Below are positions 1-64,000 of a DNA stretch of 64,000 nucleotides, in pieces. The notes under the pieces were generated by a model that worked only from the letters and a program-made list of their open reading frames with translations, was not told the origin of the DNA and did no database searches. Numbering within the stretch: position 1 is the stretch's first letter; every line of letters begins with the position of its first letter. Source of the stretch: Isoetes taiwanensis (taxonomy: Eukaryota > Streptophyta > Lycopodiopsida > Isoetales > Isoetaceae); contig JAJEKV010000376.1 of NCBI GenBank assembly GCA_021234155.1, positions 186,001 through 250,000 on the forward strand, in the 5' to 3' direction. The position numbers and the translations under genes were made by a program.

Positions 1-934
1 ACAAGGTCACCAACATGAAATTTAGGAGCTTCTTGGCGATGCAAATTAGCATAATGCCAATAACGTTCCTGTGCTCGCTGAAGATGATGCTGAAGATCTG
101 ATTGAAGAGCCTGGAGTTTCTCAAGTCGAGACTCGGCACTAGGATTGACAGAGTCACCCCCAGCAACACACTAAGGGACCAACGAGGATGCTGACCAAAG
201 TTCAGAAAGAACGGAGTCTGGCCAATGGAGGCATGTACTGAGTTATTATAGGCAAACTCAGCTAATGGAAGATAATCGACCCAATCATCCTGCTGATAAC
301 TGATAAAGCACCTTAAACATTGCTCCAGAGTCTGATTAGTGCGCTCTGCCTGCCCATTACTCTCTGGATGATGACCAGATGTCAGTGAGCGGTCGATATG
401 CAATAACTCCAAAAGCCGCTTCCAAAAACCTGCGACGAACTGTGGTCCATGATCGCTGACGATAAGTATCGGGCAAGCCATGAAGTCTGACTACTTCACG
501 AAGAAGAAGATTCGATGTTCCCTCACTGGTGATGGTGATGTTGCAGGGAATAAAATGAGCCATCTTAGAGAAACGATCAACAACAACCATGATGGCATCA
601 TAACCCCGAGAGAGTGGCAGCTCCGGAATAAAGTCTATAGAAATGCTCTTCCAAGGTCCAGCTGATACCGGCAATGGCTGGAGAAGGCCATGAGGAAGAT
701 GCCTTGGAACTTTTGCTCGACAACAGATGTCACAGGATCGAATAGAAGCCCATCACGGAGCAGGAGTCCATCTTGAACCTCAAAACGATCATAGTCTGAT
801 CCCATTTGCTGAGAAGATGATGTAGCGCCAATGTGTGAGAATACATCTTGAGCCAATGGGTCGGAGGGCAGAGATGCTCGAACAGACTCCAACAAGGCTG
901 TATCATGAGGCCTCTCGAACAATGTGAGAGCCAT
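1..934 (-). pseudogene. gypsy integrase, in three frames, truncated
   Basis: The N-terminal part (634-934) and the core (357-674, with SIDFIPELP carrying the first catalytic Asp) are in different frames. After GLPDTY the frame shifts again, and positions 1-356 encode, in yet another frame, the block with ESNGQAERTNQTLEQ (catalytic Glu region) and the following LPLAEFAYNN. The C-terminus lies beyond position 1. Confidence 0.85.
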
Positions 935-937
935 AAG

Positions 938-1597
938 CTAGAACCGATCAGGCCCTAAAATAACATGTGATTGCTGATTATATGCAGGATCACCTAGTTT
1001 GGGCTCAAGGTAGGAGCGTCGAGACAAGGCATCAGGCTTTCCTTGGAGGGAACCAGGACAGTACTTGATCACGAAATCAATCCGGGATAATACTTGAGCA
1101 TGCCACTGGGCTTGGCGACGGTTGAGCACTCGAGCAGACTGGAAATATTCGAGATTTCGATGATCTGTGTAGATTGTGACCTTATAAGGAGATCCCTCCA
1201 GGAAACGTCTCCACTCCTCGAAAGAATCCACTATCGCCAACAACTCCTTGTCATAAATGGGATAGTTGATTTCAGCAGCCTGAAACTTTCGTGAGTGATA
1301 GGCGATTGGATGCAATTCATGGTCATCCCCCTCCTGTGACAGGATCCCACCAAGCGCAAAATCAGAAGCATCTGCTTCAACAACATATGGGCGCAAAAGA
1401 TCTGCATGAGCAAGAACTGGCGCCGTAGTGAAAGCATGCTTCAGGATAACAAAAGTAGATTCCGCTTCCACAGTCCATTCAAATGGCACGTCCTTGACCG
1501 TGAGGCGTATCAAAGGAAGGGCAATCTCCGAATAATCACGAATGAAACGCCGATAAGAAAACACTGAACATCTCAAACGGATGAAGGTATTTGCCAC
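938..1597 (-). pseudogene. gypsy RNase H domain
   Basis: A 219-aa frame. It opens with the end of RT (YRRFIRDYSEIALPL), then RNase H: VVEADASDFALGGILSQ holds the first Asp, YDKELLAIVDSFEEWRRFL the Glu and TDHRNLEYF the next Asp. It ends in the spacer before integrase (PDALSRRS). It is joined to RT only through a frameshift. Confidence 0.9.
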
Positions 1598-2220
1598 TCC
1601 AGAACAGTGCTGACCTTTTTAGGGTCCATAGAGACTCCATGTGGAGTGATGCGATAGCCAAGTAACTCCACATTATCCTGCTCGAACTGACACTTCTCAA
1701 GTTTGGCATATAACCCATGCTCACGAAGCTTCTGAAGGACCTGTCGAACATGCCTCTCATGTTCTTCGAGAGTCTTAGAATAAATAAGGATATCATCCAA
1801 ATAGATGATAACAAAAGTATCTAAGAACTCTCGAAAAACATCATTGGCCATATGCTGGAATACTGCGGGAGCATTGGTAAGTCCAAACGGCATAACTGTG
1901 TACTCAAAATGGCCATACCGAGTACGAAAGGCTGTTTTCCACTCATCACCCTCCCGGATCTGAATAAGATTGTAGGCACCCCGAAGATCAATCTTCGTAA
2001 AATAATGCGCACCTTGGAATTGTTCCAACAACTCTGGGATCAGAGGAAGCGGATACCGATTCGGCACTGTGATTTTATTGAGGCCGCGATAATCAACGAC
2101 CAGGCGCAGCGAATCATCCTTCTTTTTGACGAAGAAGATAGGCGCTCCAGCAGGGGACTGAGAATGTCGAATGAAGCCAGTGGCTAGATTCTCTTCAATA
2201 TAATCCCGCAAAACCTTCAA
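1573..2220 (-). pseudogene. gypsy reverse transcriptase domain
   Basis: A 215-aa frame with the RT landmarks in order: [42 protein letters not shown] and the catalytic box [11 protein letters not shown]. It ends in the thumb region (TVLEWQIP). A frameshift with loss of a few codons separates it from the RNase H frame, which starts upstream of 1573. Confidence 0.92.
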
Positions 2221-2489
2221 CTCAGCGGGAGATCATATATCGGACCATATGGCTCCAAATGGTCCCTGGCTCCAAATCAATAGGACAATCATATGGACGA
2301 TGCTCTGGAGTTTGCTGGCCTTGACTTTGTCAAAAACATCAGAGAAGTCGCATATTTATCTGGGAGCATTCAAGCAGACTTCGCTGTTGCCGAGCTAGCC
2401 GATGGGTGGACTTGGATTGCAAACACTGAAGTTGGATCTTGCCTTCTAGATTTATCGAACTCACAAAGAGAAATCTTCGAGATACGAAA

Positions 2490-2945
2490 CTGAGGGCATG
2501 AAGAAGCCTCTACAAAAGCAGGTGCAGGAACATGAGCAGGAACATGAACGTGAGCAGAAACAGTTGGAACATGAACTGGAGCATGAACTAGATCAAGAGC
2601 TGGAGCAACAACAGGGACTGGAGCAAGAACTGGAGCAGAAACAGAGACTGGAGCAAGAACTGGAGCAGGAGCAGAAATTAGAACTGGAGCAGGAGCAGAA
2701 ACTGGAGCTGGAGCTGGGACATCATCAAGAATATGGTCAGAATCGGGGGCATGAACTGGAGCAGAGGGAAGAGTCGGATCAGAACATGGAACAACAAGGA
2801 CGGAATCAGAGGCTCACGATACTGTACAGATCAAAGTCGACGTTGGTGTAGAGATCTGATCTGCAGATGAACTGGAACTAGAGCTAGAACCAGCAAATCG
2901 AAGTGATCTAGTACGCCAATCAATCTGCGGGTTATGTAGCTCGAG
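2490..2945 (-). other. low-complexity linker between gypsy protease and RT
   Basis: This stretch is a run of imperfect short repeats (the plus strand reads GAGCAGGAACTGGA-like units). On the minus strand it is the Pro/Ala/Val-rich spacer between the protease and the reverse transcriptase. The Glu/Gln-rich plus-strand reading frame here is an antisense artefact. Confidence 0.6.
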
Positions 2946-4178
2946 CTAGGGCAGCCCCAAGACTATTGGCGCATGAGGGCTAGCAATGAGATTGAAGGAA
3001 ATACTACAAGAAACTCCTTCGAACAAAACCTGAAGAGGCGCAGTATATTCTGTGACTCCACCTGAGGAGATCTCCTGTCCATCAATCACTTCGACAGAAC
3101 CCAGATGCTCAACCTTGCTTCTAGGGATGGTGTGCTTACTGGCGAACGCACTATCCATAAAACAAGCATTTGCACCACAATCAAGTTGCGCCAACACTTG
3201 CAATCCTCCAACTTCTGATTTCAATGATATAGGAATGAAGAATGCCTTGCTGACCTTATCCGATGGAATAAACATGTCAAGAAATGTGGAAGGAGTCTGA
3301 GAAAAGGAGGCCAGCCGATGAGAGACTCCTACTACTCGGACCGGCCCCTGAAGTTTTCCGACTGACGGGCGCTTCACCGGGCATCCATGAGCAATATGGC
3401 CAGCTCCTCCACAGTAGAGGCAAAGGTTAGCCTCTCTCCGATGCTGCTTCTCGGCGGCAGATAAAGGTCCTCGAACTGCCCGATCAATCTGCGTAGGCTC
3501 AGGTCCTGACCTACTGGATTCTACTGATGACACCGGGGAGGGCATAGCTACAGGCGTTTGTGTGATTGGGAAGACCTGACTACGTCTCTCTTGCCTACGT
3601 TCGAAGAGCCGATTATCACATCGAACTGCAAATCTGATGGCTTCTTCTAGAGTCTGAGGATCTTCCATAGACAACAACATATCCTTGACATCCTCACGTA
3701 ACCCCCTTCGGAAACAATCTCGAAGTGCAACATCATCCCAGGCAGTATCTACCGCAATTTGACGAAATTCTGATGCATATACTGAAGCTGGGCGAGAGCC
3801 TTGCCTTCGATTGCAAAGTTTTGTGACTGCTGTGTGCTGACGATCAGTGTCTCCAAAGCATGCCTCGAGCTCTGCAGTGAACGCAACAAAATCTTGCAAC
3901 TCTGAGGCTCCTTTCTCCAATAAAGGAGCAAACCAACTTAGAGCTGGCCTTGTGAGGAGAGAACCAATCAGCCCAACTTGTTCCTGGGCCGTGGGATATC
4001 TATGAGGGTGGAGCTGGATCATAAGCTTGATCTGATTCAAAAAACCACGGAGCTTGGACCGAGTGCCGTCAAACTTCTCTGGCAGGCTGATCTTAGACTC
4101 TGATAGCCTCAATCCAGAAGTAGAAGCAGATTCATGTGAAGCAACACGTTCCTTAAGCTCTTTATTATCCAACTGCAA
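2946..4178 (-). pseudogene. gypsy gag plus retropepsin domain
   Basis: A 410-aa frame. Residues of roughly 30-200 are the retrotransposon gag fold (LRGFLNQIKLMIQ, then DVALRDCFRRGLREDVKD). A CCHC zinc knuckle (CLYCGGAGHIAHGC) follows near residue 255, and an aspartic protease with LDCGAN instead of the usual DSGA near residue 330. The frame stops with TAG at 2946-2948 just after GLP, where this family normally has Trp and continues (LELHNPQIDW is still readable downstream). The change TGG to TAG is a C-to-T change on the plus strand in a CAG context, as expected from decay of methylated cytosine. Confidence 0.88.
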
Positions 4179-4318
4179 CTGCTGGCATACCTGAACAAGC
4201 TGCTAGACCTTATAATAACGTCGAAACCTTCTCCATAGATATAAAATCACCAAATACGAGCAAAAAAATGCTTAGGATCAGAGCAGGCAGGAACTGGTAA
4301 GGAATTTCGGTTCAAACT

Positions 4319-4634
4319 GTCACGAACCTACGCAAAAATAAGGAAAATACGTGGAAAATACGCAAGAAGTACGGAAGAAATATGCCAAGATTGGCAAAGA
4401 ATCTGATATATGAATAGGAATCAAGAATACAATGGCCCGAAGGCAAGCAGGAACACAAGACATATGCCTAGAAGGCTCAAGACTGGCGTTGAACCGGAAT
4501 AGTTCGACAAGAAGGAGGTGTCTCCTTATATATCTAGGCCAATAGTCAAGATCGCGCCACTCCAATGGATGAGATCGCGCCAAGTGTCGCGCATGCATTT
4601 AGGTTCTAGAATATTCTAGAACATCCTGGAGACA
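4319..4634 (-). repeat. 5' LTR of the gypsy element
   Basis: The 316-bp block begins TGTCACG and ends GGAGACA on the plus strand, so it has the inverted TGTC...GACA tips of an LTR. On the minus strand a TATA-like TATATAAG lies near 4525-4535. It sits directly upstream of gag. The partner LTR lies outside the window, so the borders rest on tips and position only. No standard tRNA-iMet primer site follows it. Confidence 0.55.
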
Positions 4635-4675
4635 GTCCCACATATGAGAAAGACGTGAAGGAATGTCTTCAACAA

Positions 4676-4745
4676 ATATTGGTAGCGCACTTGGCAAGGA
4701 TGTGTGACTCGCAACTGGAAGGTTGCGAGTTCAAACCTTGTCTTG
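4676..4745 (+). repeat. tRNA-like SINE head (Pol III A and B boxes)
   Basis: TAGCGCACTTGG at 4683-4694 fits the A box and GAGTTCAAACC at 4727-4737 fits the B box, at a spacing usual for tRNA-derived SINEs. No convincing acceptor stem places it as a real tRNA gene. It lies between the gypsy LTR and the LINE; its 3' border is unknown. Confidence 0.42.
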
Positions 4746-5482
4746 TGCAACTACCCTTTTGCATCCGTGTGACGACCATCTTTTGTACATACGAGTATAA
4801 TGTTCGTATGATGCAAATATTCGTATGGTCATCACAGGCAGTACGCTCGGGCCAATGGAGGGGACGAGCAAGACACATAAATCTGATGCTCAGGGACATG
4901 GCAGCCAAGGAACGAATACTGCGCTGCCCATGGGATCCAGATTGAGGAACGGAATCAAAGTACAAGAAGCACTAACAGTTATGCAGCGACAGGGGTTGCA
5001 CAGAGAACTGGCCAAGGCCAGGGAACTAAATCAAGCAGGGATACAAGCATGAGTCGGGCATGAGAAAGTGTACCTGCACAAGCGGATCAGGGACCAGACA
5101 ATCATGGGACCGAACCAGAACACAGGGAGACTGGAAGCCATAAGATCAAAGGGGCAGGAAGGGGAAAATGCCAATATACCGACAATGATAACACATGGAT
5201 TGGATGGAGTGGCACCAATAGAGATGACTCTCGCGGTGACACAGCCAGGCGCAGAAGGGGAAGAGGAAATGGGGGCGGCGAGGAACATGTACACCGAGAC
5301 GGGCAAATGGGCCCAGTTTCAACGTCAAAAACCAGGGGACGACCCAGGAGGGTAACCAATGGGTCAGAACAAACAGAGAATCTAAAGGAACAGTCCAGAG
5401 GGAAGAGGCGTCGACCATATGGTACTGGAACTGCACGGGATATCCGTAGGATGATGGGGAAAGATTCGAGGAGGCTCATAAC

Positions 5483-8400
5483 TGCGACATAATATGCCTG
5501 GTGGAAATATGGGAGCACAACGTCAAGAGACTACAAGAGGAGGAAGGATATCGGTTATTCTCGTGTTGGAAAGTCAAGGATTTTAAGATAGGAAGAGGCA
5601 GGGTATTTTTTAAGCGCCCTATATTTTTATAGGGCTAGAAACAACTGGCTACTGGCCATGTAGAATAAATAACTTGGCGTAGTTTGGCCTGGCGATATTT
5701 TGCACCTTCGTGCTAAGATGGCATAACTGAACTGGCGCAACTATGATATTTTTGCTACATTAACAAATTGGCTACGGGCAAATTTGTGTTGGTTAAAATA
5801 GAAACATGCTTTGGTAGTGAAAACACGATGTTGGCCACAACCACCTAGGCATCTTCCCCAAATAATACATTCAAATTGCTTTGGATCATAGTCCTTATCA
5901 TCTGCAAATTCATAGCCTTCATCAAGACCCTAAATTTGGCCTATGAAAGTGGACATAGACGATGATATAGTGATGCACCGCTTTGTCCTTGATGTCGCAG
6001 GCCCCAAGAACTCATTTATTCTCTTTTGTGAAGCTCCCTCCATGCTGCATAAGTTTGATGATTGGCATCAACAACTACTTTTGAACATCTGAATAATTTT
6101 GCACAACTGGATAGGGTAAAAACTAACCTGAATTGATGAAGCTAAAGCTTAGATTATAGATGGGTTATCATCCCATTCATATTCAGAGACTAACATCCCA
6201 TTTATATTTATATTCACATGCACAACGAAACAAATGCATACGAGACAAACAGGAAAAACACAGGCTCGACAGGGTAGAATAAACTAAACCTGTATGAAAG
6301 GGCAGTTTCTGATGCTAGCTCGGTCAAATTAAAAAATATATATGAAACCCTAATCCTAGAGGACTATAAGTGGCGATTCTTAGATGGACATGTGGTCGAG
6401 ATGTAATATGGCCACCCCCTTACCCATTAAAATTTACCTTAGGTTCTAATTGGCTACCTCGATAAGTTTTTTCCCACGTACAAAAAATCGAATTGGCCAC
6501 ACCCTGTGCCTAGCCGAATTTCGTAAATATCGAATTGGCTACTAAACGAGTAAAATGTACAAATTCGTGTTTTGAACTGGCCACTACCCTTTGGTCAGGG
6601 CATGAACGTATCCTACTCTGGCGTAGCCAACCATTTCTAAAAAAATATGAATGTGTGGCCAACTGGCCCGCCGGGGTCACTAAAAAATACCCTGGGAAGA
6701 GGAAGTGCAGGATTAGCATGTTATGTAAGAGAAAGTATAGCCAATAATGTATGTATTTTACATTCGGATATCAATAAAAGATACATGATACTAGGCATTC
6801 AACGGCAAAATAAAAAGTGGTTAACCCTCATTGTAGCATACTACCCACCAAACAGTGACAGACTGGAATTAATGGATCTAGGAGAAAGTATGATGAAATG
6901 GAAGGATCAGGGTCCTATGATACTGATAGGGGATCTGAATGCCAGAATAGGCCAGGAACAAGTACAGATCATGAGCATGAACGAAGCAAATGGGCAATGG
7001 GAACACACTACGAGAGCACAGGAATGGAAAAGAAATACGGAAGACAAGGCAAAAGTTAATGCTAAAGGGGAACTACTAATAGAAGTATGTACAGCAATAG
7101 GAGTAGTTATAGCCAACGGGGCACAGAAATAGCGAATACACACGGGAAAAGCATAGTCGACTATGTATTACTAAATGACCAGGCAGCAGCGGATATCCTA
7201 AGCTTCAACATAGCGGAATGGCCAACTGGAAAAAGGGAGAGTCATAGATCCATACAGCTGACACTAAAGTAGGAAGTACAGACACAGACTGAAAGACAGC
7301 AAAAAAAGAAGAGCAGAGAACTGAAAATACACTTCCAAAATAGACACTCAGAAGCCTTCATACAGAGTGTTAAAACAGAGGTGGGGAATTGGGCATGGGA
7401 AGACCATAAAGCAGATGAGAATGGGGACATGCTCAACGATCTATTGGTGAAAACGGCAACAGACATCTTCGGGAGGTGGACAAGACTCAGAAAGAACTAG
7501 GCATTTAGGGCTTTAGTGTGATATGACGAGGAATCTAGGGAACAGAAAAGGAGAGTCAGAGATAAAAAAGGCACGGATACATACCACATAGAAAGGGCAA
7601 CATACCTGAGATTGCTAAAAACAAAAAGAAACAGAAATTTGCTGCAACACCAGTGGGGGCTGGCCGAGATGTTAAGAAAACAACCCAGGATATTTTGGAA
7701 AGGACTTAAAAAGAAGGGAGAGGGAAGCAAAAAGCCAGAGAATACACAACAGGGTGCACGAGAGATTCACTGGGAACAGTACCTTGAGAAACTGTATAAG
7801 ACAGGGGCAACACCAATACGAATGCCTATACCCACTCCACATGGTACAAATAGACCTTGTTTCAGCGTACAGGAGGTGATGATTGCCTTACACAGAATGT
7901 CCAACAACAAAGCGCCAGACCTCTATGGACTGACAGTCGAGCTATTGAAATGTGTACATACAGTAATTGGGGAACAGGCAACTGGAATATTTAACGGCGT
8001 AATCCACACAGGGCTGTCGGACAGATGGACGTACAACAGGATGATACCTTTGCACAAAGGAGGGAGCAGGGAAGACCCTGGGAACTATAGGACGATAATG
8101 GTGAGCTCTATCTTCGCCAAGTGGTTCGGGAAGTTGCTGGACAATAAACTGAAACACTGGGCAGAAACAGAAAAACTAAGAGCATAAGGGCAGGCAGGTT
8201 TTAGGCCAGAACACTCAACTATAGATCATTTGGTAACACTTCGGATCTTAATAGAACAATGCAAAGCACAGGGAAAGAAGATAATATGCTGCTTCGTAGA
8301 CTTTAGAAAAGCATTTGATACGGTTCCTCGGGAGAAGCTGTTACAAAGACTAGTAGATATGGGAGCCCCAGATGGCATGGTAGGATCGGTAGGATCGGTA

Positions 8401-9778
8401 GTGCGACTGTATCAGAGGGTATACGCAAAAATGGAACGTGACGGACAGGCGATAGACTGTGATATAGGAGTTAGGTAGGGATGCCCTCTGTCATCGACAC
8501 TATTTGGTATATACATAGATGCACTGCGGGGGTTCATTACAGAGCACCAAGGGGATGCGGATGTCCCAACACTGGGGGACAATAAGGTACCTATAATGCT
8601 ATATGCAGATGATTTAAGCATGATGGCCACAAAGGGCAAGGGGATGCGCAGGTTACTAGGGCTACTAGAAGCATTTTGTGAGAAGACAGGGCTAACAGTA
8701 AATCTAGCAAAAACCAAAATAGTCACATTCGGCACCAAAAACAGACACGCACCATTCAAATACATGGGGACAGAATTAGAAGAATCGGTGGAGTACAGAT
8801 ATTTAGGGTATGATGCACAAGGCACAGGCAACTGGGCCAAGGGGGCCGACGCCAGATTCCAAGCAGCCATTGGGAGCTATTTTAGTATGAAGAATTTCTG
8901 TAATAGAAGCAGAATAGTTGACTGGCAGATCAAGTGTTACCTGTTTAGTACAATAGTTGCATCAACACAGCTATATGGATAAGAGGCATGGGGACCCGGA
9001 CTGTCAGACAAGAAATGGGACAAGCAAGGAGGGATCCTTAGGTAATGGCACAGACAAGAATTTAGAGTACGGGCAAACACACCTCTGGCAACCATGATAT
9101 ATGAGACATGTCAGAAACCAATGGAAGTGAGAGCATGGGAGAGGACCATCAGATACTTAATGAAAGGTAACAAAGGCAGTCATGCTGAGAAACTATCAAC
9201 CATCGCAATAAGCGATCGGCTAACTCACATATCATCACAGGCAATGGATGGTTCAGGGCAGTGGCAATTTGGACGAGACAGATGGGGTTAAACCTGAGTG
9301 ATCTGATAAATGAAGGAAAATGGAATGAGGAATGGGTCGAGATAGCAATGAAAGCATGGTTAGAGAAACATATGGTCCCAAAACACTATGGCTAGCAACA
9401 GTCTTCAACCCCGAGCGACACATAGGACAACCGATGTATAGAGATAATTTGATTGGAAAAACAAAAAGAGACACACTGGCAAGATCTAGAATGGGAAGTC
9501 ATGATCTAAGAATTGAAAAGGACAGGTGGAGGAAAGTGGAAAGAGAAGACCGTATTTGCAGAATCTGCAACACAGGTAAAGCAGAAGACAAGAGCCACAT
9601 GCTCAACGAATGTACGGTGTATGAAGACATCAGAAACAGATACAAGAATATAAGATGGGGGCAGCCGATCCACATCCTAATGGCAAGAGGGGACACAATA
9701 AAAGAACTGGCAGATGCGATCAGGGATATGACAGCCAAGCATCGGGAGACTCACGAAGAAAGAGGGCTTCTTTTATGA
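5483..9778 (+). pseudogene. LINE ORF2: endonuclease, reverse transcriptase, CCHC knuckle
   Basis: The endonuclease starts at 5483 (CLVEIWEHN) and resumes after the insertion at 6695 in the same frame (LIGDLNARIG). A frameshift near 7120 moves to the frame used from 7087 to 9290. RT landmarks are NNKAPDLYGLT, MIPLHKGGS, NYRTIMVSSIF, GFRPEHSTIDH, FVDFRKAFDTV, GCPLSSTLFG and the catalytic MLYADDLS at 8596-8620. A final frame (9332-9778) has a knuckle, CRICNTGKAEDKSHMLNEC. Stops interrupt the RT frame at 7270, 7498, 7519, 8185, 8476, 8980 and 9043; six of the seven are TAA or TAG, one C-to-T step from a Gln codon. Confidence 0.9.
5599..6694. mobile_element. non-autonomous hAT-type element inserted in the LINE
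   Basis: The left end CAGGGTATTTTTTA (5599-5612) is repeated inverted at the right end (TAAAAAATACCCTG, 6681-6694), a perfect 14-bp TIR. An 8-bp target duplication GGAAGAGG flanks it flush (5591-5598 and 6695-6702). An 8-bp TSD with a CAGGG tip is the hAT signature. Both flanks are in the same LINE endonuclease frame, so the insertion site is exact. Many copies of TTGGCTAC / TGGCCA lie near both ends, like hAT subterminal motifs. No transposase frame is seen. Confidence 0.88.
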
Positions 9779-10013
9779 ACCTCCTAAAAGGGGGGACATT
9801 ATGGCCCGAAAAGAGCTCAGCTAAAAGCTGATGATAACTACGCACCACCGCACGGCCATGAAGCCGACTATAAGCAGGGTGCCAGTATCAAAAGAAAACA
9901 AGAAAAGTCCTCAGAAAGGGCTACATTGTATCAGTGTGTTGCGCTAGTAGCACCCTATGGGAGCTCGCCCATGCTACATCAGTCCAGGGGCCTTAGGGCA
10001 CTAGGGACAATAA

Positions 10014-10139
10014 TTCTAATTCTAATTCTAATTCTAATTCTAATTCTAATTCTAATTCTAATTCTAATTCTAATTCTAATTCTAATTCTAATTCTAATTC
10101 TAATTCTAATTCTAATTCTAATTCTAATTCTAATTCTAA
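10014..10139 (+). repeat. (ATTCTA)n tail of the LINE
   Basis: About 21 units of a perfect hexamer ATTCTA directly follow the LINE 3' UTR. Simple-repeat tails in place of poly(A) are known for several LINE clades. Open frames here on both strands (ILILIL, ELELEL) are artefacts of the repeat. Confidence 0.93.
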
Positions 10140-11722
10140 CTTATGTCCGCCATCGCTAGGTACAATTTTGCTAGTCATTCATAATGTGGGAAAGCACCTA
10201 AAGGGTCCAAGCATGGAGCTGGGTGACACTTTTACGCCAGCCAAGCACCCACTAAGCACCCAGTGCTGAAAAGTTTATTTATTTTTATCTTTTTTTCTGT
10301 AAGTCCGTTAAAGCTGAAAATTTGTATTCAGAGGCGTAATACTAATGCGTTTCAAGGAAAAATATTAAAAAAATAAAAGAAAAATATTTTTTCAAAATAC
10401 AAAGAAAAGGTCCCCAGAAAGCACCCACTAAGCACCAAGCCACCTCTATGCTTTGACCCTAAATGAAAATAAAAAAAGATGTAGATTTCAAAATGTCTTG
10501 AACTCTTTTTGGAATGTAGAAATTTAAACTTCTCAAGCATTAGAATACGCATGGAAGCATCCACAAGATACACATATATATTACATAACCCTATCGGTGT
10601 AGGATCCTTTACAAAATTGTCCTTCCAAATCTAAGCAGTGTAAGAGCTGCCTAAAAGGGCTTGAACAATGATGTTGTGCCATGGATCAGAAATAATAAGG
10701 AAGTAGCAAATCAGTCACAAATTAGGTTGTTAGGTGACCATATAAATATGTTGAAAATAGGACAAAATGATATAGAGTGTCTAATGGACAAAGATGCACT
10801 CCAACTTGAAAGCCTGATATGATGTTGGCAATAAGAAAAAATGATATAGAATGTCTAATGGATTACAACTTAAGAGCACACTTTGATGGCGTCTCTGCCT
10901 GACTCTACTCATTTACAGATCCCTTACTCACTGATTGTCTTGAATAGTATGGCTATTCAGGAAAGATGTATGTTTCCCTCATTTTTATATTTAATAGGCA
11001 TCTATATTTTGCAGATAAGAATAACCTCTACAACATGTACTTCTCTAAATATTACTTTGCCAACTTACAACTTTGTCTTCTGCTTTTTCCTGCTCAGTAG
11101 AGCGTTCATCATGGCTAATGCTCTCAAAAATTTAACACATCCCATAGAGAAATTTCATGGTCACGAGAAAGCAAAGGTGAGACGCTAGCTAACTTAGTAC
11201 TAAAATCAAGACACCTCTACATCTTCTCTACTACAAATATTTCCGATCTAGCCTATTGATAGACTTATAAATAATGTTGTATGCCATTTTTTACTAATAA
11301 AATCTAAATATCTTGCCATCGAAAAAAAAAACAAAAAAAATTGGGTCACAGGAGCATTACGCTTTTGCCTATTTGTTTTCCAAAAATGTTACAAAAAATT
11401 ATCAGATTTATTCACATTCGAATGTATTGGCAGCGTATTCTGGTGTATAAATGTTTGGGATAGAATGGATACAGCAATGACAACATTATTGTACTAATGA
11501 TAGCCCTAATGACAATAACAGCTCAAAACCTTGCTTGTATGAAGATGTGCCACAACCTGGACTTCACAGTAAACCACGTTGCTTAAACACTGCGTGAATC
11601 ATTGATCCAATCTTTGCAGGTGATTCAATTATAGTAACTCTAGTCCAGCAGCTTTTAATGACCTAATTTTATCTTGTCCTTTACCTCCAGCAATAATTGC
11701 TACAATGAAATTAACACCAACT
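10140..11722. other. AT-rich spacer with short repeats and a poly(A)-like stretch
   Basis: No gene is supported. AGCACCCACTAAGCACC occurs at about 10244 and again at about 10421. An AATAAA at about 11298 followed by an A-rich run at 11319-11340 could be the 3' end of a retroposed transcript. The 101-aa frame at 10883-11188 matches nothing I know. Confidence 0.4.
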
Positions 11723-11779
11723 CAGTACCATGCTGATAAAGATATTTTGTTAGTCAAACAAATGCATTCGTTAAAATAT

Positions 11780-12453
11780 AAAACTATGAAATTAATATTG
11801 AAATAGGAGAGACATCCAGCATGTCCCATCCGACGACCTGGGGTTGCTGTAACTCGAGCAATAAAAGACACTACTGGCTTTTGGGTGCCGCTTTCTTGCA
11901 GAGGACAATTCGGATTTAGAAATAAGAAACCCTCATTAAATTCTCTGTAAGTAAGTCTAACCTTGATAAAGGTTGCTGCATCTTCTATTGAGCCACCTAT
12001 CTCACCAATCAAAACAATATATGCAAAGCATTGAAGTCTCAGTTGCATTTACACAAATTTTCACTCTACATTCTGGCACCTTTTGTCTATGCATCCTGAA
12101 CAAACTTTTCAAGACAGTCAACAAAATTTGTGCCATTAAAAGGGTCTCCTCCAATGCCAACACAGGTCGACTGTCCAAGACCAACTGCTGTAGTTTGGAA
12201 CACCTGAGACCAATAGGTTGAAATTAGCATTACACTTTACTGGAACCACATAAAGCATAGATGCAAAAATATACGTTGCTTCGTGTGTAAGAGTTCCAGA
12301 ATGAGAAACAATCCCAACTCTTCCTGGCTTATGAATATAACCAGGCATGATTCCAATCTTGCACTTTCCTGGCTTAATAATGCCAGGACAATTTGCTCCT
12401 ATTAACCATGTCTTGCTTTGACCATTTAAAATAGCTTTCACTCTAACCTGCAT
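11780..12453 (-). pseudogene. succinyl-CoA ligase alpha subunit, partial gene with introns
   Basis: Three exon-like pieces match the alpha subunit of succinyl-CoA synthetase, the TCA-cycle enzyme that couples succinyl-CoA cleavage to nucleotide triphosphate synthesis in mitochondria. 12240-12450 encodes [21 protein letters not shown] and [13 protein letters not shown]. 12100-12220 encodes [20 protein letters not shown]. 11780-12010 encodes [15 protein letters not shown] then, after a short intron-like gap, [22 protein letters not shown], which includes the active-site His region (GHAG). The N-terminal CoA-binding half and the C-terminus are missing and one splice donor looks damaged. Retained introns exclude a processed pseudogene. 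It lies just downstream of a GBA2-like fragment on the same strand. Confidence 0.85.
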
Positions 12454-12454
12454 C

Positions 12455-13361
12455 CCAGGATGAAGCGGGCAGCAAAAAGAGCAAGCATAAATAATGATTT
12501 AAGAGAGAAAACAAGACCCGCATTATCTCCATTCTGGCATCTATAGTTAAGGAAAAGACAAAGATATTTAAATTTTTTAATTTTCAAGGTTTCAGTTAGT
12601 TTTATTCTAGGTGGCTACAAAATGCGTCCTAACCGTAAATTTGATCTCAAAGACCCAAGCTTCTTTCTAGGTGGCTACAAATGCACCCTAGCTGTATATT
12701 TGGTCTTGTAGATCCAAACTTACTTTCTTTCTAATCTATCTTACGCATCACCAAGCCTGATAGCAGGTTATAAAATTGGCCTACATCTTTTCCTCAAGAT
12801 CAATTCTGGCAATTTTTTCCATACTCCTTTGCTTCAATGCTAATGTTATTGTCTAGTGTGCTAAGAGCTTGCCGGAATTGAGTTTTTCTGTGGGACATTA
12901 TTCTCCGATCTCAAAAGCTGAGCCCGTTGCGGATTATGGCTTAGAGCAGGCTAAGAAGGAACAATAGCGTCATTTTGTGCCATTGCCATTACCTTTAAAC
13001 TTGAGCTCCAATTGAGAACCCAGATTATCAGATTGTTAAGCAAGGGGTATTTTTAGAATTTTGAAATTATAAGGGCATATTTCGTAACAGGGCTAAATGC
13101 CATAGTAAGCGTTTGATTTTGATGGTAATTTTAGTTTTTCCCAGTTCATGTCAACCTTGATGAATCTAGAAGGATTAATAAGCAATGAATATGCAGAAGT
13201 TATAGAATGCCATATCATGTTAACATTTCCTACTGAATCAGGCGCCTCCCCAAGCCTTGAGTGCAGGTTTAGCGGCTCATGTTAGGTCAAAGGTACAAGG
13301 GAAAAAAACACATGAACAGATCTATTGCATTTTTCTTGTCAAGAGTTTCGAGATTAAGAAC
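12455..13361. other. spacer with a local tandem repeat
   Basis: No gene seen. A block of about 60 bp beginning TTCTAGGTGGCTACAAA is tandemly duplicated at about 12604-12720 with some divergence. Confidence 0.4.
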
Positions 13362-13714
13362 CATAGTACTCACCAGTTAGTGCATCATGCACAAGCTTAG
13401 GAGCTGCATCACTAGAAGTGCTATAGAATTGTGTGTACCGCATGCAGATGCGAATTTTAAGTATAAAAACTAGAAAAGCAGTGGCGTAACAGGAAAAACA
13501 GCAATGCACATATAAACCTGTAATAGGATCTCCCTTTCGTGAACTTCACTTCAGGGTTGTCCCATCCTAGTGCAAAGTCAACAGTAACTTTTCCATGAGA
13601 TGGTACAATAACAGATGCCACTATGCCAGCTCCAATAGGCACTCCCTTTGGTGAAGGCATAGAAGGTCCTATATTCCAATTATCGTCTTTGAAACTTCCT
13701 CTTTGCAAGTGCAA
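13362..13714 (-). pseudogene. GBA2-like non-lysosomal glucosylceramidase fragment (two exons)
   Basis: The first piece (about 13525-13714) reads PSMPSPKGVPIGAGIVASVIV and FALGWDNPEVKFTKGRSYYR, matching the N-terminal beta domain of the GBA2/DUF608 family (normally AWD-PEVKF-GK-Y-RRYTKFYGT). The second (about 13362-13450) continues as RYTQFYSTSSDAAPKLVHDALT and ends at a good GT donor. The acceptor between them has no AG in the expected place, so the copy is probably dead. The full family protein is about 900 aa; only about 85 are present. Confidence 0.7.
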
Positions 13715-14795
13715 AATTAATGATATTCATGAGTTACTCCTCAATGCACTGTCGTGAAGCTCGAATCCAAATATTATAAGTTAGTAGCCATCTCTTAGTT
13801 AGCTACCTCTCCTAAGCTATACTACACCTCTGGATTTTTCTTTGAGCACTTTATGCTCTACAAATTCCTAACACTATTAACTTCTTTGAACTTGACCTTG
13901 GAATTTTTTTCTTTTAATTATCCAAAACAAAAGAAAAACGTACCTCTGCCATTTCATTCCACATGTCCCTGGCAGTGTGACCACCTCCCTTACCCGACAA
14001 AAAAAAAAATGATGGGCAGACTGATACATTACATTCAGCAGTTTGCTTGGCTGCTATTGCAAACTTTATTGGAAATGAAATCCTGTCGAAATGCCCTTGC
14101 TGCTGCCGCTGCCCTCACCCATGCCACTGTGATCACCGGAGGGGATTGCATACCTATCATCCCAAACAATCTCTACCGTCAAACACATCCCGAACAATCT
14201 CTGCCATCTAAGTATCACAAAGTGTCGCACAAACCCTAACAAATCCCAGACAATCGCAACCGCGTATTTAGAATATTTTATGGGATATTATATTCAAATC
14301 GAATCAAGGCCTTCTATACGTCACTCCATCCTCCAACAAGAGGGTTGCCCCTATGGGCAACCCAAAAAGCCTTAGGTAATATGGAGGATGTGCATTTAAG
14401 ACTTTCCCTGTAGTATATTTTTAACTCTGTGTGTTTTAACAAGATACACAACTTAGAAAGGTATCTACTTCCAACGTAATTTTTAATCCCACTTTATATT
14501 GCCAATGTTTAATGACTTTGCAAACATGTGAATAACATTCAAAACATATACTCTCAACACACTTGGATTTGGCTAATGCACACTGTTGGCAACAGCTGAT
14601 ATACACAGTTGACAAAGGCGGTTCCTAGGAACACACTTGTATTAACAAAAAAAAGATGTTTGGATGAATTCTTCCAGGATGACAACCATTGTGAGTACCA
14701 CCGAGCTCATTCCACCTCTATGGCCACGATTTGCACAAACTTGTCCGCAATCTATCACATTGACTATTGGCTATGGAGAGCTTGCTATATACAAG
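13715..14795. other. non-coding spacer
   Basis: Low-complexity AT-rich DNA without a supported gene. The plus-strand frame at 13853-14239 (128 aa) has no family hallmark. Confidence 0.4.
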
Positions 14796-14893
14796 AATTT
14801 CCTTCTACTTGCAATTCTGTTGTGGAAGATGTGCCGATGTGCGTTACCGCGGAGGCACATCTGACACAACAGAATTGCAAGTAGAAGGAAATT
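14796..14893. repeat. 98-nt near-perfect hairpin
   Basis: Perfect 29-bp arms (14796-14824 and 14865-14893) enclose a 2x2 internal mismatch (GA/GA), then a further 9-bp stem (14827-14835 with 14854-14862) and an 18-nt loop. The size and shape are those of a young plant microRNA precursor or a foldback element. It lies within 10 bp of the MITE at 14900. Confidence 0.85.
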
Positions 14894-14899
14894 ATTGAA

Positions 14900-15156
14900 A
14901 CGTGAAGTTCGGTTACCTTTAATTCAGGCGAAAATCTGAGGTGGAATCTTCAAAAACGTCCAGGATAATGAGGAAACTCGCCGTAAACAGGTCTAGATAA
15001 TCCTCCGATTCTAGTTTCAAAAGTTAGTTACATTCCTGTAAAAAATCCTTGCCACGTGGTGGAGCATGATTGGACAACATTCCTGTAAAAAATCCTTGCC
15101 ACGTGGTGGAGCATGATTGGACAAAGGGCTGAATTGAAGGTAACCGAACTTTACGT
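14900..15156. mobile_element. MITE with about 28-bp terminal inverted repeats
   Basis: Left end 14900-14927 and right end 15129-15156 are inverted copies with about two mismatches (core AGTTCGGTTACCTT). Inside, a block of about 46 bp (ACATTCCTGTAAAAAATCC and following) is directly repeated near 15030 and 15078. No clear target duplication was found, so the superfamily is open. Confidence 0.65.
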
Positions 15157-15902
15157 CTATCACTTTGTCTAGTGTCTATGGAGAGTGGCTCATCACAATT
15201 TTACACTAAGGGCGGTTTCCCATAGGCATACAGCCTAAGGGCAGAAGAATCCAGCATTCTCATGTCTTCTTGTAAGAAGAGAGGATGGAGGTTTGATATA
15301 ATAGGTGGAGTCATAAATGAACCCAACCTCTAGCATTCGGTCGTGTCTCTGTCTCGAGGGACTAACCAAGAAAGCATGAAGCATGCAAGAACCAGAGAAT
15401 GAGGTTGGAGATCCAGGTGGGAACTGAGCAAATCTGGGTTCGAGGAAGACTTCACCGCGAGCTATTTGCAGGTCTCATGGGGAGCCGCCATAATCATGAG
15501 AACTGAATTGATGACAAGATGCTTACAACATGGTGCCTTACTAAGCCGTAACTTCTTACCCATTTTAAACACATCCACGCAAATTATAAGGCAATGCGAA
15601 CCATAGATGATTTATGTTACTCCAATGGCGAATTACGTTGTCCACCCTATTGTTAACTTCGTTGTCCACCTTATTGTTAACTTCTGTTACAAAACATCTC
15701 AAAGTGCATTTTTTTGAGAGTGCAAGGTTAGACAACCCACTTTGAACTTCTAATCCAGAGAAAGAGTTCCACTACAAGGGTTTGGATTTCATGCACCATT
15801 CCCTGCAACTTGTGTCCTTAACAAGTTGGGAAGGGTAGCCACATGTTGTTAACAGCAACACCAAAACAATAAGAACCTTTAGCAAATGCTAGAAGATTAG
15901 CC
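15157..15902. other. spacer downstream of the SET gene
   Basis: No gene seen. A near-duplicate GTTGTCCACC(C/T)TATTGTTAACTTC occurs twice at about 15638-15683. Confidence 0.4.
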
Positions 15903-17853
15903 TCATATTCTTGCCTCAATTTGAGCTTTGGCAAATGAGCTTCTCTTCAAATTTGCAAGTAGTCTATGCTGGCATCTCCTCAAAATTTGGCGCTCGCTTA
16001 CCCTCAAGGAAAGCGAATGAAACACCTGAAAGTTATCAGGACTTGTGTGGTTTAAGATACTCAAGTCTTGATCAACTGAATCTGTAGGATATTGGCTGTC
16101 ACGTGCTTCAATAATCGCCAGAAAAGTCTTGCATACTGCAGGCGTGAGAAACCTACATTGTATGTTCTTTGATCCAAGTCCAATGTTCTCCATATTACTT
16201 TTCCTCAATAGCGAGTGACTCATTAAAATGTTCTTGCTATAACTTTGGAACTGTTGTTGTGTTGCTTGAGAGCCTAAGATGTGTAACAACATCTTTATAT
16301 TTCCTCTGATTTTTCTGGAAAAGGAGGAAAGATTCTGGTAAAGTACACTGGAGGCATGCACCAAAAAAATTAGCAGTAGCATCTCTATTTGAGGCTTCCC
16401 ACTCTTGGTGATCTCAAAATACTCACTGCCTTGTGATGAATATGGTGAAAAACCAGCTTTCCTCCACAATGACTTTCGTCTTGCCAAATGCTTCCTTGTA
16501 AAGGAAGTTGACAAAACTTCCATTACAATGTCCATGTCAATATTTACAATATCAAATGGATTATTGCACTCTGTAAAGCCATATCTAAGCAATAAGGCAG
16601 CATTGCTTGACTGTCCATATGTATTAAAAACCTGTGCAAAAATTGCAATATCAGAAACTATACAAAGAAGTAGACAAGAAGCAAAATGCTTTGCTACCTC
16701 GGATCTCTGTTTGACATCTTTTATTAATACCATTTCCAATATCTCTGGATCATCATCACCACCATCATCACTTCCACCAACAAACTCACGCCCATGGCCA
16801 CTCATAGGCATGTCTTCAGTTATTTCTAATGTCTCACAATCTGATGACTCGGATGTCTCAAATGGTGAGGCACTAAAATGCACATGTTCAGCGCATGTCT
16901 TGTGGTTAAACCTGCAAAAAGTTCAAAAGCCATAATACAATACACCATATTCAGCACCAACTTAAAACATCTCCTAATATTGAAAAAGAAGAAGTACAGC
17001 CACCTACATGTCTGCGAATGGAACCATCCCATATCCATGGAAATCGTCAGTGTCAAAAGACCGAGTTGCAACTACTGATTTTGCAGCCAGATAGTCTTCA
17101 AGTTTAAAGTATTCCCTTGGAAACCAAAGTGGATATTGATGTGTCAAAGGAAGAATGCTTTCTTGCCAGTCCTCTTCCACAAGAACTCTATCCTCCTTAA
17201 TCACCTGACTAGAATGCATAAGTCCAAACATCAGAATACTGATAAATTGATTAAATCTACATCTTCAAATAAATAAGAGGGCTCACCTTGTGGAGCTCGA
17301 TTCCAATAAGCAGGTTATCAATTTCCTTTTCACTCCATACAAATGGAATCATCTCCTTGAATGGCAAGATACTCAAGTAGGAAAACCATGGTGACACCTC
17401 CTTCCGGCTTCTTTCATACATGACAGCCACAGTTAATCCCAAACCCCCTGCTAAGCCTACTTCTTCCAGTATATCAGCTGCCCCTGTGGTCTTCACGGTG
17501 AGACAGGCTTTCTTTGGTATCTTTGCAATAACTTCATCTTTCTTCAAATCACACACTGCTCTTACACCAGTACATGCTACAACTGTTCTGTCTGTCTCAA
17601 AGCTTAAAGCAGTACTGTATTCAATTCCGTTTTGTTGCATCCAACAAATAAATTCCGCCAGCTTCCTGCAGGTGATCATATGAGGTAAACATAAACAGGA
17701 TGGAACGGATGTCTATTGGCATGAACTTGTATTCCAATCAAACAAAATGAAGTTGTGATCTAATTTAACAAACTGAAGTTGTTCAAATTGAACAAAATAA
17801 AATGGCCCACGTTGAAGATGTTTAGGGGTTTATTACCTGCTTGAAGTGGCCAT
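15903..17853 (-). CDS. SET-domain protein lysine methyltransferase (SETD6 / Rubisco LSMT-like)
   Basis: Five exons join in frame: 17853-17837, 17665-17287, 17204-17008, 16911-16698 and 16631-15903, with GT-AG introns throughout, giving 511 aa and a TGA stop. The start (MATSSR) is the small first exon; the ATG at 17679 lies in the intron. Residues 1-270 hold the N-terminal SET half and insert, with PFADMFNHK and AEHVHF; then comes VFNTYGQSSNAALLLRYGFTE, the cofactor-binding NTYG block. EYFEITKSGKPQIEML starts the C-terminal Rubisco-LSMT substrate-binding domain. The family transfers methyl groups from S-adenosylmethionine to lysines of ribosomal, chloroplast or other proteins. Substrate is unknown. 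An acidic Gly/Asp stretch lies between the SET halves. It is the only intact-looking host gene here. Confidence 0.87.
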
Positions 17854-18485
17854 CCGCTGGTCAAGAACGACGATAAAACCCTAAGAGCCGAGATTAACTT
17901 CCTATACATGTATTTTCTACCTTACATGTACTTATACTTTACGGTTATTCGTATACAGAATGGCCACTTACAATATTGGCACGACTAGGCGTTATCGTAG
18001 AGCCCTGTTGATTATGCTGCGCATTAGAATAGAACAGAATAGAGCCCTGTTGATATGCCAAGAATGTATGTAAGTGTGTTGTAATGGGAAAATCTGTTAG
18101 TTCGTCTGTTTTGCACCATGTACTTGGTTTGGGAAGTTCCTCGGAACCCTTCTAACCTTCTGGACAAAATCCAGATTTAGCAGGATAGATTTGAAACAAT
18201 AGGAAAACTTCCGGTTGAAAATAGCAGACTTTTTTGGTGTTTCCGGAGGAATCGAGGCTCTATGTTGGAGTTTGCTGGGGTAGGTTTACAACAGTCGGAA
18301 AGGTGCTTCTTGAGGCTGAAAAATTTCCCGAACCAAGACTTGTATCAAAATCCAATGGTTGAAGCCAAGAATGCTAAACAAAAAAAACAAAATGTTACTA
18401 AATGGAGATTCATGGGAATAAAATGTTGCCATGTGGCATCATATCTTTGAACATATGCAGAATGGTTTTTATGATTCAGAAAATC
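17854..18485. other. 5' flank of the SET gene
   Basis: This contains the upstream region of the minus-strand SET gene. I see no clear TATA box. AGAGCCCTGTTGAT is repeated at about 18000 and 18043. The small frame at 18262-18450 has no support. Confidence 0.35.
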
Positions 18486-18515
18486 ATTAGTAAACGTGTG
18501 CCCGACATTGCCATG
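18486..18515 (-). mobile_element. Helitron-like 3' terminus (decayed)
   Basis: On the minus strand the sequence reads GGCAATGTCGGGCACACGTTTA then CTAA followed by T, that is a decayed hairpin, an 11-nt spacer-like stretch and a CTRR|T terminus. It is nearly the same as the end at 55719-55748. The element body would extend to higher coordinates; its 5' end was not found. Confidence 0.5.
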
Positions 18516-18550
18516 CATAAGTTGAGGTAATAATAACAAAGTGTTCAACC

Positions 18551-18729
18551 AACGTTGTAAATGTCGGACGTGGGCATGTTTAAGCCAGCCCTAAATCTCA
18601 AAAAACCCGCTAAGTCCACAAAAACGCCGTGTGTTTTTTCTGTGACATGGCTATAACATGTCAAAGACCTGGATATACCACAGATATACCCGTGGCTTAA
18701 ACATGGCGGCGCCTGATATGTACAACGCT
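18551..18729. mobile_element. short MITE with about 37-bp TIRs
   Basis: The left end (A)CGTTGTAAATGTCGGACG through CATGTTTAAGCCA is repeated inverted at the right end ending TGGCTTAAACATGG...TACAACGCT, with about 30 of 37 positions matching. Related halves lie at 46187-46250 and 49030-49155. The target duplication is not clear. Confidence 0.6.
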
Positions 18730-18849
18730 CCTAATAACAATTAACAAAGTTTGTACTTTTTTAAGTTTATTTGCTTGAAACTATGCTATTAGTTCGTATG
18801 TCTGATAGTGTATCCTTTGCATTATGGAATGGGCATCATTTATAAACAT

Positions 18850-21097
18850 GCATGGCGTCGAAATATTACCCCGGAACAATGGGTGAGATACTTGCAGCAG
18901 CTGTATGACCCAATGGGAAGCAGGGCACCGCATTCTCGATCATAATGAGGGCCTAGCGGGGTCATTCTTGAAGGGGATGTCATAATGGGCACGCAGCGCC
19001 TAATGCTTGGGAAGGCGCTAGTTTTGGATGGTATGCGTGCGGAAGCTTCTCAAAAGTGGGCGGCCCCCAATGGTGTCGGTTCTCAACGGCCTCTTCAACA
19101 GGGGGCATTGCAAGAAGGCTTCCCCCCTTTGCTGACTACGGTAGAGTTGTGCCCATATACAAAGCGGGGACCCCCCCATTGACCAACTATCGTACCATTA
19201 TGGTGGGTTCGTCTTTGCCAAGTTGCTAGGGATTCTTTGGTGATTGACACTTCGGGGCGAGGATGGAGAAGTGCGGGCTCTGCTGTGGCGGGCTTAGCCC
19301 CAGGCATTCTACTATTGACCATATCTTCACTCTAGCGAACACTCATAGAGGGATAGCAGGAATCGGCCCTTGAGAATGCATCTTTGTTGCTTTGTGGATT
19401 TCAAAGGCTTTTGACGATTGCCTCGGGGATAGGTTGTGGGATAGATTGAGAGGGCGACTAGGGACCCGTCGACTTGCGAATGCTATATCTGAGGACTATC
19501 TGAGGCTTGCTCCGGCCGTCTCACACTTGTCGGGGAGCCGTTGTTAGTAACATTGGGGTGCGCCCGTGGCCGCCCTCTATCCCCACGCTCCGGCGTACAT
19601 TGACCGACTAGAAGAATGGCTAGGCGAAGCTGGGAGGGGCTCGGTTGATGCACCACATAATCCGGCAACTCATATATGCTGATGATGTTGACACGCTCGC
19701 ATATACCCGGAGGACATGCAGCGCCACGGATGCTTTGGACACTTTCCGCCAATTTCGACATGAGAGTTAACTTGGCCAAGACAAGGGGTCTTGGCCGGGT
19801 CCCATCATCCCGGCACCACGCCTTCCCTCATTCACTTACCAAAGTGTGTAGTGGAGGTGGCTGATCTTATAAGTATTTGGGCATTGAGTTTCTACTACCA
19901 CACACCGGGATGCATCCATCGAGGATTACGGGTCACTGCGGTCGGAAAGCCCGTATGCAATGCAAAACAACAAATCACAACAAGGGGAGTCAGTATGCAT
20001 GGGGTCACCTCGGCACACTTGTTCAGTGGCCTTGGTTGAACCGATCCTCCTATGGGGCGTATGTGGGGGGGCGAGTGATATCCCTCACCACTTGGAGCGA
20101 TCTAGAGCAGTAATGAAGGCCTTCTTGGCCCGGCTTTGGGAGTGAAATCCGCGGTCCCATATCGGATCTTGCTCCGAGGGAGAGCAGGCTTCCTTCCATT
20201 CAGAGGGTCATACTGAACGTCACATTATTTACTTCCGGAAGGTGGTGGCTATGGATGAGGCCCGCTGCCCAACCTTGCTTTAGCGGGCGATGGGCCCGCG
20301 GCGACTCAAAGCCTCATGGAAAGACAAGCAAGCCCAGTGGTTCGCTATGGAATGTGCGTGCACACGATGTGGACCAAAGCATATACACCGAAGGAACGCA
20401 CCGCCTTGAAGCAAAGATACTTGGATGCTTGCTTCATGGCCAAGCTTTGGGATCACGAGGCCCCCGTCACATGTCAAGGTGGCAAATTATCGACGGCTAG
20501 AGTTAATCCCATGCTCACGAGGGGCCCACACCACTACTGCGGCAACCCATCTACCCATGAAAAAGCCGCCAGGTGATTGCTTCCATTAAGACAGTGCACA
20601 CCACCTCCGCATTGAGGCAGGGGAGATGGATTAGGGGGAGCCGTGAGGGCGAGTCCGTCAATGCCGCCATCCGTGGCGCCATTGAGGATGAAAGTCACGC
20701 CCTCCGGTTCGTCCAGGCTTTGAGCATATCCGGGCTCTGTGATGCTTTCGGTTAGTTGTGCCCCATCGGGCCTTGCATGAGCTACCGAGCACGCGGCCAG
20801 CCGAGGGTTTGTTGGGATCGTTACCTCCGGAGGTAATGGATACGCGGACTCGGTTATGCCCCCCGTTAGACATTAACCCTGGTTTGTACTTGTGATTATG
20901 TATATAAGCGTGCGGTATGTCAAAGCATCCTTATTGCTACTAAGGTTTTTCCCCCGAAAACCCTTCGGGGCGGGGGTTTTTTAATCCTGGTAGTAATACG
21001 CCTGCTGCTCTCTCTTTGTACTTGGGTCCCATAGGCCAGTTGGTCTCCGTGGACGATAAAATCATATTCTATTCTATTCTATTCTATTCTATTCTTG
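18850..21097 (+). mobile_element. second LINE, heavily decayed, GC-rich
   Basis: Fragments in shifting frames match LINE RT: ITPEQWVRYLQQLYD (about 18870), VVPIYKAGTPP and NYRTIMVG (about 19150-19205), a HSTIDHIFTL block (about 19310), SKAFDDCLGDRLWDRL (about 19400) and YADDVDTL (about 19680), the catalytic box. It is of the same clade as the LINE at 4750-10139 (shared NYRTIMV and HSTIDH blocks). It ends in an (ATTCT)n tail. A GC hairpin lies at about 20950-20980. Confidence 0.8.
21066..21097 (+). repeat. (ATTCT)n tail of the second LINE
   Basis: Six ATTCT pentamers close the LINE 3' UTR, a variant of the hexamer tail of the first LINE. An inverted short run (AATAG)n lies at 21546-21567. Confidence 0.85.
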
Positions 21098-22211
21098 ATG
21101 TTTATTAAGATACATGGAGAAAGAAAGTGGATTGCATGCTTTCTAATAAGTTGAACAATCTCCGCAAAACACATCCAAGTTCTAAACTACATCCAAACTC
21201 ACTTTTCCAGCTTGACAATCTGAATGGCAACTTGACAACTAAGACTTACATGGCTATATCAATCTACCATTGTCACCATCTTTATAAGATCTAGAGTCAT
21301 GTCATAGTTGTGTCCTCTAAAACCACAAATAAAACTTTCAGAATATGCAAATCCTTAAAAAAAAAACTAACATATTATCCCGTCCAACAATAGCAGTTAA
21401 GTATTGTTGCATTTATGGGGCACAAAACATTGCAAAAATTCTAGATCACTGCAAATTGCAAATCTAGTAAAATGGTGCCATCATAAGTAGGATCATGTAT
21501 CCTTGTGCCATCATAAGTAGGACCATGTATGTATCAACATGACATAATAGAATAGAATAGAATAATGAGATACTGAAAATTCAAACATTTCGTAGTGCAT
21601 AGGATTTTCAAATATTGACATGGACATTGTGAGATCTATATTGGCATTGACATTGTGCATTTTTGTTATTTGTTTAAAGGCTCGGAAGAGGCTATTATTA
21701 ATGCTTTTATTGAGTGTGATTAGGCAAACAATTGCATTAACCTGGGGCATGTTTGCAAAAAGTTAATGTAGGCACCACAATCCCCCAATAGATGACAAAT
21801 CGCTTGCAACTGTAGGTAGTTAATCATAAAACCTTTCATGTATTGTATAACAATGTGGTATTTTGCACTTCATAAAACAACGTAGAAGCATTCCATATAA
21901 TATGTCAAAGACTGGTCATTTTAGTATGAATGTAGAATTATCTAAATATTATCAAAACGCTACTATCAGCAATAACTTATAATTATGGCAGGGATTTGAA
22001 CACTCTATCCAAATAAAACCAGCATAAAACTGTCATAATAACATAAGTCAACATGGAACCGAATGAGAGATGGAAAAGGCCAGAAGCTTCATAAACATTT
22101 GGTTCTTAACCAGAATATACACATCCGAAGCATACCAACCCATCACGGACTGCATTACAGATTACACAAATTCCTCATATGCCCCAAAAGAAAAACGACA
22201 TTATGTTGAAC
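21098..22211. other. AT-rich spacer
   Basis: No gene seen. GTGCCATCATAAGTAGGA is directly repeated at about 21475 and 21505. Confidence 0.35.
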
Positions 22212-22430
22212 AAACGAGGTGCACCCTGGACTACCACAATCGTCGGATTCGTCGATCCTACGACCCAGATCATATGTTGGGGCCTGTGAGCACCTCTCAT
22301 TTCGATTATAGTCATTTATGATTGGAGGCGCCTATGATTTTGAAATATGAAATACGCTTTCGCCTAAGGTTTTGGGGGAATATCGAACCTCTATACGGCT
22401 TTGCCTAAGATTTTAGAATATGAAATACGG

Positions 22431-22501
22431 GGGCTCGAACCTCTACCAAAATAACTCAATGTCCTAATAAGACTACTTTAACCAATATACCCAATGAGCT
22501 A
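22431..22501 (-). repeat. tRNA-like SINE head in copy 1
   Basis: On the minus strand TAGCTCATTGG (A box, 22501-22491) and GAGGTTCGAGCCC (B box, about 22443-22431) are in Pol III promoter order at SINE-like spacing. The distance and loop contents do not make a full tRNA. Confidence 0.55.
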
Positions 22502-22878
22502 ATATGATTATTTTTTATCTTGAATCTATGTTTTTTTCTTTTTTTATAACCATCCGTTAGATTGTTTTAGGGATATATAGTCTATGGTTTTCGGAGTTGT
22601 TATTTTTTACATCTATACCAAATCCCCCTAGAACCCCCTGTTATTTTGCTACATATTCTAAACGAGGTGCACCCTGGACTACCACAATCGTCGGATTCGT
22701 CGATCCTACGACCCAGATCATATGTTGGGGCCTGTGAGCACCTCTCATTTCGATTATAGTCATTTATGATTGGAGGCGCCTATGATTTTGAAATATGAAA
22801 TACGCTTTCGCCTAAGGTTTTGGGGGAATATCGAACCTCTATACGGCTTTGCCTAAGATTTTAGAATATGAAATACGG

Positions 22879-22949
22879 GGGCTCGAACCTCTACCAAAAT
22901 AACTCAATGTCCTAATAAGACTACTTTAACCAATATACCCAATGAGCTA
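22879..22949 (-). repeat. tRNA-like SINE head in copy 2
   Basis: Same A box and B box as in the first copy, shifted by exactly 448 bp. Confidence 0.55.
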
Positions 22950-23411
22950 ATATGATTATTTTTTATCTTGAATCTATGTTTTTTTCTTTTTTTATAACCA
23001 TCCGTTAGATTGTTTTAGGGATATATAGTCTATGGTTTTCGGAGTTGTTATTTTTTACATCTATACCAAATCCCCCTAGAACCCCCTGTTATTTTGCTAC
23101 ATATTTGGATCCCAAATTCAACTATGCAGTCTAGCATGTCCCTCCATTTCATACACTTCTGAATATTGATAAACAATTATAAATAAATGGGATACTAACC
23201 TTGTCATTACCAATGAAAGATCTTTGCTGCCATAATAGAATGATCAAAGATATGACATTGAGTAATGTTAGAAAGCATATGCCCAACGTACATCTACGTT
23301 GTTTTAAGGCATAATCAATTTGCAGAAAAGAAGCTCTAATCTAAAACAAATTACAAAAGTTGCTTCACGGTCGCCCCATCATTTTGAACTTCATTTCCTG
23401 TTTACCTGCAC

Positions 23412-23421
23412 TATAAACAAC
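23412..23421. repeat. left 10-bp target site duplication of the MULE
   Basis: TATAAACAAC directly precedes the GGCTCAGG tip; it equals 44302-44311. Confidence 0.85.
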
Positions 23422-24020
23422 GGCTCAGGATACTTTTACCCTTGATTCGGTGATCCCGGAGATAAATATACCGTCCTCCGGGATCCCGGGGCGTTCGGCG
23501 GTCCGTTAGGGGAGACCCCGTTCGGCGTCACGGCACATACGCCCGTCGGGCCGGTCCATCCATTGTCCAAACCCCGTGCCATCAGCGTCCGTCCTCCAGA
23601 GATCCCCGCCTCGGGATCATCCAGCGATCCCTCCTCGGGATCCTCGCGGCCCGGTGTCGTAATTAGCGGTGGATGTTATCGCCGCGGATGATCCTCGGGA
23701 TCCCGGGCATGAGCTGCGTGGATCCCCTCGCCCGGATCCAGCGCCCGTGGCTGATATCGGCAGACGCTATCCGCCGAGGTGATCCCTCCTCCGGGATCCC
23801 GGCACTCGGACGTGGATCCCCTCCCGATCACCACCAGTGGGCGATAACGGCGGGGACGCTATCCGCCGAGGTGATCCCCCTCCTCCGGATCCGGCACCCC
23901 GGACGTGGATTCCTCCTCCGGGATCACCCCGCCGGATCGATAACGGCAGACGCTATCCGGCCGAGGTGATCCTCCTCTTCGATCCCCGGACGGGTGACGT
24001 GGATCCCGTCCTCCCGATCA
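23422..24020 (+). repeat. left long terminal inverted repeat of the MULE
   Basis: GC-rich and full of GATCCC/GGGATC dyads, it matches the inverted complement of 43600-44301 from the tip to about GTGACGTGGATCCCGTCC near 24012. Compared with the right TIR it has many small deletions, mostly inside the dyads (for example GATCCCTCCTCGGGATCC). The following 24020-24235 is also GC-rich but no longer matches. Confidence 0.85.
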
Positions 24021-24493
24021 CCCACTTGATCTGTTCTCCGTGCCGTGGTCGTTTGTTCGGGCGCTTATCCGTGGATGATCCCCTCCCGAGATCACCCGCC
24101 CGGGTGAGTAAGGGCGGGAGTTATTCTCCGTCGTTAGATGCACTCCGATGTGGTTTGCTGGTAGCCGTTAGATCCGGTGATTTATACCGTCCTCCGGGAT
24201 CCCCGAAGCAGCAGTACCTGTTATTTTAATTAAATTCGAACAGGCCATTAATGATGCGTACATGGCCACTAGCTGTCCACCACATAGCGCCTATGGATAC
24301 CAGAGGACGGGAGAGCACTCCGTCGATGTCGAAGAGTTCAAGTGCGGCTTTGTTGGGCGACGCAAGACTGGTATGCCGGAAGTCGTTTACCTCCGATAAC
24401 GGTTACGGAGGTAAAATCAACCCTTTCACTCTGTTTTATCAAGTTTTTTACTATTTCCTACTATTCTTAACTAAATCTTACTGTGGCTTGCAG

Positions 24494-25897
24494 ATGGACG
24501 AGTCCATAACCCTCGAAGTCAGCCTCAACACCAGTTTTGGCGAGAATGTTTGTCTTGACTCAGGCGCTTCATATGCATTCAAGATTCCGGACTTCCTGTG
24601 CACTGAAGCGGAATCGGAGGCCGAGAAGGAGTCCCCAAAGCCGACAGGGCAAGAAAAATCGGATGTAGGGCAGGAAAAATCGGATGTGTGGAAGAATCCA
24701 GAGGTGGAGGTGATCCTGGGAATTTTTGTGGACGCTCAACTGTTGGGTGATTTGAATGAGGAAGGGGCAGCAAAGGGTCAGGTCATAGACAACGAGCCAG
24801 AACCTGCTCAAGTGTCTTTCGAGTACCAAGAGGCCCCTGATTATAGTTACGATCAGCTGGCAAAGAGATGGAAGTGCTTAATTGAGGACTGCACCAAAAC
24901 TTACTCCAGGAAGGTTGAGCTCGAAAATCATAGGTTCAGAGTGCATGCCTTGTATGATAGGTTTCGGGTTCCTGATGCGCCGAGGGGGAGGATTCCAAAT
25001 CGAATACTTTTGCCCAATGCAGAGCCCGCCAAGGCGAATGCCAATCCGCAGAAGAGGAGTTATGGGAAAATTTCTGTGGCCAAAAGCTTGGATCCAAATT
25101 ATAAATATGCCCACAACCTGACCCGAAAATTGCAGAGGGCCAGGAGAATGGCTGGAGTGGTGGCCGATGAGCAAATTGAAATGGGTCTTCTCGATAAGAG
25201 CCAAAGAGAAGCCTTCATTAATTTACAAGTCCAGAGGAAGAAAGCAAGTGAATTGGAAAGCCAACATGAGGAGATAAAGGCACAGATCAGGAATAGCACC
25301 AAAAATTTAATCTCTGATGATGAGCTTTGGCCTCCTCTAACCAAAGAACAAGAGCAAAGGCAATTGGACGATGATGATGTGAGCGAGGAGGTGGCTGCCG
25401 AGGCTGCAGCAGGAGGTAAGTTTTCGTCCCCAAAGCCTAAACCTGTGTTGCCAAAGGCACGCCCAAAAACTTCTCTGAGGCAGAGTCCAGACGCAAAACC
25501 CCCTAAAACCCCCCCTAAATCCACTGAATTCATGGCCCCTAAACAGATCCTGCTTGAAACTGCTGAAGAAAATATTCCCAAGCCCAGCAAGATTATGCTG
25601 TATCATCTGTATTCTGTTGATCCACATTTTCTAGATTCAGTTTTGGACTACCAAAAAGGTGTTGATGCCGATCGATGGCAGTGTCCCTTCACTTTAAATT
25701 TCCCTGTGGTGGTTGAGAGCCCCTTCATCAAGGTCGGCAGCAAGTCAGCAAATGAGGAGTTCTACATCCAGGAAGCCGAGGCCCTTAAATTTATGACAAT
25801 ATGTAGCATTATAACAGGGGGTTTTTTTTGTGATTTTATACGCTTTTTGGCATGGTTTTCATATGATTTCATGGGCGTATTGCACGAGGCATACTAA
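24494..25897 (+). CDS. C2H2 zinc-finger protein, first coding part of the MULE's plus-strand gene
   Basis: The open frame runs from 24251, but the Met at 24494 directly follows a good acceptor (CTTGCAG), so I take MDESITLEV as the start and the upstream part as 5' UTR with an intron. Residues about 126-151 form one C2H2 finger (C-x4-C-x12-H-x4-H, within WKCLIEDCTKTYSRKVELEN). Residues about 240-300 are charged and helical, coiled-coil-like. A Pro/Lys-rich tail (about 315-365) follows. GQEKSDV is repeated in tandem near residue 55. The last about 35 residues are hydrophobic and probably intron read-through, so the true 3' splice lies near 25800. No known family is recognised. It starts just inside the left TIR and converges on the transposase, like the second gene of MuDR. 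Confidence 0.6.
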   Translation: MDESITLEVSLNTSFGENVCLDSGASYAFKIPDFLCTEAESEAEKESPKPTGQEKSDVGQEKSDVWKNPEVEVILGIFVDAQLLGDLNEEGAAKGQVIDNEPEPAQVSFEYQEAPDYSYDQLAKRWKCLIEDCTKTYSRKVELENHRFRVHALYDRFRVPDAPRGRIPNRILLPNAEPAKANANPQKRSYGKISVAKSLDPNYKYAHNLTRKLQRARRMAGVVADEQIEMGLLDKSQREAFINLQVQRKKASELESQHEEIKAQIRNSTKNLISDDELWPPLTKEQEQRQLDDDDVSEEVAAEAAAGGKFSSPKPKPVLPKARPKTSLRQSPDAKPPKTPPKSTEFMAPKQILLETAEENIPKPSKIMLYHLYSVDPHFLDSVLDYQKGVDADRWQCPFTLNFPVVVESPFIKVGSKSANEEFYIQEAEALKFMTICSIITGGFFCDFIRFLAWFSYDFMGVLHEAY

Positions 25898-26520
25898 TCA
25901 GTACATCTAGAGTGCACCAAGTTTTTGCATGCAATTTGTGCAATTTTTATCTCATCCTCCTCAATGGTTAAGATCAGAGGGCTTACAAAGAAAGCCCTCT
26001 TTTAATTCAAAAAGATCCAAGGGCTTATAATAAAAGCCCTTTTCTCATGAGATTCGGAGACATGACCCGTAATTAGGGCACCGGTTAGGGTTTGTGGCCG
26101 ATTCTAAGCGTGGTGTTGCACCCTCAAAGCTTTAATTCTTCCCTCTGTTCCATCCGGTGGTCCTTCAGAGTTTTTTTGCAAGTGTTTTTGCAGCGATTCG
26201 ATCCAAGGGTAGGTCGGTTCCCCTTTTTATTTTTCCATTCGTGTATTCTGCAGGGGATTTCTTCATGGGTCACACTGGGTAGATTTTTTGAGCGTAGTTT
26301 CTTCTTCGGTCAGCTCCAATTGTTTCGTGGACGAAGCTAATCGATTCGTCATGGAGCTCAAATTGGCGATGTGGGCAAGCCAAATCAAGCAAAACAAATG
26401 GGCACTAAAGAGGATTTGCTAAAAGTAAGACTAAAGATTTGTGATCGTTGAATATTTACGATCATGCGGGATCCGGGTTTTATTTAAGAATCAACCGGTT
26501 CTCATTATGATGGGGATTTG
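25898..26520. other. spacer or intron within the MULE
   Basis: No gene supported. AAGCCCT(C/T)TT repeats (about 25975-26045) frame a short low-complexity stretch. Confidence 0.35.
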
Positions 26521-26862
26521 AGATGCTTAAACCGAACGGCTTGTTTAGACACTTCACCCAAATTCCTAATCTCGGATGCTTTTATTCATGGGCCCAATAC
26601 TTAAATCTTGCTATCCGATCAGAGCCCGGATACTTAAGCATGTGCCCAGATGAGGTTGGACAAACCAAGTCCGTCGAGCACAAATACCGTATTGATCTGA
26701 TGTTGCAGGAGTATGTGGAGCATGAAGCTATTGCCATCATGTGAAAGCTCTTGCTTCTTGTTACCTTTTTGTTGATGCTAAGATTGGGGTAGCACGGCTC
26801 TTTGGACTAAGGGAAATCGCTTACCAGGACCCCTCATTTGTCTTCTCCGGAGGTCTAAGATA
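26521..26862 (+). other. coding-like stretch of unknown product
   Basis: Two adjacent plus-strand frames look protein-like rather than random: one from 26523 (HFTQIPNLGCFYSWAQY, then QTKSVEHKYRIDLML) and one from about 26730 (VKALASCYLFVDAKIG). They may be exons of the zinc-finger/Ulp1 gene or remains of another gene, broken by a frameshift. I do not recognise the family. Confidence 0.35.
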
Positions 26863-28566
26863 AAAAATCTTTCAGGTTGGTCCCTCCCCTTTCTTAATTA
26901 CAAGTGGACTCACAAAATGCATCTTCTTTCGCTGTGGTTCTCAATTTAAGAGATAAATGTGAACTCGCCCTGCGAAGTTGTTCTTTCCGACTCAAGAAGG
27001 CAAAGGCACAAAGATAAGGCAAAGCTCTGTCAATTGTTCTTCCCGACTAAGTAATTACACTGGCTAGAGCGAGGACCAAGCACTGGCCGAGGAGTAAAAT
27101 AAGAGCTTCAAGTTTATTAATTAACATAGTTTAACTTGTTAAATTGTTTTATTCATGGAGCAAGCTTCTTGAATTGTTTTCCATTTTGTAACAACGGTTC
27201 AGGCTCTTAATGTCATTTCAAATGACAAAAGTTGGTGTCCATGCTTGGTTTTTCATTGTATGCGGTTTATCTTGCACAAGGAATATGGGTCAATAGTAAT
27301 GAGTATGGCTTGGCCCTACCACTCTTCTTGTTTCAGTCAAAGACCACAAGATCGTTAGGGAAGAGCAAGCGACCGTAATCAAGTTTCGCACAAAGCACTT
27401 GATCTTGTTTTTGGAAGGTATTGCCTTCCCAACCCTTGTTCCTAGTTGGCTTTTCTCGGTTTTCGTTTGGTTGCACCATGCCCAGCCAGGTTGCAAACTT
27501 CGCAGCGGATTTGTTGGTTTGCGTAATCAAAGGTCCGTGCCCTTAGTTTTTTTAAGGGCGTTGACTAAACTAGAATGACATTAAACTAGAAAGACATCAA
27601 TGTCTCGAGCGACATCGCAAGAGGTATATCCGCAACCTCGTCAAACATGGGATCTCGGGATATGCACAACTTGCCAGAAGGCTACTCTAAAGAAGATCGC
27701 TGTGCTTTGCAGTTCTTTGAGAACATGCAACAGGAGGGCATAATGCTAGACCAGATAACACCCTTAGGGCATAATGCTAGACCAGATAACACCCTTAGGG
27801 CAGGGAGAGAACATCCATGAACTTATTATTGGACGGAAGTTTTAGGTGAACATTGTCCTTCGGAATAAACTTTGATAGGTATTCCAAGTGTGCAAGCTTA
27901 GAGGATGCAGAGAGAGCTTTTGACAAGTTGTTGGATAGAGATATAGTGTTATGGATTCATAGTGTTTCAAAGACACACACATGAGCACTTTATATGCCTT
28001 CACAAATAGCAAATGCTTTTATTAATAGGCCGTTGGTAGTGGAGACAAATTTTTGAACTCCCAAGTAATGGCAAAATGTCGTTGTCATTAGTTTTACTAA
28101 ACCGGGCCGTTCATAATGAGTAGGTTGTTTAACGATTTAGGCCTTTAAAGTTTATCTACGTTTGCTTTTGTTAGGGCCCGAAGGGCCCAAAAAAATTTTT
28201 AATATAGCAATCAACACACAACTACCATTAACATTATTAACACAAACCATTGTATTTAACACATTTAAATTAAAATCCCCCTTAAACCCCCTTTGGTTTG
28301 GGTGCATATTCACACGGGGGGGTACGTAGGGCAGCGAGAGCCCCAAAAAATTTACAATACATGTACAAAATTTTCACCATTGAGTACATTCTCTCAAACC
28401 TTATAGTATTTTGCAAACTTTAATATACAGTATACAAAAACTTGTACATGCATACCCCACAAACGAGGATCGCTATGTACGGGGAAGTGGAGAGCGATGT
28501 GGACTCGGATTGCATTGGTTCTTATCTCCTGTAAGTTTTTAAGTTCTTAAGTTTCTTGAATTTCAG
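26863..28566. other. non-coding or intronic MULE interior
   Basis: No gene is recognised. A 31-bp unit starting AGGGCATAATGCTAGACC is perfectly duplicated in tandem at 27735-27765 and 27766-27796. GGGCCCGAAGGGCCC at about 28172 is a short palindrome. Confidence 0.4.
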
Positions 28567-28800
28567 TTGATCATTGCACTCAATTCGCTGTACAGGGTAA
28601 TTCTACACTCAATTCCTATCCAGAAAAGGTGCCATCATGTCTTCCTGCATCCTGCTGCATTCGGGCTGTTCTTGAGTGGAGGCAAGGCCGGGTTGGCAGG
28701 GGCTTATGAGCAGTTTGCCAAGCTCATCCCTGATAACCCATTTGGTAGGGCACGTTGGAAGATCCAGCAGCACAATTCTATTATATTCCTGTCAATGCTG
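28567..28800 (+). other. probable exon of unknown function
   Basis: Preceded by an acceptor-like TTTCAG and ending at an ATGCTGG|GTAAAC donor, this plus-strand frame reads HPAAFGLFLSGG and FAKLIPDNPFGRARWK, with normal amino-acid composition. It could be an internal exon of the zinc-finger to Ulp1 gene. No family recognised. Confidence 0.4.
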
Positions 28801-29124
28801 GGTAAACGCTTTGGCTTGATTAATCTACTTTGTTAATTTGGGATTATCCAGCCTGGCAGAAAATATTTTTGGAATTTTTTTTAATTGATTTTCTAAGATT
28901 GTTGGTTTTTTCTTGCCGGAAAATTTTACCGTCAATCCAAAAGTGGGAAACAATTTTTTTTTTTTATTTCGTATGCTTTCGAGGAGTGGGTTTAGGGATT
29001 TCGGCATATTCCTAATCCTTGCCCTTGCGTTCCTCATTTCGGCAAACATGGCATGGCATGGAAGCCACCACCTTATTTGTTTTGGATAGGTTCACAGCTG
29101 CGCCAGTGGGAAGAACAATCTGAC

Positions 29125-29363
29125 TGTTGAAATATATTAAGTGTTTCTATTTAAAGTTGTTTCTATTTCTGTTTATCCTTAAGTTATGCATTATATATTG
29201 GAAAATCTTATCAGACGGTTGAGCATATTGTGGCAACATTAGCTCCTTGATTATGAGCTAAACTTGCTGAAGATGATGTATTTAAGGTTGAAGCCTGGAT
29301 CAATGAGATTACCGAGTTCTGATCATATCGTGTTCTTCCTGTGTTACATTGTATGTTTTAACA
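29125..29363 (+). repeat. copia 5' LTR
   Basis: TGTTGAAAT...TTTTAACA, 239 bp. It carries a 14-bp stretch (ATGCATTATATATT) missing from the 3' LTR; since this holds the only TATA-like motif, its absence there is notable. Confidence 0.95.
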
Positions 29364-29377
29364 GGTTATGGGCCCAC
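29364..29377 (+). promoter_or_regulatory. primer binding site for a half initiator-tRNA
   Basis: GGTTATGGGCCCAC directly follows the 5' LTR. Its complement GTGGGCCCATAACC is the anticodon arm of plant initiator tRNA-Met, not the 3' end. Drosophila copia primes from the 5' half of this tRNA in the same way. Confidence 0.75.
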
Positions 29378-29460
29378 GCATGTGATCTGACTGCATTTAC
29401 TTCTTGTCTGGCTCTGTCCTTGTTAAATCCTAAGCAATTTCTGCATTAAATACCTGTACG

Positions 29461-31043
29461 ATGGAGAGTACTGGCACCTTGAATGCATTTGAGTGGAAGT
29501 TTATTCCCCGCTTCACCGGGAAGAACTTCATGCTTTGGAAATGGCGGATCCAGATGATCCTGGAGGATAAGGGACTCTGGGAAGTTGTGAATTCGGGAGG
29601 GGGAGCTACCATTGCTGCGTCTAGTGTTACTGAAAGTGTTGACACTGAGGGAGATGCAACCATTGAAGTTATGTTGAATGAATCGACCTTCGACTTTGCT
29701 GAGAAAGATCGAAAAGCTCGATTAGTCATTTGTTCCAGCTTTTGATGATGCACCCCGCACGGTTGGTCAAAGCGGCCCCGCTAATGCCATTTGGCGAAGT
29801 GTTGATGAATCACTACGCTTCAGATTTAGCGTGAAATCGCCTTGCATCGCGGAAAAGACTCTATAGTCTTCATTTGGCTGAAGGTGGAGATTTTCATGAG
29901 CATGCATGCATCATGAGGGAAATGCTTGATGAATTACAAGCAACTGGAATCGATATCACTGAGGATGAGAAGGTTAGTATGCTGTTGAATAGTTTACCTT
30001 CTACTTTTGAGGGTGTGGTCGTCAATATGGAAGGAAGGCTGTCAGAGCATACCTTTGACAAGGCCTTTGAGCGACTCAAAGCTGAAGTACTTCGGCAAGC
30101 ACAGAACAAATCTCATCTTGTGACAGACACGTTGATGTTCAGTGAGGCTAAAACCAAGAAAGGAGAGAAGACTGGGGGACGAAAATCTAAGTTTGATAAG
30201 TCCCAAGCAACCTGTTTTAGGTGTCAGCAGATCGGGCATCTGGCAAGAGATTGCCGAGCTCCTGCACCCATTCAACCACCTCCAAAGGAACATGTAGCGA
30301 TTGCAGATGAAGAAAAGCATGTTAAAGTGTCTGAAGAAGCGCAAAATTGCATTGCTGAAGAAGATGGAGATGATCTTGGTGAGTTCTTATTCGTTGCTTT
30401 AGAAGATATGGAAGGGAATCCTAGCTCTGTGTGGTATGTGGATTCTGGAGCCACAAGCCATATGACTTCCAAAAGGGATGTTCTTTCACATTACCGGCCG
30501 CTTGCATGCCCAAGAGTGATTCGAATGGGGGACCACCATATCCAAGAAGCTATTGGGATAGGTATTGTTAAGATTCCTTTTGAAAATTCTGTTAACATTT
30601 TTAGGGATGTTCTGCATGTGCCTGGTTTGCAGAAGAACCTCCTGTCAGTAAGCAGGTTAACTGACATAGGCCATGAGATCAAGTTTTCAACTTCCAGTTG
30701 TGAAGTATTAAGCCGAGATGGGCAGATGCTGATTCAAGCTATCAGAAAGGGAAATCTGTATGAGATACTTGGAGTGCCTAAAGTAATTGAGGAGGTATAC
30801 TATGCAAGAGAACCACCTTGCAATATTTGCCTTCAATGCAAAATAACTAGGCGAAGATTTCCAGTCTCCAACTCTCATGCAATTCAAAGGCTTGCTTTGC
30901 TGCACACTGATCTTTGTGGACCAATTAATCCAAAGAACTCCCCGCAGGATCAAGGTATTTTTCGGGTATTTATTTTTCTCGAAAGGTCTTTGTGTACTTA
31001 CTCAAAAAATAAAAGTCGAGTTTTGAGCATTTTCGATATTTAA
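29461..31043 (+). pseudogene. copia gag, protease and integrase start
   Basis: The gag start (29461, with FTGKNFMLWKWRIQMILED) is broken at 29745; gag resumes at 29874 (HEHACIMREMLDELQATG) after about 130 bp of shifted frame. The second frame has a CCHC knuckle (CFRCQQIGHLARDC), the protease box WYVDSGATSHM, and the pre-integrase zinc region through LLHTDLCGPI, the integrase core's first Asp. It ends in a frameshift at about 30950. Confidence 0.9.
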
Positions 31044-32757
31044 GCAGGTTGATTGAAAAGGGACGTGAAATCACATCTTATCTTTAAGATCTGATAATGG
31101 GGGAGAATTATGTTCTAAAACTTTTGATGAGTTTTGCATGATGCATGGGATTGAACATCAGCTTACTGCACCCTATACAAGAGAGCAGAAAGGGTTAACA
31201 GAACTCTTATAGAAATGGCTCGCACATTGTTGCTCAGCATGAAAGTACCTGCTTGCTATTGGGGAGAAGCTATAACAACCGCAGACCTACTTGGTAAATA
31301 GAGCCCCACATGCCAAGCTCTCGATTTCAAAGTCCCTCAAGAAACTGTCCGGTAAATCTCCTACTTTTAATCAATTAAAGGTTTTTGGATGCAAAGCTTT
31401 TGTAAGAATAAATGTTGGAAGTTCCAAATTAGGCAGTCAGGCAAAACCATGCATGTTTATTGGCTATTGCAGTAACAGAAAAGCTTATAGGTTCATTGAT
31501 CTTGACACAAAGAAGTTGGTGATTAGTTGTCATGCTGAGCTCAATGAGTATGAGAATTGTTTCTCTCAAGCCAAGCCACAAGCATCCACTTTTGTCATTC
31601 TTGCAGACTCAGATATGACACAGAAGAACTTGACCACCTCAACATCCCATTTGGAACATGTACATGATGCGGGAAATGATACAATTGATGGAGGAAATAC
31701 TATAAGTAATACTTCTGATGATACTGATGGTACAGAGACAATTGATGGAGGAAATACTGTAAGTAATACTTCTGATGATACTGATGGTACAGAGGATAGT
31801 GAGATTACAGGAGATGCAGATGAACACCTTGATGCAGTAAGACCGGTAAGAATTAGAAGGCCTCCAAGCTGGTTGCAGGACTATGTTTTCATCACCACAG
31901 ATCATGTTATTGAGCCCCAAAGCTATCTTGAAGCTGTCAACAGTCATGAAAAAGACCAATGGATTGCTGCTATGCAACTTGAGCTTGCATCTATCCAAGA
32001 AGCTGGAACATGGTCCTTGGTTGAAAAACCAGTCAATAGGAGCATCATTGGCTCAAAATGGGTATTTAAGATCAAATACAGTAGTGATGGTAATATTGAT
32101 CGATTCAAAGCAAGATTAGTGGCCAGAGGATTTTCACAAGTGTATGGTGTGGATTACAACAGAACTTTTGCACCTGTTGTAAAGTTAACCTCTGTGAGGA
32201 CTATCATGGCTTATGCATGTCAGCAATCTTATTTTATTCATCAAATGGATGTGACTAATGCTTTTTTGCATGGGGAACTTGAAGAAGAACTCTATTTGGA
32301 GCAGCCAGAAGGATTCATGCAGGGATCAAACTTGGTCTGCAGGTTACATAAAGCAATATATGGACTTAAGCAAGCATCTCGGACTTGGTACTCCAAGTTA
32401 AATCTTGTACTTCTCCAGCTTGGTTTTCAAGTAAGTGCAAATGATCCTAGTGTATACTTTCGGTTCATCCCATTTCCACTTTTTGTCCTATGTTATGTCG
32501 ATGATTTGATAATCATAGCAGCCCGAGAAGATGAGCTGACATCAATCAAAGATCAGCTTCATAAATAGTTCAGAATGAAAGACTTAGGGATGATTCACCA
32601 TTTTCTTGGAATTCAAATCAACTATGATGGGGAAAAAGGGCGGATGTTTTGCACCGGAGAAGTACTTGACCTGATCATTGTGCTGGTTAGATATGCAAAA
32701 TTGCAATACGGTTGGAACTCCACTGGAGTATGGGGTAAGATTGAGCACAAAAGATGA
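31044..32757 (+). pseudogene. copia integrase end and reverse transcriptase
   Basis: 31080-31290 holds the integrase block with SDNGGE in broken frames. From 31291 a 425-aa frame carries the integrase C-terminus, an acidic spacer with a perfect 19-residue tandem repeat (57 bp at 31681-31737 and 31738-31794), then RT: GSKWVFKIKYSSDG, FAPVVKLTSVRTI, QMDVTNAFLHG and the catalytic box CYVDDLIIIA. A TAG at 32566-32568 interrupts before FRMKDLGMIHHFLG. Confidence 0.92.
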
Positions 32758-32923
32758 TCCATGTTCTTCTAATCTTTCCTATATTTACAAACAGTACAGA
32801 AACATTTTGGGGACCTTAAACTTTGCCCGCATGGCTACCGACTGACTGTCTTTAGCATTATCCAAACTCAGTCAGTTTGCAAATGATCCCAAGCATAGCC
32901 ACTGTTGTTCCTTAAAGAGATGT

Positions 32924-33457
32924 TTGAGGTACATTACAGGAACTTCAAACTTTGGGATCGCTTTTAAAGCTGGAGGTCACAGAGAAATAGTTGAATATAC
33001 AGACTCGGATTGGGCAGGGGATGAGGACAGAAAATCCACCTCTAGATATGCTTTTACCTTTGCAGGAGGAATCATAAGTTGGAGCAGCTCAAAACAGAAA
33101 TGTATTGCATTGTCAACCACTGAAGCCGAGTTTTATGCAATTGCACATGGTCGCAATGAGGCAGTTTGGTTACAAAGGCTAGCAATTGAATTGCACATCC
33201 ACAAGGACACAGGTATGACCTTAATGGTGGACAATCAGGGAGCTATGAAGGTCTCATATGATCCTGCAGAGCACAAGAGGATGAAGCACATTGACATAAA
33301 ATTCCATTACATCAGGGACATCTTAGGGACGGACACTCTAAAATTACTTTATTGTCCTACAGGAGAAATGATTGCTGACGCCATGACAAAGGCCTTGGGA
33401 AGCATCAAGTTTCAGAAGTTTCTTGAGATGGCAGGGATTAAAAAGGCAAACACTTAA
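32924..33457 (+). pseudogene. copia RNase H domain
   Basis: A clean 177-aa frame to the true TAA stop: YTDSDWAGDEDRKSTSRY has the first Asp, ALSTTEAEFYA the Glu and VDNQGAMKV the next Asp. It ends 7 bp before the 3' LTR in a purine-rich tract (AAGTGGGGG, 33456-33464). 32758-32923 between RT and this frame is degraded. Confidence 0.92.
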
Positions 33458-33464
33458 GTGGGGG

Positions 33465-33689
33465 TGTTGAAATATATTAAGTGTTTCTATTTAAAGTTGT
33501 TTCTATTTCTGTTTATCCTTAAGTTGGAAAATCTGATCAGACGGTTGAGCATATTGTGGCAACATTAGCTCCTTGATTATGAGCTAAACTTGCTGAAGAT
33601 GATGTATTTAAGGTTGAAGCCTGGATCAATGAGATTACCGAGTTCTGATCATATCGTGTTCTTCCTGTGTTACATTGTATGTTTTAACA
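33465..33689 (+). repeat. copia 3' LTR
   Basis: 225 bp, TGTTGAAAT...TTTTAACA, preceded by the polypurine tract and followed by the target duplication CTGAC. Confidence 0.95.
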
Positions 33690-36600
33690 CTGACTGCAGA
33701 AGATCCAGGTTCGGTTGAGTATTTAGCCGATTTTGCGGAGCCCCAATAGCATGCAACTCTGATTTGGGTCCGTGTGGGCTTCGATTTGGTTTGGCACGGA
33801 TGCCAGAGCTCATTTGTTTCATGCTCACATCATACCTTTCGATTATTCTTTTTCTTCTGTTGACATGTCTTCATTAGATATATTTTTTTCGGATTCAGAG
33901 AGCCCAGCAAACAGAGGCATAAGAGATGTCCTTCTGTTCTTCTATTTAGGTAAATTGATTGTCCTAGCCTATGCCCATGTGGCACTTTGAATCATATCAT
34001 CTGCATTCTTCAAGATCATTCTCTTAAATGGACAGAAGCACCAGTTTATACCATGAGATATTGCTTTCTGCATGCTGCAAGATTTCCTTCGTTTCTTTGT
34101 TTCTATGTCTTACTATAGAAGGACGAGAGTTTCTTTACTTTTAAATGAACGACTTATTCTGATTTTTGCTCTCATGCAGGACTGCTGGATCAACGTTTCA
34201 CAAGGCCATCACAAGATATCCATGCTAGCTCAGTTGTTATCGATTTCATAATTTTTCACAACTTGAATCATATTATCTGCATTTGCCAAGGTCATTCTTA
34301 AATAGGCAGAAGCACCAGTTTATAACATGAGACCTTGCATTCTGCATGCTGAGAGAATGCATGAAAATTTAAGACCATCAGCTTAGGCAGAGATTTAGTT
34401 CTTCGTTGCAAAGCATGGTCTAGATATTATCTTTGTTGTGGCTTAGGATAAGGATTCTGTGCCTGGTCTTTATACTGAGAATGCTATTATTGATGTCAAT
34501 GTTGAGCATGGTGATATTGGTGGATGTTGCATCAGAGCATAGATGCAGACAAATTCATATTCTTAGATCTTCTGTGCATGCAGCATTTTTCTTTTGTATT
34601 TGCTCCATCTTGATCTCTTTCTCAATGATGGAACGTCTAGCTATCAACACCATCTCATATTGCTCCGTAATGGCTTTGGCATACTGAAAATCTGCTCTCT
34701 TTCTGGTAAGGGCACTCCATTTCTTTGTTTGTTTCTTGGGATCTTCAGGAAAATGTATTTGGTTGTCATTAATTTGGAATAGCATTCATCTGTTGTTCTC
34801 ATCGCATTTGCGACTGAAAGCTTTTGATTAGCTTCTGATCAAGGTTTGAATAGTCTGCAGTCCTACTATTTATCACATACGAGAAGCAATCATCATAACC
34901 TCCACAATCTTCCAGGTACAAGTTAATTTAGATTTTGAAAGATAGGATGTGTATTTTGAATCATCTTGCATTTTGTAGTTTCATTCACTAGAACCTTACA
35001 ACGTTCAGAGCGGACTATGAGTGTTTTCAGAGCAGACCACAGGTTTTCTATGGCAGAGCAATGTCATGGCTTCTAATGTTAGCAGGTAAAAATTGCATTT
35101 CAAAAGCTTCTCGCGCCTGTTAGTTTCTAATTTATACCATCATTTTTGTGCAAATGCTTCTAATCTACCATCATTTCTATGCAAATGCTTCTCTGTTTTG
35201 TTGAAATCCTTGCTGCAAATTCTAACTCTGTTTGCAGCTTCTTTTACAGGCCTAATTTCTTTTCAATGACTTAAAGAAGCTCCATCTTGATCTTTTCTTA
35301 ATGGTGGAATATCTAGCTATCAATAACATCTCATAATGCTTTTTGACATACTGAAAATTGGCCCTCTTTTCTGGTAAGGGCACTCCATCTCTTTGTTTAT
35401 TTCTTGGAATCTTTAGGAAAACGTATTTGGTTGTCATTAATTTGGAATAACATTCATATGTTGTTCTCATGGCATCGCTCATTGAAAGCTTTTGGTTAGC
35501 TTCGATCGGGGTTTTTGAACAACCGCAACTCGCTATTGCATCACATATGAAAAGCGATCATTATAACCTCCACGTTTTCCAGGTACAAGTTACTTAAGAT
35601 TTCAGAAGATAGGATGTGTATTTTGAATCATCCTTTTGTAGTATAATGTATATTCTAAATCATCGTTTCATTCACTAGAATCTTACAACATTTTAATTCA
35701 CATGCTACTATATTTGGAAGATTTGTTTATAATTACTATTGGCCCTTTGGTTGTTTTGCATTTTCATTCTTAACAATCACCTCACCTGGGCTTACAGTAT
35801 GTATTGCATTGTCATCCGTAACTACTTTCTGAAGCATTCCTTTTCAATAGTATTTCTTAAAGAAAGCCATTCCAAACATGTCTTTGAGATTGCAACCAAG
35901 TTTTTGAACATTGAGACTCATCGTCTGTTGTATAACAAGCAGTTTTTGCAGAGGTCGAATTTGTTCTTTTTACTCCAATTTGTGTTTGTTTGCCTGAAAC
36001 AGCTTACAATTCAAATTTGCATACTTCTCTTGGACATTCTAAATGTGACCTTTTCTTTCCTCCGATTCTACCATTTTTGGTTGTCAACATATTTGACAAT
36101 GCTTGAAATTTACATAGTGGGGCTTTTGATTGGCTGGATTCGTCTTCTAGAAAGTTCTTAGGACATGGTGCTTTGGACAACTTGCTTTGGTTGGTCGTTA
36201 TTCATTGCATGTATTTCTAGCAAGGCCTCAAGACCATTGTCACGGATGCTACCTACTTCCATTTTTGTTTTGTTTTTGGCTTCTATAATATATAGGTACA
36301 AAGGCTTTCATTTCGCAATGGTATAACTGTTTTGGTGTTGCAGCATAGCTCCATTGCCAATTTTAGAGCACTAGCAGTTGGTAGATCAGGAGAGAACATA
36401 TTAGGTAAAGTTTGCTGCCCACCTCATTGTGTTGTTTTTGTTCTTTCCTGCCTTTATTTCCAATCTAGAAGCAAGTTTCTGTTGTGTGATAGAGATCTTC
36501 TCAAATTCTAGAAGTAGTTGCATGTTGACTTTGAAAAATGACCAATACTAACTGTGATTATTGTTCTCACTGGGACAAGGTTATTTTCCTTTGCAGTGTT

Positions 36601-38927
36601 CACAGCTAGATCAGATTACTATTGCACCCGATGACCGATGTTCAAAAGCACAACTTTTAGTTGAGGCCAAAAGCAGATCAGACAACTGTTGAGGTGTTAC
36701 AATGTAGAGCAGCATATTTTACACACGCTAGGTTTGCTTCTGCCATAGTTGTTACATTTTATCATTTGATGCTACAATGTGATGAATTTACATCTACAAC
36801 TTTGCTCTTATATGTTCTGTTTTTTTCCAGTGTATTCTTGCAGATTCATTCATATGTTGGAAAACTTTCTACTTTCAACCAAACTTTCCACTTATAGAAA
36901 CCTTTTGTAGATCTTACATTTACCACAAACTTATGGCCTTTTGTACATCCTACACATTAATAGGCCATGTTGCTAAGATTCATAACGGCCATGGATTAAC
37001 TACGTTTACAGCACAATAAAAAACAAGGAATTAAAGTTCTTCTGCTCAGAGATGCATGGGTTTTGATTTGATGGGCTGGTTGCTTCTATCCATTGGTTTT
37101 ATGTTGCATCATATCATCTTTTAGACACATATTTAGCACACTAAAACTAAAAAGATATTGCCACTATTAACAAAGAGCCACGATTATTAATTAATGTTAC
37201 ATAAAAAATATCACTCATATGATGATTATTAATAGTAATGTATATGATGATTATTAATAGTAATATAATTTAGGCAGGGAGGGAGTTGATCACACAAGAA
37301 GTTTGTGCTGTGCGAATGTAACTTACAACCTTGACATTACAACCTTGAAAATTTGTCCTGCAAAATGATGGGTTCATATGATGGCATATAGTAATGTTTG
37401 TTCCCATTAACAAAGGACATGTCCTTAGAACACGTGCCTTTAGAAATCATATATTAATTACAATATTCAAGGTTAACACTTAGAAGTATAAAAGGTTAAT
37501 AGACCATGAGTAAAGCTTTAAAATCACAGTCATTAGTCTCAATCAGAAGCCTCAAGCTTCAAAATCACAGCCCTTAGTTTCAAGATCTCTAGAAATTATT
37601 GCAAGTCTAAGCTTTTGTGCGTGCTTATTCTATAGTTAAGCATGCATTATGGGGCTAATATCCTCAAGCTTCAAAAATGCCTAGAAATTATTACGCTTTT
37701 TCTTATGTTAAGCATCCTGGGGCTAATATCCTCAAAACAAATGATGGCTGATCGATCGACACAAATTGTACTCCATTATTATTATTGTTCGTTCATATAT
37801 GGCAATTACATCCATGCATAAGACAATTAGAGCCTGAGGTGTTGGGATGCATTATTGCTTTAAGAACGAGCATTGATATGCTTACTGCTTTTGTACAAAA
37901 TTGACATTAACAACACATCATCCCTAGCATAACATATTGTTCTTATGGCATTTACCTGTACACAAGTCAATAATGCAATTATGCTAGGCCACACCTTTAG
38001 TTGTAAATAACAAGGTCGTTTGAACCCATTGCAATCAACACACTTCTCGAAACATATTAGCTAACATATGCCTCTTTCGTTATAACATTTTCTAATTCTC
38101 GCATAACCTCTAATCAATACTTCAACATCAAAATCTTTTGAGCGTATCAAACATAAAGCATCGGGTTGAAATGTATAATTAATTTGTGTAGCAATAGCCA
38201 TTAGCTAATACCCTGTTCACGTGGCACATTCTAACTTCATCTCAATACTTTTTTATTTTTAATTTGTCCATCGTCTCTACCATCACTTTCTCATATTCAA
38301 CCAAATGCCATACACCCAACAATGCCCCCAACCAATAGGGTCATTTTATTTTCTTATTGCAAAAATCCACAACTAATAGCGTCACTTTATTTTCTTATTT
38401 CAAAAGACTCTTCAACTCTTATGCAACCTGTTTAGATCAATACAATACATCTAGCATCAACATATATGTATTTAACTATGTCTACAACTTCATCATTGCC
38501 TACAACAGGCCCGTAACTATGCGACCAACTATAATTTGAACATTTACAAAATCACATTGAAAGCTTCGCAACAATGATCTCCTTCATAGGTGCATGCATA
38601 TTATTGTGACATTTGAATTTTATATTTGAAAATATAATGGCCCATTATGATTCATGTTACGTGCCCTTGGAACTACTTTATGGAGTCGTTTTACACTACA
38701 ACAATGACCAATAACAACCTAAAGCATTTTAATATTTCACGATGATTCTACATTCTTGGCCAAAGTTGTATTACTCACAACAATAATACGCACATAAACA
38801 CCAACTTTACATATATGCACGTATATAAAGTGGACATCCATCTTAAAGTTAACATCATTGACAACCCTATATATGTTTTTAGATCCTAGATCTTATTCAT
38901 GTAATTCTACAATAAAATTGCATTTAC
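33690..38927. other. long AT-rich, intron-like MULE interior
   Basis: No gene is recognised over 5.2 kb. It is T-rich with many CAG acceptor-like sites on the plus strand, as expected of a large intron of the plus-strand gene. Divergent duplications occur: 33987-34078 with 34262-34351, and 34602-35002 with 35279-35690. The latter part (about 37000-38955) is more A-rich and may be Helitron body. The 140-aa frame at 35739-36161 looks like chance. Confidence 0.4.
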
Positions 38928-38956
38928 GCCCGGCAACGCCGGGCACCATAACTAGT
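38928..38956 (+). mobile_element. Helitron 3' terminus
   Basis: A perfect hairpin GCCCGGC-AAC-GCCGGGC (38928-38944) is followed by seven bases, then CTAG and T (38952-38956), the classic Helitron 3' end. The body lies to the left on the plus strand. I could not place the 5' TC end, so size is unknown. It lies 46 bp before a Ulp1 exon, in an intron. Confidence 0.7.
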
Positions 38957-39003
38957 TATGTTTTAAATCTATTTTAATTGCCTTTCAATTTGCTATTTCT
39001 TAG

Positions 39004-39331
39004 TGGCCATTGGAGCCTTTTCATCTTAGTAACTGATGGCCTAGCGTGTGCTCGGCTTGGAAAGCCCTGCCCTTACATTTTGCACCTTGATATTCCTCTC
39101 TATCTCGAATTATTTAATCTTTTGCCTTATGATTTAAGCTAATTTGTTATTGATACTCGCAGATTCCTCACAGACGTGTTTAAGAGGTGGAGGCATGAGG
39201 AAAGTGCATTGCATAATGCACCCTGCATTCCATTAGAAACTCCCCAACAGCTCAATAATTCGGACTGTGGTGTGTATGTCATAAATTATGTGAAGAAATT
39301 TGTTAGAGACATCAGTGGCAAGGAGGATAAT
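39004..39331 (+). CDS. Ulp1/SENP-type (C48) cysteine peptidase, two C-terminal exons
   Basis: The first exon (from 39004, after TTAG) reads GHWSLFILV with the catalytic His (39008-39010), and PYILHLD with the catalytic Asp (39089-39091). The second (39163-39331, after CTCGCAG, ending at a GTGAG donor) reads TPQQLNNSDCGVYVINY with the oxyanion Gln and catalytic Cys (39266-39268). Order and spacing fit Ulp1-family proteases, which cut SUMO or related tags from proteins. The donor of the first exon is unclear and the N-terminal part of the domain was not found. Ulp1-like domains are known cargo of plant MULEs (Kaonashi, CUMULE). Probably the end of the plus-strand MULE gene. Confidence 0.78.
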
Positions 39332-39895
39332 GTGAGTCTTTCAGTTTATGTAATTTTGTTGTTTCTTTTTTGTGTGTGCATGTTATCAGTTCATGGCTAA
39401 ATGCATGTTTTAATGCGTGTTCGATTAACCGTGATTGGTTCAAAAAGAAGACATAGATTGCATGAGGTCGGGGCTACAAGATAATGCTCCGAAACTACGA
39501 TTGCTTGGTCTGCGGGGAAGTCCACCTTTCACTTACCCGGGGTGGCACGGGTGATAGTAGACCCGGACCAGCTTGCTAGTTCATGGTCCTTGACATTACG
39601 GTAAAAATCAGCGGAATGTGATAAATCAAAACTTTGAATGTGAATATTTTCTTGAACACTTGAATGTGAATATTTTCTTGAAGACTTTAATGTGAACACT
39701 TGAACACTTGAATGTGATTTTGGCTTTTGAGTTAGTGTAATTGTATTGGTTTATAAAAGTGCAATGGCTCAATGCACCAAAGTTTAATGTTTCAAAGCTT
39801 ATTAAAAGTAATACTTCAATGTTTCCACTATTCCAAGACATACTTCAATGGTTAAGGGCTATGATAAATAATATATCCCGTTTAAATTACTTTGT

Positions 39896-40065
39896 GATCT
39901 CGGAGGACGGGATCAGCAAGCAGGCGAACGCGGGATCCCGGAGGAGGGGATCCCGTTTTAATTAGTGTGTGATCCCGGAGGACGGGATCACCAAGCAGGC
40001 GGACACGAGATCCCGGAGGACGGGATCACCAAGCAGGCGGTCGCGGGATCCCGGAGGAGGGGATC
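39896..40065. repeat. second dyad cluster, 38-bp spacing
   Basis: Five copies of GATCCCGGAGGA(C/G)GGGATC start at 39896, 39934, 39971, 40009 and 40047. The spacers here are different from those in the TIRs (ACCAAGCAGGCGG...CG). The cluster lies about 500 bp beyond the 3' end of the transposase gene, inside the MULE. Confidence 0.9.
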
Positions 40066-40331
40066 CCGTACGTTTTTTTATTACTTTTTTATCCTATGGT
40101 CTAAACTCTAAACATTAAACATTAAACTCTAGGTCCTAACTTATCCTATGCTAGGTAAGTTAGGTTTAATATTTACTTATCTACTTATCCTAGGCTATGC
40201 TAGGTAAGTTAGGTTTAAACATAAGTATTGATAACATTAACAATATTTATCAATAGGATAAGTAATTAGTAAATAGGTAAATATTGATTTATTTATACCT
40301 ATTGTTTATACCCTATTGTTTATAAGAAGGA

Positions 40332-40492
<161 letters not shown>

Positions 40493-40571
40493 TATTTTTA
40501 TGTCATGCCACAAACAATTAACAAGACAATGAAGCAAGACAATTAACAACAACAAACTCACAATGCCATTC

Positions 40572-43433
40572 TCACAATAGGCCCTCCATCTCAACTTGCT
40601 TCCAACTCTTCTTGTTTTCCTTGTCTTTCCTCTTCCCAATTTCTATCAGAGGTTTGAGCCTTGCCAAACTATTTCCACACTCCTCTTCGACTGCATTAGT
40701 GGGGATACATGTTATGGTTCCATTAGAGTTTGTGTAGCCAACATCATCCATTCTTTCAAGCCGCGTGTCGAGTTGTCTCATGAGTGAATCAGTTGCAATT
40801 AGCATGCCTGGATCTTTTTCTGCCCTTGACATCACTCTAGCAATTACTTCTTGTAAGGATCTCCTTGTCTTATCCAGGTTAATCCTTGCCTCCTTTTGAG
40901 AGGGAGACTCGTCCAAGCTTACAATCTCAGCCACATGAAAGGCCCCATGAAATAGATCCTCACATGGCCTTAAGTGGTCCATGCCCCCACCAATTGTCCC
41001 ATATTGGAATCCAAGCACCTGTAAAAGATCTTGATCCCTGTAGTTGCCCAACATTTGCATGACCTTAACTTGGTGCTTACATAAGTTGCCCTTGGCTCCC
41101 CAGGGACAGTCACAACATGCCCAGTTCTTGTGTGCCCCGTTCACAAAGTATGGTCCTTACCCTAGAGTGCGTTCACTTTGCACTTCGCCACCTTCTTCGG
41201 GTTAGTGAATGTGACTGTTCATCGGCAATCTTCCTTGCACCCAAAGATGGCACAACACTATCTCTTCTGGGAGGTGTTCACCACAAACCCCGCTTCCTTC
41301 ATGGACCTAGATGACAAGAGAATTATGTACTTGCAAAATCAAAATAGGCTAAAGAAGATGATTAGAAGTTATACCTGATGTATGCCATGTGTGTCTCCAC
41401 GTAGCAGCCAATCAATCCTCCGTCCTCGGAGTGCTCGTTTTGAAATGCCCAGGCGCCTTTTCAAGGCACAATGCCATGCCTCTATGGTTGCAGTAGTCTC
41501 TTGGTTGGAGTGAGGGTACATCCTCGTAGCCAATACCCATTGGCAAATGTTTTTGGTCCACTCCTTACTCATGTAAGCCGCCAACTTGGGGTATTGAGGA
41601 TACTTCCTCACTAAGTCTTCCAATTTCTTAGTTGCCTCCCTCCTTACTGCCTCCCTATACTCTTCACCGTAGACATTGTCCCCTAGAGGACCTTCTGTCT
41701 TGTACATAATGTAACCAAGTTCCTTGAACAGATCGTTATGTGCCACCTTGTTCTTGATGTTCTTCTGCAACCACTTGATCCAAGCCCTCCTCACGTGCCA
41801 TATGCAAATTTGCACAGGCACACTAGGAAAAACCTATGCAAATAAACAATGTTAGTACATATGGAATGCTTCCAAGGATTAGAGTTTGACAAGTTACTTT
41901 TTTCATGGCCTTTATCTCAGCATGGGCATCATCTGTAATGATGCAAGAAGGTTGCCAATCAGGATCATCTTGGCATAAGGATTCCTTTAGTGCTTGCATC
42001 CACTTTGTTATAGCTCCACTCTTTTGAGAATTGGTAATAACGTAAGCCAATGGTAAACCATTGGAATACTCATCAAAGGCGATAAGTGTGAAAAGATAGA
42101 ACCTGCATTAAACCATACACAATAATCAAATCAACTAAATGTACGAGGAGCACACACAATAAAAGTTGAGGAAGAACCGCACCTCTTGTCGTTTGTTTTG
42201 AAAGTAGAGTCCATGCAAATGGCTTTGTTCTTGCCAAATCTCAACATGGACTCCCTTTGGATTGGAGTCATAACTCCTAATTGAAACAAGTCTCCTTGCT
42301 CATACATGAACACAGAATCTTGGTGTTGTTGAACCCACATGTCAATGCTAGTGGGAAGATCTTCATGTAGCTTCCATGTGTTACGAACAACTCCCTTTTC
42401 AATATTGTACACGTCCCGAATTTTCAACAGATCATCCCTACACATGCTTTCCTGTCCATTCACTTCAAGTCTCAACCTCCACCTCTCTTCATGCATGTTC
42501 ATGACACTACGTGGCGTGTGCCATTGGACAAGCTTCTCTCTTACCCATTCCCTCAATTCTTGTGAGATCCAGGGTGCTAGCTTGAACTTAACTCCAGAGG
42601 ATGGGTCAATGGACCTACCATGGCAGGGCAAACCTTGGATATTGTTGTGATCAAACCCATAATAAGTGATATGTGAAAATTCTGGAAGGAAATAGAGTTG
42701 CCTGATTGTGAAATGGCACTGGAAGCCCCTACGTATGCCCTCTCCCCTCTCAACCCTTTTCCTACGTGTGCCCGGTGGACGTGGTCTATCCTCAACCACA
42801 TGAGTGTTTGCTGTCTTGTCTTCAGGTCCATATGAACACCAATATCTGTATTGTGCATTACAAGTTAGTTTTGATATACTAGGTGTAATTCTAATGACAA
42901 GCACATCAAATGACTTAAAAAAGCAAGAATTATAATCAAACACATAATCTATTGGATGGCCCTATTGGATCTTGGACTCAAACACAAACACATGAATCAA
43001 ACCAATACCTCTTCAACCTCATATAGGAATTCTTGTAGGGTCTTTTTAACACTCTCTCAGGCACTGAACTCCTTAGATAAAAATTTGCAGGTGCTTCACA
43101 ATTCCTCTGCTCCCCAAGAACGAAATCTTGGACTCGGTCTGTATGGATGTAGCAAGTCCAAACAAGCATCTGGCCAACCCCTTGAATATCAGGTACCTGA
43201 TGCTCTTCAGAATACCAATGTAAGTTGCCATGATCAAACAGGCCATTTGGAGGTGATTCGAGCTGTATTTCAGTCCTAAGCTGAAAAAAAAAATACAAAA
43301 TGACAATGCTTGTCTACAGCCTTGAAGATTGCTATGAATGAAAAAGAATACTTACCTCTTCTCTCTTCTCCTCTAATTCGTCCATAGCTGTCGCAGCCAC
43401 AGCCGCATTCCGCTCCTCCTCCATGATCGACAT
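40572..43433 (-). pseudogene. MULE transposase (DDE) with SWIM zinc finger, last exon broken
   Basis: Exons joining in frame by GT-AG sites: 43433-43356, 43280-43009, 42845-42183, 42102-41898, 41833-41375. They start MSIMEEERN and carry the MULE DDE core: AICMDSTFKTND (first Asp), CIITDDAHAEIKAM (second Asp), then ICIWHVRRAW and TTATIEAWHCALKRRL (Glu). The sixth exon starts near 41307 (SMKEAGFVVNTSQK, FGCKEDC, TFTNPKKVAKC) but has TAG, TGA and TAG stops and a frame change before the SWIM finger CDCPWGAKGNLCKH (about 41100). A 150-residue C-terminal region follows to a TGA at 40572. The protein cuts and reinserts MULE DNA at the TIRs. Five clean exons with stops only in the sixth suggest recent loss of function. 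Confidence 0.9.
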
Positions 43434-43599
43434 CAACACGCAATAGGGAAGAACCACACTCAGATGGTGATCCCGGAGGGTGGTCTCAGAACGTCCACGT
43501 GTTTTCATTGTATTGGTTCGTCCGTGCATGGGCTGGCAAATTCAAACTTGGACAACCTGTTTAGTCCACGCCGCTATCTCCACCGTCCAAACGCATCTA

Positions 43600-44301
43600 A
43601 CGGTGGATCCCGGAGGACGGGATTCACGTCACCCAATTGGGGATCCCGGAGGAGGGGATCACCTCGACGGATAGCGTCCGCCGTTATCAGCCACGGGCGG
43701 GTGATCCCGGAGGAGGGGATCCACGTCCGGGGTGCCGGGGATCCCGGAGGAGGGGATCACCTCGGCGGATAGCGTCCGCGTTATCAGCCACGGGCGGGTG
43801 ATCCCGGAGGAGGGGATCCACATCCGGGGTGCCGGGGATCCCGGAGGAGGGGATCACTTCGGCGGATAGCGTTCGCCGTTATCAGCCACGGGCGGGTGAT
43901 TCCGGAGGAGGGGATCCACGTCCGAGGTGCCGGGGATCCCGGAGGAGGGGATCACCTCGGCGGATAGCGTCTGCCGATATCAGCCGCGGGCGCGGGATCC
44001 CGGAGGAGGGGATCCACGTGCTCATGCCCGGGGATCCCGGAGAGCGGGATCATCACGGCGGATAACGTCCGCCGTTAACAGCCATCGACTGTGGGAATCC
44101 CGGAGGCGGGGATCTCTGAGGCACGGACGGCCGCGATGGCACAGGGGTTTGGACGGTGGGGATGGACCGGGCCGATGTGGCGTGTGCCGTACGTCAGAAC
44201 GGGGTCTCCCCAACGGACCCCGTCGAGAGCGCCCCGGGATCCCGGAGGACGGTATATTTATCTCCGGGATCACCGAATCAAGGGTAAAAGTATCCTGAGC
44301 C
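43600..44301 (-). repeat. right long terminal inverted repeat of the MULE
   Basis: About 700 bp ending in CCTGAGCC at 44301. The outer 190 bp (44110-44301) are unique sequence shared with the left TIR; the inner part is the dyad array. It ends about 170 bp upstream of the transposase start, so it probably also holds that gene's promoter. Confidence 0.85.
43606..44114. repeat. array of 19-bp dyads at alternating 37/61-bp spacing
   Basis: Eleven copies of GATCCCGGAGGAGGGGATC (GATCCC/GGGATC arms around a 7-nt centre) start at 43606, 43642, 43703, 43740, 43800, 43837, 43898, 43935, 43996, 44033 and 44096. Steps alternate 36-37 and 60-63 bp, a higher-order unit of 98 bp. The short spacer is like ACGTCCGGGGTGCCGG. 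The long one holds a second dyad, GGCGGATAGCGTCCGCC. Spacers recur, so this is not a CRISPR array. Confidence 0.93.
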
Positions 44302-44311
44302 TATAAACAAC
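44302..44311. repeat. right 10-bp target site duplication of the MULE
   Basis: TATAAACAAC directly follows the CCTGAGCC tip; it equals 23412-23421 in direct orientation. Confidence 0.85.
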
Positions 44312-45556
44312 AAGCGAAAGGAATATTGTTATAGCTAAGCGTTTAAAAGCACATACTAGCTTGGTACTTGTTGGAAAAACTTGGCCACACAAAATGGAAA
44401 TAAAAATAGATATTACTTCAATAAGATTGGAGTTAATAAACACATGTTTTCACATGATAAATTTAGGATGAACGAAACTAACAATCAAATAACCAAGTAA
44501 AATCCATGTTGCAACGATATAAGTGATGTGATATTGCAAATGAACAGTAATATCAACAATGACTAAATATCATCAAATCAGTTTACATTGACACACAGAA
44601 TGAGGAGTTGGTCTGCATCAAAGGAAAAAACAAATCAAAATTGCGGCTTCAAAATGACCCTAAAATAGAACACTAATTATCTAGTTCATGTCTATTGCTA
44701 TAAAAAGATTTGTGGATAAAACGTAGTTTCTAAGGCCTTAGCAAGGCTTGAATAAAAAAAGTCAGTCCTTCACGTGCGCATAGACCAAGATCCAAACTAA
44801 TTAAAGTTACAGCATCAAACTTAATCATCAACTACTCTAAATTGTCAAAGCAACCATTAAATCTCAAGGCATAATTTGTTTGCCTAAATAGAAACTGCAT
44901 GCATGTGCAAAAGAAAACTGGAGCAAAATGAAGTTGTATGTGGACCAGAATGTGTAAAAGCTAGTCCGTAACCGTACCTGCCGGCTAAATACGCATGCTC
45001 AACTGTAACCCTGTATTGCTCTGGAAATAAAGATTTATTCGAATCAAACATTGTAGACTTTGTAGAAACAAACATATACTGAGCATATTTTACCTGAACT
45101 GCATAAGATTTTATTGCATCAAAGAACCGAACACACCAATCTACTCATACCACCTATCACGACATTTGCATAACTGCTAACCAACATCTTAGACTAAGTA
45201 ACGTCCTGCAACAAGCAAATGTTGATCGTGGCATATTGCAAGGGCTAAGCATTTCAAAAGAACAGGTCAGAATGAGAAGACACAGAGCATCCTCTCTATG
45301 CAAGGGACTTAAAAACAAAGAGTTGTGCTAGAAAAACGTCAGACAAGAATGAGTTGAAGAGGGGTTTATCCCCAGTATTTGTTCCGCACCAACAGATCTT
45401 TCTCCAATGCCAAAAGTCTCTCTTGCTAGAAGATAGTTTCTAATGTCGGATGAACATGGTGCTGCTAACTCCCGCCATTTTCAAGCTCCGAAAGAAACCA
45501 TGGAAGGCAGGGGAGAAGAATGTTGAGCAAAGAAATCAGATAAAAATGCGGGGACG
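44312..45556. other. AT-rich spacer
   Basis: No gene seen between the MULE end and the foldback element. Confidence 0.4.
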
Positions 45557-45829
45557 GTTGAAGAATCCGCCCCCCTCATTGTAGTATCCCGCTGGCGATT
45601 CTGATGAGTATCCCCCCTCCATTGAACTAATCCGGCCCCCTCCATTGAACCTATCCGGCCCTCTCTCTACTGCATCACCCAGATAAGACAAACTGTACAA
45701 GGCTTTTGGTATTTTTTTACTGTACTAAATCAGCAGCAGAGGGGGCCGGATAGGTTCAAAGGGGGGGCCATCTGCTTCAATCGCTGCACGGGCCGGTTTC
45801 TACAATAGTGGGGGGCCGGATTCTTCAAA
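45557..45829. mobile_element. foldback MITE
   Basis: The left end TTGAAGAATCCGCCCCCCTC then ATTGTAG matches the inverted right end (CTACAATAG...GGATTCTTCAA). An inner pair (TTGAACCTATCCGGCC at about 45650 with GGCCGGATAGGTTCAA at about 45744) is also inverted. The centre is about 80 nt. No target duplication recognised. Confidence 0.7.
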
Positions 45830-46186
45830 CTAGCCAAAATGTGCTTTACCGAGACGTTCTGGAACAGCTCCTCCAGCATGCAATTGGCTCTCCAGCTCCC
45901 CAAATGGCTTGTTTGCTTGCTCCAATATCTGCAACAAACAAAAAGACCGGAAGGAACCCTTATTTCGCCATCTTCCGTTGCTTGCAATGCCATACCAGCA
46001 TGAGTCCAAGAAGTATCCTGAGAAACCTAGATTTCCAGAAGCGCCTTGTATGCCACGCCCTTTTACGCCCACCATCGCCGACCATCACCAATTTGCAAAG
46101 AGTATAACAGGGCCCCTCTCCGACCACTATTGCATGTGAACCGGCTCTTAGAAAACCCTGGATTGCCACAGATTGTTGCAGCCACC

Positions 46187-46250
46187 GCTGTAAATGTCCG
46201 GCGTGGGCATGTTCAGCCTTAAACCATAGGGCTCGAAGTTTACAACAATC
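46187..46250 (+). repeat. left half of the 18551-type MITE family
   Basis: CGCTGTAAATGTCCGGCGTGG through CATGTT matches the left TIR of the MITE at 18551. The matching right half lies 3 kb away at 49030-49155 in inverted position. Confidence 0.5.
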
Positions 46251-46599
46251 CAACCGTTGATGACCGTTAGATTAATTAGAGTTAAAACCCATAACTCAGA
46301 GCATCTTAGAATATTCCAAAGATTATCACAATAACCATTAAGGATTATCGCGATAATCTTCAAAATATTCCTTTATCCTATTTTTTTGTAGTTCAAAAAT
46401 TAAGACAGAAGTAAATGCAAAAGCATAAGACATTTCTTGCCATTTTAAGAGTCTAGCAATAAACTCCTGTAACCCTTCTATACAAAGCTAAACAGTTGTT
46501 CTCTTAAAATCAGTGTAACAGTTATTATGATCTTGAAATTAGTTTTGTAAATTCAAATTTAAGCTAAATTTCTGCAATTCACTCCATCCACAATCTTCA

Positions 46600-48137
46600 G
46601 AGCTGTATCAACATCTGGCAATAAGAAAAAAGCAATTGTTGACAGTTGATTGTTGAAATAACGGCCCACCATTGCTTGAAACAGTAGACCTTCCTGCATT
46701 ACAAATGTTAGCCTTGCGAGCCATGGTTCTTGAAGAAGAAGAATCTTGTAACAGAGCTCTAGAAGGAATGGGATTTTGCAACATAAGCTTTTCGTCATCC
46801 TTGATATTAATAGCTCTACAAGCAATTGGATCCTTGGACAACTCTTGTAGTAATATCCTTTCATCACCCATGTTGTGCTATAAAAATAATGTTAAAAGAA
46901 CAACATTAATGGCATGTTTTTTTTACAAAAATGAATAGACGCACCAAGCTTCACTTGGCTGTTCACTTCGTTCTGCTGAATAACCTGGCATAATGTAAGG
47001 ATCAATTATTTTTGTCTTGAAAAATGATCAGATAAATTCATGAACTTACTTGTTTCTGTAGCTTTAGTATTTTCTGTCATTTTGATCTGATTCTCACACA
47101 TGGGTTGCAAGCTCTCTCTTTCAATCTCTTTAAATACATCATTATAATGCCGAATATTACCATCTTTATCAAATCTCTGCCAAAGCAGTGATTGCATTGC
47201 CATCATCTGAATCTTTTCAGAATAACCATACCTACATAATATGTTAAATAATTAGCAGCGGAACAGAAAATTGAGAATAAATGACTCAATATTCAGTTAT
47301 ATACTGGTGAAGATTCTCAGCTCGTCTATGACCTGTAAGCTTCATCATTGCTTCATCAGGTGTACCGGAGATATTCAAATCAGTGATACTAGAATGGCGA
47401 AGTTCTTTATTTGTCAATTTTAAACATGTTGTCTTGGTGATTAACTTTGCAATATCAGAAATTTTGCCCGCTCCAATTCTATTTTTTTGCAGTACCAAAT
47501 AGGTGACTGGGGGAAGCTAATACAAGCCATAAATAGCGGGTATTCATCCGGTTTATCTTCTTCTTTGGGCACTGGTAACCTCTTGTAGAAGTCTACAAAA
47601 GTCTCATACACCTCCGGATTATATTTTTTATAAACTTCAATAGGTTTTCTATGCAACAAAAAAAAATCGACTTGATCATTTTGCTATAGTTAATTAATCT
47701 GTATAATTTGCAAGTAACAGTTGAGGATAAAATAATATATAAACCTTCGATTCTTTTCTCGTGCATGCTGAAGATCGCCGCCTTGATAAGTCTTGCTGAC
47801 CCGTTGTTTAAGCCTAAAAAGCAATAACTCTTAATACAAGAAAAACTCATGGAAATGCATTAATAGTGATACTTACTGCATAAACTCGCCATATGCATCT
47901 GATAGAAAATTGAAATCTTTATACTTCAAATTATAAAGCTCAATTTGTGACCGAACCAGAAAGAATTTTATGCAAAAAAGGCAAACTCGCCGCAATAATC
48001 CATTTGGATTATCACGTGCAAAATCCGGTTGGCTCAAACACTCTTGAAAGTTCTGGACAGTAAGCATAACCTTCCCCATGGTAGGCTTTCTTGGGGTTGA
48101 AACCGCAGCCTCATGCGCCACAACACTGGCTGCACAC
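46600..48137 (-). CDS. Crypton/DUF3504-type tyrosine recombinase
   Basis: Exons by GT-AG sites: about 48137-47877, 47813-47745 and 47648 to about 47286, with further pieces near 47230-47040 and 46870-46600. In order: FARDNPNGLLRRVCLFCIKFF, SKTYQGGDLQHAREK, YPLFMACISFP, IWYCK, IGAGKISDIAKLI, KELRHSSITDLNISGTPDEAMMK-type box with the catalytic Arg, then LTGHRRAENLHQY with catalytic His and candidate Tyr. This series is that of the DUF3504 domain of Cryptons and the Crypton-derived ZMYM2/QRICH1 proteins. The enzymes cut and join DNA through a Tyr-DNA bond. A one-base slip in an A7 run (plus-strand T7, 47482-47488) breaks the frame between WYCK and IGAG. The end of the gene is uncertain. Confidence 0.8.
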
Positions 48138-48139
48138 CT

Positions 48140-49029
48140 AACAGACAGACCAACAAAACTTAACTCTTAATACCCCTAATGGGAGTTAGGGCGGCGAGTT
48201 AGGGCGACGGTTATGGCCGCCCCCTTTTCTTGAAGAACCAGCCTACACAAGGATGCCGGAAGGGTGCAGGGGCTGCACCGCTGTCATCTCTAAGCAAGAA
48301 CAGCTGGGGTCGCTGGTTCTCGGTGCTGCCAAATGGTGGATCTGAGCTTGGAGTTCCTGCTCGACTTGGAGTATGGCAGAGCATAGATGCTTCGTGTTCT
48401 GTCCGGAGGTCTTGTTTGGTAAGATGACGAGCTTGTGGGAAGAAGGCAAGGTCTTTAAAACATCTTTCTTGTCTCTTACACGAAACATATTTCATGTCTC
48501 TACTGGATGAAATGGATAACATCAAAAAGATGCTACTGGACAAAAACAAAAGATTTCTTACCTGGTTCAGAGCAACAAAAGGATGTAGTTCAGAAAAATA
48601 AGGAAGAAACATCTTTCTCATCCCTTACAAGAAGATGCCACTGGACGAATGGAAGAAGATGCTACTGGACGAATGTTACAAGAAGATGCTAAAGAACGAA
48701 AATAAAACATTTCTTGCTTAGTTGTTCCTTGCAGCAGTGACGCCACAAAAGCTTGTTGCCGCACCAAAAATCCTTGCCGTTGCAACAAAGGAGCTTGAGC
48801 TGTCGCCACAAGAACCTGCGCCACCGGATCGTGCGCCATCGAAACCCTAGCCAGGCCTACGAAAAACTTACAGAAAACTCCCTCCCGTCGGTTTTTGCTT
48901 TTTTAGTTTTTACCCCCTTTTTTTTAATAATTACAACATCTCGCTCGCCCTATGGTTTAATTGAGGCCAACCCCTCCCTTTCGTGGGCTATGCAAAATAA
49001 CCCACCAAGGGAGGGGTTATCCTCCTCTT
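48140..49029. other. spacer with short tandem and inverted repeats
   Basis: GAAGATGC(C/T)ACTGGACGAATG-like units repeat at 48630-48690. Perfect 12-bp inverted arms AACCCCTCCCTT / AAGGGAGGGGTT lie at 48969-48980 and 49007-49018. No gene supported. Confidence 0.45.
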
Positions 49030-49155
49030 ATATGGCAAAAAATCCGCTGTCCACCTGTATTTTTTTTTTTGGCGTGACTATAACATGTTAAAGACACGGA
49101 TGTACCACGGATGTGCCCGTGCCTATAACATGACGGCGTCCAATATATACAGCGC
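49030..49155 (-). repeat. right half of the 18551-type MITE family
   Basis: About 125 bp match the right two-thirds of the MITE at 18551-18729 (CTATAACATGT, GATGTACCACGGATGTGCC, CATGACGGCG, TACAGCGCT). It may be the right end of a larger element whose left end is at 46187. Confidence 0.5.
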
Positions 49156-49380
49156 TCATACATTGCAGAAGTAATGGGTCAATGCGAAGGTTTGATCCAC
49201 CGCTACAATTCAGAGACTTGCAGAAAAAAGTGTAACGGGCAAGGCACCTTTGCAATGCATCCATCGCCACGTCGAGGAAAAAAACTGCACAATTAAAAAA
49301 AAAAGGGTTGGAACAATGATATTCTGGTAATAAAAGTTCGCCTTTGGCCGAAAAATAGCTGTTCATCGGCATTACCAGCG

Positions 49381-49440
49381 GCCGAAATAAAGTGGACACC
49401 CCACCCCAAAAACAAAAACATTTTAAGTAAGTAGATCCGT
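49381..49440 (+). repeat. dispersed repeat copy A
   Basis: AAAGTGGACACCCCACCCC followed by TTTTAAGTAAG recurs at 55275-55335 (copy B), with related GGCCGA/GCCGGA sequence upstream of both. It is probably a shared element end. Confidence 0.5.
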
Positions 49441-49709
49441 CGAATACGCCGAAGGATGTATTTGACTTAGGAAACACATTAGAAAATCCAACAGTTAGTG
49501 TTCTGGTGATTTAAACCTAAATCGATAAAATCTCAGCATCACTTTTCCTACCGAGTTCACAGTTGTCGTTCTTTTTGTAAGCGTTGCTCCAATATTTCCC
49601 TTTCTTGCTAAATCAATCAATTGTTGTTAATGTGTAGAACCCTTATAGGACTCTTTAGTGTAAAGGGAGAGTCCTTCTTTTTTGGTTATCATTATTGGTG
49701 CAGGCTGAC

Positions 49710-49748
49710 AACTAGTTATCAGTACTAGAGGAGTACTGATAACTAGTT
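49710..49748. repeat. 17-bp perfect inverted repeat
   Basis: AACTAGTTATCAGTACT (49710-49726), a 5-nt centre, and its exact inverted copy (49732-49748). ACTAGTTATCAGTACT occurs once more just right of it. Confidence 0.9.
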
Positions 49749-49837
49749 ATCAGTACTATTCCACCCATATAAGACCGATAAAGTGGTTATCAGTCTTCTC
49801 TTGACCGATAACCAAAAATGCGTGGCCTCGATTGTAC

Positions 49838-49929
49838 GTCCTCGGCCAGATATTTGGCACGTAAGGCCGAGGCCCACTAGGGCCGAAGGCCGGGTCGAGG
49901 CCTTACGTGCCAAATATCTGGCCGAGGAC
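49838..49929. repeat. 92-nt hairpin with perfect 31-bp arms
   Basis: GTCCTCGGCCAGATATTTGG... (49838-49868) is exactly inverted at 49899-49929 around a 30-nt GC-rich centre. Together with the dyad at 49710 it looks like the middle of a foldback element. Confidence 0.9.
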
Positions 49930-50054
49930 AGTGTAGATTCAACAATTGGTGGTGAGTTAATGTGTCCTTCCATTTATCAATCTCGAAATGTCAATAAATG
50001 TCAATATCAACAACAGTGTAGATTCAACAATTGGTGGTGAGTTAATGTGTCCTT
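49929..50054. repeat. 41-bp direct repeat pair, 85 bp apart
   Basis: AGTGTAGATTCAACAATTGG and the following 21 bases occur at 49929-49969 and 50014-50054 without a visible difference. Confidence 0.85.
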
Positions 50055-50814
50055 CAGGACTCAAGTTAAAACATTCTATAAAACATAACGGTGTCGAAGA
50101 AGGGGAGAGGGGGACCATACAATTGGTTGTGGAAATAGATGGTGGAATTTAGACAGTGTTGTGCAGCAAATAGTGAAAGTGATAAGCCGATCCTAGGTAT
50201 CAAAGAAGCATGCACTAGCTATAATGCTGTCGAATTTGAAGAAGCTAGCAACCACAAATGTGCCCCCAAAAATGCAAGACTTAAGGCAATAACTTTTAAT
50301 TAGGGAGCACTTAACAAGAGTTTCAAAAGTTACGACTACTAAGATAAGCCTTATCACAATCATTAACAACAACAATAATTACAATTGTAGGCAATGTTTA
50401 CTTAGATTAACCTCCTAAACATTATCTCATAATGTTTAGACAAAACATTTATCTAGAGCCCTATGCTCCTCCTGGTGCTCTCTTGCTCGCTCGTTTCTTC
50501 TCAAGGTTGGTCTGCAGAGTCATGGACCACGTTAATAGTTCTTTTTATCAATATATTACATGGTCTAAGAGGACCAGCCCCTAATTAAACTACCTAAGCT
50601 GAACTACAAGCTCAATATTAGGTATGCATGCATGTACTAAATCATGGCATAAGGAACTTATGATGATCCCATCATCGCCCATAACTTCATGCATCTTATA
50701 ATGTTTACCCATTCATGGCCCCTGATCATGCCTACACCTAACCGAGAAGGCATGAGGGATGGAGAAGTCTTTGTCACGGCCACTGACCAAGTGTTTTTCC
50801 TATCATGCATTCTA

Positions 50815-51037
50815 ACTACACTCAAATGCAAGGCACTCTCCCCACCTTACCTCCAACACACTCACTAAAGCTAATGCACTCACTTGACAGGCCGGTGTCG
50901 ACTAATTCGAAGGCAACTTTGTCATTAAATTGCTCCATATATTGTGGACATTGTTTCTCTAGATCTTGTATCAATACCCACGTCTTTTTCCACGGGCAAG
51001 TGTTTCCACTGACCAAATATTGAAGGAACTCTGACAT
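50815..51037 (-). pseudogene. gypsy chromodomain fragment
   Basis: EFLQYLVSGNTCPWKKTW followed by DLEKQCPQYMEQF and DKVAFE is the pattern of the chromodomain at the end of chromovirus integrases. It is in the same orientation as the RNase H fragment upstream; most of the integrase is deleted between them. Confidence 0.6.
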
Positions 51038-51163
51038 TCATGTTTTCTTGAGTGCTTTATCAAGAATTAACTCGAGAACAATCTCAAATTGTTCTTCTAT
51101 CATTTCTAACAAGATTGGAGTCTCCAAAACCTCCTCTGGATTTGGTGTATTTTTTTTAAAGGC

Positions 51164-51690
51164 TTATCTTTTTTTGAAGTAGGTTTTCATGAATAATGCA
51201 TGGCCGGCAATTGGGCTATTATGTGTCAAAAGGATCAAACTCCTTACTCCTGATGACTTTGAAGTACAATAGGTTACCTTCCTTCTTATAATGCCTAAAG
51301 TTTCCCTTTCCTTATCCATTCTTGCTTCTTCTGAAAGACTTGCCCAGTCCTCTATAAAATCTTTATCTGTAGGAAAAGTTTCCTCTACTTTCTTTCCATA
51401 CTCGCTAGCGAGGGTCGAAGCTGCATTGCAATGCACTCGCATCATAAAAGAATGTCGAGACAAGGCATCTGCAACCACGTTGAGCTTTCCTTGTTTTTGA
51501 TGTCTCAAAATCATGTTCTTCCAGAAATTCCATCCGTCTATGCTGCCTCAAGTTCGCGAACACATACTGAAGGCCCCGGTTATCGGCGTCTAATTTGAAC
51601 CTTCTTCCTAGCAAATAATGCCTTCATACCTTTAGAGCTCTCACTACTCCTAGAAGCTCTTGAGCATGCACTGAATAGCGCATTTTGGTG
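51164..51690 (-). pseudogene. gypsy RNase H to integrase fragment
   Basis: LLGRRFKLDADNRGLQYVF, then LRQHRRMEFLEEHDF and HQKQGKLNVVADALSRHS match the RNase H end and linker of Ty3/gypsy, in two frames. The linked chromodomain fragment at 50815 is probably the same element. Confidence 0.8.
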
Positions 51691-53449
51691 TCATTCATCT
51701 TGGTATCTGCTTAATCTGCATGTGCCAATTTTTCTCTGCATGCATCGAGTCTTTTCCATTTATGGGTTTCTCTAGAAGTTAATTTGGAGTCAAAGCTTGC
51801 ATTTGACATATAGCATCGGATAATTTCACATTTCTTATATCCTAATGCATCCTTATTCAGATTTCTTTTTTTTTGGGTTGTTTTTTAGAGCTGTTTCTAC
51901 ACTTGCAATTGGCATGTCAGAGGACGCTCAAGATACAATTGCTAAAGCCTACCATTGTTCTTCACTTGCTCCTACCAAGTGATAGTATCTTTGAGATTTA
52001 TTTGGGGGTGTTGACTTATACATAGGCTGGTGGTCCAACTTAGTGGATTATGATTATCCTTCGAGATTTTAATCCCGTCTGCGTGATTGTATCTATCTTT
52101 TGGCTAGGACTTTTAATAAAGTTTGACGTCCTTCAAAAAATTATTGGTCACCATATTTATATGGGATTTATATTTCTATGCTTCAATAGTAGATGATAAT
52201 TGTCGACAAATGGTAACGTGCTCAAATGAAAATTACAGTCAACAATTTGAATTACATCTTGTCATACCTGTCATTGTATTAAAATGACTAACATTAACTA
52301 TCTTTCAGACCTGGGGGATGCACTTAGTAATAAGGGGGTATGGATGTCTGTGTTTGAAGGATAACCAAAAAGATCTCTAGTATACTGATATTTGGAAGGT
52401 AACTTAACCCCTAAAGTATATATTTTACCCCAGATAATGGCAAATCCCCCTTCCCCCCAGTGGTAAGTATACAAATATGTAATGGTAAAAAGAACCCCCT
52501 TTATTACATGCAAATGTCCCATACTACAAACAATACTTAATCCTCTGGGATTCCAGGAGTCTTACGATGGAGGTATTCAATATATTTTACTAGTGTCACT
52601 TGGTTGTTATTATCAAAGAGTATATTCATAACATTCTTAAAGAACATTTTGAAGAAACGCCCTTATGCATGCAGGTCTTCCTGGTGTACATTCCAAGATG
52701 CAACATTGTAGTCGCTAACAAAAGAGAGCAACATATATGTGGAGGTTATAATAACACCTTGTAGTTGCCAAGCACCTTATTAATAATATCTACATTATGG
52801 GTCATTCCTTATTGGTTATTTACAATCATTGGATCTTGGCATATTCTTCTAAATATGCCAAATGAAGAGTGGAAGAATATACACCTTACACTCGTGTACA
52901 AAAAAATGCTCTCCATATGTATCATCATACGTATATCCACAGAAAATACATGAACAACAACCATTGGCGATAAATGCATCTAGTAGAAAAGCAAGCAGCC
53001 AGATCCTCTGATAAAAAACAATAGTTTGGTTTTGACTACCTCAGATCACGGATTCGACTACCTCAGATCACGGATTCCTATGCTAAATTTAGACTCCTGC
53101 AATTTCTTAAACATAGTGAGGCAAGCAGAATCGCAGTAATTAATTCCTTTGACTCTAAAAGAGGTAAGGAGTGGAAGGGTCTTATGTAGCACGCAAAATA
53201 TAGACTACAGATTTCTGGCTGCCTCAAAAGAGATTTGTGCAAGTGCGAATTGTGCAAGCAGTGTCACTCTGTAGCGGATCAACCGATTCCGATGTGACTG
53301 AATTGACCTATACTAAAAGCAACCCAAAATGATCCTATACCAAAATTCAAACAGACCAACTGGTCGATTCTATAAAGCAGGCTCCATGCAATTGGAAAGC
53401 TCATTTATTCGGGCCCCAACCAGTAATGCCACATTGAATTGTACAACGT
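51691..53449. other. AT-rich spacer
   Basis: No gene recognised. ACTACCTCAGATCACGGATTC is directly repeated at about 53035 and 53057. Confidence 0.4.
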
Positions 53450-54035
53450 AGATAGCAAAGTTATAGGGCGCCAATCCGAGATGATTTTAGGCTCTTTGCA
53501 CTTAGGAATAAGGGAAATGCAACCAGTGTTGATGATCTTATCCAAGCTACTGCATTGAAGACGTCATCACAAGCCAATTCCAATAGCTTGGAAAAACTTT
53601 GCAGGAAAGCCATCCAAGCCTGAGCACTTATTCTTCTTTTAAAGAGTCTACAGCAGAATGCAAGTCATCGACAGTAATACTTGATTCCAACTGAATACGC
53701 TACTGTGGGGAAATAATAGGACGGATCTTAGATAAAACTGCCTCCTGCATGTCCTCTTGGAAGGGCAGAGACTGATCAGCAAAAAAAGCAGAAAAATGAT
53801 AAAAAAGAAACTGCTTCAACTGTGCAGCATCAGAAATTTCAGAGCCATCAGGTAGAAGTAGCGAAGATATGGAGCTTGACACGCGTCTTTTCCTTGCCGC
53901 CCTAAAGAAGAAGTGAGAGCACCTATCTCCCAATTTAAACCAATCCAAACCGGCCTTAATGCAAGCTTGAGTTGTTTGTATAGACTCAATGTTTCTTATA
54001 GCCGCCTCAATTCTAACTCTAAAAAATGCCTGCAT
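53450..54035 (-). pseudogene. L1-type LINE fragment, endonuclease-RT linker and RT start
   Basis: The clean 111-aa frame (WFKLGDRCSHFFFRAARKRR, LLLPDGSEISD) is the linker before RT in plant L1 LINEs. Past the stop, shifted frames read SLKEE, GLDGFPAKFFQAIG and FPLFLSAKS, matching the first RT blocks. It belongs to a different LINE clade from the two above. Confidence 0.78.
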
Positions 54036-55234
54036 AACATAAGAAAGAACATATTAGTTGAATGCACAAAAAAACAGATAAACTGGAATATAAGATAAAA
54101 CAGATCCTGGAAACTACCATCAACTGCCAAGCTTTGCATTTATGCTAGCCTTTGGAAACAACTTAAGTGCACCAGAAGAAAGCTTAAGTGCACCAGAAGC
54201 TTCTGCTGATTAGAATATGGCAAAGAAAATATTTTCAAACGAAAGGCTTGTATACAATCTAACTGAAGACTGAGTTGATAAAGCTAAGATGAATGAACAT
54301 TGCAAATTTGAGGTGGATTCCCATGGCATACTTGCCCTTTAGATAATGCAACAGGCAAATACCAAAGATTGGTTTTCATTTTACTTGTGGCTAAGAGGCG
54401 ACCAATCTCTATACATGGCATTAACACGATCATCACTGCTGCATAATGAGAGATGGACAAAGAAATTCAACCAGAAAAAACACCAACATGGAGACCATGG
54501 AACAAAAATAAGATACTTACTCCAAAGATTTTCTAGAGAGCATATGACCCCAAATCCTTAATATATGCTAGTCTGCCACGGCATTAAGAAATGCCAGCTT
54601 CATGGCTATGGTAAGGCCGGATTTGGGTTTGCATACATCAGGCAGATGGTACACATGACAACAAATAACAATCACCTTGCTATGAAGACCTTTCAATGAA
54701 GTTTACATATCAGAAAAGTTTACTTAGATGATCCTTCTAACTTTAAACAGGCTGGAATAAATCAGGCTTATGTGCTGCAGCACTCTAAAAAGCTGGGAGA
54801 TTTTTACCTGTGTTCAACAGCATGTGTTCAACTGTAGCTACATGTGTTCAACCACGAACTCTCTGCATCAGATACAAATAATGAGAGATGCCAAAGACAA
54901 AGAATGAGAGATGCCGGATACAAAACTTAATGAGATTTTTTGGCTGTGAAGATGCTGGGAAAGGGGCTGCATGCAAACGGCTGAGAGGCATTGCATATAT
55001 CAGAGGCTTGATGTATCAGAGGCTTGCATATATCAGAGGCATTGCATATATCGCGAAGCAATCACGGCAAAAGAAAGCCCAATTTTTTTTTACCTGAAAG
55101 CAACTTACGATTTGGGCGCCAAGATCTGGGCGCCAATTCTTCTGGGGTTTAGGTTTGCTGGGCGCCACAATCCTCTGGGTTCTTCGTAGGCGCTCTGGAG
55201 CAACATTTTGAAGGAAGGGAAAAATTAAGAGAGA
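54036..55234. other. spacer with short direct repeats
   Basis: Units of CATGTGTTCAAC (about 54805-54855) and CATATATCAGAGGC (about 54990-55050) repeat locally. No gene supported. Confidence 0.4.
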
Positions 55235-55274
55235 CGGTGGCATCCCGGTTTCAGCGGTCGTCTGCCAGAAAAAT

Positions 55275-55335
55275 GATGCCTGCTGCCGGAAAAAAGTGGA
55301 CACACCCACCCAAATGCAATTTAAGTAAGGGCCAG
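55275..55335 (+). repeat. dispersed repeat copy B
   Basis: AAAGTGGACACACCCACCC then TTTAAGTAAG, matching copy A at 49381-49440. Confidence 0.5.
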
Positions 55336-55718
55336 ATTCCACTATCGGCATTTTCGTTCGTGGAAGTTAAGGACAACCAATCAAGAGGCACCATTTAGAA
55401 ATTACTCCAGTTTCTGCAATTCCACTAGCGATGGAAGTTAAGCCTAGGATTTTGCTTCGGAAGAGGTATGGAAGCAGACGTGGAAGCAAAAAATGTTGCC
55501 CTAACTGTCAGGGGATGCCCTCCGTCTTTTACAGCAGAAGGAAGTACCAAGCTCTTAGATGTTGCCACGCATCAGATCAACGCTTCAGATTCTGCTGTGG
55601 TTTAATTGCCTCCACCACAGTGGAATACCTTGGCGGAAGGTTTGTTCCGTTCAATTGAAGGCAATTCATCAAAACTGTCAAAGTTCCGCCTCTGCAAGTG
55701 GAATCTCGCCCTAAGTAG

Positions 55719-55748
55719 ACTAGTAAACGTGTGTCCGGCATTGCCGGG
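55719..55748 (-). mobile_element. Helitron 3' terminus (minus strand)
   Basis: On the minus strand GCCCGGCAATGCCGG forms a hairpin (plus 55735-55747), followed by an 11-nt spacer and CTAG|T (plus 55723-55719). The body extends to the right. A PPR-like fragment lies about 420 bp inside it. Confidence 0.65.
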
Positions 55749-56162
55749 CTAATGTCCTGGCATGTGTTTTCATTCGACCATTAACGTTCATAAGTGCAAC
55801 TTCCGACAACAGTACATGTGATACTGGCAAGAATGGAAATTATTTTGCTTTTGTAATTATTTTTGTTATTGGAAATGTCTAATGACAATATCATCAATGC
55901 ATTAACTTTGCATTCATGGTAGAGATAAGAATGGTCAAAACACAAAACAAAAGTTATGCTCAAATTTTGGAAAGACACATCCAAAACTTAATGTCACCCT
56001 TAGAAATAGTTAAGTATATCAACTTAGGTACAAAAATGCAAAACACAAAATTTTGTCCTGGTTCTCATTAGGCATTTGACGACATGGTCACCAAACCACA
56101 GGACCAAAATACGCACCATGATTAAAAGAAATCACGTTAAAGGCTGACCAAAAATATTTCCG

Positions 56163-56290
56163 GTGCCAAAAGTTTATAAAGCTGATAGATTAGACGATGC
56201 ATATCAGCAAGTCAAGACTTTGACTGAAAATGGCCATATGTTCGATGTAGTTACATGGAACATTTTAATGGATGGATTTTGTAAATCACA
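56163..56290 (+). pseudogene. pentatricopeptide repeat (PPR) fragment
   Basis: RLDDAYQQVKTLTENGH and DVVTWNILMDGFCKS form about one 35-residue PPR motif. PPR proteins bind organelle RNA. Only about 40 residues are recognisable and the flanking frame is unrelated, so it is a captured or decayed piece. Confidence 0.65.
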
Positions 56291-56869
56291 AATCATATGT
56301 AAAGATATGAATCTTGATTACTGCAGTCAAAAGTGTGGATTAAGTAACAAGCATGGAATGCCTCAAATTTTCTATAGGCATTGTCCATTCTACTCTCTCC
56401 AGACTTACCAAGGATTCACCAGCTAGCATATGTACCAATTTAACATCCCTTGAATTTGGACAATGGACAATATAGAAATGGATGACTATCAACTTCCATA
56501 TCACAATGCATCTCTTTGCAAAGTGGCTGCATTAAGGCATTGAGACAATTAATATAAAGAAACATATACTCCATTATGCATCAAGAATATGAAATGGACG
56601 TATGTTGCGGCTCGTTTAATGATATAGATGAAGACCTATAGCTTAAAAAAGCATTGGGAAGTGCTAACATTGTGTCTTGAAGACATAAAACACGTCCAGA
56701 CATTTCTAGAACACTCAACTACTTAGTTACATACACAATTTGATTGAGGGGCACTTGTGGACGGGCTTGTAGATAAATATAGGAGATCTACAAACTCATT
56801 GTAAGAATATGGCACGGGCCTAGTTTAATTTAAATATTGAGTTGAGCAATGGCAAAATTGCTTTTCTTT

Positions 56870-57925
56870 TCAGATTTGCAGGGAAGACACCATTTGACCC
56901 TCATGCAGCTCGATCGGGGCTCTTGACAAATTGGCACGTGCCCTCGCCCGATCCTGGGCCTGTCTCATATGCAATTGACACAACCCAAGTGTCACATCCA
57001 TGCCTTCAAGCATACTTATAGCACCATCAGTTTTCAGCCCATCAAAACCAAGCGATACAGGTCCTCTGGGATTTCTCCCAAACATAGCCACAAATAGGCT
57101 AGTCTTGATGCTCTGTTGGAACCCATTATTGTAAGCAAACTCTACAATTGGCAAATAGTCCTCCCATCTGGATTGCTGAGTGACCACATAAGATCTCATC
57201 ATATCCTCCAGAATCTGATTCACTCTTTCAGTTTGCTCATCCGTTTCCGGATTATCTCCACTAGAGAACTGAAGAATGCATTTCAATGCAGAGAACAATT
57301 CACGCCAAAAATTCCCAGTGAATTTCACATCTCGATCGCTTACAATAGCTTTGGGTAATCCAAAAATAGGAAATACATGCTGCATATAAGCCTTGACGAC
57401 CGCCAAGCCATCAGCATTCTTTGTCAGAGGTATAAAGCGTGCATACTTCATCAACCTATCCACAATGACAAGTATCTGAGTATAGTGATGCACAGTACGA
57501 GGCAACTTCACAATGAAATCCATAGAGATTTCACTCCATCTCTCCTCTGGCACAGGCAGAGGTTGCAATAATCCTGGAGTCTTGCCTCGACTCGCTTTAA
57601 CCTGCTGGCATGTCCCACAAACTTTTACATATTCCTGCACATCCTCTTTCAAGCTAGGCCAGTAAAACATCATCTTGAGCGATTCATAAGTTTTCCACTC
57701 ACCTCCATGCCCAACATAAGGTGCATCGTGGAATTCGCTCAATACTTGCTTTCTCAAAGTGTCAACAGCAGGAACATAAATACGTCCTTTATGATACCAG
57801 AGTCCATTCTGGATATCCCAAGCATCAGGTAACTTGGATAGATGCTGCATACTCAAAATATAGGCATCCAAGTCATACGCTTGCTTAATTTGTGACACCA
57901 ATGCAATTTCACATTGAACCATCAA
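56870..57925 (-). pseudogene. gypsy integrase
   Basis: A 351-aa frame. HH-CC zinc region (VGHGGEWKTYESL, then CGTCQQVKAS), core with SMDFIVKLP (first Asp), AIVSDRDVKFTGNFW (second Asp) and DEQTERVNQILE (Glu). The frame ends at a truncation inside the C-terminal region. Confidence 0.92.
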
Positions 57926-57986
57926 ATTTACTTTTCGAACCCTAGAAAGAGCATCAGCAACAGGATTCTTTTTCCCGAGAAGATGT

Positions 57987-58628
57987 TCAACATGAAAATG
58001 AAATAGAAAGAAAGTCCAACCATCTAGCTTGCCTTGGACTTACCTCGGCCTGGCTTTGCAGGAATTTCAACGGTTTATGATCAGTATAGACCACAAACTC
58101 ACACTTATTGCGGAGATAATGTTTCCAGACTTTGAGCGCATGAACCATTGCTAGTAACTCCTGCTCATAGGTGGAATAGTTCTTCTCAGCAGCATTGAGT
58201 TGGCGACTTTCATACTCTACCACCCTACCATCCTGCAATGCATCCGTGTAAACCTCATAAGGTTTACTCATGTCTGGAATCAACAGAATAGGCGCCGAGG
58301 TCAGCAACCTCTTCAGTATATCCATTGCCTGCTGCTGCTTCACCGTCCATTGCCATTGGACATTAGTTTTCAACAACATAGTCAAAGCAGCCGCAATCTT
58401 GGCAAACTTCCAGACAAATCTGCGATAATAACTGGCCAATCCCAAGAAACTACGCAACTCAGATACATTCTTTGGCACAGGCCAAGACTGAATTGCCTCC
58501 GTCTTCTTGGGATCCACAGCTACACCTTTAGCAGATACAATGTGGCCCAGATATTCCACCCGTGCTTTCAAAAATTCACACTTTGACATCTTTGCATACA
58601 ACTTATGCTGTCTGAGCAGAGTTAACAC
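57987..58628 (-). pseudogene. gypsy RT end and RNase H
   Basis: [19 protein letters not shown] and [15 protein letters not shown] are the RT thumb; [19 protein letters not shown] and [10 protein letters not shown] are RNase H. The first Asp region reads TDALQDG where TDAS-GG is usual, with part of the domain missing. A break separates it from the integrase frame at about 57950. Confidence 0.9.
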
Positions 58629-59487
58629 ATAGAACGCAAATGATTCAAATGCTCATCCAAGGTTTTGCTATACACCAGGATATCATCTAAAAATACTTCC
58701 ACAAAAGTATCAAGACATCCTGCAAAAACCTCATTCATCATTCTGGAAAAAGTAGCAGGAGCATTCGTTAGTCCAAAAGGCATCACCAAAAATTCAAAAT
58801 GACCAAAGGTGGTCCTGAAGTCTTATGTACATCCGACTCCTTCACCCTTATCTGGTGATAACCACTGCGCAAATCCAACTTAGAAAAATATTTAGCTCCT
58901 GTTAATCTATCCATAATCTCGTCAATCCTAGGCAAGGGGTACCTATTCTTGATCGTGATCTTATTTAAGGCACGATAATCAATGCACATCCACATTGATC
59001 CATCCTTTTTCTTGACTAGAATGACAGGAGCACCATAAGGGGATTTGCTAGGTCTCACAAACCCTTTGGCTAACAGCTCATAAACCTGCTTCTTTACCTC
59101 CTCTTGTTCCAATATGAACAATCTATAAGGGCTACGAAACACAGGTTTGGATCCAGGCTCTAAATCAATCTCATGTTCAATCTCTCTACTAGGTGGAAGG
59201 CCTTCAGGCAGTTCCTCAGGGAACACATCCTGAAATTCATACAACAGATCCTGCAACTCTTTTTGGCCTTTTGAATCCTCTATGACCTCACTATCAGCAC
59301 TCATATGACAACACTCAACATCAGGATAACATTCATCAATAAATAGAAGAAAACATTGATTGGAAGATTTACGTACCAGTTTCTTGACCTGAAGCGACGA
59401 CACGATCTTGGAAGCTTCCGTCAAAGGACTCCCCTGCAAATAGATCTCCCGTCCTCGTGCTTCAGCGTCACCTGGTGAGTGTTCCAA
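58629..59487 (-). pseudogene. gypsy reverse transcriptase
   Basis: [37 protein letters not shown] and [13 protein letters not shown] are clear. A frameshift follows KESDVHKT at about 58820; the catalytic FLDDILVYS box is then read in another frame at about 58675. Confidence 0.9.
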
Positions 59488-59861
59488 TCTATTGCAGTAG
59501 GCTTAACCCGCTGCAACCATGTTATCCCTAGCACCACATCATACCGGCCGACATCCAAGAGGTCAAAGTCAAGCTTTTCCTGGTATCCTTGAATACACAA
59601 GGGCACCCCAATAGCTTTACGATCCTCCACCTGAGAATCATTGACAAAAGGCCCATCTACCTTGTACTTATTAGTCTTTACACAAGGTAGGTGCAGTTCT
59701 TCCACCAACTTAGAAGATATAAACATGTCAGAAGAGCCACAATCCAACAACACAACAACGTTTCGGCCCATGATTCTGCCCAAGAATCTAATAACCCGTC
59801 CAGCAAACATATCCATGATGTCTTTGCTTGTGGGCTTATCCAGCGCGCACAGCTCTTCCAT
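59421..59861 (-). pseudogene. gypsy protease region
   Basis: VVVLLDCGSSDMFIS is the retropepsin active-site box in a DCGS form; [15 protein letters not shown] is the C-terminal strand. It overlaps the RT frame. Confidence 0.85.
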
Positions 59862-59879
59862 GGCAAATGGCTGAAACCG

Positions 59880-60353
59880 TCTTAGATTCCAATACTTCTT
59901 CAGCCTTTTCAGTTACGTTTGCTTTCTTGTTATCAGCTTTCTTGTTCTGTGGCTGAGAGCATTCACGACTAATGTGCCCAGGCTCCCCACACCTATAGAA
60001 ATCCCCTTCCTGGGACCACCCGACTTAGAGTCCGCCTTACGCTTCTTGGACTCTCCACCTGCAAACTTAGACTTAGGCTGCTCAGACTTTTCAGACTTTT
60101 TCTTCTTTGAGAACTTCCGGGACGTCTTCTTAAAAGACTCATCCTCTTCCCCAAGCTGACGAGCCAACATCGTTGCCCTCTCAAAATCCTCGGGCTTCAA
60201 CCCGATTATCTGCTTCTTGAGAGCAACACTGGATAGGCCACCTAGGAAGAAATCAACCTGCCGAGCCTCGGACAAATCTCCAACCCTATGAATACCTGGT
60301 CCGATTTCAGGAAATACTTTATTGCGGAGTATGCACCTCAGCATGATGCTCAT
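59880..60353 (-). pseudogene. gypsy gag, C-terminal part
   Basis: RQVDFFLGGLSSVALKKQI and the basic SKKKKSEKSEQ stretch are gag. The zinc knuckle lies in a shifted frame at about 59960-60000 and reads YRCGEPGHISREC with Phe where the first Cys is expected. The N-terminal half of gag is absent, replaced by integrase sequence. Confidence 0.82.
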
Positions 60354-60378
60354 GATGCTAGGAAGACCACACGAAGGT

Positions 60379-60541
60379 ACACCATTTGACCCTCATGCAG
60401 CTCGATCGGGGCTCTTGACAAATTGGCACGTGCCCTCGCCCGATCCTGGGCCTGTCTCATATGCAATTGACACAACCCAAGTGTCACATCCATGCCTTCA
60501 AGCATACTTATAGCAGCATCAGTTTTCAGCCCATCAAAACC
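60379..60541 (-). repeat. duplicated integrase segment next to the primer site
   Basis: 163 bp match 56887-57049 with one difference. Here the segment lies between the primer binding site and gag, an out-of-place copy of the integrase C-terminus. Confidence 0.93.
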
Positions 60542-60542
60542 T

Positions 60543-60555
60543 GGCTCTGATACCA
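60543..60555 (-). promoter_or_regulatory. tRNA-iMet primer binding site
   Basis: TGGTATCAGAGCC on the minus strand, one base after the LTR end, is the standard plant primer site complementary to the 3' end of initiator tRNA-Met. Confidence 0.92.
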
Positions 60556-60556
60556 C

Positions 60557-62256
60557 TGTTACGAATCAAAATTTTAGTACCAAAAATTTCGATTTGTATT
60601 CACATCAAACCATCAGAGTACACAGAAAAAGTACTGCCTCCCATGAGGCTATATACATGAACACCACGTATACAGATAACAAGACGACAACACAAGATAA
60701 CTAAAAGCACACGTACGCTCCGCCAGCTATCAAATAGCCTGGACAAGCTTCCACGTGTTAGTAACATGCATACGAGTTATCCAGTATGTCAACACGAAGC
60801 ATAGTAACATGCATACGAGTTATCCAGTATGTCAACACGAAGCAATGACTGACGGACTGCAAGGACACACATATGGAATCCACCACACGCACCATAGCAT
60901 CTACCAAGCAGACACACCCCACCATATCTAGACAGTACGTCGTCTAGAACCCCCGCGCTAGTGGATCCAATGTCAGGGAGAAACTGCATGCATTATAAGA
61001 ACTCAGGCTACTAGACTATTGGTTCCACCCGCCACCGTCCCATACCAGCGACAGGCTTTACCTCACAAGTACCTCACGTTCTTATTTAGGCAAGCTACGC
61101 TCATCTAATATCATGCCCTGCATAAAACTCCCTTGAGTGGCACTTACTGTGCTCACCCCAGTACCACTACGATACTGCAACAACAGTGGAGCATCGCTCC
61201 ACGATGGATACTCTGCTTTCACTGGGCTGTCGGTAGGCATAAGATATCGTCCCATACCGATACCATTAGCCTGCCTCACCAGCAGTCACCAGTACCCATT
61301 AGAATAAGCAAAGCTCATTCTCACAGAAGGGATGGCTTATTATGAAGCCCAGCCTTGTAGCAGCTTAGTTTTCAGTGCTAACAACCATTCATAATCATGG
61401 CCAAACTTAACACAACTTAGCATACCAGCCCATAGCTGAATAATCAGCTTGAGCCCATTCTGGCTTTCCAAGGAGGGTTCAAGAAGGCATCAAGAAGCAA
61501 GCAGACCCTCTCTCTTTTCAGATCATCAATCCCACCACAAATAATACAGCAGGCCATCACTATGGGTCTGCCATCTCTGTGGCTTAGCCAGTTCATACTT
61601 ATGGCTTACCAGTAGTACAGTAGTAGGAATCCGCTGATCACTGAGGAGAGGTTTTATCAAGCTTGGGGTGCTCTGCCCAAATCGCCAGCTGATGGATTCA
61701 GCTTCCGCCTTCACCTCCTGCAACCATCCGGCCTCCTTCTGCAACAATTCCGGTCCCTTATGTAACAGGCCGCTGGGCCTCTTAACCCAGCTCCCGCCAG
61801 CGTGGCAAAGCCACGTGGCAACCACCAAGGCATCAGGTGGGTTTGCCGGATAGCCAACCCGGCCTGCCGCCCACTCGTTCAGGCTGCCCGGGGACCAGGT
61901 AGGTGGCATCCCCGATTTAGGGGTGCTCACCATTTTTAACATTTTAAATGGTCTTTCAACCATTTAAGGTGTTTATAGCCATTTAACCTTTAAATGGCCC
62001 AATGGTTCTTTTAAACCATTAAACATATATACGCTGCCTCGCTATTCATTGAAGGCAACTCATTTCAACACCATATGATCATTCCCAAATCCCATGATCA
62101 GGCAACGTCATACTCTAGCCTATACCATGTCGTGGTGCACTGCAACAACTTAAGTTAGACTAGGGACATGCGACCATTATAAACATCCATTATGCCTAAT
62201 ATTAATATGCATGCACAATTACGAGCAATGGTCTGCAACTTTATTTAGGCATAACA
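60557..62256 (-). repeat. 1.7-kb gypsy LTR shared by two copies
   Basis: On the minus strand it begins TGTTATGCC after a purine tract (CCAGGGGGGAAG) and ends GATTCGTAACA one base before the primer site, with TGTTA/TAACA tips. TATA-like motifs lie at about 62028 and 60650. A 42-bp unit (AGTAACATGCATACGAG...) is tandemly duplicated at about 60761-60844. A chance 145-aa frame lies at 61526-61963. Confidence 0.72.
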
Positions 62257-62282
62257 TTACTTCCCCCCTGGGATTCTTGTCC

Positions 62283-62650
62283 TCAAGAATCGGCTCCAGA
62301 CCACTGAGCCATAACATCCGGATATTGAGTCATGAAACGACGACTCTCCCACGTCGCCTCTGAGACAGGTCTATGCTTCCATTTTACCAGAAATTCCATC
62401 TGGTCTCTTTGGCGGATCCGCACTATCCGGAAATTCAATATTCTTTCAGGGGTAGGGATTCTATCCAACTCCACCATATGTTCCTGAGAAGGCACAACAT
62501 TCGCAGCTTTCCCCAGAGCTGGTCGCAACTGGCTCACATGGAAAACTGGATGAATGTCCACATTCGGTGGGAGCTGCAACTTGAAGGCAACATCACTATA
62601 TTTCTTCAAAATCTTGTAAGGACCACTGTATCTTGGGGAGAGCTTTGGTT
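62283..62650 (-). pseudogene. chromovirus integrase C-terminus with chromodomain
   Basis: LSPRYSGPYKILKKYSDVAF, IHPVFHVSQLR, then FLVKWKHRPVSEATWES and YPDVMAQW: the GPY/F-type module and a chromodomain. It abuts the polypurine tract and LTR at 62256. Everything upstream of it in the element is missing. Confidence 0.9.
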
Positions 62651-64000
62651 TCTTTCATGCAAGCAATGGCAAAATAGATATAGTGGGGGGTTTGAAGTAG
62701 AAATTTTGATTCCACACGGTTTGATTTAAGGCACTTTATTCTCAGGAAACTGGAAGGCAACACTCTGTGCGCAGCGCCTTGTTATTTATGGACAAGTTGA
62801 TGTTCATAATGCAAAGCTAGATTTTTGCAACTCAGCTCTGTTATATAGTTTCTACTATTGCTACATACTCTTAATTGTAGCAACAATATTGACATGAATT
62901 GATATCGGTTATTGGCCTCAAGACTCGATGATTCTGCCTTTTAGATCTTTATAAACATGAAATGTTTTTGAACTGTTCCTCTATGCCACTATCTTAAACC
63001 TCAGTATATGCATACAGATGGACAATGATATTCAATTGTCCTTACTTAAAAGTTGCCATATTGCATTCAACATGATTTAAAGGTAGAGCCACCAGTATTT
63101 AACCGCTGGCTTAAGACAAGCTTCTGGGTATCAAGAACCGCTAAAGGAATATCATATCTACTAAAAGTAGACATGAATTAGAAGCTGAAAGGTGTATAGT
63201 AGTTTGAACAACATATCCTTTATGCTTCACACCTCCTCGACATAGATTCATGATGCTCTTGTTCCATGCATGGAATTTCGTTTCAGGATTTTGACATCAC
63301 ACCTGTGAGGCAATTTTGACACTGTGAAACTATTTCTGGATCTAAACAACTTTCAACAATACAAGTTCTTCAAACATGTATCTAGTTGTTCTGTTGTGCA
63401 AAACCGTCTTTAGGCATGGCAATATGCCGGTTTAGTATGTTAGATCATCTCTGGAAGCCTTGTAGATCCCTAGATCTGAGACTCTAACGAATGAACCTAA
63501 CATTGGATGTTAAGTAGATAGATTGATATGATTCTCTATCTCTGTTCTGTGATATTGCATGTATTCCACTCTGTGATCTCCTTGTTGTGGGAAGGGGGGT
63601 AGAGACCTAAAGGCTGTGTAGAAGATGCTCCTAGCATAGCACCTTAGTTCCCACATAATTGCGTGCCCGCGGCATGTGAGCCCACCCGGCCGTGGGTGAA
63701 GGGCAAGGCCGTTGATAAGGAGGAACTTGTCTCATCGCTGGACCGACCCTCTCGGTAGTAAAGCCTATCGGGGGTCTTTGGCCGGCTAGGCTTAATGGCT
63801 TGTCACCGCGGTGGGCAAGGCATGAGCTCGACACTCGTGGGGTGGTGGATATGACCTTCCAAAGGAGTTCAAGTCAATAAGGGCAGGCCCTCTAGCCGCC
63901 GCGATGAGCATGGATACCTCTCGAGGAGAGGCAGCTCTTCCTCGCCTCATCGGGGTTGGGGAGATGCAACCCAAAGAGTAGTAGCCCCTCCGGGCTATTC
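62651..64000. other. unannotated end of window
   Basis: 62651-63600 is AT-rich without a gene. 63640-64000 is GC-rich and low in stops but matches nothing I know; it could be an LTR or LINE part continuing past the window. Confidence 0.35.

Follow-up and report, generated by a model that had tools for sequence, protein, structure and literature searches.

Two inverted sequence tips lie 20.9 kb apart in a 64-kb stretch of Isoetes taiwanensis DNA (the window), and they enclose regions resembling a transposase, a Ulp1 protease and a zinc-finger protein as well as a copia element. The locus raises the question of whether this entire interval entered as one Mutator-like element (MULE), or whether the tips belong to different elements or surround sequences that never moved with them.

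Probable insertion unit and target-site duplication

The 20-base tip GGCTCAGGATACTTTTACCC starts at 23422, and a reverse-complement copy ends at 44301, with one occurrence each in the 64-kb window. In a scan of viral contigs the 20-base tip gave 0 matches, an uninformative result. The outer tips (23422–23493 and 44230–44301) match at 72 of 72 positions in inverted orientation. Both are abutted flush by the direct repeat TATAAACAAC, of which just two copies were found on both strands of the window (23412–23421 and 44302–44311, plus strand); the chance identity of a random pair of 10-mers from the window is ~4.6e-6. Outside the duplication the 300-bp flanks share nothing above chance (best match 11 bp, E = 1.6). 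No third tip was detected in the 64-kb window, the outer 24 bp matching at 23422 and 44278 only and the next-best site having seven mismatches. Inverted pairs of 25-mers separated by more than 1 kb number 65, and the six that were examined (the first three and the last three) all connect the two regions of the terminal inverted repeats (TIRs). A target duplication of ~7–12 bp is characteristic of MULEs (PMC9168764), and the one found here is 10 bp, identical at 10/10 positions and flush with the tips. Long TIRs, which are typical of MULEs and not universal among them, are also present (~602 bp, with the outer 72 bp identical).

Because the tips are perfect, the flush duplication is unique in the window, the flanks are unrelated and no third tip occurs in the window, one MULE insertion is the most likely reading, with a probability of roughly 0.9: a single large plant-type TIR-MULE that entered in one piece and duplicated 10 bp of its target. 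The element measures 20,880 bp, or 16,310 bp after subtraction of the copia element and one 5-bp duplication. The original prediction had described the tip at 23422 as inverted at 44301 with the outer 72 bp matching, and a 10-bp direct duplication flush at both tips; both descriptions were confirmed. Its proposal of one MULE with long TIRs, a transposase, a Ulp1 exon, a zinc-finger frame and a nested copia element is supported. Two contrary cases that it had named, ends drawn from two separate complete elements and a flank match lying inside a wider repeat, were not upheld, given the absence of a third tip within 64 kb and the unrelated 300-bp flanks.

Transposase

The right-hand gene lies on the minus strand. 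Two proposed first exons, read by eye (43433–43356 and 43280–43009), would start ~300 bp or less from the 3′ TIR. The catalytic exons (42845–42183, 42102–41898 and 41833–41375) have GT–AG borders and give a 442-residue open piece when joined. This piece matches the Pfam MULE family PF10551 (1e-18) and the ZSWIM1-3 RNaseH-like family (1.1e-9); on the unspliced frame PF10551 scored 4.4e-4, which is under the cut-off. The catalytic residues D212, D278/279 and E407 are kept, so that the D/D/E set of a MULE-type DDE transposase accompanies the PF10551 match on the joined exons. With the joined piece as query, 13 related proteins were retrieved among 2,939 candidates (E ≤ 0.001, 27–37% identity); a single-exon query found no relative among 75 candidates. 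Source names are attached to 11 of the 13 (five from Cryptomeria, five from flowering plants and one with the prefix PITA_, which we take to denote pine), and two are unnamed. In an alignment of six relatives, the first D is missing from both P0001 and P0002, and P0001 also lacks the E.

The stretch 41157–41305 has no open frame on the minus strand (three, three and two stops in the three frames) and adjoins an open SWIM exon at 40575–41156 (minus strand; PF04434, E = 1.9e-4). An in-frame stop lies directly upstream of the SWIM exon, and three of the 13 relatives align across it. Since 41157–41305 is closed in all three frames and these relatives run through the stop, the transposase of the present copy looks broken, barring an unrecognized splice form around this stretch. 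With such a splice form the transposase would be functional and the element autonomous now, a reading that concerns its activity and not the unity of the insertion. The open catalytic exons with their GT–AG borders would suit an autonomous element, as would the lack of any difference in the 82 bp of tips and duplication, but the missing open frame and the three relatives that align across the stop make it quite improbable. A Pack-MULE carries captured host gene fragments and no transposase gene; the present element does not belong in that class, as it has a transposase region, though a broken one. Just past the 3′ end of the transposase, inside the element, is an (ATAG) microsatellite (40333–40492, 40 copies, 97% match).

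Zinc-finger frame and Ulp1 exons

The facing left-hand region, on the plus strand, opens with a 555-residue frame (24230–25897, stop to stop) that begins ~300 bp or less from the 5′ TIR; its first in-frame ATG is at ~24293 and another is at 24494. It holds one C2H2-like finger at ~24872–24946 (zf-C2H2, E = 0.022, under the Pfam cut-off). Further exon-like stretches were read by eye between this frame and the Ulp1 exon. Among them, an open stretch at 28596–28801 (plus strand, QKRCHHVFLHPAAFGLFL...), lying between a possible acceptor and a possible donor that were also placed by eye, may continue the left-hand gene; it has no Pfam match.

The Ulp1 exon (39143–39397, plus strand) contains NNSDCGVYV, with the catalytic Cys codon at ~39266, and matches PF02902 above the cut-off (E = 1.5e-5). 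By sequence it also matches Sentrin-specific protease 7 (SENP7; 3eay_A) with E = 0.0015. Immediately before it, a Ulp1-like piece on the same strand (38978–39139, with a stop at 39140) contains GHW (His at ~39008) and HLD (Asp at ~39089), which we take to be the Ulp1 His and Asp motifs. This piece alone gave no Pfam match, and fusing it with 39143–39397 gave no better match. The zinc-finger frame may form one gene with the Ulp1 exons. A query joining them found no relative among the 7,996 candidates scored, which were those with most words in common, the words being taken from the first 500 residues.

Terminal inverted repeats and motif arrays

The 5′ TIR (23422–24023, plus strand) is ~602 bp long and contains ~2.9 tandem units of 94 bp. 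The 3′ TIR (minus strand) spans 43606–44301, with the TIR proper at 43699–44301; its tandem array comprises 4.8 copies of 98 bp at 43639–44114, and motif copies extend inward to 43606. Inside the outer 72 bp, the ~602-bp alignment of the two TIRs has 453 identities, 29 mismatches and 97 gap columns. This strong divergence of the inner TIRs counts against movement as a unit; in its favour, both gene regions begin ~300 bp or less from a TIR and converge. Points that likewise weigh against the single-insertion reading are the sub-threshold zinc-finger match, the lack of a relative for the joined zinc-finger/Ulp1 query among the 7,996 candidates scored, the stop that terminates the Ulp1 His piece and the scarcity of recognized content at 25.9–38.9 kb outside the copia element.

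The motif GATCCCGGAGGA has 17 exact copies in the window and all 17 lie within the element, compared with an average of 0.01 expected from shuffles; this confinement speaks for a single unit. Four are on the left side (to 24190), four in an array in mid-element (39875–40065, plus strand), which sits between the two convergent gene regions, and nine on the right; the four left copies are on the minus strand and the remaining 13 on the plus strand. With up to one mismatch allowed there are 21 copies, all in the span of the element, one of which lies in the copia element (29556). BLAST with the tip also located an inner copy of TIR positions 46–66 at 24183–24203 (plus strand, 21/21 identical), upstream of the first ATG of the zinc-finger frame; it overlaps the last (24190) of the four left-side copies of GATCCCGGAGGA.

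The recurrence of the TIR motif in the mid-element array and the copying of TIR positions 46–66 at 24183 would also fit two MULEs of one family, lying side by side or one inside the other. In that case the tips would come from different elements, the transposase and the Ulp1/zinc-finger part would have moved separately, the array at 39875–40065 would be a relic end and a partner tip may lie outside the 64-kb window. Neither inner site has a tip, however (outer 24 bp at 23422 and 44278 only, next best seven mismatches), and with a chance identity of two 10-mers of ~5e-6 an origin from two elements is very unlikely.

Under a single insertion, the repeated end motif suggests that the element may possess a self-regulation system. 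One specific form, which we consider doubtful, would have the left-hand C2H2 zinc-finger/Ulp1 protein recognize and bind GATCCCGGAGGA in the mid-element array as well as in the TIRs, and lift the silencing of its own family via a SUMO-type protease. This would be a VANC/KIU-like build with a different DNA-binding domain, in a long-TIR MULE. Should the element's zinc-finger/Ulp1 protein target these arrays, anti-silencing would occur in long-TIR MULEs with a DNA target that can be read from the sequence, and there would be a handle on the recurrence of Ulp1 domains in plant transposons. Among the open-access literature matches listed, the titles and abstract starts revealed no MULE that combines a C2H2/Ulp1 gene with motif arrays of this kind, which is no proof of absence in print.

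Nested and internal sequences

A copia LTR retrotransposon occupies 29125–33689 (plus strand), with LTR ends TGTTGA...TTAACA and CTGAC duplications at 29120–29124 and 33690–33694. Its LTRs differ by one mismatch and one 14-bp indel, and the copia element is therefore young. It could have entered the interior of the MULE before or after the last move of the latter, and may have been carried along; if it entered before that move, the moved unit was 20.9 kb.

A candidate Helitron 3′ terminus was located at 38928–38955 (plus strand), consisting of a GC hairpin (stem 7, loop 3) followed by ACCATAACTAG|T, an arrangement that we assume to mark a Helitron 3′ end. In a scan for such ends seven sites were returned, of which 38955 alone has an all-GC stem. 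Candidates for the 5′ end by pattern (34267, 36610 and 37446) were none of them convincing. A Helitron may also be nested in the MULE, in which case the MULE itself would be at most 16,310 bp long. The 5-kb intron-like region of the original prediction contains this Helitron-like 3′ end (38955), and it may still be an intron.

Outside the copia element, the region 25.9–38.9 kb is mostly without recognized content. It includes an internal duplication (34602–34979 and 35279–35642, 81% identical). Minus-strand frames in the two copies (34647–34838 and 35255–35557) encode peptides that resemble each other (AMRTT.ECYSKLMTTKY.FLKIPRNKQR.GVPLPE), and a gene fragment may have been captured here; these frames have no Pfam match. 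Whole-frame Pfam scans covered six of six frames of 33690–43500 and four of six of 23422–29400, and searches for RNA families and tRNAs gave 0 matches.

The presence of at least one insertion (copia) and of a candidate Helitron end inside the element accords with a short non-autonomous MULE into which unrelated insertions came later, with the transposase and the Ulp1 region as passengers that had never moved together with the tips, but this is highly improbable given that both gene regions begin ~300 bp or less from a TIR, that the TIR motif recurs between them and that the transposase belongs to the MULE family.

Proposed history and age

In the single-insertion reading, the whole unit would have inserted together and thereby generated the 10-bp target duplication. 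Its geometry would be MuDR-like, with two gene regions running inward from the TIRs, the transposase from the right and the zinc-finger/Ulp1 region from the left. A transposase would bind the conserved 72-bp tips, excise the entire unit and rejoin it, and the TIRs would act as promoters. Because the transposase looks broken, either an intact relative supplied the activity for the last move in trans or the copy died after landing. The two copies do not differ anywhere in the 82 bp of tip and duplication, an outcome with a probability of 0.007 if each lineage had acquired 0.03 substitutions per site and of 0.19 if it had acquired 0.01. Strong decay after landing does not fit 0/82 differences, and we therefore lean, and only lean, towards a transposase already defective when the element last moved.

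Comparison with known elements

Among grapevine TIR-MULEs, Mutavine-1 is 17.7 kb with a TIR of 70 bp, and Mutavine-18, at 16.2 kb, has TIRs of 230–263 bp and is marked as including a ULP-1 region (PMC2528002, Table 4). The same paper describes ULP in both orientations and in both TIR- and non-TIR-MULEs. As compared by description, the present element resembles these two in size and in having TIRs, and resembles Mutavine-18 in its Ulp1 content; it differs from both in its ~600-bp TIRs with tandem arrays and in its C2H2-like frame. No duplication is given there for Mutavine-1 or Mutavine-18; other grapevine MULEs have 9 bp, whereas the duplication here is 10 bp. A barley MULE of 8.2 kb has been termed much larger than others of 1.5–4.9 kb (PMC9168764), and, according to a review, the Pack-MULEs of Jiang et al. 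(2004) were all 7 kb or shorter (PMC6431247). The original prediction of an element far larger than usual MULEs thus holds against typical ones, but not against the published TIR-MULEs of 16.2 and 17.7 kb (PMC2528002). With Mutavine-1, Mutavine-18 and the ULP MULEs in print (PMC2528002), both the size and the Ulp1 content have precedents. The element is ordinary in kind; its size and motif arrays are unusual. It provides a clean case of a very large TIR-MULE that has kept its two ends and the target duplication, and joins two grapevine families above 15 kb (PMC2528002).

Arabidopsis VANC21 binds YAGTATTAY, and the VANC targets are tandem repeats in non-coding parts of VANDAL elements (PMC5735166, PMC10398659); some VANC genes carry Ulp1 (PMC13317346). 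The present element shares with the Arabidopsis KAONASHI (KI) MULEs and with VANC-bearing VANDALs a Ulp1 region opposite the transposase (PF02902 on the plus strand, transposase on the minus strand; PMC2528002, PMC13317346), and a short motif tandemly repeated in non-coding parts of the element (PMC5735166, PMC10398659). KI MULEs and VANDALs are described as non-TIR or, for VANDALs, with degenerate TIRs (PMC10398659), whereas the tips here are perfect over 72 bp; the feature is not strict, since members of the VANDAL group with TIRs of 46–174 bp are also described (PMC6446971). VANC (DUF1985) had no match at E ≤ 0.05 in the three plus frames scanned, where exons may be too short. As the tips are perfect and no DUF1985 match was found in the plus frames scanned, the element is filed as a MULE; a VANC-like action is hypothetical.

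The layout is also like that of maize MuDR, with two convergent genes near the TIRs, long TIRs and a short target duplication; the present element is about three times larger than MuDR. The MuDR genes mudrA and mudrB are named in PMC6446971. MULEs with tandem TIRs likewise have repeated TIR motifs at both ends, but they are mostly non-autonomous with duplicated TIRs (PMC3310237), whereas here there are ~95-bp repeats and one mid-element array.

Other features of the window

At 22212–23105 a 446-bp stretch is perfectly duplicated in tandem (period 448, 100% identical); the duplication ends ~300 bp to the left of the insertion and either arose very recently or is an artefact of the assembly. A (TAATTC) array is found at 10011–10139 (21.5 copies, 100% match). 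Ty3/gypsy gag-pol-like frames were recognized by eye on the minus strand at 938–4202 and 56870–59502, and a direct repeat of 163 bp (56887–57049 and 60379–60541) is 99.4% identical. Two MITE-like imperfect palindromes are present, at 14792–14897 (~106 bp, 85% identical to its own reverse complement) and 49838–49929 (~92 bp, 83%).
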